Source: Saprospiraceae bacterium
GTDB taxonomy: Bacteria > Bacteroidota > Bacteroidia > Chitinophagales > Saprospiraceae
Assembly (NCBI GenBank): GCA_022841505.1
Contig: JALHRK010000005.1
Span: forward strand, 1-48,364
DNA: 48,364 nucleotides
Direction: 5' to 3'
Made by a program: the position numbers and the translations under genes. The notes beneath the pieces were generated by a model. The model was not told the origin of the DNA. It searched no databases and saw nothing but the letters and a program-made list of their open reading frames with translations. Positions 1 through 48,364 of this stretch are shown piece by piece. Position 1 is the first letter of the stretch. The number at the start of each line of letters is the position of its first letter.

Positions 1-345
1 CGCAAGCTCGCTATATAGGTTTTCCTCCGTGTTGTCCTTTGTCGGGCATTTCAGGTGATTAATTGCAAGGGCAAGCTCCAGCGCTTCTTCCTGTATTTTG
101 TTGATCTGCACGTCCCGCCCGAATCGGTCAATGATCTGCTGAAAGATATTAGGCATTGCAGGTTCTTGCGGCAAGATTGATTCTTTCACCCGCTCCACCA
201 ATTCCCGGAACACGTCACCCGGCGCGGTGTCCCCGGACACGTTGCGCAGGGGCCAGTGTACGCCGTTGCTGTATTCGAGTTGCTCCAGCCACGTTTCGGC
301 AAGGGTAATAAGTTCGGAGGTTGAAATGGTGGTGAGGTCGGTCAT
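1..345 (-). CDS. MazG-like nucleotide pyrophosphohydrolase, partial (variant copy at contig start)
   Basis: The N-terminal 115 codons of a gene that runs off the left end. The predicted protein is close to the complete gene at 47483..47953 but differs at many positions in its first 40 residues, while the segment leading into the MazG-type metal-binding helices is nearly the same. MazG-fold enzymes hydrolyse (d)NTPs to monophosphates and often serve phages in nucleotide pool or alarmone control. The start ATG (343-345) overlaps the stop of the upstream gene as ATGA, so translation is probably coupled. I read it as a second sequence variant of the same locus rather than an independent gene. Confidence 0.8.
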   Translation of the reverse strand, partial: MTDLTTISTSELITLAETWLEQLEYSNGVHWPLRNVSGDTAPGDVFRELVERVKESILPQEPAMPNIFQQIIDRFGRDVQINKIQEEALELALAINHLKCPTKDNTEENLYSELA

Positions 346-578
346 TCATAAAACTTTTTGAACGCATTGAACGCGTCGTACAACGTCTGGTAAAAATCAG
401 CTGCTACCGCTTCCCGCCACGGCTTGAACTTGCCCGTGTTCGCATCCATGACGTTCCCGGCAAGGGTAACGAGGTACGCGCCGGTTTCTTTTTTCTTAAT
501 CACTACGTCAACGCCGCCGTGATCTTCGCATTGTCCAATAACCCACCGTTCCGGTATCGGGTGTTCGTGTACTATCAT
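342..578 (-). CDS. Small conserved phage protein, 78 aa (variant copy)
   Basis: I do not recognise a family. The protein carries a HEHPIPERW segment and an internal GNVMDANTGKFKPW stretch, and it is a variant of the 84-residue protein at 47950..48204, which has six extra N-terminal residues. Both ends overlap neighbours as ATGA: the upstream 113-residue gene and the downstream MazG gene. The three-gene order is the same in both copies. Soluble, no membrane segment or signal peptide. Confidence 0.75.
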   Translation of the reverse strand: MIVHEHPIPERWVIGQCEDHGGVDVVIKKKETGAYLVTLAGNVMDANTGKFKPWREAVAADFYQTLYDAFNAFKKFYE

Positions 579-916
579 CTTGGTCGGCTGTATTTAAGTG
601 GTTGAATTACCGATACACTACTCCCGTGTACCTTGTCCCCGCCATCGGTAAGCGACGTGATGCAAAGCGTTGCGGGTTTGCCCTTGTGCGTTCCCTTCCA
701 CCACATGCCCGTCTTTCCGGGTTCGGGTACAAAGAAGGCGGTGGGTTTAAATGCGTCCACGGGCGCGCCATCCTCAAAGATAATAATTTCGCCCGACTTG
801 CGCAAGAGTTCCGCGCCTACGGGTTTTGTGTGTTCGAGGTTCCCGGCGGTGGGGTAGCGGGTACGTTTTCCGGCGCACTCAATGGTGGCGGAAATGATGC
901 GGTTTGTTGTGTTCAT
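575..916 (-). CDS. Hypothetical protein, 113 aa
   Basis: Unrecognised family. Contains a FFVPEPGKTGMWWKGTHKGKP segment likely to form beta strands, and is predicted soluble. The start ATG (914-916) is preceded by an A-rich stretch and ACC, one of the two recurring start contexts of this genome. The stop overlaps the next start as ATGA. The last 119 bases of the window repeat part of this gene. In that version a one-base deletion changes the C-terminus and ends it earlier. Confidence 0.75.
   Translation of the reverse strand: MNTTNRIISATIECAGKRTRYPTAGNLEHTKPVGAELLRKSGEIIIFEDGAPVDAFKPTAFFVPEPGKTGMWWKGTHKGKPATLCITSLTDGGDKVHGSSVSVIQPLKYSRPR
621..739. repeat. 119-bp exact repeat of the contig end
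   Basis: Bases 621-739 are identical to 48246-48364. Identity stops at 620/48245 and, on the other side, at the physical contig end. 119 is an odd number typical of an assembler k-mer, so I take this as an assembly overlap of a circular or circularly permuted genome, with 1-620 being a divergent strain variant. Confidence 0.9.
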
Positions 917-919
917 GGT

Positions 920-1180
920 TTATTTTTGTGCTTGTTCAAAGTCTTTGTACGTCTGGAACTCATAAAGCCCGGTTATGGCGACCGTCCCACCTATGCCTTC
1001 CTTTGTGATGAGGTTACGGGCAGCGGTAATTGAAATAAATTCTCCGGTATTGGTGTAGATAAACCGCCCGCCTTCCTCCCCTGATGAACTGGCAAACCCG
1101 ACAAAGAAATAACGCTTTTTAGGCGGCATGTCAAAGCCAGTAACAAGGAATAGGGCAAGGATTATAAGTATTTTTTTCAT
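920..1180 (-). CDS. Secreted or membrane-anchored hypothetical protein, 86 aa
   Basis: Begins with a Lys-Lys pair and a hydrophobic stretch (MKKILIILALFLVTGF), consistent with a Sec signal peptide or an N-terminal anchor, followed by a hydrophilic domain of about 65 residues. No family recognised. The start codon follows ACAGATG, the phage's recurring start context. It sits 3 bases upstream of the 113-aa gene in the same transcription direction. Confidence 0.65.
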   Translation of the reverse strand: MKKILIILALFLVTGFDMPPKKRYFFVGFASSSGEEGGRFIYTNTGEFISITAARNLITKEGIGGTVAITGLYEFQTYKDFEQAQK

Positions 1181-1191
1181 CTGTGCGCTAT

Positions 1192-1374
1192 TTATTCAGG
1201 TAAAGCAAAATAAATTTCATCAATACATTTTCTGGCAATCACCTGCTCTGATTCAGAAAGCGAATCCCAAAATTCCATAGCCCCAGTGCCGGATGCCATG
1301 TATCGTTCATTCCAAATCCAAGTTGCTGCAACCGCTGGTTTATGCGGGTTTAAGTTACGAATTTTGTTATCCAT
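1192..1374 (-). CDS. Hypothetical protein, 60 aa
   Basis: Small soluble protein containing a WIWNERYMASGTGAMEFWDSL segment. The family is not recognised. It lies in a tightly packed minus-strand run, 7 bases downstream of the NinB-like gene and 11 bases before the secreted protein. The start is preceded by AAGGATAG, one of the few purine-rich leaders here. Confidence 0.6.
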   Translation of the reverse strand: MDNKIRNLNPHKPAVAATWIWNERYMASGTGAMEFWDSLSESEQVIARKCIDEIYFALPE

Positions 1375-1381
1375 CTATCCT

Positions 1382-1903
1382 TTATTTTTTCTGTTTAAAA
1401 GAATGCCACTCCCCCGTGTTGTACATATCCGCCCACTCTTCCCGATCCGGGCAGCCCGTGTCCGGGAAAGCGTAGTAAGGTGCGCCGGAGAAGTCGGCAA
1501 TTATTTGTTCTGCAAATTCGCCAATAAAATCTTTGTCAGGCATCCCCGTCGTGCTTTGCCCTACCGTCCTTATCCCCGTACCGTCTGCTGTGACGATTGT
1601 CACAGGGTTGTAAACGATTTTCAAAATGTGGTGAAGTTGCTCCACCGTGTCGGGATAAGTTACCTCGCCCGTGCGCTTATTCGCCATTCCGAAATGCTGC
1701 CGGACTTTTGGCAGCGCCAGCGCCAACACGCAATCAAACCACCACTTGTACCGGGTTGCCGTGAAGCGGGCGGTTTTGTGGGGTTTGAACTGCACGAAGT
1801 ACTGCCCCGGCTCCAGCGTGTCGAACTGTTCCCGGAATATTTCGCGGGACGTTTCAGACAATTTGCCGTTGTCCTGTTTCGATATGAGGAAGGGGGCGGG
1901 CAT
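1382..1903 (-). CDS. Phage protein resembling NinB-type recombination proteins, 173 aa
   Basis: Resembles the general layout of the NinB superfamily: an early segment of the form R-x-x-x-W-W-F (about residues 51-57), a middle KR-T-GE-TYPDTVEQLHH region, and a C-terminal TTGMPDKDFIGEFAEQ segment matching the pattern 'T.lst.eF..y.e.i'. NinB-like proteins bind DNA and assist Orf-type recombination in lambdoid phages. This assignment is from pattern memory only, so function is tentative. The gene starts 3 bases after the stop of a 26-residue membrane peptide gene. Confidence 0.6.
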   Translation of the reverse strand: MPAPFLISKQDNGKLSETSREIFREQFDTLEPGQYFVQFKPHKTARFTATRYKWWFDCVLALALPKVRQHFGMANKRTGEVTYPDTVEQLHHILKIVYNPVTIVTADGTGIRTVGQSTTGMPDKDFIGEFAEQIIADFSGAPYYAFPDTGCPDREEWADMYNTGEWHSFKQKK

Positions 1904-1905
1904 AG

Positions 1906-1986
1906 TTACCTTTTATCCCCGTACCGGCTCGCCAGGAACACGGCACCGAGGGCGATGATTATTGAATAGATTGGTTGCGCACTCAT
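1906..1986 (-). CDS. 26-residue single-pass membrane peptide
   Basis: A short frame encoding a predicted single membrane helix (YSIIIALGAVFLA) followed by a basic tail (SRYGDKR). Support comes from position rather than length. Its ATG overlaps the upstream stop as ATGA, and its TAA ends two bases before the next ATG, so it fits exactly between two genes with no leftover sequence. Function unknown. Confidence 0.55.
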   Translation of the reverse strand: MSAQPIYSIIIALGAVFLASRYGDKR

Positions 1987-2345
1987 ACGCCTTGCATTTC
2001 TTCGGCAAGACCCGCCTTGATTAATCCGTAAACATCAAAGTGCTTTTCAAAAAACCAGTTTGCTTTTTCGTGCCGATCTTTTGCGCCGTTTTGCCACGTA
2101 CTCATAAACCCGCCAAACGATTCACTAAATTCGTATTTTTCAGCATCGGTTAGTTTTTCAAAAGACCGGAGCAACGGGGCATACTCTACACCTACGTTTT
2201 CAGCGTGAATAACCTGCGTATGCCTGTGGTTTTTCAGCACTACATCGCCGTCAATGCCGACGCTATGCAAGTTCCAAATATCACCGCCACCTTTGAATGT
2301 AAGATTAAAAGGCAGGTATGCTGCTAAGATTTTTGTGTCTATCAT
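1983..2345 (-). CDS. Conserved phage hypothetical protein, 120 aa
   Basis: Contains an N-terminal AAYLPFNLTFKGGGDIW segment and a later LLRSFEKLTDAEK, then HFDVYGLIKAGLAEE near the C-terminus. This order (YLPYxL, LRPLSDL, FDVFGLIxxGLA) is familiar from many Bacteroidota phage and prophage proteins of unknown function. No catalytic motif is visible. Start overlaps the preceding small membrane gene as ATGA and its stop overlaps the 26-residue peptide gene. Confidence 0.75.
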   Translation of the reverse strand: MIDTKILAAYLPFNLTFKGGGDIWNLHSVGIDGDVVLKNHRHTQVIHAENVGVEYAPLLRSFEKLTDAEKYEFSESFGGFMSTWQNGAKDRHEKANWFFEKHFDVYGLIKAGLAEEMQGV

Positions 2346-2515
2346 TGCTTTTCTGTTTTTTTCGGGTATACAAACGCTCCGAGCGCCGGGGCTAAGAAAA
2401 AGATTGCCAGCCGTGCGGGCGTTGGGATTGGTAGCCGGTCAACCAGCCACCACCACCCCAAAACGAGGGCGAGCAGGGTTAAGACGGCGATTGAAAAATA
2501 GATTCGCGCTTTCAT
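2342..2515 (-). CDS. Small two-helix membrane protein, 57 aa
   Basis: Encodes two hydrophobic segments (about residues 6-24, ending in GWWWLV, and about 36-51) separated by a short loop, with a basic C-terminal tail KKTEKQ. Both termini fit the operon: the stop overlaps the next start as ATGA, and the start lies 4 bases downstream of the VRR-NUC gene stop. Unknown role; the shape would suit a small holin-like or membrane accessory protein. Confidence 0.6.
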   Translation of the reverse strand: MKARIYFSIAVLTLLALVLGWWWLVDRLPIPTPARLAIFFLAPALGAFVYPKKTEKQ

Positions 2516-2519
2516 ATTG

Positions 2520-3011
2520 CTACCCGTAAAGTTCTTTTATTAAGGATTGCAGGGCGTCCAAATTCCAAACGACGGCAACAAAATACCCCTGCGCACTGGC
2601 ATTGATTAGAAATTCGTTTTGTGATTCAGATAACTTGCCCCCCTTCACCTTTAACTCAAGGTATGTACCCGGATGCTTTGCATTGGTTCGGACGGGAATA
2701 CACCAATCAGCGACACCAGACAAAACTCCGTGCAGTTTGTTTTGCATCCGTTCAATGTCCCCGCCTTTACCGGGACGCCGTGTTTCGTTCGGGACGTGGT
2801 AGGCGGTATGCAGTTTTGCAAATCGAATAAGCCGGGCGCTCGCCTTCTGAAATTCGGATTCGCTGCCCGTATAGGGCTTGTCTTTCCCGTAGTGCTGGAT
2901 TGTTTTGGCTTCGGTGGTTAAAACCGGAGCGGGCGCGGGCTCAATAGTTTTATGTTCCGGTTGCCCGGTGCGCTTGCGCCATTCGGAAACACTCATAACG
3001 TTGCTGTTCAT
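2520..3011 (-). CDS. VRR-NUC domain nuclease
   Basis: The C-terminal two thirds match the VRR-NUC fold, a PD-(D/E)XK-type endonuclease domain also found in FAN1 and phage Holliday-junction or flap nucleases. Visible are an early acidic residue in ESEFQ (51-55), GVADW (99-103) carrying the catalytic Asp, and ELKVKGGKLSESQ (119-131) with the E-x-K pair and a conserved Gln. The first 45 residues are low in order and rich in Pro. 163 residues is normal for phage stand-alone members. It probably resolves branched DNA or processes ends during phage replication. Start overlaps the upstream gene as ATGA. Confidence 0.85.
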   Translation of the reverse strand: MNSNVMSVSEWRKRTGQPEHKTIEPAPAPVLTTEAKTIQHYGKDKPYTGSESEFQKASARLIRFAKLHTAYHVPNETRRPGKGGDIERMQNKLHGVLSGVADWCIPVRTNAKHPGTYLELKVKGGKLSESQNEFLINASAQGYFVAVVWNLDALQSLIKELYG

Positions 3012-3229
3012 TCTGGTAAATTTTCAAGTTCTGTAAATTCCGCTTGGCTCAACGTGTGCAGCGGCCAATCCATCAGGTACGGGCGCTGGTCTTTTGCAGG
3101 CAATACCCCGCCCTGCGTTACTTTGAGCAGCGGCTTAACGTGCAGCGTTCCCCGTGCGGCATTCTTTGCGGGGGGCTTGGGTTCGCTTAGTGCTTCGTAA
3201 ATGGTGCTGTATAATTTGAAGTATTTCAT
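3008..3229 (-). CDS. Hypothetical protein, 73 aa
   Basis: I choose the ATG at 3227-3229 (MKYFKLYSTIYEAL) over an upstream alternative because the latter would read through a strong hairpin at 3252-3286. Small, basic, soluble, no family recognised. Stop overlaps the VRR-NUC start as ATGA. Confidence 0.6.
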   Translation of the reverse strand: MKYFKLYSTIYEALSEPKPPAKNAARGTLHVKPLLKVTQGGVLPAKDQRPYLMDWPLHTLSQAEFTELENLPE

Positions 3230-3251
3230 TTGCCTTTCGTTACCCCCACCG

Positions 3252-3286
3252 CCCCGGCTCCCCGTGAAGGGAACCGGGAGCCGGGG
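3252..3286 (-). terminator. Strong GC-rich hairpin
   Basis: An 11-bp perfect stem (3252-3262 with 3276-3286) and a 13-nt loop. On the minus strand it lies between the tRNA-like element with its terminator and the 73-aa gene. There is no U-run, so it may be an RNA processing or stabilising hairpin rather than a terminator. Confidence 0.5.
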
Positions 3287-3320
3287 ATCAGTTAACAATT
3301 CAAAACCTAATCTTTCAAAA

Positions 3321-3355
3321 CCCCCGGCGCTACTTTTGCAGCAATTCGCCGGGGG
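3321..3355 (-). terminator. Rho-independent terminator after the tRNA-like element
   Basis: A 9-bp perfect stem (CCCCCGGCG paired with CGCCGGGGG) followed on the minus strand by TTTTG. It lies 16 bases beyond the 3' end of the tRNA-like element. Confidence 0.75.
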
Positions 3356-3371
3356 AAAATTGTAATCTTGT

Positions 3372-3529
3372 GGACAGACCCGGACTCGAACCGGAAAACG
3401 TGCGTCCTAACGTAAAAGCCGAATATCGCTCGACTACCGCATCTCAAGCTAACTCTCATCGAACCCGTATCTGTTAAATGCAACTGACGTTGCCGGGTGC
3501 TCTCGTGTCTACTATTCCACCACCTGTCC
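3372..3529 (-). tRNA. tRNA-like element (leucine-type, class II) with a roughly 79-nt interruption of the anticodon loop
   Basis: The minus-strand ends form a 7-bp acceptor stem (GGACAGG with TCTGTCC, last pair G-U). The 5' part continues with TG and a D-arm, GTGGAATAGTAGACACG, very close to bacterial tRNA-Leu. The 3' part has a T-arm, CCGGTTCGAGTCCGG. A possible anticodon stem AGAGC/GCTTT and a long variable arm (ACGT stem, 8-nt loop) can be drawn. Between the two anticodon-stem halves lie 79 nt instead of 7. That insert has its own hairpins (GCAAC/GTTGC within ACCCG/CGGGT). No CCA is encoded. It may be an interrupted, degenerate or repurposed tRNA. The anticodon cannot be assigned. Confidence 0.5.
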
Positions 3530-3534
3530 ATGTT

Positions 3535-3578
3535 CCCGCCGGGTTTTCAGTCAAACCACGTTAGATTTGCCCGGCGGG
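3535..3578 (-). other. Hairpin immediately upstream of the tRNA-like element
   Basis: Nine-bp perfect stem (3535-3543 with 3570-3578) enclosing 26 nt, ending 5 bases before the acceptor stem of the tRNA-like RNA. It lacks a U-run on the minus strand. A processing hairpin is a possible role. Confidence 0.5.
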
Positions 3579-3670
3579 TGTGTCATTGAATCGGTTAAGA
3601 TTCGTTGGCCTTGCCGCCTTGCGGCTCCACCGTTCCCGCGTGGGGTGGCCTCGGTGGATATGCGTTTCGG

Positions 3671-4042
3671 TTACTTCATGGGCGGGCGTTGGGTTGGTTT
3701 TAAAAACTTATCACTTAAAGGCTGCCAGATACTAAGCAACTTATCAAAGTGTGGTTTCATAAATTGCTCTATTTGCGGGACATCTTGCTCATCTACGTAG
3801 TCAATCGCTATTGGCATGTAAATGCCTTTTCTTTGAGCAATGATAATGATCTGCATGTAGTACCTTTTGCTTTCGTCCCTTTGATGAATATCCCACCGGA
3901 AAACAAGATTCATGTCAATATCTGCATCATGAAACTCTTCATAAAAGTCAGCCCATGTGCTATAATGCCCGGCGGCATCGTTGCTGTAATAATTAGAGCC
4001 GCTTGCATAATAAGGGTGGTTTATTGCTAAATCAGAAAGCAT
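3671..4042 (-). CDS. Conserved phage hypothetical protein, 123 aa (box-controlled)
   Basis: Sequence pattern (INHPYYASGSNYYSN near the N-terminus, DIDMNLVFRWDI in the middle, IAQRKGIYMPIAI, then QIEQFMKPHFDKLLSIWQPLS at the end) is one I recognise as a recurrent Bacteroidota phage protein of unknown function. No enzymatic motif. It has its own promoter with two upstream TTGGTCG boxes, and is followed by the structured RNA region rather than by another gene. I infer early or regulator-dependent expression. Confidence 0.75.
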   Translation of the reverse strand: MLSDLAINHPYYASGSNYYSNDAAGHYSTWADFYEEFHDADIDMNLVFRWDIHQRDESKRYYMQIIIIAQRKGIYMPIAIDYVDEQDVPQIEQFMKPHFDKLLSIWQPLSDKFLKPTQRPPMK

Positions 4043-4075
4043 GATATTTTGTTTTTGTTATTTTAAACTGATACC

Positions 4076-4142
4076 CAAATTTACTACCAATCGCCTTCAA
4101 AAACAAACTTTCTTCGACCAACGGCGCGAATTAACCGACCAA
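4076..4142 (-). promoter_or_regulatory. Promoter with two 21-bp-spaced TTGGTCG boxes (site A)
   Basis: Leftward promoter: TAAATTTG at 4076-4083, 20 bp, TTG at 4104-4106. Two boxes, CGACCAA on the plus strand (TTGGTCG toward the gene), start at 4115 and 4136, exactly 21 bp apart. The near box lies 32 bp from the TAnnTTTG element. Drives the gene at 3671..4042. Confidence 0.8.
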
Positions 4143-4164
4143 GACACGCGGGCGATGGACGGGG

Positions 4165-4353
4165 TTAAAACGGGATGTCTTCGTCATCATTGCGGCGCGT
4201 TACCGGCATACTCATTTGCAACGGCACCGGGTACGGATCATCTTGTCTTTCCGGCAACGCGTCCGGGTGCGAAAGGCACGGCATCCCGTTACGATCCCGG
4301 TAGAACGACCAAGCCGGGAAGGGGGCGTATCGGGAAAGGCGGCACTTGATCAC
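4165..4353 (-). CDS. 62-residue protein with an SSB-like C-terminal tip
   Basis: Starts with GTG, overlapping the upstream nuclease stop as GTGA. The body is basic and Pro-rich and resembles no domain I know. The last nine residues are NDDEDIPF preceded by Arg-Arg-Asn, the acidic D-D-x-I-P-F tip by which bacterial SSB recruits partner proteins. The helicase two genes upstream ends in EKDLPF. A small adaptor that mimics the SSB tail at the replication fork is plausible but inferred. Confidence 0.6.
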   Translation of the reverse strand: MIKCRLSRYAPFPAWSFYRDRNGMPCLSHPDALPERQDDPYPVPLQMSMPVTRRNDDEDIPF

Positions 4354-4847
4354 GCAAAAACATTAAATCGCTCGTTTTGCGCAGCGTGTATTGCTGACAT
4401 ATGCGCTTTACCAAACAAGTCGGGTTCATAATGCTCACTACAACCATTCCAATAAAAGGGGAAATACTTGCTGTCCCGTGAAAGCAATATAGCGTCGGTT
4501 TTGTAAGCGGATGCGTTTTGCCACATGAATACTTCGTATGTTCTAAAGTCGGGCGGGCCTTCCGGCATCAAAACACATTTTTGTGTTACCTCGCAAAGGT
4601 TCTTGCATTTATTTACTTCTTTCACAGAAAATGCCCCCTTAACCTCAACATAAGTTGTCTCGCCGGGATAAAAATATAATTCAAAATCTGGCAGGTATTT
4701 TCCTGAATTAAGCAAAAACCCTTCTACTTCATACCCGAACCTAATCCCGGCTGCGTCAAAAAACCGTGCCCATCGGGCCTCTGTTCTTGACCTATATGTT
4801 ATGCCATTGTAGAAGGTCGGAAGTATGTATTCGTTTATTGAAATCAT
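4350..4847 (-). CDS. PD-(D/E)XK family phage nuclease, 165 aa
   Basis: Start taken at MISINEYILP (4845-4847), leaving 23 bases to the helicase gene; a longer frame would overlap helicase coding sequence. Motifs fit a PD-(D/E)XK nuclease of the DUF1064/RecB-like phage type: RSRTEARWARFFD (19-31) with Glu23, LPDFEL (52-57) with the catalytic Asp54, and YVEVKG (66-71) with the E68-x-K70 pair. The C-terminal half (residues 80-165) is unassigned. It lies in the replication operon and probably cuts branched or damaged DNA. Confidence 0.8.
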   Translation of the reverse strand: MISINEYILPTFYNGITYRSRTEARWARFFDAAGIRFGYEVEGFLLNSGKYLPDFELYFYPGETTYVEVKGAFSVKEVNKCKNLCEVTQKCVLMPEGPPDFRTYEVFMWQNASAYKTDAILLSRDSKYFPFYWNGCSEHYEPDLFGKAHMSAIHAAQNERFNVFA

Positions 4848-4870
4848 CGCTCTTTTTTTAAAATAGTCAG

Positions 4871-6265
4871 TTAAAATGGTAAATCCTTTTCGGTGTCTAC
4901 CTTCGGCATAGTAACCGGCGATTGGCATACAGGGAATTGCTGCGTAGATTCTGCAAAAAACGCTTCCATAACTGGATCAATAAAACCCTTAACCGGCGTA
5001 TAGTGAACAGCAGCATTGTATAAATCCCCGTGCCTGTTCTTTGCCACAATCACCTCTGCATGTTGCAGCTTGGTGCGTTTATCCATAATGATAGACCTGC
5101 CTTCTGCATCTTCCAGTATATCGTAATAAGCAGGCCGATATAAAAACTTTACTATGTCTGCATCCTGCTCCAATGATCCACTCTCCCTCAAATCTGAAAG
5201 CATCGGGCGCTTTGTACCCCCACGCGTTTCAACGGCACGGGAAAGCTGCGAAAGTGCAATAACAGGGACTTGTAATTCCATTGCCAGTGATTTCAGGCGG
5301 CGGGAAACTTCGCTTACGTCTTCCTGGCGGTTGCTGTTTTTCTTGCCCGACGTGACCACTAATTGCAGGTAATCCACTAAAATAAACTCTAATCCCTCAC
5401 GCTGCTTTTTCATGCGGGCAAAGCGTTCGATTTCGTCAATCGTTCGGATCATTTCGATACTTACCGGCATTTCCTTAATCCGGGCGGCCTGTTCTAAGAT
5501 TTCCCGGCGCTCCATTTCTGTAAACTGGCTCCAATCAGCAAGGGTATTCTTGCCAGTTCGCATAGACAAAAGACGGCGCTGTAATTGTGCGCGGAACATT
5601 TCCAAACTAAACGCTGCACCGGGCAATCCTAAGTTGAAAAAATGATCCAACTCATTAAGCATGTACTGCGTTTTTCCCATCCCTGGCCGGGCGGCAATGA
5701 TAACCAAGTCGCCGGGGGCATAATGCCTGATTACATTATTTTCAGTCAGGGTTTTAAGGTGTGGCGTTGTTGGGTAGGTCGGGTCATGCCCTTCAAGTTT
5801 AGCAATTGCCCACGTCATCAAATCTTCTTTTTCGCTCACCGCTCCTTCCCGCAATACAAGGCGCTCCGATCTGATTTGCTTTTGTAGTTCCTGCACTGCT
5901 TTTGCATCAGGTACATTAAAAACGCAGTTCGCGCAAATCGTTTCAACGTATCGCTCATAGATCGGCACGAACATTTCATAGGCAAGTTCAATGGGGGTAC
6001 GGTCTTCCATTAGCTCCGTAATTTCAGAAGCTGTCACCCCGGACTGAATGCGCACTGCGGACGCGGTGTAAACCTTTGCCCCTGACAATTCGATAACGGT
6101 TTCGATTGCTTTTGCTATGCTTGTCTGTGGCGTGTCCTGAAACCAGATAGCCGGGATGCGAAAGGATTGATACATGTGCGGCTCCCTAAGCATAGCACCG
6201 ATTAAGGCGCGGGAGGCGGCAAAGTATTGATCTACAATTTCGGTTTGTATTTGTTTAGTGTCCAT
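4871..6265 (-). CDS. dnaB: Replicative DNA helicase, DnaB family
   Basis: Hexameric ATP-driven helicase that unwinds the fork 5' to 3'. The N-terminal domain spans about residues 1-130. The RecA-like domain has Walker A ARPGMGKT (192-199), Walker B FILVDYLQL (294-302), a sensor-like ALSQLSR (337-343) and the DnaB signature LSDLRESGSLEQDAD (356-370). Length (464) is normal for DnaB. I take the ATG at 6263-6265 because GACAGATG, the phage's typical start context, precedes it; another ATG lies three codons upstream. The C-terminus EKDLPF resembles an SSB tip. It works with the initiator at 6740..7513. The gene between them is a candidate loader. Confidence 0.95.
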   Translation of the reverse strand: MDTKQIQTEIVDQYFAASRALIGAMLREPHMYQSFRIPAIWFQDTPQTSIAKAIETVIELSGAKVYTASAVRIQSGVTASEITELMEDRTPIELAYEMFVPIYERYVETICANCVFNVPDAKAVQELQKQIRSERLVLREGAVSEKEDLMTWAIAKLEGHDPTYPTTPHLKTLTENNVIRHYAPGDLVIIAARPGMGKTQYMLNELDHFFNLGLPGAAFSLEMFRAQLQRRLLSMRTGKNTLADWSQFTEMERREILEQAARIKEMPVSIEMIRTIDEIERFARMKKQREGLEFILVDYLQLVVTSGKKNSNRQEDVSEVSRRLKSLAMELQVPVIALSQLSRAVETRGGTKRPMLSDLRESGSLEQDADIVKFLYRPAYYDILEDAEGRSIIMDKRTKLQHAEVIVAKNRHGDLYNAAVHYTPVKGFIDPVMEAFFAESTQQFPVCQSPVTMPKVDTEKDLPF

Positions 6266-6740
6266 CTGTCGCAATTTTAAAAGCCTTGTTTAGTTGATCT
6301 TTGTACCCCAAGCCGTACACCCCCGGAAAGTTAGCCCGCATTTGTTGTATCGCCTTTTCTTTGCCGTTCCGGGCGATGGCATCTTTCCACATGGCAGCAA
6401 TGGCGGGGATAATAATTTCTTCACTTCCCTCATCGTCTTGCGCCTTGTGCATTTGTGGCAATACTTCGATGTAGCGGGCAAGGTAATGGCGGCAAAACAA
6501 AACGCATTCTTTGCCATCCCTCGCCACGTCCAACACCGCGCCGGGGGCAAGAATTATCTTTGTAATGATCCGGCGGGTAACAACCCAATCCAGAAAAGCC
6601 ACATCTACCCATCCCGGCCAATAATCCGGGGTAATGGTATAGATGGCGCTTAGGTCGGTTACTGTCCAGTATACTTCTTGCAATTCCGCAAGGCGGGCGC
6701 AAGTAAGTCGCATTTTGGTTTCAAATTCCGGGCGGGTCAT
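6255..6740 (-). CDS. Hypothetical protein between initiator and helicase, 161 aa
   Basis: No recognised domain. The protein is mostly helical, with aromatic-rich stretches (YWPGWVDVAFLDWVV) and an N-terminal ARLAELQEVYW segment. Its start overlaps the initiator stop as TAATG and its stop lies inside the helicase start region, so the three genes are translationally coupled. In many phages the gene in this place encodes a helicase loader or primosome adaptor. No Walker motif is visible, so an AAA+ loader of the DnaC type is unlikely. Confidence 0.7.
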   Translation of the reverse strand: MTRPEFETKMRLTCARLAELQEVYWTVTDLSAIYTITPDYWPGWVDVAFLDWVVTRRIITKIILAPGAVLDVARDGKECVLFCRHYLARYIEVLPQMHKAQDDEGSEEIIIPAIAAMWKDAIARNGKEKAIQQMRANFPGVYGLGYKDQLNKAFKIATDGH

Positions 6741-7513
6741 TAGAATTGTAGTTTTTGGTTTACAGGTGCTTTATATGCAGTCGGGGCGGTGTCTTGCCCG
6801 CCCGGGCGGGCAAATCCATTTTTAGGACGGTTGTTGGCCTCTAAGTTTCGAGTAAGCCAGGCCTGAAACGATTTTGTTATGCTGGTTTCAATATGGCAGA
6901 TAATGGCGGGGTTATCTATGTTGTACCTGATCCACGCCTCTAAGGTGTCCCGAAACACTTTTGGGTGTAGTGCATCGGAACGTTTAGCCCGTTCGCACAT
7001 CATCTGTTGTTGGGCGGGGTACTTCTCAAAAAACCTTTCTGCTGTTAGTAGTGCCTCTAAAACTTTCAGTTCGGCGGGAGGTAGTGGTGGGGTGGGTTGG
7101 GTTTGAACTTTTAAAGGTTCCTCTTTATATATCTTATTCTCTTTACTATTAGTACTTGTATTATTATGGTTGACATTTTTGTCAACCCCCCCTTGACTTT
7201 TTTGCGTACCCCCATTGACATTTTTGTCAACCCCCCCTTGATTAACTATGGGGTATAAACGACGCTTTGTTCCGTCGCCCATCTCAAATTCAACCCGCAA
7301 AAAAGTATGCTTTGCAAGTGAGGAAATGGAACGGGAGATAGTAGCAACGTCTTTATCGTAAAGGTCTGCAAAATACTGGTTTAATGCGGTGCAATACCCC
7401 CACTTATTAGACAATGCGGTTATTTCGCTGTATAGAATTTTTTGAAAGTCTGTAATTTCTTTACTGTATCGAACGTCGGCAGTAAGGATAGAAAAAAAAG
7501 ATGGTTGTTCCAT
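6740..7513 (-). CDS. Replication initiator-like protein with N-terminal winged helix
   Basis: Residues 12-75 form a predicted winged helix (RYSKEITDFQKILYSEITAL, then DVATISRSISSLAKHTFLRV as the recognition part), as in phage replication proteins of the RepA/DnaD-like type. Residues 91-116 contain a duplicated GGVDKNVN. The rest (about 130-257) is a linker plus a helical domain reminiscent of DnaD-like modules. It sits upstream of the helicase in the operon. The DNA encoding the duplicated peptide holds two palindromic repeats that could be origin iterons, as in lambda O. A terminator lies 8 bases upstream of the start codon. Confidence 0.8.
   Translation of the reverse strand: MEQPSFFSILTADVRYSKEITDFQKILYSEITALSNKWGYCTALNQYFADLYDKDVATISRSISSLAKHTFLRVEFEMGDGTKRRLYPIVNQGGVDKNVNGGTQKSQGGVDKNVNHNNTSTNSKENKIYKEEPLKVQTQPTPPLPPAELKVLEALLTAERFFEKYPAQQQMMCERAKRSDALHPKVFRDTLEAWIRYNIDNPAIICHIETSITKSFQAWLTRNLEANNRPKNGFARPGGQDTAPTAYKAPVNQKLQF
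7168..7241. repeat. Two 27-bp direct repeats with palindromes inside the initiator gene (candidate origin)
   Basis: Copies at 7170-7196 and 7215-7241, 45 bp apart. Each holds a palindrome TTGACA-TTTT-TGTCAA followed by seven C and TTGA. Coding explains part of the conservation (a repeated GGVDKNVN), but the exact DNA identity and the internal palindrome go beyond need. Placement inside the initiator gene mirrors the lambda origin. Confidence 0.5.
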
Positions 7514-7520
7514 AACCTAT

Positions 7521-7555
7521 AAAAATAAAAAAGCCCGTAGGTAGGAGCTACGGGC
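7521..7555 (-). terminator. Terminator (possible attenuator) before the replication initiator
   Basis: Stem GCCCGTAG/CTACGGGC (7548-7555 with 7533-7540), 7-nt loop, then TTTTTTATTTTT on the minus strand, ending 8 bases before the ATG of the initiator. A full terminator here would silence the replication genes unless it is conditional or another promoter exists. Confidence 0.85.
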
Positions 7556-7865
7556 AAGGTGAACGATTTGATTCGATCACGTTACCTTTTTCTTATCGCG
7601 CTCCTACCTGCGAAAAGAAAAGGATTTTGGTATGTCTTAAAAGGATCAGGCCGCGCACCGTTTTTGCTATCTACCGGCTTCCGGTGGTTTCCCTACCTCT
7701 GCCTACCGAAACGGACTTGCTTACCTAATCTCTTTGCCCCGGCTCCAAGAGCCAGGGACTTGTTGCGGCCTCGTTCCGCGCTGTGGGCGGGGAGGTCGGC
7801 TTAATTTAAGGGGCGGTTTCCCGTCCCGGTTGGCTCCTACTTCCGGCAATCTCCGGTGTCGCAAC
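7521..7865 (-). ncRNA. Structured leader RNA of the replication operon
   Basis: Runs from the promoter at 7872-7901 to a strong terminator 8 bases before the initiator ATG. GC-rich inverted segments throughout suggest stable folding. GTAGGAGC occurs twice in the RNA (complement of 7833-7840 and of 7600-7608); the second extends to GGTAGGAGC, which is perfectly complementary to nine bases (7540-7548) spanning the terminator loop. This suggests long-range pairing that could change termination. It is not tmRNA, RNase P or 6S by the motifs I checked. Confidence 0.5.
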
Positions 7866-7871
7866 CTGCCA

Positions 7872-7901
7872 CAAAGATAAGCCTTTTTTCGTTTCCCGCA
7901 A
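7872..7901 (-). promoter_or_regulatory. Leftward promoter for the leader RNA and replication operon
   Basis: TATCTTTG at 7872-7879 and TTG at 7899-7901, spacing 19 bp, on the minus strand. No correctly oriented box at the usual 31-32 bp. Confidence 0.6.
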
Positions 7902-8013
7902 ATCAAGTTGTCGGGAAAATGCGGTCGTTGGTCGAAAAAGAGACGGGAAAGCCGAAGCCGCGCGGCTTACCTCCCCGTCCCACCCACGCCGCATTGGCCG
8001 CAGGGTTTGGTCT

Positions 8014-8235
8014 TTAGTCGGCCTTGCGCTCCACGGTGATGATCTTGACGCCGGAAGCGACAAGGGCGGCTTCAATTTGTTCGACGGTTTCCATTACGGT
8101 ATCGGACGCGCTGCCTACCTTCAAAGATGTTTTAAAATCTTTGCCGGGCAAGTTTGAGAAGTCTACCAAAAATTCAATCTTGTCAACGGCTACCAGTTTT
8201 TTGGTGCCGTCCGGGTCTGTGAGTTTTAAGAACAT
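8014..8235 (-). CDS. Hypothetical protein, 73 aa
   Basis: Small beta/alpha protein (LVAVDKIEFLVDF, then a helical TVEQIEAALVASG and a final strand VKIITVERK). No family recognised. The start is preceded by ACAGATAGAAACC, which combines both start contexts of this genome. Last gene of the upstream early cluster before the non-coding region. Confidence 0.65.
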   Translation of the reverse strand: MFLKLTDPDGTKKLVAVDKIEFLVDFSNLPGKDFKTSLKVGSASDTVMETVEQIEAALVASGVKIITVERKAD

Positions 8236-8240
8236 GGTTT

Positions 8241-8645
8241 CTATCTGTTTAAAATGTTTATAAATTCAATCGGCAGCGCCACGTTTCCCACCCCCACGAA
8301 CTCCCGGAACAGGGGCGCGATCTGTTCCGGCGTGTACCCCGCAAGGCCGCAGCCGACTTTCGTAATCAGGAAAACCGATTCCGGCATCAGGCGGACGCAA
8401 ACGAGTAGCTCGTCCACGTAGATTGCGATGCGGTGCAGGGGCATGGTTTTTAAATCCAGGTCTTTCGTTGGAAGGGCGAACGTTTGCCCCATGATTCCGA
8501 ACCCGCATTTATGCTTTGCCCCGAACTGGAGCGCTTGCAATGCAGCACCTTTCCCATGCCGCCCGGCTAAATTACTGCCGAAAACGAATATCTCGTTCGG
8601 TTGCAGATACGTGATGCGGGCGGGGGTGATGCGTTGCGGGGTCAT
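8241..8645 (-). CDS. A1S_2505-family phage non-structural protein
   Basis: The pattern is diagnostic: PNEIFVFGSNLAGRHGKGAA (16-35), GQTFALPTKD (53-62), then FLITKVGCGLAGYTPEQIAPLF (92-113). This family is widespread in phages, annotated as non-structural, and the GSNLAGRHGKGAA loop recalls macro-domain nucleotide or ADP-ribose binding. Reaction and substrate are unknown. Start overlaps the upstream gene stop as ATGA. 134 residues is the usual size. Confidence 0.85.
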   Translation of the reverse strand: MTPQRITPARITYLQPNEIFVFGSNLAGRHGKGAALQALQFGAKHKCGFGIMGQTFALPTKDLDLKTMPLHRIAIYVDELLVCVRLMPESVFLITKVGCGLAGYTPEQIAPLFREFVGVGNVALPIEFINILNR

Positions 8646-8956
8646 GGTCGGCCTATATCTTGTAGTTCATTCCAACTCGACGCGCGTAAAATTTCAAGAT
8701 ACTCCAAATCTTCTTTGGCCACCTTAATTTCTCCGTAGCGCATAGATACCGTTCGTGGATGAATAACCAAAACGGTTATCTTGTCTGGAACAAAGCCATC
8801 TTCTCCCGGCTTAAAAAGTTCTTCTATTGTAGTATATGAACCATGAATCCCGGACGTTGAAAATAAAACCACGTTCATCGGGTCGGCTATCCCTTGCGGG
8901 AATAACCGCTTTAGCTCATCTATACTTTTAATTTTTTGAACTGCGTAGTATTCCAT
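8642..8956 (-). CDS. Hypothetical protein, 104 aa
   Basis: Start chosen at MEYYAVQ (8954-8956), where TAATG links it to the upstream stop. Mixed alpha/beta, with IKSIDELKRLFPQG early and VAKEDLEYLEILRASSWNELQD late. No family recognised. It is the middle of a run of coupled small early genes. Confidence 0.65.
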   Translation of the reverse strand: MEYYAVQKIKSIDELKRLFPQGIADPMNVVLFSTSGIHGSYTTIEELFKPGEDGFVPDKITVLVIHPRTVSMRYGEIKVAKEDLEYLEILRASSWNELQDIGRP

Positions 8957-9303
8957 TACGTTTTCTGTTTTGCCTCCCACGCCTCGGCGCAGGCTTCGGC
9001 GGGGTTTTCGTGAACATATTGCGGCGTTCCATCTTCAAGTGCCCGCCAATCGTCGTAAACTTCAAAGGTTGCTGTTAATGCCCGGCGTATCAAATACGTG
9101 CCGCTGTCTAAATGCAGCAGGATGTCCGGGGCGGTGGGGGCGTAGGTATACGCATCGGCAAGCCACATAGGCGAATCAAGATTGCCGACAAGAAACGGGT
9201 TATCCTCCGCGTCATACCAAACCTGCCCAAATGCTGCTTCTGGTTGCGGGAAACCCAATTCTTTGAGCCGCCGGGCGGTGGCGGGGGTGCATCTATCGTT
9301 CAT
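8956..9303 (-). CDS. Hypothetical protein, 115 aa
   Basis: Start taken at MNDRCTPATARRLKELGFPQP (9301-9303), with ATACC before it. An upstream TTG is possible but less likely. The N-terminal 'TARRLKELGFPQP..A..VWY' reads like a short helix-turn segment often seen in phage proteins of unknown role, and the C-terminus is acidic (ENPAEACAEAWEAK). Overlaps the coiled-coil gene stop by 11 bases. Confidence 0.6.
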   Translation of the reverse strand: MNDRCTPATARRLKELGFPQPEAAFGQVWYDAEDNPFLVGNLDSPMWLADAYTYAPTAPDILLHLDSGTYLIRRALTATFEVYDDWRALEDGTPQYVHENPAEACAEAWEAKQKT

Positions 9304-9616
9304 GGTATAATTGATTTTGAAGGTATTCAATTCGGGCTGTTAGCCCTTCAATTATAATGAGCCTGTTTTGGCTACTTTGCTTTAAAAAATCCTCGCGCGA
9401 TTCAAGGTATTGAATCTTTTTACGCCGCCATTCCGCCACGGCAATCACCCGGTTCAGGCGGTCGGCAGATTTCTCTAACTCCCCGTGCATTTCCGCGATG
9501 TCATCATGCAGGGTGCAGATCATTTCGAGCCGTTGCTCTGCCGTTGCGGTAAGCTCGGCAATCTTTTCGTTTTGCCGCTCCATTTTGAAGCGATCTGTTT
9601 TAGTAGCTGCACTCAT
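9293..9616 (-). CDS. Coiled-coil protein, 107 aa
   Basis: Almost entirely helical with heptad-like spacing over residues 12-105, rich in Glu, Lys, Arg and Leu. No other domain. Directly downstream of and overlapping the 329-aa coiled-coil protein, so the two may assemble together. Start preceded by AAAACAAAGCC. Confidence 0.65.
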   Translation of the reverse strand: MSAATKTDRFKMERQNEKIAELTATAEQRLEMICTLHDDIAEMHGELEKSADRLNRVIAVAEWRRKKIQYLESREDFLKQSSQNRLIIIEGLTARIEYLQNQLYHER

Positions 9617-10602
9617 GGCTTTGTTTTATCTTCAATGAATTTATCAATCTTACCCAACAGAATTTTCACGTCCTGCAACACCTTCCGCATCGCCGGGTCT
9701 TGGATCGGTGCGCACTGTACTTGTAAAATCGCATCGCCATACGCCCGGAGCTTTTCGCGGTCGGTTTGTCGGCTTTCTTTTGTTTCAGCAATGATTTGGT
9801 CAACGGGTTTGCCGTAGTCTTTGAAATGGTTTGCAATTGCCTGCTTTGCGTCCTGCTCTGCACGTTCGGCGGCCTGTTTAGCAATTGCCATTTCCCGTTC
9901 TGCTTCGCGCTGTGCCGCCTGTGCCTTTGCAATCAGGGCGTCCTTTTCGGCCTGTTCTTTGCGCAAGCGTCCCAGTTCTTCCCGTTCCGCTTTCTCACGT
10001 TCGATACGTGCAAGCCTTTCAGCTTCGATCTGCCGGGATTTCTCTTGAAAGTAGGCTAAGTTGTCCTGAAATTCCGTTTTAGTCATTGCGCCCCAATTAG
10101 GCCACGGCATAGGCACGGTTTCAATATACGGAAGGATCAGCGCGTACCGTTCCACGCGCAGTGCTTCGACGCGGACGGCTTCTTTGCGCTCGATGTATTC
10201 CGCCTGTGCTTTTAGGTGTTCAATGGCGGGTTGGATCAAGGCGAGGGCGGCGCGTTTTGCTGCATCAAGCGTTTGACCGTAGCGCAGGGCATCCTCTTTT
10301 AGTTCGCCGTGTTTGGCGGTCAGGCTTTTTTCTAAGCCTTTCAAAGCCGTAACGGCTTGCGCCGCGTCGAACATCTTTTCCTTTTCCGTCTCATCTGCCA
10401 CAATCAGGGCGAAGGCGGGGGTGACGTAGCGCTCTATGCGCTCAAAGAAGTCGGCAAAATTGGTAACGACTTCCTCCTTAACAGATTCAGGTGCTTTTAC
10501 GCTTTCCACGGCGGCAACGAGTGCCGGAAGGCGGTTATCTTTTTTGAGTTCTTCCAGCACCCGAATTTGTACGGGTTGTGGGGTGGTGAGTTCTTGTGTC
10601 AT
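9613..10602 (-). CDS. Large coiled-coil early protein, 329 aa
   Basis: Residues 90-150 and 190-255 are strongly helical, with long runs of charged heptads (ERLARIEREKAEREELGRLR and later). Such proteins often occur beside ssDNA-binding or annealing proteins in phage early regions, and here an OB-fold candidate lies two genes upstream. A role in recombination or DNA end handling is inferred from context only. No Walker or nuclease motif is visible. Start context ATAAACAGCC before ATG. Confidence 0.7.
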   Translation of the reverse strand: MTQELTTPQPVQIRVLEELKKDNRLPALVAAVESVKAPESVKEEVVTNFADFFERIERYVTPAFALIVADETEKEKMFDAAQAVTALKGLEKSLTAKHGELKEDALRYGQTLDAAKRAALALIQPAIEHLKAQAEYIERKEAVRVEALRVERYALILPYIETVPMPWPNWGAMTKTEFQDNLAYFQEKSRQIEAERLARIEREKAEREELGRLRKEQAEKDALIAKAQAAQREAEREMAIAKQAAERAEQDAKQAIANHFKDYGKPVDQIIAETKESRQTDREKLRAYGDAILQVQCAPIQDPAMRKVLQDVKILLGKIDKFIEDKTKP

Positions 10603-10790
10603 GGCTGTTTATTTTGCGCCTCTTGGCTTCTGGTTAATAATGTGATTGCTATCTGCGTAAACAAATAAGCAGCCGCTTTTTCAGCGCCAGCGTACTTTGC
10701 CCCCGCTACAACGTGCAGGGCTTGCGCGGTCAGCATGTCGCCTGCTTGGGTTTCTTCTTCTGCGAGTTCAATTAATCTTTCTATTGTCAT
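10599..10790 (-). CDS. Small helical protein, 63 aa
   Basis: Predicted all-helical, acidic at the N-terminus (ERLIELAEEETQAGD), Ala-rich in the middle. No family recognised. Stop overlaps the coiled-coil gene start as ATGA. A hairpin (10803-10830) lies just upstream, between it and the OB-fold gene. Confidence 0.6.
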   Translation of the reverse strand: MTIERLIELAEEETQAGDMLTAQALHVVAGAKYAGAEKAAAYLFTQIAITLLTRSQEAQNKQP

Positions 10791-10844
10791 GGTTCAAAAG
10801 TTGTGCCGGGCACCCGTTCAGGCACCCGGCGTGTAAAGGGATGA

Positions 10845-11312
10845 TTAAGGGCGCGTTGAGATAAAAATGGTTGCCGTTGCCGATGCAAGAACATCCGGGG
10901 GGGCGTGGCGAAATTCGAGCGACGCGGTAAGGTCAGTGGCAATCTGCAAATAGATTTCGGTCAGGTTCTTCGCCCGTTGCTGCATCGCTTCGTGATCGTA
11001 ACCGTTGGCCTGTGGCGTATATCCTTGCCCGTTCGTCACGGCGGCGGGGGTTGTGGACATCGGGGCGCCGGGGGTGGGGCTGCCTTCGTTTGCTGGACGT
11101 TGGTCTTTGCAGAAATTCCAATACTTGCCGTCTTTTGATTGCTCGATCATAACGTCTTGCCCTTTTTGTAGGTGGTCGTAATCGCCCCCCTTACCCCAGA
11201 CTAAAACCTCTTGACCGTTTCCAAGCGCCACCTTAATACTTTGCGAGAAATTGCCCGTGCTGGTGGTCTTGCTTTCGTTTACATATTTGATTGTTGCTCT
11301 TACTGCGCTCAT
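10845..11312 (-). CDS. Probable OB-fold ssDNA-binding protein
   Basis: The first 80 residues (VRATIKYVNESKTT, FSQSIKVALGNGQEVLVWGKGG, LQKGQDVMIEQSKDGKYWNF) read as an OB fold of five strands with aromatic and basic residues, as in SSB-like phage proteins. A Pro/Gly-rich linker (about 82-110) and a helical C-terminus follow. There is no acidic DDIPF tip; a tip of that kind instead appears on the helicase and on the 62-aa protein. Position among early replication genes supports ssDNA binding. Confidence 0.65.
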   Translation of the reverse strand: MSAVRATIKYVNESKTTSTGNFSQSIKVALGNGQEVLVWGKGGDYDHLQKGQDVMIEQSKDGKYWNFCKDQRPANEGSPTPGAPMSTTPAAVTNGQGYTPQANGYDHEAMQQRAKNLTEIYLQIATDLTASLEFRHAPPDVLASATATIFISTRP

Positions 11313-11317
11313 AGCGT

Positions 11318-11992
11318 TTATCTTTTAAAGGTTTGATAATAAGATTCTTGGTATCCGCTTTCCTCTTGGTGCCACGCTTCGCGCTCCGACTCGCTAAGGT
11401 GGTCGCCTTTCGAGAAGTTGATAAGAAGTTCCCGCTGTATTGCATCGTCAAATTCGCCATTAAACCGAACCCAGATACGATCATCCGGCTTGTGGTTTGT
11501 ATTGAAAACTTGGCATCTAACCATGTCCCGTTCCGGCTTCGGAAAGCGGTCGTAAATTAACACCGTGTCTCCCACCTCGTGCCGTCCCGCAATCGGGTAT
11601 GCGCCTATCTGCACCCAACCCGGTGACGTGATCGGGAACATAGTAGGCCATAATGCCCCGTCACCGCGTGTTACACCGTCGGGCATGAAGTCCCGGCGGT
11701 TGATGTACTGCATTTCTACCGGAGCGGGTTGCGGTTCTTCGCGGGGTTCCACATAGTCCATGTAGGCAATGATGTGGTCGGGCATGCCAACGCACACCTT
11801 GAAACGGTATTCGCCTGTTACGACTTCGCAGCATTTTAAGTCCGTATTGGTTTGAAGTTCCATCCAGAACTTATTTAGCGTGTCTACCGCGCCAGCGTAG
11901 GCGGTGCAAATATTGTCGCTGTCCCAATGCTTTTTGCCGGGCAATTCATTGTTTACTAAAACATACCCGGTTAAATCTTCGATAACTTTCAT
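11318..11992 (-). CDS. Hypothetical protein, 224 aa (first gene of a box-controlled early operon)
   Basis: No recognised family. An N-terminal part (residues 1-90) with VLVNNELPGKKHWDSDN, then a region with RRDFMPDGVTRGDGALWPTM and VGDTVLIYDRFPKPERDM, possibly a beta-barrel, and a charged helical C-terminus. Start preceded by AAAAACAACGACC. Upstream are a TATCTTTG element and two TTGGTCG boxes. It likely leads the early operon down to 8014. Confidence 0.7.
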   Translation of the reverse strand: MKVIEDLTGYVLVNNELPGKKHWDSDNICTAYAGAVDTLNKFWMELQTNTDLKCCEVVTGEYRFKVCVGMPDHIIAYMDYVEPREEPQPAPVEMQYINRRDFMPDGVTRGDGALWPTMFPITSPGWVQIGAYPIAGRHEVGDTVLIYDRFPKPERDMVRCQVFNTNHKPDDRIWVRFNGEFDDAIQRELLINFSKGDHLSESEREAWHQEESGYQESYYQTFKR

Positions 11993-12023
11993 GGTCGTTG
12001 TTTTTGATTGCTAATTGATATCA

Positions 12024-12089
12024 CAAAGATAAAGTGCAAAATATTTTACGGGTAATGTGTTCGACCAACGTAACACTTTAACCGACCAA
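12024..12089 (-). promoter_or_regulatory. Promoter with two TTGGTCG boxes (site B)
   Basis: Leftward TATCTTTG at 12024-12031; the expected -33 TTG is replaced by TAC. Boxes start at 12062 and 12083 (21 bp apart), the near one 31 bp from TATCTTTG. The missing -33 suggests that the boxes act through an activator. Shares the intergenic region with the divergent promoter at 12146-12176. Confidence 0.75.
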
Positions 12090-12145
12090 AATACGAATCT
12101 GTCCGATCTGTGTAAATTTCTGACTCGACACAGAAAGCATATGTG

Positions 12146-12176
12146 TTGTTTCTGTGCAAAGACAGACTTATATTTG
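12146..12176 (+). promoter_or_regulatory. Rightward promoter for the membrane protein gene
   Basis: TTG at 12146-12148, 20 bp, TATATTTG at 12169-12176, 30 bases before the ATG at 12207. Perfect match to the Bacteroidota consensus, no box. Confidence 0.8.
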
Positions 12177-12206
12177 CGTATTGTTTAATTAAAGACAGAT
12201 AGAAAA

Positions 12207-13754
12207 ATGACACAAAACAAAGAAGACCGCGACATTGCGCGCGCGTTCTACAACACCTATCAAGGCGGGCATTGGATTCTTGCCGCCGGAACAGCTTACG
12301 CGGGCTGGTACTTCACCAAAACCTTAGGCGGGCAACTATTCGGGGAATACACGTATCACGCCGCCTGCGCTGCCGGGCTATTCGCTTACTACCTGTTAGA
12401 CAACCAGGTGCTTAAATTTGCCCCCCGTGCAATTACCTTTGTCCTTTCCGGGTTCGGGGTGAAAGGCAAGGCCGCACGGGTAGACCAAAAAAGCCGGGCA
12501 AACAAGATTTTTGATTTGATGGTTGTATCGGTTTTCGCGCTTATGCTTGCCGCGTCCTTCTATTCCAATACGATTATCGTTCCCGACATTTCCGGCGAAA
12601 TTACCGGGGGTGCAGACACAGACACCGAAAAACGCAGCATGGGCGGGAATAATGCCACCTATGAACGGGAGTTAACAGGGTACGAAGAACAGGTTAAAAG
12701 CGCACAGGAAGCGTTGGTATCAGCAAAGGTAGCAAGGGATGCAGACGTAAATAGCGCCGTTAATTCAGAGCTTCGCCGCCTTGCGTCCGGCGGCAACGAT
12801 TGGGCAAAGGGCGAAATTAAAAAGACGCAAGCAAGTGTAGGCCGAAAGCATGACAGAACTATCCGAAAAGCACAGAACGCCCTTCTGTCTGCACAGAAAG
12901 ACTACAAAGCCTTTGTTTCTTCGCAGGGTGGAAAGGTAAAAGACGCCAATATGTTGCTTGCAGGGGTGGTGGAAAAGAAGGAAGCAAAGCAGGAAAACAA
13001 GTTTTCGCGTTGGCATGGATGGCTGAGTATTGCAATGTACACCGGCCTTGCCCTTTTCCTTTTTGGCTGCATCGGATGGCAGTGCTACCAAATAGACACG
13101 GGCGACAATATTGTATCTGACTTAACCACCGGCAAAGTTTTGTCAGCATTCAAAAGCAAAGCCGGACAAGGAGCGAATAAAGGGCTTGCCCGTGCGCTTG
13201 GCGTCCGTGACCGGATGCAATTCCAATACAACGGCAACGGCACAATTGCGGCTACTCTACCCCGCACGGCAGAACGCCGAACAAACTCGCTTGGTGCTAC
13301 CCTATCCGACCGTGAAATTGCCGACCGCGAACATTTTAAGCGGGACGTTGAAAGACAGGAAGAACGGCGGCGGGAACCGGCGGGACAGAACTCCGACCGG
13401 GATTGGACAGAAATCAAGACAGAGACAGAAAAACGGACAGAACAGAGACAGAACGCGGACAGAACAGAAAAACGGGACATTTTTGGCGTTGTAGGGGAGG
13501 GGAGTGTCTACCCAGACCCGGAAGATAAAGAGGCAATGAAGGGCTTCGTGAAACGTCTCCGAGCTGCATCCTCTTATAACCCAAACGATCCCCGCGTTGC
13601 TCGTGAGATTACATGGCTTCAAACAAAGGGGTGGAGTTGCGAAGAACGCGACGGGGGTAAGTGGATCATTACCCGCCCTGTAAAAACTACTGGAACGGTG
13701 GAGAATGAATTTGAATGGGACGTGATGAGTAACGGTGAAACGGGCGAAGCATGA
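12207..13754 (+). CDS. Large multi-spanning membrane protein with coiled-coil and charged C-terminus, 515 aa
   Basis: Hydrophobic segments at about 22-40, 50-66, perhaps 70-84, 101-122 and 270-292. Between the fourth and fifth lies a helical, coiled-coil-prone region (about 155-265). Residues 300-515 are hydrophilic, with a long Arg/Glu/Gln-rich stretch (about 370-425) and a final region resembling a small winged helix (REITWLQTKGWSCEERDGGKW). I recognise no family. It has its own consensus promoter and ACAGATAGAAAA before ATG. The stop overlaps the winged-helix gene as ATGA. A host-envelope function such as exclusion or signalling is only a guess. Confidence 0.75.
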   Translation: MTQNKEDRDIARAFYNTYQGGHWILAAGTAYAGWYFTKTLGGQLFGEYTYHAACAAGLFAYYLLDNQVLKFAPRAITFVLSGFGVKGKAARVDQKSRANKIFDLMVVSVFALMLAASFYSNTIIVPDISGEITGGADTDTEKRSMGGNNATYERELTGYEEQVKSAQEALVSAKVARDADVNSAVNSELRRLASGGNDWAKGEIKKTQASVGRKHDRTIRKAQNALLSAQKDYKAFVSSQGGKVKDANMLLAGVVEKKEAKQENKFSRWHGWLSIAMYTGLALFLFGCIGWQCYQIDTGDNIVSDLTTGKVLSAFKSKAGQGANKGLARALGVRDRMQFQYNGNGTIAATLPRTAERRTNSLGATLSDREIADREHFKRDVERQEERRREPAGQNSDRDWTEIKTETEKRTEQRQNADRTEKRDIFGVVGEGSVYPDPEDKEAMKGFVKRLRAASSYNPNDPRVAREITWLQTKGWSCEERDGGKWIITRPVKTTGTVENEFEWDVMSNGETGEA

Positions 13755-13960
13755 CACAGTGCGACCAAGTGCTTGCCTACCTGACCGAACACGGCGCGAT
13801 CAGCGACACCGTTGCCCGTGAGCTTTTCGGGATCAACCGCCTTGCCGCCCGGATTTGGGACTTGCGGCGCAAGGGGCACAAGATCGAAAACGAAACCGTG
13901 ACATTTACAACTCGCTTAGGACGAACCGGGAAATATGTAATATACCGGCTCAAGGAATGA
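13751..13960 (+). CDS. Small winged-helix DNA-binding protein, 69 aa
   Basis: The whole protein fits one winged helix: QVLAYLTEHGAISDTVARELFGINRLAARIWDLRRKGHKIENE, then a beta hairpin ending KYVIYRLKE. The order helix, GAISD.A..LFGI turn, RLAARI.DLR recognition helix, GHKI wing is typical of phage helix-turn-helix proteins. It overlaps the membrane protein gene as ATGA and is followed by a terminator. It is one of two candidates for the factor that binds the TTGGTCG boxes; nothing in the sequence decides this. Confidence 0.8.
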   Translation: MTQCDQVLAYLTEHGAISDTVARELFGINRLAARIWDLRRKGHKIENETVTFTTRLGRTGKYVIYRLKE

Positions 13961-13964
13961 ACGA

Positions 13965-13997
13965 AGCCCCGGCACCGTGAAAAGTGTCGGGCTTTCT
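13965..13997 (+). terminator. Rho-independent terminator after the winged-helix gene
   Basis: AGCCC-c-GGCAC paired with GTGTCGGGCT around an 8-nt loop, followed by TTTCTTC. A second strong GC hairpin (about 14006-14036) follows before the end of the leftward gene at 14068. Confidence 0.75.
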
Positions 13998-14067
13998 TCA
14001 TGGGTGCGCCGGGTGCGTTTCCGGGCTGCCCGGCGCGAACGAGCCTATGAAGGCTATCCCATGAAAT

Positions 14068-14430
14068 TCAGGCTACGTCTGCCGTGTCCGGCAATTCCAG
14101 CGCAGCGGGTACAACCTTACCCCGTTCGATGGCGGCATAGGTGTAGTAAGCGCCTTTCAGCCCTGCCACAACTGCGTTAGCTACCATAACATCCACGCCA
14201 ACGCCAACCAGGCGCGTCACCTGCCGGGCAAATACGTCCTCGATCTGTTGCGGCAATGCAGCAATTGCTTCCGCTTTCAATCCTTCCAGTCCCGCGAACG
14301 CGGGGCCAGCTTTCAGAAGTTGCGGCAAAAGTGCAATAGCGTCCTGCCACTGTGCGCCGTCTGCCAGTTCCCGGATAGAAATAGCAAAAGTTTCGCCCAA
14401 AAAATCCAATAATTCTGTTGTCTCTTTCAT
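14068..14430 (-). CDS. Hypothetical protein next to the holin, 120 aa
   Basis: Helical, Ala/Leu-rich, soluble; ends in PDTADVA. No signal peptide or catalytic motif. The order holin then this gene, on one strand with 29 bases between them, suggests a link to lysis or to the virion, but I cannot name the family. Start context TTCACAACC before ATG. Confidence 0.65.
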   Translation of the reverse strand: MKETTELLDFLGETFAISIRELADGAQWQDAIALLPQLLKAGPAFAGLEGLKAEAIAALPQQIEDVFARQVTRLVGVGVDVMVANAVVAGLKGAYYTYAAIERGKVVPAALELPDTADVA

Positions 14431-14459
14431 GGTTGTGAATTTTTATAAATTTACGTAAA

Positions 14460-14876
14460 TTAAAATTTTCGCTTAATGATGTCGGTAATCGGTGGAATGG
14501 CAATCTTTTTCCCCGTGATCTGGCTGGCGTTTTCAAGATTGCTCACCAATTCGGCGTAACAAATCTGAATCGCAACCCCGTAGGTCAGCGGAACGGGGAA
14601 CGGTAGCCCCCGAAGGAACACGTACCAAAACCCCTCTGCCAGTAACATAATGCCGATGTACAGCCCAAGTTTTTCAACTGTTCTCCGTATGCCCTTCGAC
14701 GTTATTTCTTCCCCTCGCTTCCGTGCTGCCTGCCTGCCGGTGTACTGGTCGGCAAAAACAAAGAAGATGGTAAGCAGGGCGAACGGGGCAAGTGGCGTAA
14801 TAAAGGCGACAAAGAACCCGGTAAATTGTGCCGCCACCGCCTCAAACCAAAAGGCTATTTTTACAATCCTGTTCAT
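14460..14876 (-). CDS. Phage holin, toxin secretion/phage lysis type
   Basis: 138 residues with hydrophobic segments at about 5-25, 28-45, 70-88 and 92-110, and a conserved charged middle (FADQYTGRQAARKRGEEITSKGI) as in the phage_holin_4 family common in Firmicutes and Bacteroidota phages. It forms membrane lesions that set the time of lysis. Start chosen at the second ATG (14874-14876), preceded by AATCCAC; an earlier one at 14897 adds seven residues. Confidence 0.8.
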   Translation of the reverse strand: MNRIVKIAFWFEAVAAQFTGFFVAFITPLAPFALLTIFFVFADQYTGRQAARKRGEEITSKGIRRTVEKLGLYIGIMLLAEGFWYVFLRGLPFPVPLTYGVAIQICYAELVSNLENASQITGKKIAIPPITDIIKRKF

Positions 14877-14941
14877 GTGGATTAGTTTAGTTTTCATAAC
14901 ATAATACATTTGTGTGGTATGCAGATAAACCGGATTCGGGT

Positions 14942-14972
14942 GCAACATTATTCAACATGTTGCGTATATTTG
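14942..14972 (+). promoter_or_regulatory. Rightward promoter with palindromic operator
   Basis: TATATTTG at 14965-14972, directly preceded by a perfect inverted repeat GCAACAT/ATGTTGC with 8-nt spacer (14942-14963) that occupies the -33 region. No TTG at the usual place. A terminator lies at 15003-15030, so the product would be an RNA of about 50 nt unless terminated differently. Confidence 0.5.
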
Positions 14973-15002
14973 TTTTTAGATTACATTTTGTTTCTTTTTA
15001 GT

Positions 15003-15030
15003 GCCGGGTCTTGGTCGTCCCGGCTTTTTT
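15003..15030 (+). terminator. Terminator with a TTGGTCG box in its loop
   Basis: GCCGGG/CCCGGC with a 10-nt loop and six T. The loop carries TTGGTCG at 15011-15017, in 21-bp phase with two further boxes downstream. Confidence 0.8.
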
Positions 15031-15097
15031 ATTGGTCGAGTTTTCGGGGTGGTTGGTCGGGAAAAGTTTTAATTAAATCAGTCATCGGGTAACTTTG
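15011..15097 (+). promoter_or_regulatory. Promoter with three TTGGTCG boxes (site C)
   Basis: Boxes begin at 15011, 15032 and 15053, exactly 21 bp apart. TAACTTTG lies at 15090-15097, 31 bp from the near box. The -33 position reads TTT rather than TTG. Drives the gene at 15113..15439. This is the clearest example of the element. Confidence 0.85.
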
Positions 15098-15112
15098 AAA
15101 GAAAAAAATACC

Positions 15113-15439
15113 ATGTGTGACTTTGTAAAAAAGCCCTGCAAGCATTGCCCTTTTCGTAACGATGTTACGCCCTTCCTGCATCCCGACCGTGCCGCTGAAA
15201 TTGCTTATGCCGCTGAAAATCCTTACTCTGACTTTCCCTGCCACAAAACAACGGAATACAACGAAGATACGGAAGACTTGGAATACACAGATCGTTCGTT
15301 AACGTGTGCAGGCTTCCTTACCCTTCGGGCGCAATCTGGAGAAGATATTCCAGAAGGTTTTGAGCCATCATGGGAAATTATCTACACCGACCCTTACGAA
15401 ATGGTACAGGCTTACGAGGAGCAATGGGAGAACAGATAA
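15113..15439 (+). CDS. Cys-rich DUF6283-like protein, 108 aa (box-controlled)
   Basis: N-terminal KKPCKHCPFRNDVTPFLHPDRAAEI and a later FPCHKT and LTCAGFL give four spaced cysteines (and a histidine), likely a zinc or iron-sulfur site; this pattern is familiar from DUF6283 proteins of phages and bacteria, function unknown. Start is the ATG at 15113; an upstream in-frame TTG overlaps the promoter element itself. Single-gene transcription unit under three boxes. Its stop abuts the convergent protease gene. Confidence 0.75.
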   Translation: MCDFVKKPCKHCPFRNDVTPFLHPDRAAEIAYAAENPYSDFPCHKTTEYNEDTEDLEYTDRSLTCAGFLTLRAQSGEDIPEGFEPSWEIIYTDPYEMVQAYEEQWENR

Positions 15440-16900
15440 CTATTCCCCGTCAAACGTTTGCATCCGTACCCCTTTCGTTACCCCGGCAACCGCCTTGCTT
15501 TGCGCTCCCTGCCGTCTTTGGTTTCCAGATAAGGTAAACACCTGCCCGGCTTCGTTCGTAGCTGTGATGCGGGCGCAAACAATCGGAAAGCCCTGTGCTT
15601 TGCTGATCATTTCCGCGAAGTGTCTTGCCCAAAATAGCGCCTCCCATTCATCGTCACCCGCAAGCAAAACAAACCCCCGCTGCACAAAGAACGAACCGAT
15701 CCAGCCGGACGCCACACTATGCGCTTTGGTAGCGGGGTAGGTGGATTGATATTCTACCTCAAACTTAAGCCGGATATTCTCAAACTGCTCTCGGTCAGCC
15801 GCTCGCCAAAACATCGTATACTCCCCCGGCACCGTTACGTTGACCGTGCGCAGTTTTCCGGGGGGCTGCGGTGGTTCTACCCCGCCCTGATCCGGCAATG
15901 GATTGTTTACAACCGTCGCCTTTGGCAATCCGTGACCGTTGCGAACATCTATTCCGTTCGGCAATAGATCGGTAGCGTATTTTTTAAGGTGTGCGCTTAC
16001 CCGCTCGTTTATCTTGGTGCGATCCCCGGCAAGTAGTGCTGCGCGGTGCTGCGTTCCAATTAGCGCACAAACCCCTGCGATCATTGGCCCTGAAAACGAG
16101 GTTCCCGATACCCGTGCATAACCGCCGTTTTGATTGGTCGAATAGATGGAAACCCCGTAGGCCGTCACGTCTAAGCCTTCGCCGCCGGATGAGAACTGTG
16201 CAGGCTTTGACTGCTGATCAAGTGCGGCCACGCTGTTTACAAAGTCGTACCGTGCAGGCCACCCAATGGTGTTACCCGTTCCCGGATAGCCGGAATTGCC
16301 CGCACTGGCAACCAATACCATGCCTTTAGATTGCGCATAAAGTAGCGCCTGTTCTACGTCGGGCATGGGAGATCCGCCGCCAAACGACATAGAGATAATG
16401 CCGATTTTGTCCGGAAAATATTTTAGATGTGCGTCGGTGGATTTGATAATAGACTGCGCAATTTCCCCGCTAAATCCTTGCCCGTTGTTTCGCATCCCTT
16501 TAGCTGACACGGTAATGGTGCCGGGTGCGATACCTAACGCACCATAGCCGTTATCAAGTGCTGCAATAACGCCCGCGCAATAACTACCATGCCCATTCCC
16601 GTCGTACATCGGCTCTGGCGTGGTATTTATGTTGTATTGCTGCCCTTCTTGCGAAACATCAGAGTGTGGGTTTTGGCCGGTGTCAACAATCCAGACCACC
16701 GCGCCTTCGCCCCGGTTCTTAACCCATGCCTGATCCGTTTCCATTAACGGATGCCAATAATCGAGTACTTGAGCGAGTGAGCGCACGGCTTCAAATTCAA
16801 CCGTGTAGCGGGGAATCTCAAAGTCCGGGCGTTCTGGTTCCTGCGCAAAGCCGACAAGGGCAAGGCAGGAAAAAAGGAAAGACAAAAATTTAAACTTCAT
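15440..16900 (-). CDS. Secreted subtilisin-like serine protease (S8 family)
   Basis: 486 residues. Signal peptide at residues 1-19 (MKFKFLSFLFSCLALVGFAQ, cleavage likely before Gln20 or after it). The S8 catalytic domain spans about 60-310, with Asp73 in IVDTG, His104 in GNGHGSYCAG, oxyanion Asn202 in AGNSG and Ser268 in SGTSFSGP. A Pro-rich linker (about 335-345) precedes a C-terminal domain of about 140 residues that I cannot name. All catalytic residues are present, so it should be active and exported. It lies in the lysis/fibre region and may act on host envelope proteins during lysis or on virion proteins. Start context GAACAGCC before ATG. Confidence 0.95.
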   Translation of the reverse strand: MKFKFLSFLFSCLALVGFAQEPERPDFEIPRYTVEFEAVRSLAQVLDYWHPLMETDQAWVKNRGEGAVVWIVDTGQNPHSDVSQEGQQYNINTTPEPMYDGNGHGSYCAGVIAALDNGYGALGIAPGTITVSAKGMRNNGQGFSGEIAQSIIKSTDAHLKYFPDKIGIISMSFGGGSPMPDVEQALLYAQSKGMVLVASAGNSGYPGTGNTIGWPARYDFVNSVAALDQQSKPAQFSSGGEGLDVTAYGVSIYSTNQNGGYARVSGTSFSGPMIAGVCALIGTQHRAALLAGDRTKINERVSAHLKKYATDLLPNGIDVRNGHGLPKATVVNNPLPDQGGVEPPQPPGKLRTVNVTVPGEYTMFWRAADREQFENIRLKFEVEYQSTYPATKAHSVASGWIGSFFVQRGFVLLAGDDEWEALFWARHFAEMISKAQGFPIVCARITATNEAGQVFTLSGNQRRQGAQSKAVAGVTKGVRMQTFDGE

Positions 16901-16980
16901 GGCTGTTCTTTTTTTGTTGGTAAAGCCGTCCCCGCGCTTTTTGGGCGCAGGGAGCGGAGGGACAGATAGAAAAAAATGTC

Positions 16981-17011
16981 TTGCACATTTGGTGGAATGC
17001 GGTTATATTTG
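16981..17011 (+). promoter_or_regulatory. Rightward promoter of a putative small RNA
   Basis: TTG at 16981-16983, 20 bp, TATATTTG at 17004-17011: perfect consensus, no box. The transcript would end at the terminator 17068-17097, giving an RNA of about 80 nt. Confidence 0.7.
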
Positions 17012-17017
17012 TATTCA

Positions 17018-17097
17018 GTAAGGTTGATAGTATGATTTTTCATTTTGGTTTTTTGGGGTTATATTGAAAGCCTCTGCCATCCGGTGGGGGCTTTTTT
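17018..17097 (+). ncRNA. Candidate small RNA of about 80 nt (or leader with an 11-codon peptide)
   Basis: Bounded by a perfect promoter and a U-rich terminator with no room for a normal gene. Contains a possible 11-codon frame at 17032-17067. Function unknown; it could also be a terminated leader for 17199..17516. Confidence 0.45.
17068..17097 (+). terminator. Terminator of the small transcript
   Basis: AAGCC...GGCTT hairpin around 17068-17092 followed by six T. Confidence 0.7.
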
Positions 17098-17101
17098 GTT
17101 A

Positions 17102-17167
17102 TTGGTCGGGTAGATTTGGCTGTTGGTCGGTTTAAGTTGCACAAGGTGCCGGGTGTATGTAAATTTG
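17102..17167 (+). promoter_or_regulatory. Promoter with two TTGGTCG boxes (site D)
   Basis: Boxes at 17102-17108 and 17123-17129 (21 bp apart); TTG at 17137-17139, 20 bp, TAAATTTG at 17160-17167. The near box is 31 bp from TAAATTTG. Drives 17199..17516. Confidence 0.85.
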
Positions 17168-17198
17168 TAGCATTAGTTAACCAGTTAAAATCAATGCA

Positions 17199-17516
17199 AT
17201 GAAAGATCAAGTAAGCATTCCAAAACATGGCATAACTTGGGTTAATGCACCTGCTCACATTACGGCAGATTGTCGGCTCAATGTTTACCTGCCAAACGGT
17301 CAATCAGATTATCGGCAATTTGCCCTATCAAAAAAGCATATTGCCGACCTCCCCGAATACCACAGGGGTAAGGTTAAGGACTTGTTGACGCAGTTTATTT
17401 CGGGCGCTAAAAATACATCTATTGTACCCGCTTCCCTTGCGCCAACCGGCACCAGTGCAATGGCATCAAAAACAGAAATAGAAGACGTTCGATTCGCTCT
17501 TGAAAACTTCTTTTAA
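17199..17516 (+). CDS. Hypothetical protein, 105 aa (box-controlled)
   Basis: N-terminal part is strand-rich with NVYLPNGQSDYRQFALSKKH, then helical DLPEYHRGKVKDLLTQFISG, a Ser/Thr/Ala linker and an acidic C-terminal helix (KTEIEDVRFALENFF). The final two Phe residues after an acidic helix are noticeable. No family recognised. It is a single-gene unit with its own box-controlled promoter and terminator. Confidence 0.7.
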   Translation: MKDQVSIPKHGITWVNAPAHITADCRLNVYLPNGQSDYRQFALSKKHIADLPEYHRGKVKDLLTQFISGAKNTSIVPASLAPTGTSAMASKTEIEDVRFALENFF

Positions 17517-17542
17517 CCCGCCGCCATTTTCAAAGAGCTATT

Positions 17543-17576
17543 GCCCAACCCGCCCTTTAGCAGGTTGGGCTTTCTC
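17543..17576. terminator. Bidirectional terminator between convergent genes
   Basis: GCCCAACC/GGTTGGGC with a 12-nt loop, followed by TTTCTC on plus; the leftward gene at 17584 ends just beside it. Confidence 0.75.
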
Positions 17577-17583
17577 TTTCCCG

Positions 17584-18018
17584 CTACTCCGTCACCGGCT
17601 CCGCCTTCGTTGGCTTGTCCCCGCTTTCCTGCAATGGTATGCCGATACGAGAAACTTGTTCGGCGCTATACGCATAGATCGGCGTAAACCCATCCACGGG
17701 CGCTTTGATCTTGCCGTTAACGAATCCATCCCGCACGGCATTAAACCCGCTACCGAGGTTTGGCACCTTATCCATGCGTACCTGGTGCATGACAGCTAAG
17801 TACTGCGCATCCGGTAGGGCGGTGTTGGCTTTCTTCCAAATCACCTGCACATTTACCACGTAGTAAACGGGGGTGCCGGGTACGGCTGCCAGCGGCTCCG
17901 CCTGCGCTTCGACGGGCTGCGCTTCATCAATCATTTGCTTTACCTCATTCGTTCCGAGGGCGGCAAGCAAGGCAGCAAAAAGGATATTCAAAATCTTTTG
18001 CCAGTTCAACTTTTTCAT
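17584..18018 (-). CDS. Membrane-anchored hypothetical protein, 144 aa
   Basis: Start at MKKLNWQKILNILFAALLAALG (18016-18018), giving an N-terminal hydrophobic anchor; the C-terminal 100 residues are outside the membrane and contain YYVVNVQVIWKKANTALPDAQ and a basic/acidic tail. The start context is AAATACAACC. Its place among exported proteins and near the holin would suit a spanin-like or envelope role, but no motif proves it. Confidence 0.65.
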   Translation of the reverse strand: MKKLNWQKILNILFAALLAALGTNEVKQMIDEAQPVEAQAEPLAAVPGTPVYYVVNVQVIWKKANTALPDAQYLAVMHQVRMDKVPNLGSGFNAVRDGFVNGKIKAPVDGFTPIYAYSAEQVSRIGIPLQESGDKPTKAEPVTE

Positions 18019-18028
18019 GGTTGTATTT

Positions 18029-18586
18029 TTAAAGTTTGAAGGCGAAAACCGCCGTTTGAAAACCAATTCCGTAGGCGAGTGCAGAAATGCCCGCATCCGC
18101 CGCGTAATGCCACCACGGGCGCTTTTGCCCTATCCCTATACTTACCCCCGTTCCCAACATGCCCCACCGATGGACGCTTGCAAACAGGTGCTTTGCGTCG
18201 GTAGTGGCGACAAGGAAAGTATTGGAACCAAAGAACCGGGGGGTAAGGGGCTGTATTAATTGCCCGTCCTCGCCCCGCTTCCATTTGTTTTCCCAGCTTA
18301 CCCGGTTGTCCCAAAAGTATTCGTTCCATGACGGGGGTATTCTATCCGGCCAATTCACGCACGTTTCGTGTATGCCCCAACTTGCGCCCGAAACGAACGC
18401 AAGCGAAGCGGGTAGGATGATCCGGTTAAGGTCGTACTTTATCGCGTCCGTTTTCTTTGCGGGTGGCAATACGTTAACCTGCACCTCGCCGGGGTAGGCG
18501 CGAAAGCCAACGGGGTTCGGTGGCCATTGCTCGATCTGTGCGGGCGCAATGGCGGGGGAAAGCAGGAAGAAAAGCAATCGTTTCAT
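18029..18586 (-). CDS. Exported hypothetical protein, 185 aa
   Basis: N-terminal MKRLLFFLLSPAIAPAQ is a signal peptide. The body has an aromatic-rich middle (WGIHETCVNWPDRIPPSWNEYFWDNRVSW) and a C-terminal RPWWHYAADAGISALAYGIGFQT segment with two likely membrane helices. I have seen this C-terminal pattern in Bacteroidota phage proteins of unknown function. It follows the next upstream gene without a gap. Confidence 0.65.
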   Translation of the reverse strand: MKRLLFFLLSPAIAPAQIEQWPPNPVGFRAYPGEVQVNVLPPAKKTDAIKYDLNRIILPASLAFVSGASWGIHETCVNWPDRIPPSWNEYFWDNRVSWENKWKRGEDGQLIQPLTPRFFGSNTFLVATTDAKHLFASVHRWGMLGTGVSIGIGQKRPWWHYAADAGISALAYGIGFQTAVFAFKL

Positions 18587-19234
18587 TTAGTTGCTGTTTA
18601 GGTTAATGCCTGTCATCCGTAACTCAATTGCCCGGTCAATCGTAAACCAACGCCCGCGTCGAAGCCTGTAAAAATTCGTGTTCGTTCCAGTCGGAAAGTT
18701 TACAATCCTGATCCAGTTTGCGCTAAACATTTCGATATTGCGCGTTGCGCCACTGATCCCCGGAAGTCCCGAAACTCGCAGATTGCCGTTTGCTAATAGC
18801 CGGATTTGCAGGTTTGTATTGCCGCCGTTTCGGTACGTCCACGCCTTGTCTGTTAGGACGGAATCTACAAACTCCGTATAGTATAGCGCCCGAATGTCCT
18901 TTAAAATGTCCGCACCGATTGCCGTTGTTGCCGCCTGCGCAATGTCCCGGATTTTGTTCACATCCTTTTGTCGGTTAAGTACCACAAGCGCAGCGGCTGC
19001 AAAGGGGTTAGTGGTTTCGATAATTTGGTTTGTCAAGGAATTGCGCACCGTTGTACTGTGGCCTATTTTAGTTGTCTCCGATGCCGCCTCACCGTTATCG
19101 TACTTCCAATACCTGGTTTGAAAGAAGGTGCCATTGACGTTTGTGAGCAGCCCCAAACTGTCGGTTGTGAGTTCGCGCTGTGCGATGGCTTGCATGGAAA
19201 GCAGCAACAAGGCTGCTAAGATTATACTTCTCAT
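18587..19234 (-). CDS. Exported hypothetical protein, 215 aa (fibre-associated)
   Basis: Signal peptide MRSIILAALLLLSMQAIAQ. The mature part is Thr/Asn-rich, with a helical middle (VLNRQKDVNKIRDIAQAATTAIG) and a C-terminal beta-rich region. Start context CGACAGATG; overlaps the upstream gene as ATGA. It lies directly downstream of the fibre gene, so it may be a virion surface or fibre assembly protein. Confidence 0.65.
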   Translation of the reverse strand: MRSIILAALLLLSMQAIAQRELTTDSLGLLTNVNGTFFQTRYWKYDNGEAASETTKIGHSTTVRNSLTNQIIETTNPFAAAALVVLNRQKDVNKIRDIAQAATTAIGADILKDIRALYYTEFVDSVLTDKAWTYRNGGNTNLQIRLLANGNLRVSGLPGISGATRNIEMFSANWIRIVNFPTGTNTNFYRLRRGRWFTIDRAIELRMTGINLNSN

Positions 19235-19719
19235 CTGTCGTTTATTTTTTCAAGCAGTGTTTGAAATTCTGATTTGCGGACGGCCTCCTTCATGCCGTGC
19301 ATCCTGACGCGGGTTTCGTGTCGTAGGCAAGCACGACAAATCCGGGCTTCATTTTCAGTGCTGGTCTTTCCGCAAGGTGGTGGTATTTCCGAGGTATGAA
19401 TAAGATTGATGCCGTTAACTTCCCGCCATTCCGCAACCACCCAATCGTGAGCGCATTTAGGTTTGCCGGCGTTCTTTGCTTGCCATTCCGTGAATTTCTC
19501 CCATGGCTCGCAGTCGGGTATTCGGAATTGATAACTTGTTGAATACGCTTGCCCCCATGTACCGATGCCAAAGTGTGGCGTCCCGTCGTTCCAGAAAATA
19601 GCCGTATCAATAACCCCTGCATAAACTTCGCCGTCGAAATGCTCTACCGGAAGCTGTACCGATCTTTGCGCCTGTGCCAGTGCGGGGATAAGCAGGAATA
19701 GGAAAAGTATCTTTTTCAT
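19231..19719 (-). CDS. Exported hypothetical protein, 162 aa
   Basis: Signal peptide MKKILFLFLLIPALAQAQ. The mature region contains paired cysteines and histidines (ARICRACLRHETR near residues 127-139, KPKCAHDW at about 87-94), suggesting a metal site or disulfides. No family recognised. Between the fibre and the 215-aa exported protein, 5 bases from the former. Confidence 0.65.
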   Translation of the reverse strand: MKKILFLFLLIPALAQAQRSVQLPVEHFDGEVYAGVIDTAIFWNDGTPHFGIGTWGQAYSTSYQFRIPDCEPWEKFTEWQAKNAGKPKCAHDWVVAEWREVNGINLIHTSEIPPPCGKTSTENEARICRACLRHETRVRMHGMKEAVRKSEFQTLLEKINDR

Positions 19720-19724
19720 GTCTG

Positions 19725-22700
19725 TTAGATTTTTCTTAGCGTGTAAGTAAAGTCTGAAATTTCGCAGCCGTTTGTCGTGTCAAAGGAGATATTAACCCCG
19801 TCCCCGTCCGGTAGCGTTATCACGGTGCTATGCGATCCGCTTATCAATTCCCCTGCTTTTATCGTCATCGTCTTTTGCCCGGCGCGTAATGCCGTGTAGG
19901 TTGCGCCGTCCCAAATCTGCGTTTTAACCACCATGTCCACCGTCCCGGAAGTGCTTTCTGCTGTGAAGCTGTATTGTAGTGCGTAAGTGCCGGATGCGCC
20001 GCTGGCATTTGTTACGCGCCCGGACGCGTAAGAAAAACCGTTCCCGGCGTAATGCGCATATCCGTTCGCGTATATCTGTTGTCCGGTGCCAAGTGTCCGG
20101 GTAACCGTGTCTGCAACGGTTTCGGTGTTGTTGCTTAATGTCAGTGTTCCGTCATCAAATTGGATGCCGGATGCACCGGTTCCGTCTATTGTTACGCTTG
20201 TCAAGATATTGCTTGAATTGTAGGCGGCTAAAGTTATTCCGTCCCCGTTGGTGATGTCTGTTATTTTTACAATATCCGAATGTACAACCCCGTTTACCCG
20301 GTTTGTGTCGCACGTCACAACCACATTGGTTACGGCGTCAAGCCCTATATATGTATCTGCTACAATGCTAAGGCTTGCGCCCGTAGCCGTAAGGCTCATT
20401 ACGTCCGAGCTTAGTGCTATCTCGCTTAGTGCGTCTACCGTCAATTGATTTGTTGTTACGCCTGTTATACTCACGTCATTCCCCGCCTCCAGTTCTGGTT
20501 TCAACCAAGTACCAAAATCCGTTTGCGCCCGCAAGTTCACCCGCCCCGTACTTCCGTCCCGAACCAGTACTGAATCTGTAGACGTGCCAACCGGGTACAC
20601 GCCCTCTAACACTAAGCTATCCGAATCTATCCGCGCCTCGCCTGTTATCCCGGCCTGCAATTCGAGGTTACCCGCTGCCGCTATAATCGTCCTACCTGCG
20701 CTGTTGATTTGTATTTGTCCCGTCGTGCTACCCGCGTCAAAAAACGTGTTCACGTCGCTTGCAGCTACCCAGTAGTTTGAGTTCATAAATACGTCAGGAT
20801 AGCCCCCCGCGTCCCGAATCCGAAACGTTTGCCCCGCGGTGTTTACGGTGGTTGTTCCCGAAAGCGTAAGCGGTAGAAACTGCGCCTTTAATGCCGTCGT
20901 ATCTACCCCAACCCCGCCCGATGCAAGGGAAAGGCCGTATCCGGGGGTGATCGTGGTTAAGATATTTCCCGCCGTTGCGCCAAGCCACTGCGTTGCTGTG
21001 CCAGTGAGGGTTGCGGGAGTGAATGTGCCATTGCTTCCAAATTTTGCAGCTTGCGTTAAGGTTCCCGCACGTATTGTATTAATATATGCGTCTGCATCTT
21101 CATTTGTGTTTGTAACGTCGTTGTAAGAAGATGTTAAAGATGTGGCTATGCGTGAACTCCCTGCTCCGCTTTCTAAATCTATTTCTATTCCGCCGCCAAA
21201 TCCATTAGTTACCGTTCCGCCAAGATGAGTAAATCGTGCGATTGGGGTAACTGTATTTGTCGCAGCAGAAGTTAAAAGAACCTGTAATTGTCGTTGTGGG
21301 TTTGACATTCCTATCCCGACACTTCCCTCAATTATTGCGCCATTGGTTGGGGCTGTTATGCTGCCAGAATACGTTGTGCCAACTGCCATAGCACCCTCTA
21401 TGTCTACTTTGTTTGCGGGGCTTGAAGTGCCAAAGCCTGCGACGCCAGTATTTTTAACCGTGAGTCCAGTTGCCGAAGTAAATCCCATTAAAATATTTGC
21501 TGCATTGAGCCACATATCCCTATACGCGCCCGCGCTTCTGTCGTAAGACGTAAAGAACGCAACCCCACTACCGCCGCTTGTACTCCCCGCACTGCCGTCT
21601 GCGTCGTAAATAAGCTCAAAACCAGCACCAGAGGACGGGTATGTTGGCACGGTTCCGCTATTAATCCTTGCAATACCCCCGCTGATATCTAACCTTGCGC
21701 CGGGGCTTGCCGTGCCGATTCCCACCCGAATGTTAGAATTGTCTACAAAAAAATTGGAGTTGTTTTGTGTTATCGTGCCATCACTTCCCCCAAACAACCA
21801 AGACCCCGCCGTAAAAAGCCCGTTCGTTGTGGCAGACCGCGCTGGATTAAACCACGCGGTTCCGTTGTGGAAATCGAACCACCCGTTCGAGGTGTTGGGG
21901 TAGATCATACCGAAACTTCCAGTCGGACGCGCCGCTGTCGTTCCACCCACGCCACCAAATGCAAGGTTTGCATCCAACATGACGCCGGTTGCAGATTGTA
22001 ACAGGGTAGAGCTTCCGAGGCTGTTTGAACCAGTCCAAACCGGAATCCGTAGGTTTGTGCCGGTGCCGGAAACGGAAGCGGCAAGGGAATCAGCAAGGCC
22101 GGTAATGTCCGAAATTGCAAGGGGTAGCGCGATCCCGGCAGGGTAGCCGATGCTATCCCGCGTCACCTCCACGCCTTCGCTGTACCCGACAATAATAGAA
22201 TCTTGCAGCACGGCAATGCTATCCACCGCGCCCGCCGTTCCACCACCGCCTGAACCAATCGCCAGCCATGCGCCCGCCGTGTAGGCATACAAACTATCAT
22301 TCGTGGAATTATACCAAAGGCTATACTCGTAACACACCGCCGCGCTCGTTCCGGTGGCGGACGTGGAAACGGGCGTCGTATCGCGTACCACCGTGCCGAC
22401 AGGCTGCCAGCACTGTTGTTTTTCTTCGTAGTAATAAGTGAGACTATCTGTGCTGTTTTGCCAAAGCGTTTCTGTGAAATCCACAAAGTTAGAACCCGCC
22501 GCACGTGTTGCCGGGGGTGGGTTTGATTGTCTTACGGTGCTGTTTGCGTACCAACGGGGATAGCGCCAAACGTAATCCACGCCAAGCGCCGTATCTCTAT
22601 GTATTTGTGTATTGTTGCGCCAACTTGCCGCCGTGGGCGTGTGGAGCGGGACGGTATCGGAATAGGATGTAATACCCAATGCCGTTGTTTGTTTACCCTG

Positions 22701-22802
22701 CACGAGCTTCCCGGAAAGGTTCGGGAATTGTGCGAAGGCAGGGAGGGAAAAGGCTAAAAACAAACCAATGCCCAATATCTTAGTTAAAACTAAATGCTTC
22801 AT
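19725..22802 (-). CDS. Tail fibre/receptor-binding-like protein with signal peptide, 1025 aa
   Basis: Start at MKHLVLTKILGIGLFLAFSLPAFAQ (22800-22802), preceded by GACAGAT; a GTG three codons upstream is less likely. After the signal peptide comes a repetitive Gly/Thr/Ser/Ala-rich beta sequence with typical fibre phrases (VGIGTASPGARLDISGG, VAGFGTSSPANKVDIEG, VGIGMSNPQRQLQVL), and a C-terminal domain (about 850-1025) that may be the receptor-binding tip. Fibres are normally cytoplasmic, so the intact Sec signal is odd. It may instead be a surface adhesin-like product placed on the host. Confidence 0.8.
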   Translation of the reverse strand: MKHLVLTKILGIGLFLAFSLPAFAQFPNLSGKLVQGKQTTALGITSYSDTVPLHTPTAASWRNNTQIHRDTALGVDYVWRYPRWYANSTVRQSNPPPATRAAGSNFVDFTETLWQNSTDSLTYYYEEKQQCWQPVGTVVRDTTPVSTSATGTSAAVCYEYSLWYNSTNDSLYAYTAGAWLAIGSGGGGTAGAVDSIAVLQDSIIVGYSEGVEVTRDSIGYPAGIALPLAISDITGLADSLAASVSGTGTNLRIPVWTGSNSLGSSTLLQSATGVMLDANLAFGGVGGTTAARPTGSFGMIYPNTSNGWFDFHNGTAWFNPARSATTNGLFTAGSWLFGGSDGTITQNNSNFFVDNSNIRVGIGTASPGARLDISGGIARINSGTVPTYPSSGAGFELIYDADGSAGSTSGGSGVAFFTSYDRSAGAYRDMWLNAANILMGFTSATGLTVKNTGVAGFGTSSPANKVDIEGAMAVGTTYSGSITAPTNGAIIEGSVGIGMSNPQRQLQVLLTSAATNTVTPIARFTHLGGTVTNGFGGGIEIDLESGAGSSRIATSLTSSYNDVTNTNEDADAYINTIRAGTLTQAAKFGSNGTFTPATLTGTATQWLGATAGNILTTITPGYGLSLASGGVGVDTTALKAQFLPLTLSGTTTVNTAGQTFRIRDAGGYPDVFMNSNYWVAASDVNTFFDAGSTTGQIQINSAGRTIIAAAGNLELQAGITGEARIDSDSLVLEGVYPVGTSTDSVLVRDGSTGRVNLRAQTDFGTWLKPELEAGNDVSITGVTTNQLTVDALSEIALSSDVMSLTATGASLSIVADTYIGLDAVTNVVVTCDTNRVNGVVHSDIVKITDITNGDGITLAAYNSSNILTSVTIDGTGASGIQFDDGTLTLSNNTETVADTVTRTLGTGQQIYANGYAHYAGNGFSYASGRVTNASGASGTYALQYSFTAESTSGTVDMVVKTQIWDGATYTALRAGQKTMTIKAGELISGSHSTVITLPDGDGVNISFDTTNGCEISDFTYTLRKI

Positions 22803-23619
22803 ATCTGTCACCTTCGGTGTGTAAAATCGGGTCTACCGTAATCGTACTTTCGCCGACGCCGGTATTCGCCGTAATGGTGTAATGAACAAGCGGCTCCAGT
22901 TTCTTCCCGTTGCTGTGTAACCAAAACCGGGTGTTGGGCGATACGGGAATGGTGCCGTTGTTGGATGTCCAAGTCAGCACGTTTGTGTCCCCGTCTGGAA
23001 ATGCTTGTCTGTACATGGTTATGCTTAATTCGCTTGTTTCATCTGTCCCGCCGTTCAATCCCGGCATTGATACCCTTGCGGGATCTCCATCGGCTCGCCA
23101 ACGGACGGTAATAATGCCAACCTCCACCGCGTTGTCTGATCCACCTTTCGGCAGGTCGCAGTGTAGGTAATACGGGCGGATGCCATTTTGCCCGCCGAAC
23201 CCGAACCCCGCGACGGTAAAAAACCATAGGTTGTAATAAGTTGGATTTTTCTGGATCGTTCTACACGCTTCGTAATACGCTGCGCAGTAGATCGGCACCT
23301 CAAAAGTAAGCTGGTATTCCGCGCCCACTTTTTTCAAGTGTTGCCGCCCCATCGGAGCGGTGAGAACATTTGAGGCAGGGATCGAACCCTTGCCCGGCAG
23401 CCACTTGCCATACCCGCCCGTCGTATCGGTGTTGTCAATGGCGGCCTGTAAACTCGCAAGGTCAGACCACGTAGTCGGGAACGCGCCGCCAAGCGGAAGC
23501 AATAAAATGTTGCACACCTCGGACAATGCCAGCCCCCCGCCCAAGTCAGTGGACACGGGCAGGGAGCCGATATAGGCCGGGGCGGCAAGCGTCCCTAAAA
23601 AGGCGTTGTTATACTCCAC
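22780..23619 (-). CDS. Tail protein, paralogue 1, 279 aa
   Basis: Paralogous to the next gene: both have an LSEV-NxI start, a DNTD/DNTN segment, and a GQNGI/GENGI loop followed by a long beta stretch. Here the latter is FGFGGQNGIRPYYLHCDLPKGGSDN at about residues 141-165. Two tandem paralogues between fibre and capsid-proximal genes suit tail tube or tube-associated proteins of siphoviruses. The C-terminal 70 residues (FWLHSNGKKLEPLVHY onward) form an extra domain absent from the paralogue. Its end overlaps the fibre signal peptide region by about 23 bases. Confidence 0.7.
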   Translation of the reverse strand: MEYNNAFLGTLAAPAYIGSLPVSTDLGGGLALSEVCNILLLPLGGAFPTTWSDLASLQAAIDNTDTTGGYGKWLPGKGSIPASNVLTAPMGRQHLKKVGAEYQLTFEVPIYCAAYYEACRTIQKNPTYYNLWFFTVAGFGFGGQNGIRPYYLHCDLPKGGSDNAVEVGIITVRWRADGDPARVSMPGLNGGTDETSELSITMYRQAFPDGDTNVLTWTSNNGTIPVSPNTRFWLHSNGKKLEPLVHYTITANTGVGESTITVDPILHTEGDRYEAFSFN

Positions 23620-24214
23620 CGACGCCGCCGGTTGTAGCGAGCGGGTTGTCGCTGCGCTGTGGCGCTACAACATACTCGAACTTGATGGTCATCCGGGCGA
23701 TCTCGTAACCGTCAAGTCCACGGGTTTTCGGTAAGAATACATCCAGTGCATTGATGGTGATCCCATTCTCCCCGCCAAAGATTTTCCCGCCATACGTCGT
23801 ATATTGGAAATACCACTGCCCCGGCACCTTGCTGCATTGCAGGTTTCGCAGGAAGTCGTAATTATCGTCCGATACGGGGATGGAAAGCGAAGCGGTTTCA
23901 GTGCGGCGCACCACCGATTCCTGAAAGTTGGGGCCGATGTAGACCGCCGGTTCGTGATCTGGAATTTCACCAGACACCACCAACTGACGCGACTTTGTGT
24001 TGTCGTCGTTGGTGTTGTCAATGGTATCGGCAACGGCTTCCGCCGGTGATACCGTCCAGTCTATTGGGTTAGTCCCGCCAACGCGGGTTAAAATGATGCT
24101 GTTCACCTCCGAAAGTACGGGCGCGGGTACGCAAAACGGGTCTTCCGGCAGTGCAGGAAGCAGTACCTCGTCGCAGTCGTTGGTGCAGGCAATATCGAAA
24201 ATGGAAAGTCCCAT
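23609..24214 (-). CDS. Tail protein, paralogue 2 (probable tail tube), 201 aa
   Basis: Conserved blocks shared with 22780..23619: LSEVNSIILTRVGG (34-47), DTIDNTNDD, YDFLRNLQCSK, KIFGGENGITINALDVFLPKT and IARMTIKFEY. Size and beta content fit a siphovirus major tail tube subunit. It follows a structural protein gene by direct ATG/stop contact. The assignment is inference from position and paralogy. Confidence 0.65.
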   Translation of the reverse strand: MGLSIFDIACTNDCDEVLLPALPEDPFCVPAPVLSEVNSIILTRVGGTNPIDWTVSPAEAVADTIDNTNDDNTKSRQLVVSGEIPDHEPAVYIGPNFQESVVRRTETASLSIPVSDDNYDFLRNLQCSKVPGQWYFQYTTYGGKIFGGENGITINALDVFLPKTRGLDGYEIARMTIKFEYVVAPQRSDNPLATTGGVGGV

Positions 24215-25281
24215 TATATTCTATTTTTGCTGATTGTAAAATCTGATTTATTGCACCCCCAACACGCGCTGAACCCGGTCGGTAAGGATTTGGCAATATA
24301 TTCGATGTTCGTATTGTAGGCGTCCGTTAGGTCTTTCATCCGCTTGGCACCCTGATCTGCATTAAGCAGGGTATACTTGTTTACAGTATCACTGCCAAGC
24401 ATTCCGGCTATTGCGTGGATTGCAGCCTTGAATAGTAGCGTCCGGCCTAACAAGTGTTTCCAGTTGTATTCGCCATTGAGTTGATCCAGGTTGCAGACAA
24501 AATCCAATGTGGCACAAGACACGTAACCCTCTACCAGAATGCCGTAGGTGTTTTGCGTCCGGTATTCATGCCGGGATTCGATTGCTGCCACATTGAAACC
24601 GCCTGCCTTTACAAACTTAGACCATCCGCCGGGGCCGCCACAACACCAAAGCTGCGAGGTTAGCGGGCGCTGGCCTTCCGTAGGCTCCCAATACAGGTTG
24701 TAAAAAAGTTCTTCTTCTGCCGTGGCGTATAGCGGGATAGTAACGGGTGTTACAAGCGTGTTCTTTTCAAACGTTCCTGCAACGGTGTTGCAAGTGATGT
24801 CGGACTGTGTAAACGTCGGGTGGTTGGTGTCGAATTTGACATCTACCGTGCCCGTGAAGTTTGCGCCGATGTACAAATCGGTAATAACAAAAGTGGCGTC
24901 TATGAGCCGCTTTCCGCTGTACAACTGTATGCCGTTCTTCCCGTTCGATTGCACTGTTCCACTCCCCGGCTCCCTGTTCTTTCCGATAAGCCCCCTGTAT
25001 GCCCCGACCATTTGCCGGTACAGGGAAAGGGCTGCCGTTAGGTCGCCTCTAAGGTCACGAATGCCGGACTGCAAAGCCGCGTTCAGGATGTCCCATACCC
25101 CGCCGTCCCCGCTTGCGCAAGGAGGGGCGGCAGCAAGGATAGCGTTTAGGTTCGGAACGCCGTAGAGGGGATCGGTAAGATAAAACCCGCTATCAGAAAC
25201 GGTATAATCTTCTTCTATCCCCGCGAAGCATTCGCAGTCTGTCGCTGCAATCCCGATCAATGTTGCTAAACAGTCCGGCAT
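24214..25281 (-). CDS. Structural protein, 355 aa
   Basis: Cys-containing beta-rich protein with an N-terminal MPDCLATLIGIAATDCECFAG, a helical DLTAALSLYRQMVGAYRGLIG (about 82-101), a beta middle and a C-terminal helical LTDAYNTNIEYIAKSL. Between the tail tube candidate and the capsid-side genes on one strand, so probably a virion (tail or neck) protein. No family recognised. Confidence 0.65.
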   Translation of the reverse strand: MPDCLATLIGIAATDCECFAGIEEDYTVSDSGFYLTDPLYGVPNLNAILAAAPPCASGDGGVWDILNAALQSGIRDLRGDLTAALSLYRQMVGAYRGLIGKNREPGSGTVQSNGKNGIQLYSGKRLIDATFVITDLYIGANFTGTVDVKFDTNHPTFTQSDITCNTVAGTFEKNTLVTPVTIPLYATAEEELFYNLYWEPTEGQRPLTSQLWCCGGPGGWSKFVKAGGFNVAAIESRHEYRTQNTYGILVEGYVSCATLDFVCNLDQLNGEYNWKHLLGRTLLFKAAIHAIAGMLGSDTVNKYTLLNADQGAKRMKDLTDAYNTNIEYIAKSLPTGFSACWGCNKSDFTISKNRI

Positions 25282-25286
25282 CTTCG

Positions 25287-25814
25287 TTAATTAGGCTTGC
25301 CTACAAATTTCGTTTGTACCCGCGTGCTTTGCGTGCCGGAACCGTCTAAAATAAGGCGCATTTTGAAACCGGTAATGTTGTCGAAAAACAGCCAATCATT
25401 ACCCGTAGCCGCGAAAGTGTCCCGCGTTACTTCGTGCCAGTCCGTTGCGCTTGCGGTCGTACCTAAATACGTGCTTTCCTGAACGATTGCAATAATGGAA
25501 GTCGTGCCGGAAATATTGGTCGCCTGTACACTCCAAGCCCCGTTTCGGTCGGTCAACAGGTTAACCGGGATCGTTACGGTATCGTTGGTGGCGTTGGTTA
25601 CGGTGTCAATTTCGTACGTGGTCGCCCCGGTGGGGTAGATGTAGTACGAACTTGCAGCCACCAGCCCCGTTGCTGGGTCTTGGTAGGCAAGCTTTTCAAG
25701 GTCGGTGCCGGTGAGCTGGTCAACGGTCGCCGTCTTAACGTCCGTGTTGGAAATCAATACCGCGCTACCCAAAACAAGGGCAAGGGCGGCTAAAGAAAAA
25801 AGAATGCGTTTCAT
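25287..25814 (-). CDS. Hypothetical protein with N-terminal signal or anchor, 175 aa (next to capsid)
   Basis: Start at MKRILFSLAALALVLGSAVLIS (25812-25814), a signal-peptide-like N-terminus, then a Thr-rich beta domain (DTVTNATNDTVTIPVNLL, GTQSTRVQTKFVG). The beta part would suit a capsid decoration or head fibre protein, but the hydrophobic N-terminus is unexpected for one. It lies 35 bases downstream of the capsid gene. Confidence 0.65.
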   Translation of the reverse strand: MKRILFSLAALALVLGSAVLISNTDVKTATVDQLTGTDLEKLAYQDPATGLVAASSYYIYPTGATTYEIDTVTNATNDTVTIPVNLLTDRNGAWSVQATNISGTTSIIAIVQESTYLGTTASATDWHEVTRDTFAATGNDWLFFDNITGFKMRLILDGSGTQSTRVQTKFVGKPN

Positions 25815-25849
25815 ATCGTTTAGATATTTAGTTCGGTGAAAGAATAAGG

Positions 25850-26989
25850 TTATACGCCCGTGGTGCCCGTGAAATGCAGGATGCCCGTGTGCGTGTTCGC
25901 AGAAGCAGGGGACAGTTTGAACCCCCCCATAAGCACGATCTTCCAGGTGTGCATGTCGTACATCTGCTGGCCTGCGCGTTGGCCGCCGCAAGTGCGCTGG
26001 TAGATCACCTCGAAGCGAAGCGGCTGCAAGCGTCCGTTTTGGAAAATAACGGCGGTCGGGTGTTCGATGGAAAAAGCCCAACGTTCCTGTCCCGTAGAAC
26101 CCGGAGACAAACGGCGGGGAACAGGCGAAGAAAACGAGGTATTCCACATGGCGTAAGCGCCCGGCGTAACGGCAAAAGAGTTAATGCCGCCCAGGGCTGC
26201 GTCAAGGTTGCGGATGTCGAAATACATTTTGTAATCATCGAACCGCACCAGGTCGCGTTCGTTGTCGTTCAGGCGGTGGTATTTGCTGTTGATCTTTGCG
26301 TTGTTCCACGCATAACGGCCATTGACGAAAAAGTAGTTACCCATGCGGTTGTTCTGCACAATCGCGTCCACGTCGGTCAAAAAGTCCGGGTCTTGGAACA
26401 ACAGGGCATCACTCACCTGAAACTCATCAAGCGTCGCGTCAAAAGTTACGGTGTCCGGCAGGCTCAAATCCCGGTTTACAGGCGTTGCACCGGAGTGCAG
26501 GAAGGTAATCGCCTGCGAGTTCAAGCCTCCCATGATCTTAGCCATTGAGTGCATCATTGATCCAGCGATCAAGGTAGCGGCGTCTTCTTCGCTTGCGTGT
26601 CCGCTGTTGCCCGTGTCCGAGAACAAGTTGCCGCATTTGTTGTCGTCTTCGCTTACGAAGTCCTCAATGCCGATGTTCGACGCGTATACCACTGCGTCCG
26701 TGTTGGCAACCGATACAGGGGTAAGGTCGCAGCCTTCGGAAAGGGAGGCAACCGTGCCGTTTACGGCGGGCGTGTCGCTGTCTGCAAATACCTGCCAGCC
26801 GATTTTATACTCTTCGCAGCGGCCATTAATCAGCACCTCCGAAACGTCCGCCCGGTTTTCTCGGAGCAGGGCGTCGGCGGTGTTGTAGGTGATGTTGAGC
26901 GGCTGCAAATAAGGCGGCGGCGCATCATCTGCAAACATTCTGTTTATGCGCTCGATAATGAAACCGAGGGCGGTGGCGGTTTGTGCCAT
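25850..26989 (-). CDS. Major capsid protein
   Basis: 379 residues; placed directly downstream of the scaffold gene and upstream of head/tail structural genes. The sequence has the mixed alpha/beta character of an HK97-like coat, with a helical spine-like region (AATLIAGSMMHSMAKIMGGLNSQAI, about 137-161) and a beta-rich C-terminus. The first 20 residues are helical. I do not recognise a named family, so the call rests on size, order and the scaffold next to it. A terminator lies between scaffold and capsid, suggesting separate control of capsid transcription. Confidence 0.75.
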   Translation of the reverse strand: MAQTATALGFIIERINRMFADDAPPPYLQPLNITYNTADALLRENRADVSEVLINGRCEEYKIGWQVFADSDTPAVNGTVASLSEGCDLTPVSVANTDAVVYASNIGIEDFVSEDDNKCGNLFSDTGNSGHASEEDAATLIAGSMMHSMAKIMGGLNSQAITFLHSGATPVNRDLSLPDTVTFDATLDEFQVSDALLFQDPDFLTDVDAIVQNNRMGNYFFVNGRYAWNNAKINSKYHRLNDNERDLVRFDDYKMYFDIRNLDAALGGINSFAVTPGAYAMWNTSFSSPVPRRLSPGSTGQERWAFSIEHPTAVIFQNGRLQPLRFEVIYQRTCGGQRAGQQMYDMHTWKIVLMGGFKLSPASANTHTGILHFTGTTGV

Positions 26990-27008
26990 TATGCTCTTGT
27001 TTTGCGTT

Positions 27009-27048
27009 AAATAAAAATAGCCCGCTGTACTTGCTGCACAGCGGGCTA
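27009..27048 (-). terminator. Terminator between scaffold and capsid genes
   Basis: 11-bp perfect stem (27018-27028 with 27038-27048), then TTTTTATTT on the minus strand. No consensus promoter is seen between it and the capsid ATG (26987-26989), so partial read-through or RNA processing may set scaffold-to-capsid ratios. Confidence 0.85.
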
Positions 27049-27069
27049 ATGTGTTTTTGAAATTGTGTA

Positions 27070-27930
27070 CTACTTTATTTTGTCGGCAACCGCATTATAG
27101 GACGCCCATAAATCGGCTTTGTCCTTTGGCGCTGCCTTTGAAAGCAATTCTTCAAACTGTGCTTTTGAGGTAATGTTATACTTCGGTGCCGGGCTGCCGT
27201 TTCCGCCTCCGTTTGCCGGGGGTGGGGAGTTGTGGGCGGGCGCTTGGTTCATGCCGAAAAGCCACTCCGATTTAAGAAAATCAGTTACAGACTGTTTGTT
27301 AAATTCCTTGTCTTGTATCGGCTCCCCTTTATCGTTTACGATCTCCCCTTTTTCGTTCACGTACTTGTCAGGGTGCAGTGCAAGGAAGGCATTAATCGCA
27401 GCCTCTTCGCCTTTAGGACCGAAACCAGCGTTTAGCTCACGCAGGGCGGAAAGGAATGTATTTTTTCGTGCGGCATTTTTCCCGGCAAATTCCTGCTTTA
27501 TTTTGAACTCGCTGAACTCTGCTTCAATCTTCTCTTTACTTTCTTTCAGCGCCTTCACCTTTGCCTCAACGGCGGCGGAAAATGCGGGGTGTTTCATTAC
27601 CTCCTCTTCGGTCAATTTAACTGCGGGGTCTTTCCCCTGCTCGCCTTTAAGCTGCTGCACCAGTAGCTCTAACCCTTCTTCTGCTTTGTCAAAGTCGTCT
27701 ATTCCGGCGGCTTTGAGATGCTTTTCAAGGGATTTCCGTGATGCTTTCCATTGGTTGTCGCCGTGTTCCTTGATCTTGATTTTATTCAGGTCAATGATTG
27801 CGCCAAAAATGTCTGCACCTTCCTTTAGTTCACCGTCTTCGTATAAGTCGGGGAATCTATCGGGCATTTTTTCCATCTGAACACCAGTCAATCGTTTAAA
27901 TTGATCTGGTGTTAATTCCAATTTAATCAT
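27070..27930 (-). CDS. Capsid scaffolding protein
   Basis: 286 residues, highly charged and helical (residues 60-160 with ESKEKIEAEFSEFKIKQEF), Pro/Gly/Asn-rich linker (about 231-250), and a conserved C-terminal helix (SKAQFEELLSKAAPKDKADLWASYNAVADKIK in sense) that usually binds the coat. Directly upstream of the capsid gene. This layout is typical of HK97-like phage scaffolds. No protease domain is visible. Confidence 0.8.
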   Translation of the reverse strand: MIKLELTPDQFKRLTGVQMEKMPDRFPDLYEDGELKEGADIFGAIIDLNKIKIKEHGDNQWKASRKSLEKHLKAAGIDDFDKAEEGLELLVQQLKGEQGKDPAVKLTEEEVMKHPAFSAAVEAKVKALKESKEKIEAEFSEFKIKQEFAGKNAARKNTFLSALRELNAGFGPKGEEAAINAFLALHPDKYVNEKGEIVNDKGEPIQDKEFNKQSVTDFLKSEWLFGMNQAPAHNSPPPANGGGNGSPAPKYNITSKAQFEELLSKAAPKDKADLWASYNAVADKIK

Positions 27931-27945
27931 ATTTTCAGAAGTGTT

Positions 27946-28164
27946 TTACTTCTCCTGCGCATCCTGTGCGCCTTCCTGTTTTGTTTCCGTTACAGGTGCC
28001 GGTTTTACTTTCTTGTCTACCCCTACCGGCGCAATATCTGTGCCGGGGATAGGCTTGAAAGCAATATTCTTGTAGATGGGATTTGAACCCATGCTAACTT
28101 TTTGTTCTTCGGTAACGCCTGACATCACCCGGCGCTTGCCGATATAGCCGTTATACGTTGCCAT
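27946..28164 (-). CDS. Small protein upstream of scaffold, 72 aa
   Basis: Start at MATYNGYIGKRRVMSGVTEEQ (28162-28164). Short basic/Pro-rich protein of unknown function with a Lys/Glu-rich tail. Overlaps the 121-aa gene by 14 bases; part of the head gene run. Confidence 0.6.
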   Translation of the reverse strand: MATYNGYIGKRRVMSGVTEEQKVSMGSNPIYKNIAFKPIPGTDIAPVGVDKKVKPAPVTETKQEGAQDAQEK

Positions 28165-28516
28165 TGCCGTCTTTTTTTGCCTTTGGAGAAACGCCAACGG
28201 GGGCGCGGGGCAATTCGTACCGTACCCAATCGAATGCCCCTTCCTTAGTCTTTTCGCCTTTTGGCGTTGGGTCGGTAGTAAGAACTTCGGCGGGGGTAGG
28301 TTTCACCATTTTGAAACGTGCGCAGCCGTACGGAGTGGTGGCGGTAATGTGGCGAAGCAAAACAAATGTCTTGAAAATCTGCGGGTTTTTCTTCCACTTT
28401 CGCTTAGTGGACTCCACGACAAATTCCGCCATTTCTGCGTCCGTTACGCGGATAGGGTTGCCCTTATCGTCATGCGTGATGCCTTTTCTTACCTGCTCAT
28501 ATAACTCCGTATTCAT
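28151..28516 (-). CDS. Hypothetical protein, 121 aa (head operon)
   Basis: Start at MNTELYEQVRKGI (28514-28516). Basic protein with VVESTKRKWKKNPQIFKTFVLLRH in the middle and a Lys-rich end. It is the first gene of the leftward head run and starts about 95 bases from the divergent HTH gene. Possible leftward TAATTTTG at 28540-28547 without a good -33. Unknown function. Confidence 0.65.
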   Translation of the reverse strand: MNTELYEQVRKGITHDDKGNPIRVTDAEMAEFVVESTKRKWKKNPQIFKTFVLLRHITATTPYGCARFKMVKPTPAEVLTTDPTPKGEKTKEGAFDWVRYELPRAPVGVSPKAKKDGNGNV

Positions 28517-28576
28517 GCGCCTATCTGCTTTGTTTCCTACAAAATTACGTTCTTCCCGCCGTAGTGTTGCGGGGTG

Positions 28577-28607
28577 TTGTTTGTTTGCATGTTTTACGCT
28601 ACATTTG
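28577..28607 (+). promoter_or_regulatory. Promoter producing a near-leaderless transcript
   Basis: TTG at 28577-28579, 20 bp, TACATTTG at 28600-28607, only 4 bases before the ATG at 28612. The usual start site would be at or within a few bases of the ATG. Confidence 0.75.
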
Positions 28608-28611
28608 CACA

Positions 28612-28821
28612 ATGGAAAAGGCATTAATAACGTCTATTTATACAGCGATGTATAAACATAAACTCACACAGCTTGCCGTTGCAAAGAAGGCGGGTGTCCA
28701 TCGAAACACTTTGTCCCGCTCCCTGCGCAACCAGTCAGGCATGTCTTTAAACTGCTTCGCAAAGATTGTCGAGGCGATTAACGAACTCAAGCCGGGCGCG
28801 TGGACGTGGCCGGGGAACTGA
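28612..28821 (+). CDS. Helix-turn-helix (XRE-like) regulator, 69 aa
   Basis: Residues 15-45 form a classic helix-turn-helix: LTQLAVAKKAGVHRNTLSRSLRN, with a following helix (SLNCFAKIVEAINEL). Length fits a minimal Cro/cI-type protein. It is divergent from the head operon, with promoter elements for both directions in the 95-bp gap, so it may repress itself and the head genes. The transcript is predicted leaderless, as for lambda cI. It could also be the box-binding factor. Confidence 0.85.
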   Translation: MEKALITSIYTAMYKHKLTQLAVAKKAGVHRNTLSRSLRNQSGMSLNCFAKIVEAINELKPGAWTWPGN

Positions 28822-28828
28822 AACGGAT

Positions 28829-29038
28829 ATGAATATTCAAATATTTGGCACCATTATTCGTACCCGCCGATCTTTGGGCAAGGTGATCGAAACTGCTGTC
28901 CGGGACGGGCGAACGGATACAAATATATTTAGGTGGGCAATAAACGTCTATAACACTGGGCTTTTGGGATTGGTCATATATCGAGCCACTCCGAGGTTTA
29001 AAGGCATTGAACACTTTAAGCCGAAAGATAAATGCTAA
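28829..29038 (+). CDS. Hypothetical protein, 69 aa
   Basis: Second gene of the plus-strand cassette, 7 bases after the HTH gene. Basic N-terminus (RTRRSLGKVIETAVRDGR) and a hydrophobic middle (WAINVYNTGLLGLVIYRA) that could be one membrane segment. Family not recognised. The stop overlaps the next start. Confidence 0.6.
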   Translation: MNIQIFGTIIRTRRSLGKVIETAVRDGRTDTNIFRWAINVYNTGLLGLVIYRATPRFKGIEHFKPKDKC

Positions 29039-29208
29039 CCGCCCTCCTCCCCGTCCTTTGGATTTTCGGTGTCTGTGCGATACTGTACGGCTCCGCCCTG
29101 CTTTATTGGGCGTGGCATAGCCCGGAAGACGCGGACGCGGCGAAGTGGTTTATTGTCGCGGGAATGCTTGCAGTGAGCGGGGCGATTTGGTTAATGAGTA
29201 AAATTTAA
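29032..29208 (+). CDS. Small two-helix membrane protein, 58 aa
   Basis: Two membrane segments (about residues 4-24 and 38-54) flanking a short acidic loop (HSPEDADAAKW). Starts inside the end of the upstream gene (ATGCTAA overlap) and ends 4 bases before the next gene. Unknown function; a superinfection-exclusion type role would suit cassette and size. Confidence 0.65.
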   Translation: MLTALLPVLWIFGVCAILYGSALLYWAWHSPEDADAAKWFIVAGMLAVSGAIWLMSKI

Positions 29209-29212
29209 AACT

Positions 29213-29503
29213 ATGAGTGAATTTGCTGCTTTTGTGATATTGGTAATATGTTCTATATACATCCTTTTGTACTTCTATATACTTGTCAACTATTGGGATG
29301 ATGGATTCCTTATAATTAGAAAAACAAAATACCCTATCCGGTTTATAACAAAAATTGCCAAAGCACAAACAAAGTACGATGTATGCTTATCGCTATTAAA
29401 GTGTGTTGCTAATGCCACTATAACGCCTATCTTACCTTTAGTTGCGCTTTTTCACCTTGCTGTTTTTTATGCACTTTTACCTGATGACGAAAGTCAAATA
29501 TAA
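29213..29503 (+). CDS. Membrane protein, 96 aa
   Basis: N-terminal helix FAAFVILVICSIYILLYFYILV (5-26) and a second hydrophobic region near the C-terminus (ITPILPLVALFHLAVFYALL), separated by a basic loop. Base composition is clearly more AT-rich than its neighbours, suggesting recent acquisition. Last gene of the HTH cassette; followed by a terminator. Confidence 0.65.
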   Translation: MSEFAAFVILVICSIYILLYFYILVNYWDDGFLIIRKTKYPIRFITKIAKAQTKYDVCLSLLKCVANATITPILPLVALFHLAVFYALLPDDESQI

Positions 29504-29533
29504 AACCCCGGCTCCCTTGCGAGAACCGGGGCG
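29504..29533. terminator. Bidirectional terminator
   Basis: CCCCGGCTC/GAGaaCCGGGG hairpin; on the minus strand it is followed by TTTTATATT and closes the tape-measure transcript, and on plus it closes the HTH cassette. Confidence 0.75.
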
Positions 29534-29569
29534 TACTTAACCCTATGAAAAAACTACTACTTTGCCGAT

Positions 29570-32203
29570 TTAATCCGGTGCGGTCTGCCTTACAATCTTC
29601 CCGCCTTTCTTCCATTCTAACTGTTTTTTTCCATCCTTCCTGTAAGACGTTTTCGGGAACCTATCTAACTTCTCCCCGATGTCTTTGAAAAACTCTTCCA
29701 TGTCCGCACGGGTGACGCCTTCAAACCCGGCGCTTTGATACTTGAACCCGTCTATATTCGCCTGTCGCCTGCGCACGTCTTCCGCCGTCTCCCGTTCCCG
29801 ATCCATGCCGGAAAGCGCATACTTTACAAGCAGGTCGTTTGGCATCTTCGCCCCGCCTAACACCTCGTTTAAGTGTGCTGGCATAACCCGTTCGCCCCTG
29901 CTAAGGTAGGCGGGGATAGAATCGCTTTTCCCCGTCCCGGCACCGTCCAAAAACGGTGTCCCGTCTTTAAATCCCGGTGCCTGTGCAAACTTTGCGCTTT
30001 GCGCTTTGGCCTGTGCCAGTATCGAGAAGACGGTAGAAACCCCCACGGCAGCGGCGGCAATGAAACCAAAGATGCCAAGTTTTGCCGATGCGGAAAGCAG
30101 CCGGGCGATGGTCAGGGTCGCCTCGCTGGCCTGTTGTACGCTGTTAATAATCAGTGTCCGCCGGGCGGCCTTTTCTTCGAGTGCGGCGCGTTTCTTTTCG
30201 GCTGCTTCAAGTAGCAACTGCTTTTCTGCAAGTTCCCGTTCGCGGACGCCTACGGAGTTGGCAAAGCCGTCCCGTTCGCGTTGTAGTTCGATGTCGAGCA
30301 GGTCTTTCAATTCATCCACCTGTTCCCGGCGGCGTTCGATGATCCGGTCTTGTGCGGATATTTGCGCTTCGGTGGCGGCGTCAAGTCCTTGCACGAAGTT
30401 GCCAAAGGCAAGGTTAAACCCGGCGCTTATTTCCTGAAATCCCGTTTCCAGTTCTTCCCGGCTCAATCCGAACGCGGACGCAATACCGTCTTTGATGCGC
30501 TGGAGTAGGGGCTGGTTATCATTAAAAACGCCATTAAGTCGGTTGAATGCGCTTTGTGCTGCGTCCTCTAACCCGCTTTTATCTTTTGGTAAAAGCAACT
30601 GCGCAAACACCCCGTTCTCCTTGTCCTTTTCCCGGAGCTTATCAACGGCGCGTCTGAACTCTGTTTCAACGGCGCTAACCAAGTCCTGCACATCACTTGC
30701 AAAGCCCTCTGGCAGCGAGCGCCCGGCGGCTGTGGCAGCGGCGGCAATTTCATTCACGAATGCGTCCACCTCTTTTAAGGCGGCTTCCTTTTCTGCCTGT
30801 ACTTTGTCGGTGCCAAGTAGTTCGGATATTTGCGCCTTTTCTACCCGCTGCGCTAACCGTTCCAAAAGGGATTGGTAGGCTTTGTTTAGTGCCTCTACCT
30901 TTTCCCGTTCTTCCTCCAATTTCCGGGTGCGTTCTTCGCGGATTGCCCGGATTTTTGCAGCGTCTTCCCGTTCCCGTGCGGCGGAATCGCGTAACAAATC
31001 AATTACCTTGCGCTCTGCATCCGCTATTAATTTGCCCTGTTCTATGCTAATGCCCCCGGCAGCGCTTTCCTGTTCAATCTTCGCCTTTAGTGCGGCGGCT
31101 TGTAATGTTGCGGCGCGGATGCGCTCTGTTTCAATCCCCCGCTCAATCTTTCCTGCTTCCTGCAAAGCTTTTGTGCGCGATCCGATGCTTTGCGTTTCGT
31201 CTTCCACTTTTGCCCGTAGCTCATCAACTACCCGCAGCGCTTGCCCCTCGTTTACGATAAATTCATTTGCAGCGCGACCTAACACCTGCTGCACCTCTGT
31301 AAACTTTCGGGCACTTTCAGCTGCGCGGTCTAATTCATCCCCGTACCCGGAAAAGATGCGGGTAAGGTTCTGTAATACTTCGCCCTTAAATGCTTCGCCT
31401 GAAAACACACGGGCGATGCTTTCACCAAACTCAAACACCCGTCCAACAACGATGTCAAAACGCGCACCAAGCCCGGCCATTGACTGTTCAAAACGATCCC
31501 CGGCTTCCTGCGATTTACGAAAATATGCTGCAACTCCAGCGGCGGTAAGGGCAACCAAACCCGCAGCGAGTGCCGTTACCCCGCCTTTCAGGGTGAACAG
31601 GCGCTTAAAAAAGCCGACTGCGGCATTTCCTGCAAAGCGAAGGGTATTACCAAGCCCCCCGAAAGTTTGCGTTATTTGCGGCCCTTGTTGGATGAGCGCC
31701 TGCATGATGGACGTGCCAGCCCCTACCTGTGAAAAAAGGTCATTGAATTGAAAGGTCAGGTTTTGCGCTTGGTTTGTGGTCAGCGCCATTGATTGCCCAG
31801 CTTGCCCAAAAGATTCTTTTGCTTGCCGTCCTAATTCTTTTATATCGTTCTGGTTCTGCTGAAATAAGATAGACGACGCTTTGTTTTGTTGCTGGAGTGC
31901 GACAATTTGCTGTTTTATCGCCTTCGCGTTCTGGCTGCTTTTGTTGGTCAGGCTTGAGTATTGGCGCTCTAATCGCAGAATTTCGGCACGGGTTTGCAGC
32001 ATCCCGTTTTTCAATGCCTCGTTTTCCTTTTGCGCAGTGGCAATGGATGCGGCGAAGGACGGCCCGACATTGGAGGCGGATTTAGACAGATCGTCAAACG
32101 CTTCCTGCCCCTTGTCTACCGACTGGATCATCTTGTTTATCCCCGCTGAAACGGCGGTATCGTCATAAGTTGCAACGAAATTAATTGGATCGGGTTGTGC
32201 CAT
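29570..32203 (-). CDS. Tail tape measure protein
   Basis: 877 residues, predominantly helical. N-terminal 200 residues with heptads and TTNQAQNLTFQFNDLFSQVG, then LQALIQQGPQITQTFGG, as in prophage tail length tape measure proteins (lambda-H type). Hydrophobic segment GGVTALAAGLVALTAAGVAAYF (about 208-229) and a second near residue 750. At about 1.5 angstrom per residue the tail would be about 130 nm. Directly downstream of the two tail chaperone frames. Confidence 0.95.
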   Translation of the reverse strand: MAQPDPINFVATYDDTAVSAGINKMIQSVDKGQEAFDDLSKSASNVGPSFAASIATAQKENEALKNGMLQTRAEILRLERQYSSLTNKSSQNAKAIKQQIVALQQQNKASSILFQQNQNDIKELGRQAKESFGQAGQSMALTTNQAQNLTFQFNDLFSQVGAGTSIMQALIQQGPQITQTFGGLGNTLRFAGNAAVGFFKRLFTLKGGVTALAAGLVALTAAGVAAYFRKSQEAGDRFEQSMAGLGARFDIVVGRVFEFGESIARVFSGEAFKGEVLQNLTRIFSGYGDELDRAAESARKFTEVQQVLGRAANEFIVNEGQALRVVDELRAKVEDETQSIGSRTKALQEAGKIERGIETERIRAATLQAAALKAKIEQESAAGGISIEQGKLIADAERKVIDLLRDSAAREREDAAKIRAIREERTRKLEEEREKVEALNKAYQSLLERLAQRVEKAQISELLGTDKVQAEKEAALKEVDAFVNEIAAAATAAGRSLPEGFASDVQDLVSAVETEFRRAVDKLREKDKENGVFAQLLLPKDKSGLEDAAQSAFNRLNGVFNDNQPLLQRIKDGIASAFGLSREELETGFQEISAGFNLAFGNFVQGLDAATEAQISAQDRIIERRREQVDELKDLLDIELQRERDGFANSVGVRERELAEKQLLLEAAEKKRAALEEKAARRTLIINSVQQASEATLTIARLLSASAKLGIFGFIAAAAVGVSTVFSILAQAKAQSAKFAQAPGFKDGTPFLDGAGTGKSDSIPAYLSRGERVMPAHLNEVLGGAKMPNDLLVKYALSGMDRERETAEDVRRRQANIDGFKYQSAGFEGVTRADMEEFFKDIGEKLDRFPKTSYRKDGKKQLEWKKGGKIVRQTAPD

Positions 32204-32206
32204 GTC

Positions 32207-32543
32207 TTACTTGTTGTTTCGTAGCTTTTCTATCTCCCGCTCCTCGGCCTTTTGCTTCGAGTATGCCCGCACATAGTTCCGGTAAAACGCCCGGTAATCC
32301 ATCGCCAAAAGTTCGCTTTCCCGGAAACCGAGGTAGTGCGAAATGGATAGGCAGACTGTTTCAAATGTGGTCTGCATTTCTTCTGCTGCCAGCGTTGCCT
32401 TGCCGCCCGAAAGGATGTACCCGCCTATTCGATCCCGTGCGGGGGCTTTCTTTACATCTTTGGGGATTTCGCTAAGAAGTCGGTTAATATTCCGCTCCAT
32501 GCCCCCCGATACAACAAGGCTAAGAAAAAAAAATCCATTTCAT
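32207..32543 (-). CDS. Tail assembly chaperone T-like frame, expressed by -1 frameshift
   Basis: Begins with ATG at 32498-32500 (MERNINRLLSEIPKDV) but its frame is open upstream to the nine-T slippery run (32525-32533 on the plus strand as A). Shifting -1 at T-TTT-TTC joins ...MDFFF to LSLVVSGGMERN. This is the G/GT arrangement found in lambda-like siphophages, where a minor frameshift product binds the tape measure. The 97-residue stand-alone product may also be made. Coordinates include the shared slip region. Confidence 0.7.
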
Positions 32544-33054
32544 TTATGTTTTTCCAGTCCTCCACCTTTTCCTGCGCTTCCCGTTCATCCCATGTGCTTA
32601 AATCCTCTTCTTTGCTTACGATAAAAAAGGTACATGCCGTTAAGCAGCGGTGGTTTTTTGCGGTGTAAGCGGTAGTAACCCCGTTTATTGCCGCCTGAAT
32701 CGTATAACCAAGAAAGGCCGCGTCCTTGTCCTTTAGCATCTGGTTATAAGCGTTCTTTATCGCCACCAACCCGTCTACGTTTGTTTGCAGGTTCGCGTTT
32801 GATATAAACGCATCCATCGCCATTCTAAGCCCGTGCGCCCTTCCGGCGGGTAATCCCATCTCCGGCGTGTAAATGTAGTACTTGCGCCCGCTTGCCCCGG
32901 TAAAGTCCGGGACGTGCCGGTTCAGGGCGTCTATCCAAATACGCTGCACCGGGCTTTCGCGGGGCATGGCGTAGTAGTTGCGCAGGGCTTCGTCTACCTC
33001 TTCCGGCGTGTACTGTTCAAGGATGCCGGGGAGGGGTTGTTTAGTTTTTTTCAT
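32452..33054 (-). CDS. Tail assembly chaperone G-like protein, 200 aa
   Basis: Zero-frame product upstream of the tape measure gene. Acidic/basic mixed, helical, with DGLVAIKNAYNQMLKDKDAAFLG in the middle and WDEREAQEKVEDWKNINEMDFFFLALLY at the end where the slippery codons GAT TTT TTT TTC occur. Overlaps the -1 frame partner by 49 bases or more. Start follows ACAGATAG. Confidence 0.75.
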   Translation of the reverse strand: MKKTKQPLPGILEQYTPEEVDEALRNYYAMPRESPVQRIWIDALNRHVPDFTGASGRKYYIYTPEMGLPAGRAHGLRMAMDAFISNANLQTNVDGLVAIKNAYNQMLKDKDAAFLGYTIQAAINGVTTAYTAKNHRCLTACTFFIVSKEEDLSTWDEREAQEKVEDWKNINEMDFFFLALLYRGAWSGILTDFLAKSPKM

Positions 33055-33412
33055 CTATCTGTTTTAGTCCAAAATGTTTTCTCACTACCGACCAATCCAC
33101 CGCGCCCGATTTAAGGAGCGGCGCGTCTTTCGGGAAGTCGTCAATGTAATAATCGCCTTTAATCATACCAAACGTAATCGGGTGATATTTCCACGGGCGG
33201 TATGACTTCATTTTTATACCCCGCCCCTTTAGCCACTCAATTGCTTTATAAAGCGCAGCGGTTCCAATGTCCACCCGGTACGTGTTCAAAATAACCTCAT
33301 GCCCGGCGGCAATCAAATCTTTAACCGTTTGCACCGCTCCGGGGACTTCTTCGCCAATGTCCGGGTAACGGTGCAAAACCATTGTGCCATCGAAGTCAAG
33401 GTATATTTTCAT
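33041..33412 (-). CDS. HAD-superfamily phosphatase, 123 aa
   Basis: MKIYLDFDGTMVLHRYP has motif I, D6-x-D8-G-T; Thr44 in LNTYR could be motif II, Lys85 motif III and DD91-92 (YIDDF) motif IV. Such small phage HAD proteins act as phosphatases on nucleotides or polynucleotide ends; substrate is unknown. Start at 33410-33412 follows GACAGATG; the longer frame upstream would overlap the next gene. Overlaps its neighbour by ATGA and lies among tail genes. Confidence 0.85.
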   Translation of the reverse strand: MKIYLDFDGTMVLHRYPDIGEEVPGAVQTVKDLIAAGHEVILNTYRVDIGTAALYKAIEWLKGRGIKMKSYRPWKYHPITFGMIKGDYYIDDFPKDAPLLKSGAVDWSVVRKHFGLKQIDEKN

Positions 33413-33732
33413 CTGTCCTGCAAATAACGTTCGAGAATCAAAGCCCCCGCGCAGGCAAGCAGCGGGGCGGGGAGCTTGTACCATTCAAAGCCGTTTACGA
33501 TCACTTCGATCACTGTAAACCACAAACACCAAAACCCGGCTATGCACTTGCTGCAAGCCCACGTAACGCGGGCGACGCCATATTGAAACCGGTTCGCAGT
33601 GTCGCTAAGGTATTCCCGTTTGAACAGCAACGGCGGCAACCAGCCGAATATCTCCCCCGGCTCCGTGATCCGCTGCCATGCCACGGCGCAAAGGGCGAAA
33701 ACGAGGGGGGTGTATAGGGTTTGTTCGATCAT
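33409..33732 (-). CDS. Membrane protein, 107 aa
   Basis: Hydrophobic helices at about 5-20, 53-80 and 88-104. Aromatic/Cys-rich middle (WACSKCIAGFWCLWF) could coordinate metal or form disulfides. No family recognised. Coupled by ATGA to both neighbours. Confidence 0.6.
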   Translation of the reverse strand: MIEQTLYTPLVFALCAVAWQRITEPGEIFGWLPPLLFKREYLSDTANRFQYGVARVTWACSKCIAGFWCLWFTVIEVIVNGFEWYKLPAPLLACAGALILERYLQDR

Positions 33733-33815
33733 TTACAATAATGGATTATTAGAATGATGCCAGCGGTGAGAATAACCGCCAAGTTTCGATCAACAAATTC
33801 GCGTACTTTCACCAT
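33729..33815 (-). CDS. 28-residue single-pass membrane peptide
   Basis: MVKVREFVDR then a hydrophobic helix NLAVILTAGIILIIHYCK. Fits exactly between two genes: TAATG with the upstream stop and ATGA with the next start. An ATG two codons upstream (33819-33821) is an alternative. Too short for most gene finders. Confidence 0.5.
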   Translation of the reverse strand: MVKVREFVDRNLAVILTAGIILIIHYCK

Positions 33816-34477
33816 TACCATGTCGTTATACAATCAATTTCCGCCGGAACGGTAGGCGCGACAAAGCACCCGATATTAACCATCAATTCCGCCACCAGAT
33901 CAACCGCAAAAAAGCCGTAGGGCGGCATGAAATACGGCTCTTTGTTCGCGTAACTGTACGGGGCAAAGATCACGTCCGCCCGCTGCTCTGGTATCTCAAA
34001 ACTCCGAACCTGCACCCGCGCGGCTTGGCTTAGGCTGGTATCGGTTGCGGTCAACGCCTGCGAGTGAAGCGCCTTAATAAACGATATCATGTAGGCAAGG
34101 GTCGAAGGGCAACCCTCCACGCCTAATTTTTTGTAGTTCAACCACGCCACAAAGCGCAGGGGCAAACGGAAAGTGAGGTCGTTCGGGGTAGGTGTTCCAA
34201 AGCTGATTGAACCCGCTCCACGTCTTTCAAAGTACGCCACCGACTTGTACCTGTCATCCGGGGTTAGCGCCTTGTAAACGGACGGGTCGGTGCAACTGTT
34301 TTCGATAAGACAGGAAACGGGGTAGGCGATGGGGTAAACATTCCCGTCCGCGTCCCGTTCGTTGTAGCGCAGCGGGCGAACCAATCCCCCGTAACGCTCG
34401 ATAAAGCCAAGCCCGCTATCCGGGTCAGCCGTGCCGACAATGGCGGGGTAGAAGGCGGATATTAAAAGGTTATCCAT
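33815..34477 (-). CDS. Tail/virion protein, 220 aa
   Basis: Mixed alpha/beta, with RPLRYNERDADGNVYPIAYPVSC near residues 35-57 and LTFRLPLRFVAWLNYKKLGVEG in the middle. Place between the gp10-like gene and tail chaperones suggests a tail completion or terminator protein. No family recognised. Confidence 0.65.
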   Translation of the reverse strand: MDNLLISAFYPAIVGTADPDSGLGFIERYGGLVRPLRYNERDADGNVYPIAYPVSCLIENSCTDPSVYKALTPDDRYKSVAYFERRGAGSISFGTPTPNDLTFRLPLRFVAWLNYKKLGVEGCPSTLAYMISFIKALHSQALTATDTSLSQAARVQVRSFEIPEQRADVIFAPYSYANKEPYFMPPYGFFAVDLVAELMVNIGCFVAPTVPAEIDCITTW

Positions 34478-34655
34478 TACGAAAAGGGTTTAATTCGTTC
34501 GCTATTTTTATGCTTCCGATGCAGACAAATAGAGAGATGAAAAACAACAAACCGTCAACGCCAAATGCCCGATGGCAGAACATAGTGGAAAACGCAAGAG
34601 CCGTCACCGCAACGAGCGCGAAGAAAAGCCCAGCGATTACCTTTAATGCTTTCAT
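34470..34655 (-). CDS. Membrane protein, 61 aa
   Basis: Two hydrophobic helices (about 4-24 and 32-51) with a short loop, small soluble C-tail NELNPFRNG. Overlaps the next gene by 8 bases. Unknown function. Confidence 0.6.
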   Translation of the reverse strand: MKALKVIAGLFFALVAVTALAFSTMFCHRAFGVDGLLFFISLFVCIGSIKIANELNPFRNG

Positions 34656-34685
34656 ATCTTGTTTTAGGTTAAGTCAATGATTAAA

Positions 34686-35006
34686 TTATTCAAGCCACGG
34701 GGGTGCTTGTTCTTGCGCTTCGGCTTCAAAGGTAAATGAAAGGACACCACCAGAAGTCGGAGCATCACCCCATGTAATATTTTCTCCCCGTTGAATTGCT
34801 TGCTCAAGTATCGCCAGCCGTACTTCCGTAGATTCTGGCGCATAGCCAACGGGCAAACCATCCGCATCCAACATTTTACCCCGTGTTGACGGTTGCCAAA
34901 GCGGGAAGCTATACGTCCCCGGCTCCCCCGCCCTATCCGCTGCCACCTGCCACTCCTGCCAAAACGAGTGTGCGCGGCTGTCGTGTTCAAAGTCGGTGTC
35001 TTTCAT
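34686..35006 (-). CDS. Hypothetical protein, 106 aa
   Basis: Soluble, aromatic-rich (HSFWQEWQVAADRAG) with helical EVRLAILEQAIQRGE and an acidic end QEQAPPWLE. Coupled as ATGA to the upstream gp10-like gene. No family recognised. Confidence 0.6.
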   Translation of the reverse strand: MKDTDFEHDSRAHSFWQEWQVAADRAGEPGTYSFPLWQPSTRGKMLDADGLPVGYAPESTEVRLAILEQAIQRGENITWGDAPTSGGVLSFTFEAEAQEQAPPWLE

Positions 35007-35461
35007 GGCTGCAAGTATTTTTGTATTCGCCGTTGATTCGCCTCCCCTGCCAGCATAATCTCACTACGGGACGGCTGCAATATCCTGCCCCGTGGATCGG
35101 CTTTCGGCTGCGTCAATGCCCCGAACAACTTCTGCCGGTTCCCCGCGTCCTGCGCCCCTACCTCCACCGTCGTACTCGTTTCGGTGTTCTCGATCACAAC
35201 AGGGCGGATGTTATTCCAAAGCTGCCCCGTAACCGTGAAGTCTACCTTTGTCGTCTGCCGTCCCCGTTCTTTTCGGGTATTGGCGTATGCCGGGGAATAG
35301 CCAATGAACGCAGCCCCGAATGCGTCCGTCCCCGTGGACTGGATGCGGAACTGTACCTGCGCTTTGAGTTCGGACGCAATGATCAGCACCTCTTTCGGGC
35401 GGTTGCGCTGCATCAATTCGATGCGGGCTTTGTACACGGCGGCGAAGTCTTTGGCGTCCAT
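35003..35461 (-). CDS. HK97 gp10-like tail-completion protein, 152 aa
   Basis: MDAKDFAAVYKARIELMQRNRPKEVLIIASELKAQ opens a helical N-terminus, then FIGYSPAYANTRKERGRQTTKVDFTVTGQLWNNI in sense (about 72-105) matches the beta pattern of HK97-gp10/phage virion morphogenesis proteins that complete the tail. Start at 35459-35461. Divergent from the portal gene across 48 bases. Confidence 0.6.
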   Translation of the reverse strand: MDAKDFAAVYKARIELMQRNRPKEVLIIASELKAQVQFRIQSTGTDAFGAAFIGYSPAYANTRKERGRQTTKVDFTVTGQLWNNIRPVVIENTETSTTVEVGAQDAGNRQKLFGALTQPKADPRGRILQPSRSEIMLAGEANQRRIQKYLQP

Positions 35462-35509
35462 GCAACAAAAATAAGATAAAACGCTTAATTTTGTCGAAAA
35501 TAGTTGCAA

Positions 35510-37279
35510 ATGATACAGGAATTGCAAAGGATTGTAGAACGGGGGACGCCGTGGAAGCATTACGCCCGTACCGTGGAAATCGAAGAAACGGCGGAAATGT
35601 TCAACGCGGAGGATTCGGAAGAACAGCGGGAAGAAATACACAAATATCGCCGCACCGAGGACGCGGAACTAAAAGACCAGCGCATCCGGGTTTCTAACCC
35701 CGTAACGGGCGCGGCGCTTGCCCCGGCCTATGCCGTCTATCGTTCCTTGTCCCGTGTAGCGCCAATGGCTTTGATTGACTTCAAGGACAAAACGAAGGGT
35801 GAAAGAATCCGGGCGGATATGTCGGTGTTCTATGCTCGCAAGCCCGTACTGGAATACACGTTTAACCAGTGCCTACACGCAAGTATTTTCGATCCGAATA
35901 GCTGGATAATCATCGAATCCGATCCCGTTTTCGGGCAGGGCGGCACAGTGGCGGCGAGGTACGTTTACCCCGTTGTATTTTCCTGCGAGGAAGTTTGGGA
36001 CGTGCAAATAAATAAATCCGGCATCCCCGTTGCCGTGACTATTAAGCAGGTCAAGGAAGCGAAGGCGGGGGAAACCTATGCCGAATGGCGGTACTACACC
36101 GCCGGAATGACCACCCACGCGGTTGAAGCGCATAAGGATATGCAAGCGCCTCCCGGTTATTTGCAGGTAGAATGGATGGTGGATAAAAGGACGGCAACAT
36201 ACTACGTCCTTGAATACCCGAACACCACCAAGACCCTGCCGGGGGCTTGTCTGGGGGCGTACATGGCGGAAAACATGCAGCACTATGTGACGCTGTACAA
36301 CGAAGCCAACCCGCAGTTGCGGGAACTGATTAAGACGGGAAATTTGGCCGACGTTACCGAAATTATCCACGCTTGGCCTGAGCGGTTTGAATACGCGAAG
36401 CGCTGCACCCACGTTAACGAACAGTCTATGCACTGCGACGGCGGGTACTACGGCGGGATAAAAAATGCGGATCATTGCTGCCACGCCTGTAATGGAGTTG
36501 GCTACATTAAGGTGAACAGCGAGCAGGTCACAAAGACAATGCCGATGCCCGAAACGATAGACGGGTTGCTTGATCTGGCAAAATTAGTGCATTACGTAGA
36601 CCGCCCGCTCGACCTCCTGGAGCGCTTCGACAACCGGGAGCAACTTATTGCTTATGGTATCTACCTGACAATCTTCAACCAAGACACCACCCCGCGCAAG
36701 GTAGCGGGGCCAGATACGGCTACCGAGTTTGTGCTGAACTTTGAAGCGCAGTACAATAAGGTCGTAACATTCGTGCGTCGCGTTGAGGACGTGGTAGAAA
36801 CGATTTGGACAGCAGCAGCCGGGCATTGGGACGTGGAAATTGATGTCGAGTACAAATACCCGGCAGATTTGAAATTCCAATCCTTTGCTGAACTTGTAGC
36901 GAATTACAAAGCTACAACAGACGCCGGGCTGGATGCTTCGATCCGTGACCATGTACGCGATCAGATTTTGCGGCGCATGTACGAAAACAACCCGGCGATG
37001 TATGATGAGGCGAAGGCGCTGGAGGCATGGAAACCCTTTGCCGGGAAGTCGCCGGAAGACACCGCGTTCATCCTGTCAGGCCGCGACGTAAGCGACCCGG
37101 AGCGGGTGCTGTGGGAAGGGTTCGATTTGTTCCAACGGGAAACGATGGTGAGCGAGGGGGGCATGTTCCACAAAAAGGACTACGCCGCGCAGCAGGTGAT
37201 CGTTACGGAGTGGATCGGGAAACAGCAAGCCCGCGCCAAGTATTTGGACGCGGGCGGGGGCGGGGCGGAGCAAATCTAA
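35510..37279 (+). CDS. Portal protein with zinc-ribbon-like insertion
   Basis: 589 residues; ATG at 35510 preferred over a TTG six bases upstream. Positions 40-280 fit a siphovirus portal wing/stem (helical, with SDPVFGQGGTVAARYVYPVVFSCEEVWDV). A cluster Cys299, Cys309, Cys323/324 and Cys327 (HCDGGYYGG ... HCCHACNGVGYI) looks like an inserted zinc-binding knuckle, a feature I recall from some Bacteroidota phage portals. C-terminal tail is Gly/Ala-rich. It lies on the plus strand, opposite to the terminases, with no terminase neighbour. TAATTTTG at 35486-35493 could be its -7 element. Confidence 0.8.
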   Translation: MIQELQRIVERGTPWKHYARTVEIEETAEMFNAEDSEEQREEIHKYRRTEDAELKDQRIRVSNPVTGAALAPAYAVYRSLSRVAPMALIDFKDKTKGERIRADMSVFYARKPVLEYTFNQCLHASIFDPNSWIIIESDPVFGQGGTVAARYVYPVVFSCEEVWDVQINKSGIPVAVTIKQVKEAKAGETYAEWRYYTAGMTTHAVEAHKDMQAPPGYLQVEWMVDKRTATYYVLEYPNTTKTLPGACLGAYMAENMQHYVTLYNEANPQLRELIKTGNLADVTEIIHAWPERFEYAKRCTHVNEQSMHCDGGYYGGIKNADHCCHACNGVGYIKVNSEQVTKTMPMPETIDGLLDLAKLVHYVDRPLDLLERFDNREQLIAYGIYLTIFNQDTTPRKVAGPDTATEFVLNFEAQYNKVVTFVRRVEDVVETIWTAAAGHWDVEIDVEYKYPADLKFQSFAELVANYKATTDAGLDASIRDHVRDQILRRMYENNPAMYDEAKALEAWKPFAGKSPEDTAFILSGRDVSDPERVLWEGFDLFQRETMVSEGGMFHKKDYAAQQVIVTEWIGKQQARAKYLDAGGGGAEQI

Positions 37280-37282
37280 AAT

Positions 37283-37328
37283 GCCGGGGACTTGCGCAGT
37301 TTACCCGGCGTCCTGTTTTAGCCGTATC
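37283..37328. terminator. Terminator between convergent genes
   Basis: GCCGGG/CCCGGC with a long loop, followed by TCCTGTTTT on plus. Lies between the portal gene and the convergent 45-aa gene. Confidence 0.6.
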
Positions 37329-37335
37329 GCATGGC

Positions 37336-37473
37336 TCAACAGAATTGGTCTAATTGCGGGTTATACATTGCTGTAATGCCCGCGTTTTCAATGCCGTTTG
37401 CAAATATCTTACCTTCTGCATTTTTTTCAATACAAATGTACGAAAAGTATTTTTTGATTTGGTTGAAGCTCAT
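37336..37473 (-). CDS. 45-residue protein under box control
   Basis: MSFNQIKKYFSYICIEKNAEGK followed by IFANGIENAGITAMYNPQLDQFC. Below common length cutoffs, but supported by a promoter-box unit 32 bases upstream (site E), a start preceded by AAGAAAA, and a terminator after the stop. Fills an otherwise empty 280-bp gap between portal and minor head genes. Function unknown. Confidence 0.6.
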   Translation of the reverse strand: MSFNQIKKYFSYICIEKNAEGKIFANGIENAGITAMYNPQLDQFC

Positions 37474-37504
37474 TTTTCTTAAATTGATTGGTTAACTAAT
37501 ACGA

Positions 37505-37550
37505 CAAATATACTCCACAACACTCCGAACCACACCAAAAACTCGACCAA
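37505..37550 (-). promoter_or_regulatory. Promoter with one TTGGTCG box (site E)
   Basis: Leftward TATATTTG at 37505-37512, box at 37544-37550, 32 bp away; the -33 is weak (GTG). The 22 bases 37491-37512 are identical to 44977-44998 (site G). Confidence 0.75.
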
Positions 37551-37562
37551 CCGCACGAATCT

Positions 37563-38447
37563 ATGGACGAAATACAAAAATACGACCTTTTAACCGACGC
37601 CCGCGAGCAGGAACGCGAAACGGCAGGGGACGCGCTTGAACTGCTTTTCGATGCGCTCGATACTTCCCTCTTTGCCCTTGCTGCGCGGCTCATTGCGGGG
37701 CTGGACACGGACGAACGCGGGCGCATTGTCTTTACCGTGAGCAACATTTCGAAGATCGGTAGCGCAGCGGTAACGCTTCAGGCAGAAACGGCGAAGGTAA
37801 ATCGCTCTATCCTGTCCAAAATTTACAACCGCTTCCTGCGCTTGTTCGGGCTTGGCACTCGTTACCAAGCGATCTTTACCGACCCGAAAAAGGTAGAAAA
37901 GGACATTGCGGCAAAGGTATTCGATCTGTACGGCTTCCATGACGGCAAGCAAAGCGAAGGCGGGTACATTGCCGACATCCTGCGCTCTAACCCCGCTGCG
38001 CGGCAGATCGTTGATCAGATGCGAAAAGCCGTAGCGGGGCGGGTGCAGTTAAAGCAGTTCCAAAAAGACTTCGCCGACTTCTTTACCAACGCCAACGGGG
38101 GGCTTTCTAAGCGCCACTTTGCCCGATTCTCCCACGATTTGTACATGGAGTTCGACCGGACGCTTTCGTTTGAGTACGCTACGGAACTTGGCACAGACAC
38201 GCATGCCATTTACGCCGGGGTACGGGTTCGGGATAGCCGGGAATTTTGCATGGATCGGCTGAACCAAATTTATACCCGCGCCGTCATTGATAGTTGGAAT
38301 AACTTAGATTGGCAGGGCAAGCGACCGGGGGACGTGAAGGTGGTTTTAGGCGGGTACAACTGCACACATAACCTGAACTGGATCAGCGCGGACTTTGCGG
38401 AGCTTTGGGCAAAGGAAAGAGGGGTGGAGATTAACGGGTATCGGTAG
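37563..38447 (+). CDS. Phage minor head (head morphogenesis) protein, SPP1 gp7-like
   Basis: 294 residues. The C-terminus has the diagnostic DSREFC (224-229) ... GGYNCTHNLNWIS (263-275), as in the phage minor head protein family that helps assemble the head with the portal. Residues 1-60 and 140-190 are helical. Downstream of the portal on the same strand, the usual order, but separated by the convergent 45-aa gene. Confidence 0.85.
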   Translation: MDEIQKYDLLTDAREQERETAGDALELLFDALDTSLFALAARLIAGLDTDERGRIVFTVSNISKIGSAAVTLQAETAKVNRSILSKIYNRFLRLFGLGTRYQAIFTDPKKVEKDIAAKVFDLYGFHDGKQSEGGYIADILRSNPAARQIVDQMRKAVAGRVQLKQFQKDFADFFTNANGGLSKRHFARFSHDLYMEFDRTLSFEYATELGTDTHAIYAGVRVRDSREFCMDRLNQIYTRAVIDSWNNLDWQGKRPGDVKVVLGGYNCTHNLNWISADFAELWAKERGVEINGYR

Positions 38448-38649
38448 GCGGCTCGTCTTCTAAATTAGCCCAGTACTTGTAAAAAACAAATAGCAAAGAT
38501 AAAGGCCACACCAAAAAGCATAAAAGCGATGTTAATGCCTGTTTTTTACTATTATATGTAGGCTTTTTATCCGGGATTAAATTAACGCACCAAGCCAACA
38601 ATCCCAAAGCAGGGATTGAAAAAATAGCAACTTCGCAAAAGTCAATCAT
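38431..38649 (-). CDS. Membrane protein, 72 aa
   Basis: Two hydrophobic helices (about 5-24 and 40-58) and a short acidic tail (DEPPTDTR). Tail overlaps the convergent minor head gene by 17 bases. Start context ACAGAAAGATG. Unknown function. Confidence 0.55.
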   Translation of the reverse strand: MIDFCEVAIFSIPALGLLAWCVNLIPDKKPTYNSKKQALTSLLCFLVWPLSLLFVFYKYWANLEDEPPTDTR

Positions 38650-38668
38650 CTTTCTGTTGTTTTAATAA

Positions 38669-38914
38669 TTAGATGCACGATACCTCTGTCACCCTACACT
38701 CGAAAGGCTTACTGTGAACGTGATCAAAATCTTCATAGCAGTTGGGGCAACGCATTGCTGTATGTTCGCTGCAAAGGTCGCAAGGGACGGTTGTTTCAAT
38801 CCAATCTGTGTGAATAGCCCACCCCTTACAACTTGGGCATTTTAATTCACACCCATTTCGTAGGCTTTCGCCCGGAATTACCTCAAAATAAAATGCTATG
38901 TCCTGTGCGTTCAT
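38669..38914 (-). CDS. Small zinc-ribbon protein, 81 aa
   Basis: Three CxxC pairs (KCPSCKGW, PCDLCSEHT, RCPNCYEDF) plus nearby His, a predicted double zinc ribbon. Such small proteins often regulate or bind host proteins, but no family is recognised. Start preceded by GGAAGG, one of the few true Shine-Dalgarno-like leaders. Confidence 0.65.
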   Translation of the reverse strand: MNAQDIAFYFEVIPGESLRNGCELKCPSCKGWAIHTDWIETTVPCDLCSEHTAMRCPNCYEDFDHVHSKPFECRVTEVSCI

Positions 38915-38921
38915 CCTTCCG

Positions 38922-39143
38922 TTATTTTTCGATTAACAAATCAATCCCCGCCGCCAACCCCATCCCGATCCCGCGCACATACACGTAAGGCAGGATGAAG
39001 GACAAGGGGAACAAGATAAGCATATCCCATCGCCCGATACCAAGCCACGAAACGGCAATCCCCGCCCCGCGAAGCATGAGCATCGTACACGGCACCCCAA
39101 CGAGCGCAGCGACCTTTTGGCCGGGGCTAAGGAGTGGCCACAT
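38922..39143 (-). CDS. Membrane protein, 73 aa
   Basis: MWPLLSPGQKVAALVGVPCTM opens a first helix and ILFPLSFILPYVYVRGIGMGLAAGI a second. Start at 39141-39143; it overlaps the end of the broken gene at 39127..39351 by 17 bases. Unknown function. Confidence 0.55.
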   Translation of the reverse strand: MWPLLSPGQKVAALVGVPCTMLMLRGAGIAVSWLGIGRWDMLILFPLSFILPYVYVRGIGMGLAAGIDLLIEK

Positions 39144-39351
39144 CGGCAGGGAGTTCTTCGATGAGGTCGTTTTTATGTTCACCCATAGCCCATCTCCCAG
39201 TTTTTGCAAACCACGATACGTCGGATGGGTGCTTGCCCTCAACCCGTCCACAAAAAGTCCACGGGTCATTCGTCCATTCCTCTTTTACGATCTCCACCAC
39301 GTCCCCGGAGCGGGTGCGGTATTTCTTTCCGACTTCGATTTATAAACTCAT
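39127..39351 (-). pseudogene. Gene with an in-frame TAA at codon 4 (75 codons)
   Basis: ATG (39349-39351) overlaps the upstream stop as ATGA, the normal coupling here, but the fourth codon is TAA (39340-39342). The same frame then runs on as IEVGKKYRTRSGDVVEIVKEEW and ends DLIEELPADVATP, a typical phage protein with no in-frame ATG before residue 54. Either the gene is broken, the start is non-standard, or the base call is wrong. Confidence 0.6.
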
Positions 39352-39545
39352 ATCCGATATTTTGAAATTACTGCCTGTAATTCTTTAACAAAGTCGTCTA
39401 ATTCGGGGTAAGAAACCCAACAAAGGGTATCGCCGTTGATCTGGATGCGAGTGTCCAAATATTCACCGCCTTCATCCCTGCACCGAATATCTAACTTTAG
39501 ATTGTCGTTAATGTTGATTGATTTGTTGATTGTTGGAAGTGCCAT
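39348..39545 (-). CDS. Hypothetical protein, 65 aa
   Basis: Start at MALPTINKSININDNLKLDIRC (39543-39545); a longer frame begins with MNNPP, before which there is no clear context. Mostly strands followed by a C-terminal helix (YPELDDFVKELQAVISKY). No family recognised. Downstream of the 68-aa gene in one unit. Confidence 0.6.
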   Translation of the reverse strand: MALPTINKSININDNLKLDIRCRDEGGEYLDTRIQINGDTLCWVSYPELDDFVKELQAVISKYRI

Positions 39546-39579
39546 TGCGCTTTGTTTTATGCCCGGTGGGAGGGGCGGG

Positions 39580-39786
39580 TTATTCAAATTCGTAACTTGC
39601 TACGGGCGTGTTTTTCGCGGCAACAATAGCTGCGTCTTGTGTAAGAAAGTAATTTGCATTTTCGCCCGCATCAATAAATATCTTTTTTGCGGCCTCAAAC
39701 TTAGTGTTTGAAGTCGTACCAAGATGCGCACAAACTTCATGCGCTTCTGAATCTGCAAATTTTTCAAGATCAAATACTTTTTTCAT
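39580..39786 (-). CDS. Hypothetical protein, 68 aa
   Basis: MKKVFDLEKFADSEAHEVCAH, then helical SNTKFEAAKKIFIDAGENANYFLTQDAAIVA. Start context AAAAAACAACC before ATG. It has a consensus promoter with degenerate box remnants (site H). Soluble, unknown function. Confidence 0.65.
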   Translation of the reverse strand: MKKVFDLEKFADSEAHEVCAHLGTTSNTKFEAAKKIFIDAGENANYFLTQDAAIVAAKNTPVASYEFE

Positions 39787-39801
39787 GGTTGTTTTTTCTT
39801 T

Positions 39802-39868
39802 CAAAGTTACCCCGCAACCCGATACAGTGCAACATATTATAGACAAATGGCGTAAATTTACCGACGTA
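39802..39868 (-). promoter_or_regulatory. Promoter with two degenerate boxes (site H)
   Basis: Leftward TAACTTTG at 39802-39809, 20 bp, TTG at 39830-39832. AGACAAA at 39841 (spacing 32) and CGACGTA at 39862 (21 bp further) sit exactly where boxes would be, with two mismatches each. Confidence 0.6.
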
Positions 39869-39881
39869 AATACAAAATATC

Positions 39882-41630
39882 ATGCTTAGAGGATTCACAT
39901 TCGAGTTTGACGACGGGGTAACACAAACGCCCTGCGACCCAGTTTTTGGATCGGCTCCGACCCTGCAAATTGAAACGGGCAGGGATGAGGATTTCGGGTA
40001 TTACGAACGCAGCCTAAAGACTGCGCTCACGTTCCGGGGGGCGGATTACGACTACCTCAAGGCACTGGAGGACGCGGCGGACTGCGACGAAATTACCCTG
40101 AATATCTACCACAACGCCGTCTTGTTCTTTTCCAAAACGTTACGCATCGGCACGTCACATTTCGCTTGGGATTTAGACAGGTGCCGGGTAACGGTGCAGG
40201 GGGATGACGTGAACGCCTACGCCTGTTTCCTTGCCGCGTGGGACACGGAAATAAATATCTTGACCGGCACAGCAAAGACGACCGTTAATACGATCTTAGG
40301 GGAGTTTGAAACGATACAATGCCAATTTGATGCGGTTGGGGCAATTGACCCGGAAGATTATAGCACCCCCATTACCGACTGCATCACGCCCGGCGAAGGG
40401 TGGACACTGATAGACCAATTGGTCAACACGGGCGGGGGAAATGATAGCGTTTTTTCTACCTACATTCGGCAGGTCTACGTTTCCACCTGTTCCGGCGGCG
40501 TACCCGTTCCCCCGTGCGGCGGGGGCTGGATATTGATAGACGATAACTGCCCCACGGACGCAACCTACGCCCGGCCTGTACCCGTTACGCCGCTACTGGT
40601 TGCAACCGAACTAAGTGCCGGGGAATTGTACCGGGCAACGGCAGGGGTACGCGGTGGCGCGGATGTGAACGGGGCAGAATACAACAATATCCCGATGTCG
40701 AACGGGGTAGAGCTGGAAGAAATACTCGACACCTATTTGCCGTGCGGCTTGTCCGTTGTTTCTGACTTCTTTTCGATCAACGGGGATGCCACCGCCCCCG
40801 CTAACGACGTTTATACGGCAGCAGCGGCCAACCTTGCCCACCTGTTTGTTTTCCAAAAGGCGGACGTAAAGCGGGCAAACGCGCTAAACGACGCCACCAA
40901 CGGCAAATGGACAATAGAAAGCCTTTTCGGGGCATTGAAAGCGCAGTTTGATATTGAGTTCAGGATCAACGCGGCGGGGGATGAAATACGGATAGAACAC
41001 ACCTCGTACTTCGCAGCGGCCAACGGGGAGGATTTAACCAGCACTCAGCCATCCAGGCTCACGGGCACGAACCGCTACACGTATGCCAGCGATAAACAAA
41101 TATCGGAGGAAAAGTGGCGCTTTGCGGAAACGGCAAGCGATGCCTTTGAAGGGGTGCCGTACTTGTACACCTGCTTTTCCAAGACCGATCGGCAAAAGAA
41201 AGAATATGTCGTAAACGATTCCAACAACGATGTGGGCAGCCTTATCGCCTCCCCGGATAGTTACGCGGACGCTGGGTTCGTATGGGTGTCGGCGTGTTTG
41301 GTAGGTAGCGATTACTTCATTGCCTCCGAGGTGAGCTTCTTAACGGGAGCTGTGCTTTTGAACGGGCATTTGTCTATCCCAAACCTGATGCGCACCTATC
41401 ACACGTACAACCGCCCCCGGTTAACGGGGACGTGGGACGGGTCGCCCGTGACGTTTGACAGCCAGGCGCGGGTAAAGGTGCAGGACGCGGTTTCGTTTAA
41501 GGTGTGCGCGGAAGACTTTGCCGCATACGACGAAAGCCTGCTCGTTAGAACAGGCCTCGGTTGGATGCGCATCGAATCGGGGACTTACGATGCGAGTTCA
41601 GGGACGTTTACGGTGAGTCCGAGGGGGTAG
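39882..41630 (+). CDS. Large tail protein, 582 aa (plus strand)
   Basis: N-terminal beta domain (residues 1-120, FEFDDGVTQTPCDPVFGSAP, LKTALTFRGADYDYLKALED), a middle with Cys/Gly-rich loop (CSGGVPVPPCGGGWILIDDNC, about 204-224), and a long beta-rich C-terminal half. The pattern suits a baseplate/tail-hub or distal tail protein of Bacteroidota siphophages; I cannot give a named family. It is on the plus strand among minus-strand small genes. Confidence 0.6.
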   Translation: MLRGFTFEFDDGVTQTPCDPVFGSAPTLQIETGRDEDFGYYERSLKTALTFRGADYDYLKALEDAADCDEITLNIYHNAVLFFSKTLRIGTSHFAWDLDRCRVTVQGDDVNAYACFLAAWDTEINILTGTAKTTVNTILGEFETIQCQFDAVGAIDPEDYSTPITDCITPGEGWTLIDQLVNTGGGNDSVFSTYIRQVYVSTCSGGVPVPPCGGGWILIDDNCPTDATYARPVPVTPLLVATELSAGELYRATAGVRGGADVNGAEYNNIPMSNGVELEEILDTYLPCGLSVVSDFFSINGDATAPANDVYTAAAANLAHLFVFQKADVKRANALNDATNGKWTIESLFGALKAQFDIEFRINAAGDEIRIEHTSYFAAANGEDLTSTQPSRLTGTNRYTYASDKQISEEKWRFAETASDAFEGVPYLYTCFSKTDRQKKEYVVNDSNNDVGSLIASPDSYADAGFVWVSACLVGSDYFIASEVSFLTGAVLLNGHLSIPNLMRTYHTYNRPRLTGTWDGSPVTFDSQARVKVQDAVSFKVCAEDFAAYDESLLVRTGLGWMRIESGTYDASSGTFTVSPRG

Positions 41631-41634
41631 GCGG

Positions 41635-41865
41635 TTATTCATATACATCATCTAACGTGTATTGAGTGCCATCTACTTTTATATATTCGCAGTCGCTCAT
41701 GTGCTTTACTTGTAACTTACCCATAACGTCAATACGAAGTAAACCGCAGTCTAATTCAAAGTCATTAATAGGCCACCAAATACCATGGACTTGCAATTGC
41801 GCTTCACTTGCGCCTGCTATAACTTTTTGAAAGTTTTCGCCCCATGTTTGGACTGGATTTTTCAT
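41635..41865 (-). CDS. Hypothetical protein, 76 aa
   Basis: MKNPVQTWGENFQKVIAGASEAQLQVHGIWWPI in sense, start at 41863-41865 preceded by GGAAGG. Strand-rich with a DCGLLRIDVMGKLQVK hairpin. Convergent with the tail gene. Unknown. Confidence 0.6.
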   Translation of the reverse strand: MKNPVQTWGENFQKVIAGASEAQLQVHGIWWPINDFELDCGLLRIDVMGKLQVKHMSDCEYIKVDGTQYTLDDVYE

Positions 41866-41909
41866 CCTTCCGTTGTTTGCGCCCCGGTGGGAGGGGCGGG
41901 TTCGATAAA

Positions 41910-42128
41910 TTAAGGCAGCCACGAGCCGTAAGCCCAAGCGCCCATCAATGCATTGCACTTGGCGCAATAGCGATCCTTTTCAAGGACAAAAGAAGCGTCG
42001 TGTACGCTCATTATTGTGTCTTTGTATTCCGTAGACCCGCACTTGCATTTAATCGGCTCCAAGTCTTTAGATACCAGACCCCTGCTTATGCGGTCTTCGA
42101 TTTCTTCAAATGCGTTTTTAAATTCCAT
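41910..42128 (-). CDS. Small zinc-ribbon protein, 72 aa (box-controlled)
   Basis: CKCGSTEY and later YCAKCNAL form two Cys pairs spaced about 27 residues, a predicted zinc ribbon. N-terminal helix FKNAFEEIEDRI. Own promoter with a box at the standard distance (site F). Function unknown. Confidence 0.65.
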   Translation of the reverse strand: MEFKNAFEEIEDRISRGLVSKDLEPIKCKCGSTEYKDTIMSVHDASFVLEKDRYCAKCNALMGAWAYGSWLP

Positions 42129-42144
42129 CGTTCCTTTTTTCTTT

Positions 42145-42210
42145 CAAAGTTACCCCGCCCTCCCCCGAAAAGCAAGAAAACCCGACCAAGTGCCGGAATT
42201 ATTCGACGGG
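42145..42210 (-). promoter_or_regulatory. Promoter with TTGGTCG box (site F)
   Basis: Leftward TAACTTTG at 42145-42152, 20 bp, TTG at 42173-42175; box at 42183-42189 (spacing 31). CGACGGG at 42204, 21 bp further, is a degenerate second box inside the end of the next gene. Confidence 0.75.
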
Positions 42211-42432
42211 CGGGTTAATGTCTCTCAGGTATGCAGCCTTTCTGACTTCGCTACTTACTGCGTCCATCCATTCAATATAAAGATCATCGTCTTGGCTTAC
42301 CCAGTCCATTGATTTAAGGTAATCCTCCGCTGCCTTACACCGGGCTTTCCAGTATTCGAGTTCAGTTACTAAGTTAGACGCGGCGCGGTAATTGTCTAAA
42401 ATGTCAGATACTTTTTTGCTTGCTGTGTCCAT
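42199..42432 (-). CDS. Helical hypothetical protein, 77 aa
   Basis: Predicted coiled helix (VSDILDNYRAASNLVTELEYWKARCKAAEDYL) with an acidic middle and C-terminal helix. Start context ACAGATAGAAAAATG, the same as the 12207 gene. Unknown function. Confidence 0.6.
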   Translation of the reverse strand: MDTASKKVSDILDNYRAASNLVTELEYWKARCKAAEDYLKSMDWVSQDDDLYIEWMDAVSSEVRKAAYLRDINPPVE

Positions 42433-42452
42433 TTTTCTATCTGTTTGAATTA

Positions 42453-43601
42453 TTAAGCATCAAGTGTGAAATCCCCCTCGCACCCCTGCACCGCTACGGG
42501 CGCACTCGTAAACCGTAGCACCCCGGCGGGGCAGATTGCGCCCGCTACGTCCTTCCTTTCCACGTCCACCTCATAGATCGTTTCCGCCGTCCCTCCGATC
42601 CGGGAAAGGGTCACGGTGCCGTGCTGGTCGGCTGCTTGCAAAACCGCCTGCACGTAGTCGGGCATAGGCCAAAAGTCGTAGTCTTTCGCTTCCCTGTTCG
42701 TTGCCTGTGCCAAGAACCTACCGCCTACCCCGTTCGTTTCAAATGCCTCTTCGATCACGGGGGTGTTCAATATGTGATACCCGAAAAAGTAAAACTTTTG
42801 CACGTACCCGGTCTGATACATTAAATTCAAGTCAGTGAGGTCAGTGGCGTTGGTGAAGGTCAGGACGTACATATCTTGCCCGTATTCCGCTACCGCCGGG
42901 GATGCCGTCAACACGCCCCCGCATGGATCGCCGGATGACCAGGTATAGGTGTAGTCACGGTAAATGCGGTTAATTGCGCCCGGTTCGTTGGGAAGCACGG
43001 TTGTCGTTTCGATACGGATGATGGGAGCGCCGCCTTCGTCCCCGATGTCGTTCTGGTTCAGGGTGAACGCGGAAAGGTTGGAAACGAAAACGAAGTTGCC
43101 CGTCTGGTTGCGATCTATCAGCACCCGATCCGTTCCCCATGCCCCGAACGTTGCCGTGAAGGACAGGGTAAAGACCGTGCCACCTCCGTCTGTTAAGCAG
43201 TCCCCGGAATTGTGGACAAGGGACGGGGTTGCAAAGGTGTCAAAGGCGCGGGACATAAAGATGCGCTGCGAGCGCAGGATGTCGCCCGACTTCAAGTTGA
43301 TGATGATCTGGTATGTACCCACCGTTGGGGCATTGTCAAGCGCCACGCCCTTGTACGTGAACCAAGCCCGGTCTAATGCCGCGCTGGTTTCTGTTTCAAT
43401 TTGCGCAAGTGTTTGGCTTGCCTCTACCCCGCTATCCACGTTGCGCAGCGTCCACGAATCTACGGTTTCCCCGTCGTCCTCCACCGTGAACTGGAAAGGG
43501 GGCAGGACGGAGACGGGGGAGTGCAGGTAGCCCCGGTGTGCCTGGTCGTCATCGTTCGGGTAAAAGGCGATAACGTTGTAAGGATTGCTTTGGCGGATCA
43601 T
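42453..43601 (-). CDS. Tail-associated protein, 382 aa
   Basis: Beta-rich throughout, e.g. FTVEDDGETVDSWTLRNVDSG, LTFTNATDLTDLNLMYQTGYVQKFYFFGYHI and a Cys-containing C-terminus (CPAGVLRFTSAPVAVQGCEGDFTLDA). It resembles baseplate or tail surface proteins of Bacteroidota siphophages; no specific family known to me. Single gene on minus, next to small genes. Confidence 0.6.
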   Translation of the reverse strand: MIRQSNPYNVIAFYPNDDDQAHRGYLHSPVSVLPPFQFTVEDDGETVDSWTLRNVDSGVEASQTLAQIETETSAALDRAWFTYKGVALDNAPTVGTYQIIINLKSGDILRSQRIFMSRAFDTFATPSLVHNSGDCLTDGGGTVFTLSFTATFGAWGTDRVLIDRNQTGNFVFVSNLSAFTLNQNDIGDEGGAPIIRIETTTVLPNEPGAINRIYRDYTYTWSSGDPCGGVLTASPAVAEYGQDMYVLTFTNATDLTDLNLMYQTGYVQKFYFFGYHILNTPVIEEAFETNGVGGRFLAQATNREAKDYDFWPMPDYVQAVLQAADQHGTVTLSRIGGTAETIYEVDVERKDVAGAICPAGVLRFTSAPVAVQGCEGDFTLDA

Positions 43602-43622
43602 GCGCGGAAATTTATGCGCAAG

Positions 43623-43841
43623 TTACGAAGGTTTGTCTTTATTTTCAAGTTGCGCGGCGGTGCGCTTAATTTCCGCCTCTGTCCGGTGTAGGTTTGAATA
43701 AATAACCAACGCGCCCGTTGTCCTTGTTTCGTGGCAGTTTAGGCAAGCATGTACTTGCCCTTTTTCTTCATTGCCTATTAACATTCCGGCGCGGCCATTA
43801 TCCGCAAGGCATACGCCGCATTTATTGTATTCCATTTTCAT
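43623..43841 (-). CDS. Small zinc-binding protein, 72 aa
   Basis: Contains KCGVCLAD and HACLNCHETR, two CxxC pairs about 25 residues apart, suggesting a zinc finger of the HNH-like or ribbon type; C-terminal helix is charged. No family recognised. Followed upstream by a terminator. Confidence 0.65.
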   Translation of the reverse strand: MKMEYNKCGVCLADNGRAGMLIGNEEKGQVHACLNCHETRTTGALVIYSNLHRTEAEIKRTAAQLENKDKPS

Positions 43842-43851
43842 GCCTCTTGAA

Positions 43852-43884
43852 TTTTAAAAGCCCCCGCGCAGCAGGCGCGAGGGC
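43852..43884 (-). terminator. Terminator before the zinc-binding gene
   Basis: Hairpin GCCCTCGCGC...GCGCGGGGGC on the minus strand, then TTTTAAAATT; ends the transcript of the genes 43921 to 44675. Confidence 0.7.
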
Positions 43885-43920
43885 GGAACAAAATCTGATT
43901 ACTCCTCTTTGCGTAACGTC

Positions 43921-44100
43921 TTAGCGCCCGGTGTACTGGCGTTTTTCTTTCCCCGGCAAGAACTTGGGCGCGGGGTTCGTTTTCTTTGCCTCTGTGCTGA
44001 TCGCTTTTTTGTAGGTGTCGCTTTGTTTAACAAGCGTCTTGTGAATCGCCGTTGCGTCCTTCGGGTCGAGTTTTGGTGGCGTTAGTTTCGGTTTGTTCAT
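43921..44100 (-). CDS. Basic Pro/Lys-rich protein, 59 aa
   Basis: MNKPKLTPPKLDPKDATAIH start, then Lys-rich linker and KFLPGKEKRQYTGR at the end; probably unfolded and nucleic-acid binding. The ATG (44098-44100) follows GACAGATG, and it lies 74 bases inside the end of the 63-aa gene in another frame. Both frames are plausible, so a real overlapping pair is likely. Confidence 0.55.
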   Translation of the reverse strand: MNKPKLTPPKLDPKDATAIHKTLVKQSDTYKKAISTEAKKTNPAPKFLPGKEKRQYTGR

Positions 44101-44218
44101 CTGTCGAAAGGTTTAAGAGTTTGGAAATTACCCGTTCAGCGTCCCCGGCATTGCGGGCGTTGGCTTCGGGCGTGAACAAGGCCGCGAGGGCGGCGGTTAG
44201 TTTTGCTGGCTTTTTCAT
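44027..44218 (-). CDS. Hypothetical protein, 63 aa
   Basis: MKKPAKLTAALAALFTPEANAR start with a helical Ala-rich segment; ends in a hydrophilic tail (EGRNGDSQDAC). Overlaps the 59-aa gene by 74 bases. Start overlaps the stop of 44215..44403 as ATGA. Unknown. Confidence 0.55.
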   Translation of the reverse strand: MKKPAKLTAALAALFTPEANARNAGDAERVISKLLNLSTDEQTETNATKTRPEGRNGDSQDAC

Positions 44219-44403
44219 ACGACGCGTTCAATTACGCGCCCGTTTCCGCTTTCGACAATCAACGTCATGCCCACCTTGTCGGGCTGCACGATGTTCTTGT
44301 ATTTCGGGTAGTATACGAAGGGCGTCCCGTCCCCGTTGGTGATGCTCGTAACGAAGCCGTCCCCGGCAGGGGTCAGGGCTTTTATGGTTGCGGTTAACTG
44401 CAT
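44215..44403 (-). CDS. Small beta protein, 62 aa (possible OB-like)
   Basis: MQLTATIKALTPAGDGFVTSIT then TPFVYYPKYKNIVQPDKVGM and TLIVESGNGRVIERVV: five predicted strands, OB-like outline, but too short for certainty. Start at 44401-44403. Downstream of the 89-aa gene. Confidence 0.6.
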   Translation of the reverse strand: MQLTATIKALTPAGDGFVTSITNGDGTPFVYYPKYKNIVQPDKVGMTLIVESGNGRVIERVV

Positions 44404-44405
44404 GG

Positions 44406-44675
44406 TTACGCTTTTTCGATTGTGATGCTGCCAGACGGCGGGCAAGAAAGTTGCATATTCGGGCGCAAGACGATCTTGGTACACCAGTCGGTTTGTGTCC
44501 GGTCTACCGTGTACTGGCACAGTTCCCCCGCGTGGGGGATTTGGCGGCGGCTGTCAATCTTGCACTCTCCGTACCAAAACACTTTGTTTTCGGATGCGTG
44601 GGCAAAAAGGTCTGCGTTTTTGATAATCGTCATGCCGTTTGGTGACGCGATCTTAATTTCCGTTGAAACTTGCAT
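44406..44675 (-). CDS. Hypothetical protein, 89 aa
   Basis: MQVSTEIKIASPNGMTIIKNA, beta-rich with three Cys (GECKIDSRR, ELCQYTV, TDWCTK). Start context CCTTTACAACC before ATG. No family recognised; middle gene of a box-led run. Confidence 0.6.
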   Translation of the reverse strand: MQVSTEIKIASPNGMTIIKNADLFAHASENKVFWYGECKIDSRRQIPHAGELCQYTVDRTQTDWCTKIVLRPNMQLSCPPSGSITIEKA

Positions 44676-44717
44676 GGTTGTAAAGGTTTGCGCCCGGCGC
44701 GAGGCCGGGCAGGGTGG

Positions 44718-44957
44718 TTAGAATGTTTGTCCGACGTAAAAATTCGAGGTGGTGATGTTACCCGATGCAACAACTTCAAAGCCGTCTTTTTCGGGCTGGC
44801 TGTATTCGTATGCTTCTACGTTAGCATCGTCAAGATACGGCACGTTTTTGTCTACATATTCCTGCGCTTCGATTGCGTCAACCGCGCCAGTTACATGGAA
44901 ATGAATGTAGTCATTTGCCTGTGGTCGCACTTTGGCTACTACTGCTTGAATTGCCAT
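44718..44957 (-). CDS. Hypothetical protein, 79 aa (box-controlled)
   Basis: MAIQAVVAKVRPQANDYIHF, mixed alpha/beta, acidic (VDKNVPYLDDANVEAYEYSQPEKD). First gene after the site G promoter. Starts downstream of a TATATTTG promoter by about 33 bases. No family recognised. Confidence 0.65.
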   Translation of the reverse strand: MAIQAVVAKVRPQANDYIHFHVTGAVDAIEAQEYVDKNVPYLDDANVEAYEYSQPEKDGFEVVASGNITTSNFYVGQTF

Positions 44958-44990
44958 TTTGTTGTAGGTTTAAATTGTTAACTAATACGA

Positions 44991-45057
44991 CAAATATACC
45001 CCCACCCCGCCCATCGCTCAAACTAATACCGACCAACGCACCGAAAAAACCGACGAA
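44991..45057 (-). promoter_or_regulatory. Promoter with two TTGGTCG-type boxes (site G)
   Basis: Leftward TATATTTG at 44991-44998, 20 bp, TTG at 45019-45021; CGACCAA at 45030-45036 (32 bp) and CGACGAA at 45051-45057 (21 bp further). Sequence 44977-44998 equals 37491-37512. Confidence 0.8.
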
Positions 45058-45074
45058 CGAAAGGAAGCGAACGA

Positions 45075-46421
45075 CTAAAGTAAATTGTCCAACCGCTTTG
45101 ACCGGTCAAGCTCGAAAAAGAACCGCATCATCAGCGCGTCGGAAATGTCGGGGGAGCGGCCAATTGCTTTGCTTACGTCCGCTTTTGATACGATGGTCAG
45201 CTTTTTGTCTGTAACCTCCCCCCGCTTCACCTGCTCCAGTTCTTCTATCAGGTCATCCTTTGCGCCTTCCGGCATTTCACACGCCCAATAGCAAAGCCCG
45301 GCGTTGATCTGTGCGGCAAGGTGAAAATAGCACTGTGTTTTTAGGTTGAAATAGTTTTCTTCCTGCCCTTTGTAAAGCATCTGCCTTGCCCCGTTCACGA
45401 AACTTTGAGCGCCGGGGATGTGCCCCGTTACCCCGCCACCGATACCGTCCGCATCGAAAACCACGTTTCCCGGCTTTACGGCATAGCGCATCCGTTGGCG
45501 CTGGATGGCCTGAACAATTTCCAAGCCGCTACTTTTGGAGATGATCTCGCAGTCTATCACTACCCACCCGTCCCAGACAAGGATAACAAAGCGGTCGGAA
45601 CCCTGGCCGGCAATGTCCGCCGTGATGTAGCGCTGCCCCGTGCGCGTTACGTGGTCGTTGTTCCACAGGTTGACAATGTTGTCGTATTCGATCAGCGCAG
45701 CGGGGTCGCCGTCGTATTCCCAATCCCCGAAAAGCAAGCGGCGTTTTTGCGCGCCGGTTAGCGTCAAGTGAAGACCGTCTATATACCCGGCGTCCAGCAT
45801 CTTGTTGTCTTGCGGAAGCGCCTGAATGAACCGTTGGTGCGCGGGAAGGGTGCCGTCCTTGAATGGCTTGTAATATTCGCGGTATAAATAGTTTTTAGAC
45901 GGGTTGCAGGTTTGTAATAGCTTGTGGGTAAGGTTGTACTCTGTATTTTTCCACCTGCCCACGCTTGCCTGCAAATTGCGCTTGGCGTCCGTCTCAAACT
46001 CCCCCGCTTCCTCTATCCACCCCCGCGTCATTTGCATGGAGCCAAAACGCTGGTATTCCCTGTCGGACGGCAGGAATTTAGCCGCAAGCAGGTACACGCG
46101 GGAACCGTTGTAGCAGGTATAATAATTGTCGTGCCCGTTAAACTTGTACATGCTTTGCGGCACGTCCATATCGGTCAGCACTTCATTGATAGATGGGATT
46201 GTGAACTTGGTAAGATCGGAGCCGGTTTTTCGGGCGATAAAATAATGGGTGCCGGGGTAGGTGAGGGCGTCCCCGAAAATCAGCGCGCAGCCGGTGTAGG
46301 TTTTCGCGCCGCCTTTGCTGCCTCCGTAAACGATGTCGGTAACGGTCGGATCAACCCACGCCCGGCATGCTTCCTTTTGGCGCTCATTGCCGTGCGTATC
46401 GAAAACCAGTTTCCTACCCAT
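45075..46421 (-). CDS. terL: Terminase large subunit
   Basis: 448 residues, normal for TerL. ATPase: Walker A-like GGSKGGAKT (33-41) and Walker B with catalytic Glu in RGWIEEAGEF (133-142). Nuclease: Asp269 in YITADIAGQGSD (265-276) and Asp323/325 in VFDADGIGGG (321-330), the RNase H-like site. It pumps DNA into the capsid and cuts it. Start overlaps TerS as TAATG. No portal gene follows; the portal lies nearly 10 kb away on the other strand. Confidence 0.95.
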   Translation of the reverse strand: MGRKLVFDTHGNERQKEACRAWVDPTVTDIVYGGSKGGAKTYTGCALIFGDALTYPGTHYFIARKTGSDLTKFTIPSINEVLTDMDVPQSMYKFNGHDNYYTCYNGSRVYLLAAKFLPSDREYQRFGSMQMTRGWIEEAGEFETDAKRNLQASVGRWKNTEYNLTHKLLQTCNPSKNYLYREYYKPFKDGTLPAHQRFIQALPQDNKMLDAGYIDGLHLTLTGAQKRRLLFGDWEYDGDPAALIEYDNIVNLWNNDHVTRTGQRYITADIAGQGSDRFVILVWDGWVVIDCEIISKSSGLEIVQAIQRQRMRYAVKPGNVVFDADGIGGGVTGHIPGAQSFVNGARQMLYKGQEENYFNLKTQCYFHLAAQINAGLCYWACEMPEGAKDDLIEELEQVKRGEVTDKKLTIVSKADVSKAIGRSPDISDALMMRFFFELDRSKRLDNLL

Positions 46422-46927
46422 TACTTCACCTCCATTCCGGTGATCTGCTCAATGGCAATGGAACCGCTGTGTTCCTGCTTGACCGGGGCGTTGTGTCCTA
46501 AGACCTTGCAAAGGCTATCAAGGGCGGCGCGTTTCTCCCATACCTTTACCTTTGTGGTTGTGCCGACCTGGTTATCCCCCGTGCCGATGGTCAGCACCTC
46601 CACCCCCCCGATTGCCCCCGCTGTGGCATCGTCAAGTTCGTGGATCGGGATCAGGTTGCCGTTTTCATCGTAAAGTTTGCGAATGTCAAAAAAGGCGAGC
46701 TTCGCGTATTCGGCAAGGATTTGATCTAAGGTGATCTCGTTGCGCTTGGCTGCTGCTGCTTGAAGTTCGGCTATTCGTTCCTGAATACCAACATTCACCA
46801 ACAATTTATAAGCATCCTTCGCGGCGTAATTCTTTGAATAGCCCGCCCGGAGCGCGGCCTGCGTCACGTTAAAGTCAATAAGGTACTCTTGGCAAAACGC
46901 TTCGTATCTGTCGGAAAGTTTCGGCAT
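46421..46927 (-). CDS. terS: Terminase small subunit
   Basis: 168 residues; start at MPKLSDRYEAFCQEYLIDF (46925-46927), preceded by GACAGATA. The N-terminal helix-turn-helix (FNVTQAALRAGYSKNYAAKDAYKLL) matches the terminase_2 type of small subunit, and QERIAELQ follows as in that family. It binds the packaging site and loads TerL. Own promoter 20 bases upstream. Confidence 0.9.
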   Translation of the reverse strand: MPKLSDRYEAFCQEYLIDFNVTQAALRAGYSKNYAAKDAYKLLVNVGIQERIAELQAAAAKRNEITLDQILAEYAKLAFFDIRKLYDENGNLIPIHELDDATAGAIGGVEVLTIGTGDNQVGTTTKVKVWEKRAALDSLCKVLGHNAPVKQEHSGSIAIEQITGMEVK

Positions 46928-46945
46928 TATCTGTCGCTTTTGCAA

Positions 46946-46976
46946 CAAAGTTACCATTTCCCCGCGAATCTTGCAA
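46946..46976 (-). promoter_or_regulatory. Terminase promoter, without boxes
   Basis: Leftward TAACTTTG at 46946-46953, 20 bp, TTG at 46974-46976. No TTGGTCG at +31/32, unlike the small-gene promoters, consistent with different timing. Confidence 0.75.
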
Positions 46977-47508
46977 CCCTCCCCCGTTTCCACCCGCTCC
47001 GATACGTCACCACCTGCCCCGCAATCACCATGACCTTGCACATGGCAATGAGGTACACCGTAGCAAGCGGGTGAGTAATAACCCATTTTAAGGCGTTCTG
47101 CGCGACGATCTCCCCGCAAACGAAGTAGACCAGCGCATGAAGCAGGGCAAGGTAAAGCGGAAACGCGCACAGGGCAAGGACGGGGATTGCGAAGATAAGC
47201 CCGATGATAATAAACCATTCCGTTCCTCCGCTTCCGATATACGGGACGTTTATGAACTTTAGCCGCCGGTGCCCCCACTGCTCGATCTGGTACGCAAGGG
47301 GAATATAAACAAGGAAGATCGGCAGGACAAATCCGGGGATGGTTCCAGACACACCTTTTAGCCGTCCTAACCAACTGCCACCAATGCCCCACTTAAAAAG
47401 AAACGGGTTAGGGATTGGGATGAATCCAAACAGCAAATAGATGTGTATGCCGATGTAGACCCACTGCGGGGCGGGGGTATCGTTACCTGTTCTCCACCAC
47501 ATCGCCAA
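46951..47508 (-). CDS. Multi-pass membrane protein, 185 aa
   Basis: Four to five hydrophobic helices (about 16-34, 58-75, 96-135 and 145-165) with an N-terminal MAMWWRTG; a second ATG at residue 3 is possible. No family recognised. Ends over the terminase promoter. Overlaps the MazG gene start end by 26 bases. Confidence 0.65.
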   Translation of the reverse strand: MAMWWRTGNDTPAPQWVYIGIHIYLLFGFIPIPNPFLFKWGIGGSWLGRLKGVSGTIPGFVLPIFLVYIPLAYQIEQWGHRRLKFINVPYIGSGGTEWFIIIGLIFAIPVLALCAFPLYLALLHALVYFVCGEIVAQNALKWVITHPLATVYLIAMCKVMVIAGQVVTYRSGWKRGRVARFAGKW

Positions 47509-47953
47509 GGTATTTGTCCCGGAACCGATTCAACTTAAAATACATTTCGGTGTGGATTCGGGTTTTGTCGAAAAGAATTTCTGCCTGCTCCATCATTATT
47601 GCCATGTCGGCAAGCTCACTATACAGGTTTTCTTCCGTGTTGTCCTTTGTCGGGCATTTCAGGTGATTGATTGCAAGAGCAAGCTCCAGCGCTTCTTCCT
47701 GTATCTTGTTTATCTGAACGTCCCGTCCGAAGCGGTCAATGATCTGCTGAAAGATATTAGGCATTGCAGGTTCTTGCGGCAAGATTGATTCCTTCACCCG
47801 CTCCACTAATTCCCGGAACACGTCACCCGGGGCGGTGTCCCCGGCTACGGTGCGCAGTGGCCAGTGGTTGCCCTTGCTGTATTCGAGTTGCCCGATCCAG
47901 GTTTCGGCAAGGGCAATGAGTTCGGAGGCGGGGAGGTGGGTTAGGTTAGTCAT
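47483..47953 (-). CDS. MazG-like nucleotide pyrophosphohydrolase, 156 aa
   Basis: Residues 80-130 carry the all-alpha NTP-PPase motifs: EE-x-x-x-E at 86-90 (IQEEALELALAINHL) and ELADMAIM with E113-x-x-D116. Predicted to hydrolyse nucleoside triphosphates in a Mg2+-dependent manner. The N-terminal 70 residues precede the catalytic helices and differ between the two copies. Start at 47951-47953 overlaps the upstream 84-aa gene stop as ATGA. Confidence 0.8.
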   Translation of the reverse strand: MTNLTHLPASELIALAETWIGQLEYSKGNHWPLRTVAGDTAPGDVFRELVERVKESILPQEPAMPNIFQQIIDRFGRDVQINKIQEEALELALAINHLKCPTKDNTEENLYSELADMAIMMEQAEILFDKTRIHTEMYFKLNRFRDKYLGDVVENR

Positions 47954-48204
47954 AGGTAGAATTTTGCAAACGCCTCGAACGCGGCGTAAAGGGTTGGATA
48001 AAAATCACTGTCCTGCATCGTCCTCCAATCCTTGAACTCGCCCGTCTCCCCGTCCATCACATTCCCGCCGACGGTTACGCAGTAGCGCCCGGTGTCGAGC
48101 TTGGTGGCGTAAACCGGAATCCCGCCGTATTCGTGCAGGGTGCCGATCCCCCACCTGTCCGGGATCGGGTGTTCGTGTACTTCGATGGTGCCGAGTTTTT
48201 TCAT
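47950..48204 (-). CDS. Small conserved phage protein, 84 aa
   Basis: Start at MKKLGTIEVHEHPIPDRW (48202-48204). Variant of 342..578 with six extra N-terminal residues and about two thirds identical residues. The longer frame upstream overlaps the neighbour and is unlikely. No family recognised. Confidence 0.7.
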   Translation of the reverse strand: MKKLGTIEVHEHPIPDRWGIGTLHEYGGIPVYATKLDTGRYCVTVGGNVMDGETGEFKDWRTMQDSDFYPTLYAAFEAFAKFYL

Positions 48205-48232
48205 CTTGGGCGACTGTATTTGAGTGGTTCCA

Positions 48233-48364
48233 TTACGGCTTTCCGCTCCCGTGTACCTTGTCCCCGCCATCGGTAAGCGACGTGATGCAAAGCGTTGCGG
48301 GTTTGCCCTTGTGCGTTCCCTTCCACCACATGCCCGTCTTTCCGGGTTCGGGTACAAAGAAGGC
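48233..48364 (-). CDS. Partial variant copy of the 113-aa gene, frameshifted near the end
   Basis: Runs off the right end. The frame carries GKTGMWWKGTHKGKPA, identical to 575..916, but a one-base deletion changes the end to HGSGKP followed by TAA (48233-48235). The C-terminal KYSRPR of the other copy is found in another frame (MEPLKYSRPR). Natural variant or sequencing error. Confidence 0.6.
   Translation of the reverse strand, partial: AFFVPEPGKTGMWWKGTHKGKPATLCITSLTDGGDKVHGSGKP

Follow-up and report, generated by a model that had tools for sequence, protein, structure and literature searches.

Dispersed tandem-boxed promoters of a Bacteroidota phage share their layout with promoters of bacterial genes and resemble LytTR-type operators

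Regulators with a LytTR domain bind direct repeats, mostly of 9 bp with a 12-bp gap (21-bp period), and activate; in Streptococcus mutans these repeats are located 4–11 bp upstream of the −35 element (excerpts of PMC6193735). According to the same excerpts, the LRS-like operons of Bacteroides thetaiotaomicron and B. ovatus carry repeats of 11 bp, separated by 11 bp (22-bp period), ahead of TGTA/TGTG-19-TATCTTTG, and repeats diverging from the consensus were reported by the authors themselves. AgrA of Staphylococcus aureus binds two direct repeats upstream of poorly spaced promoters (excerpts of PMC4227749). Furthermore, proteins with a LytTR domain have been described in phages of Pseudomonas, and phages carrying agr without AgrA may use the AgrA of the host (excerpts of the review PMC11945551). 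The phage DNA described here has in common with the targets of AgrA, of HdrR and BrsR of S. mutans and of LytTR regulatory systems the presence of oriented direct repeats about 21 bp apart immediately upstream of the −35/−33 element (excerpts of PMC6193735 and PMC4227749). However, its box, TTSGTCG (S being C or G), differs from the repeat sequences listed in those excerpts and looks unlike the S. mutans repeats given there. In addition, the phage has up to three copies of the box, eight dispersed promoters and no LytTR domain that could be found.

The window, that is, the whole stretch of DNA analysed, is the complete contig C5 of 48,364 bp from a 7.5-Mb genome bin of 999 contigs (G000), and it is a tailed-phage contig. 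It encodes (final signs give the strand) a large terminase (45075-46421-), a DnaB helicase (4871-6274-), a replication initiator (6740-7513-), a tape measure protein (29570-32203-), a holin (14460-14948-), a subtilase-type protease (15440-16900-) and, with a weak match (E 2e-4), a portal protein (35504-37279+). Searches of the window found neither tRNAs nor an exact direct terminal repeat of 10–1999 bp, and no integrase was seen among the 26 proteins searched out of about 70 likely ones. Cultured relatives were matched neither by megablast with positions 4000–24000 nor by tblastn with positions 24214–25281; three helicases and one protein of the group C phages described below matched cultured relatives only at less than 60% identity. 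The terminase showed no blastp match among the called genes of the related phages P1 and P2 and no tblastn match in them at E≤1, whereas the surrounding structural genes do match; a 53% relative was found in locus L003, and a terminase exchange is possible. Two small proteins encoded at opposite ends of the contig (342-578- and 47950-48357-) resemble each other by eye, and a single P2 gene is matched by each of them at 28%, which could reflect circular permutation or gene duplication.

A sequence-only reading of the window had proposed seven sites in which TTGGTCG boxes stand at a fixed distance from a TAnnTTTG element. All seven are present, with seven exact boxes in register with TAnnTTTG, and an eighth site that it considered degenerate is also real. 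The distance is indeed fixed, but its value, given there as 31–32, was counted by us as 30 or 31 nt from the near box to TAnnTTTG (the gap), one less.

On the minus strand, tandem TTGGTCG boxes 21 bp apart (near 4115–4121, distal 4136–4142) stand at gap 31 from the −7 element TAAATTTG (4076–4083), behind which the first gene (3671-4042-) encodes a 123-aa protein of phrog_7880, of unknown function. Another tandem TTGGTCG pair (12062–12089) is found at gap 30 from TATCTTTG (12024–12031), ahead of a gene for a 224-aa protein (11318-11992-). Two promoters are on the plus strand. The first has three TTGGTCG boxes (starting at 15011, 15032 and 15053; 15011–15059) and gap 30 to TAACTTTG (15090–15097), and its first gene (15113-15439+) encodes a 108-aa protein that is DUF6283-like at a sub-threshold score (26.4 bits, cut-off 27). 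The second has tandem TTGGTCG boxes (17102–17129), gap 30 to TAAATTTG (17160–17167) and a first gene (17199-17516+) for a 105-aa protein without Pfam or PHROG family.

The other four promoters are again on the minus strand. Two of them had been taken as single-boxed, but each has a distal box in register: TTGGTCG with distal TTCGTCC (37565–37571) in 37544–37571, at gap 31 from TATATTTG (37505–37512) and ahead of a gene for 45 aa (37336-37473-), and TTGGTCG with distal CCCGTCG (42204–42210) in 42183–42210, at gap 30 from TAACTTTG (42145–42152) and ahead of a gene for a 72-aa protein of phrog_2993, of unknown function (41910-42128-). The eighth site (39841–39868) is composed of a near TTTGTCT and a distal TACGTCG, with gap 31 to TAACTTTG (39802–39809) and a first gene for 68 aa (39580-39786-). 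Finally, the promoter at 45030–45078 has a near TTGGTCG, a middle TTCGTCG (45051–45057) and a third box, the one-mismatch copy TTAGTCG (45072–45078), with gap 31 to TATATTTG (44991–44998) and a first gene (44718-44957-) for a 79-aa protein without PHROG. Its middle box had been described as degenerate and as the distal one; TTCGTCG is a regular variant in the related phages.

The exact TTGGTCG sequence was observed 19 times in the window versus 8.3 expected, a number reached by none of 100 shuffles, and 7 of the 19 copies sit 30 or 31 nt upstream of one of the 56 TAnnTTTG sites. Exact TTSGTCG boxes in forward orientation, up to 100 nt upstream of TAnnTTTG, showed gaps of 2 (one), 30 (four), 31 (three), 51 (three), 52 (two) and 72 (one), all of which except the one at 2 keep the 21-bp register; reverse-oriented boxes near the same 56 sites gave gaps of 48, 79 and 100, one each. 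The repeats had been said to lie exactly 21 bp apart, and same-strand spacings of up to 120 bp between exact boxes were 21 (six) or 42 (one) in the window, with no other value either there or in P1, P2 and P3. When a full promoter was defined as a box pair with at most three mismatches in total, a gap of 30 or 31 and TAnnTTTG, eight were found in the window against a mean of 0.01 and a maximum of 1 in 200 first-order Markov simulations. A search of the entire bin for TTGGTCG-N29-32-TAnnTTTG yielded 10 matches, seven on the 48-kb contig and three in the other 7.4 Mb, and its backward control yielded two. Chance matches are negligible, as had been claimed, and the proposal of one dispersed and oriented operator system is supported. 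The boxed promoter element is real, conserved and not due to chance.

Conservation was evident in related phages. A full-promoter scan of viral contigs gave P1 (IMGVR_UViG_3300029171_000011), with 29 called genes matching the window and eight boxed promoters, and P2 (IMGVR_UViG_3300020045_011543), with 23 matching genes and seven boxed promoters; several of these promoters adjoin the same flanking genes as in the window. Thus, window promoter 12031- and its counterparts P1 8443+ and P2 17716+ lie beside the gene of a 515-aa protein, the eighth site (39809-) matches P1 29828+ and P2 36232+ beside the gene of a 582-aa protein, and a promoter nearly identical to that at 42183–42210 is found in P1 at 27238+. 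The 515-aa protein (12207-13754+; P1 6697-8256-, P2 15988-17532-) has, by eye, apparent membrane segments and a charged region, and no Pfam or PHROG match; in the window, P1 and P2 its gene points away from the boxed 12-kb promoter, and the HTH_39 gene comes next. P3 (IMGVR_UViG_3300017774_005323) is a largely unrelated phage, with HTH_39 and four called genes in common with the window; a third, exact box is present in five of its eight boxed promoters. The phages of group C (P4, P6, P8 and P9) are related among themselves and have one to three genes in common with the window; clear promoters number two in P4 (one at gap 32) and one each in P6, P8 and P9, with one further weak boxed promoter in P9. 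Since the window with P1 and P2, P3, and group C all carry boxed promoters, at least three phage groups use this design. A wider pattern gave 26 stretches in 21 viral contigs, and some of them, which lie in coding DNA, are probably chance matches.

Bacteroidota sigma-A promoters have the consensus TAnnTTTG with TTG or TTTG about 19–21 nt upstream. The 31 boxed promoters of the window (8), P1 (8), P2 (7) and P3 (8) agree with it, TAnnTTTG being present by construction of the search: TTG is at the usual −33 place, 20–21 nt before TA, in 18 of them and at 19 nt in another 3. The gap is 30 in 17 and 31 in 14. Counted from the 7-bp near box, TTG starts 7–8 nt past its end in 19 promoters and is absent there in 12, some of which have one 1–3 nt off. 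The weak −33 elements previously pointed out at 12, 15 and 37 kb are among these 12.

An ATG-started frame of at least 30 aa was present behind all 31 promoters, with the ATG 20–55 nt after TA, and the first proteins range from 45 to 224 aa. Among them the only convincing homologous pair (E≤0.01) is that encoded by window 11318 and P1 8485; one first protein of P2 and one of P3 share a match of 16 residues with an E of 0.003. Because the first genes are nearly all non-homologous, the promoters persist while the genes downstream get replaced, which amounts to a fixed promoter with an exchangeable small cargo. Several boxed promoters occupy matching places across phages, yet their small first genes are almost all unrelated. 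By eye, two types of leader common to several phages could be distinguished: in one, TAACTTTG is followed by AAAGAAAAA and the ATG is 20–24 nt after TA; in the other, TATATTTG or TATCTTTG is often followed by a TATYARTTAAC-like stretch and the ATG is about 40 nt after TA. Also by eye, a G-rich run such as gggcggggtggggg was seen between the −33 region and TAnnTTTG in the group of the window, P1 and P2, for instance at window 44998- and 42152- and in many gap-31 promoters of P1 and P2, and not in P3.

That the element is peculiar to phages of Bacteroidota was not supported by the search of bacterial genomes. The composite pattern TTSGTCK-N14-TTSGTCG-N30/31-TAnnTTTG was found at no fewer than 117 loci in bacterial genome contigs, and the 80 titled loci among the matches listed comprised 71 from Bacteroidota, 8 from other taxa and 1 unassigned. 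Since Bacteroidota genes, too, are preceded by the composite pattern, the element is not restricted to phages. Many frames behind the host promoters start, by eye and among the matches listed, like membrane or secreted proteins.

A profile built from the LytTR proteins of the bin detected a LytTR gene in 17 of the 117 listed loci and none in the other 100, with up to 8 kb examined per locus. These are 17 frames at E≤1e-6 in 878,605 bp of locus DNA, where 1.6 or 2.5 would be expected depending on the background set (185 LytTR genes at E≤1e-12 in about 104 Mb of 30 class-level genomes, or 289 at E≤1e-3 in about 100 Mb of 24 genomes of the class, both cut-offs being different from that applied to the loci). 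The enrichment is therefore seven- to elevenfold. AraC genes, whose background frequency is similar (197 in those 30 genomes, versus 185 LytTR genes), served as a control and gave 4 frames versus about 1.7 expected, with a model from 6 seeds out of 14 loci. According to gene maps, the LytTR gene is adjacent in all 17 cases, in 12 of them downstream of the boxed promoter and co-oriented with it, and in 5 in the neighbouring divergent operon. Pfam identified OMP_b-brl_3, a histidine kinase (PF06580) and a Response_reg plus LytTR protein at locus L164 and confirmed kinase or LytTR genes at L104, L118, L094 and L088, and L053, L083, L104, L113, L117, L133 and L153 resemble L164 by gene size and order. 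Since about eight of the 17 loci look like one OMP-HK-LytTR operon type, they are not independent, and the Poisson P of 1e-12 for the LytTR excess is for this reason overstated.

The 14-bp spacer between the boxes, which the pattern left free, was compared as well. It reads gTtAAtTgccgcgg in the window, P1 and P2, ATaAaTaagGcACg in P3, and aa.AAaa..gGccg at the LytTR-linked host sites. The in-register correlation with the LytTR-linked set was 0.61 for the window, P1 and P2 and 0.46 for P3, above all 13 circular shifts (maxima 0.52 and 0.35) by a modest margin. With host sites having no LytTR gene in view it was 0.63 and 0.47, and with the eight non-Bacteroidota matches 0.37 and 0.18. The spacer likeness is consequently not special to LytTR-linked sites.

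Layout and host neighbourhoods alike indicate the LytTR family. Direct-repeat pairs with a period of about 21 bp that stop a few bp short of the −33 region, on its upstream side, are present in the phages as in LytTR operators, and the Bacteroidota OMP_b-brl_3/PF06580 histidine kinase/LytTR operons have the same composite promoter and a similar spacer, although as a rule with one site, at the regulator's own operon, instead of a dispersed regulon. PF04397, the LytTR domain, was found by Pfam search neither in nine viral records nor on the window contig, ten phage contigs in all, and when nine phages were searched locally with an unfiltered profile, no LytTR match fell below E 0.89. Given boxes that fit the LytTR layout and phages in which no LytTR domain was found, a host LytTR regulator is the most economical reading. 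It is thus rather probable that the boxes are LytTR-type operators at promoters of the Bacteroidota sigma-A type, activated by a LytTR response regulator of the host. Such a regulator would occupy a single face of the DNA by binding two or three repeats of TTSGTCG, as their 21-bp period would allow, sit beside the −33 region and help RNA polymerase where the promoter's own −33 element is often weak. In this way the phage would put one switch at eight places, in front of small accessory genes and of the operon starting with 11318–11992. We infer that the boxes are bound by a LytTR protein, that this protein is of host origin, that it activates, and that the genes are early. The idea of a phage using a LytTR response regulator of its host is shared with the agr-carrying phages lacking AgrA; those phages carry quorum-sensing genes, while phages of the type described here carry operators at many promoters (excerpts of PMC11945551).

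The bin itself and the host family provided mostly negative data on host use of the element. The strict tandem pattern gave five matches in the bin, all on the phage contig and none outside it, and for this reason a host-wide regulon in the bin's own species was discarded. The bin has 33 PF04397 genes; the neighbourhoods of 32 of them showed no excess of 21-bp repeats before TAnnTTTG and no box pair with three or fewer mismatches at gap 30–31, and weak pairs were found at five promoters with up to four mismatches versus 1.2 simulated. Elsewhere in the phylum, 30 LytTR loci of other genomes showed no 21-bp signal, and 98 other genomes did not contain the strict pattern. In the host family, a relaxed pattern gave 17 matches in 15 of 99 other genomes versus six backward-control matches, a slight excess. 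These results for bin and family leave three options: a host that seldom uses this exact box, a phage whose host is a different organism, or a binder encoded by the phage itself. One LytTR frame of the bin (G000:C11:37197-37634-) is short, with 146 aa and no visible receiver domain. An exact TTGGTCG-N14-TTGGTCG pair at G000:C11:37569-37596 was considered as a promoter-regulator pair; its boxes are part of the upstream reading frame of this gene (residues DQLQAQNDQ), and as the pair is also missing from the box-TAnnTTTG matches, it was taken as chance.

A phage-encoded regulator binding the boxes of an early or middle regulon, with the likeness to LytTR operators arising by convergence, agrees with the abundance of tandem-boxed promoters on the phage contig and their absence elsewhere in the bin when the strict pattern is used. 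This regulator could be the winged-helix HTH_39 protein (13751-13960+, 69 aa), already suggested as a binder by the sequence-only reading, or a protein of no recognised family. HTH_39 is kept in all four phages with multiple promoters, that is, in the window, P1 (54%), P2 (61%) and P3 (34%). Its candidacy was nevertheless weakened, because operator and regulator do not go together: among the viral loci with HTH_39 relatives, 76 of the 80 examined (out of 161) show no boxed promoter in the stretch of DNA covered, the exceptions being P1, P2, P3 and L262 with a weak single match, while P4, P6, P8 and P9 have boxed promoters and no significant HTH_39 match. Neither can HTH_39 explain the host loci, since among loci L026–L166 only L031, a viral one, has it. 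A phage-borne LytTR protein too diverged to be detected is conceivable in view of those known from Pseudomonas phages (excerpts of PMC11945551). Taken as a whole, a phage-encoded binder appears rather unlikely. The other binder suggested earlier, a LacI/HTH_3-like protein of 69 aa (28612-28821+), was rejected, as it was found only in P1 among eight phage records compared. Neither of these two proteins is a member of the LytTR family.

Mycobacteriophage L5 reportedly has stoperators, many oriented and asymmetric single sites bound by the phage repressor. The boxes are likewise many oriented, asymmetric sites scattered on both strands of a phage genome, and a binder that silences their promoters until release might be imagined. 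Unlike the L5 sites, they are fixed to promoters at one distance, and in the 31 promoters they are located upstream of the −33 region and not over the −7 element. Moreover, 12 of the 31 have no TTG 7–8 nt after the box, as activator-dependent promoters would, and no integrase was seen among the window proteins searched. Repression is accordingly quite improbable. Because the boxes abut the −33 region from upstream and TTG is absent in 12 of 31 promoters, an activator is likelier than a repressor, as had been proposed. Least probable, and quite improbable in itself, is a binder from the Bacteroidota host that belongs to some other family and whose sites adjoin LytTR operons by happenstance, for although 100 of the 117 listed host loci have no LytTR gene in the up to 8 kb examined, the seven- to elevenfold enrichment, the adjacency in 17 of 17 cases and the match to the published LytTR repeat geometry (excerpts of PMC6193735) all speak against it.

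No description of this element was found in the titles or abstract beginnings of the open-licence papers searched. LytTR-like tandem operators are known from bacterial genes; what seems to be new, as read from the genomes, is a dispersed promoter system of this kind in viruses with no detected regulator. It offers a signature by which regulated promoters of this class can be recognised in phages and hosts among the Bacteroidota, and links it to a large family of regulators with hardly any documented sites for this phylum in searchable papers. The small genes behind these promoters form a coherent and fast-exchanging set, which is worth screening and could be mined for host takeover or anti-defence genes. 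A bolder reading, which we regard as unlikely, is that no fewer than three groups of Bacteroidota phages, largely unrelated to one another, each put operators of an envelope-sensing host LytTR system (outer-membrane barrel, PF06580 kinase and LytTR regulator) before accessory genes. A host surface sensor, perhaps triggered by infection at the outer-membrane protein, would then switch on small takeover or anti-defence genes, with the promoters staying and the genes being exchanged. If a host response regulator drives the promoters, phage gene expression would depend on the sensory state of the host. The occurrence of the design beside LytTR genes in bacterial genomes suggests that the virus borrows a switch of its host to turn on small genes of its own.
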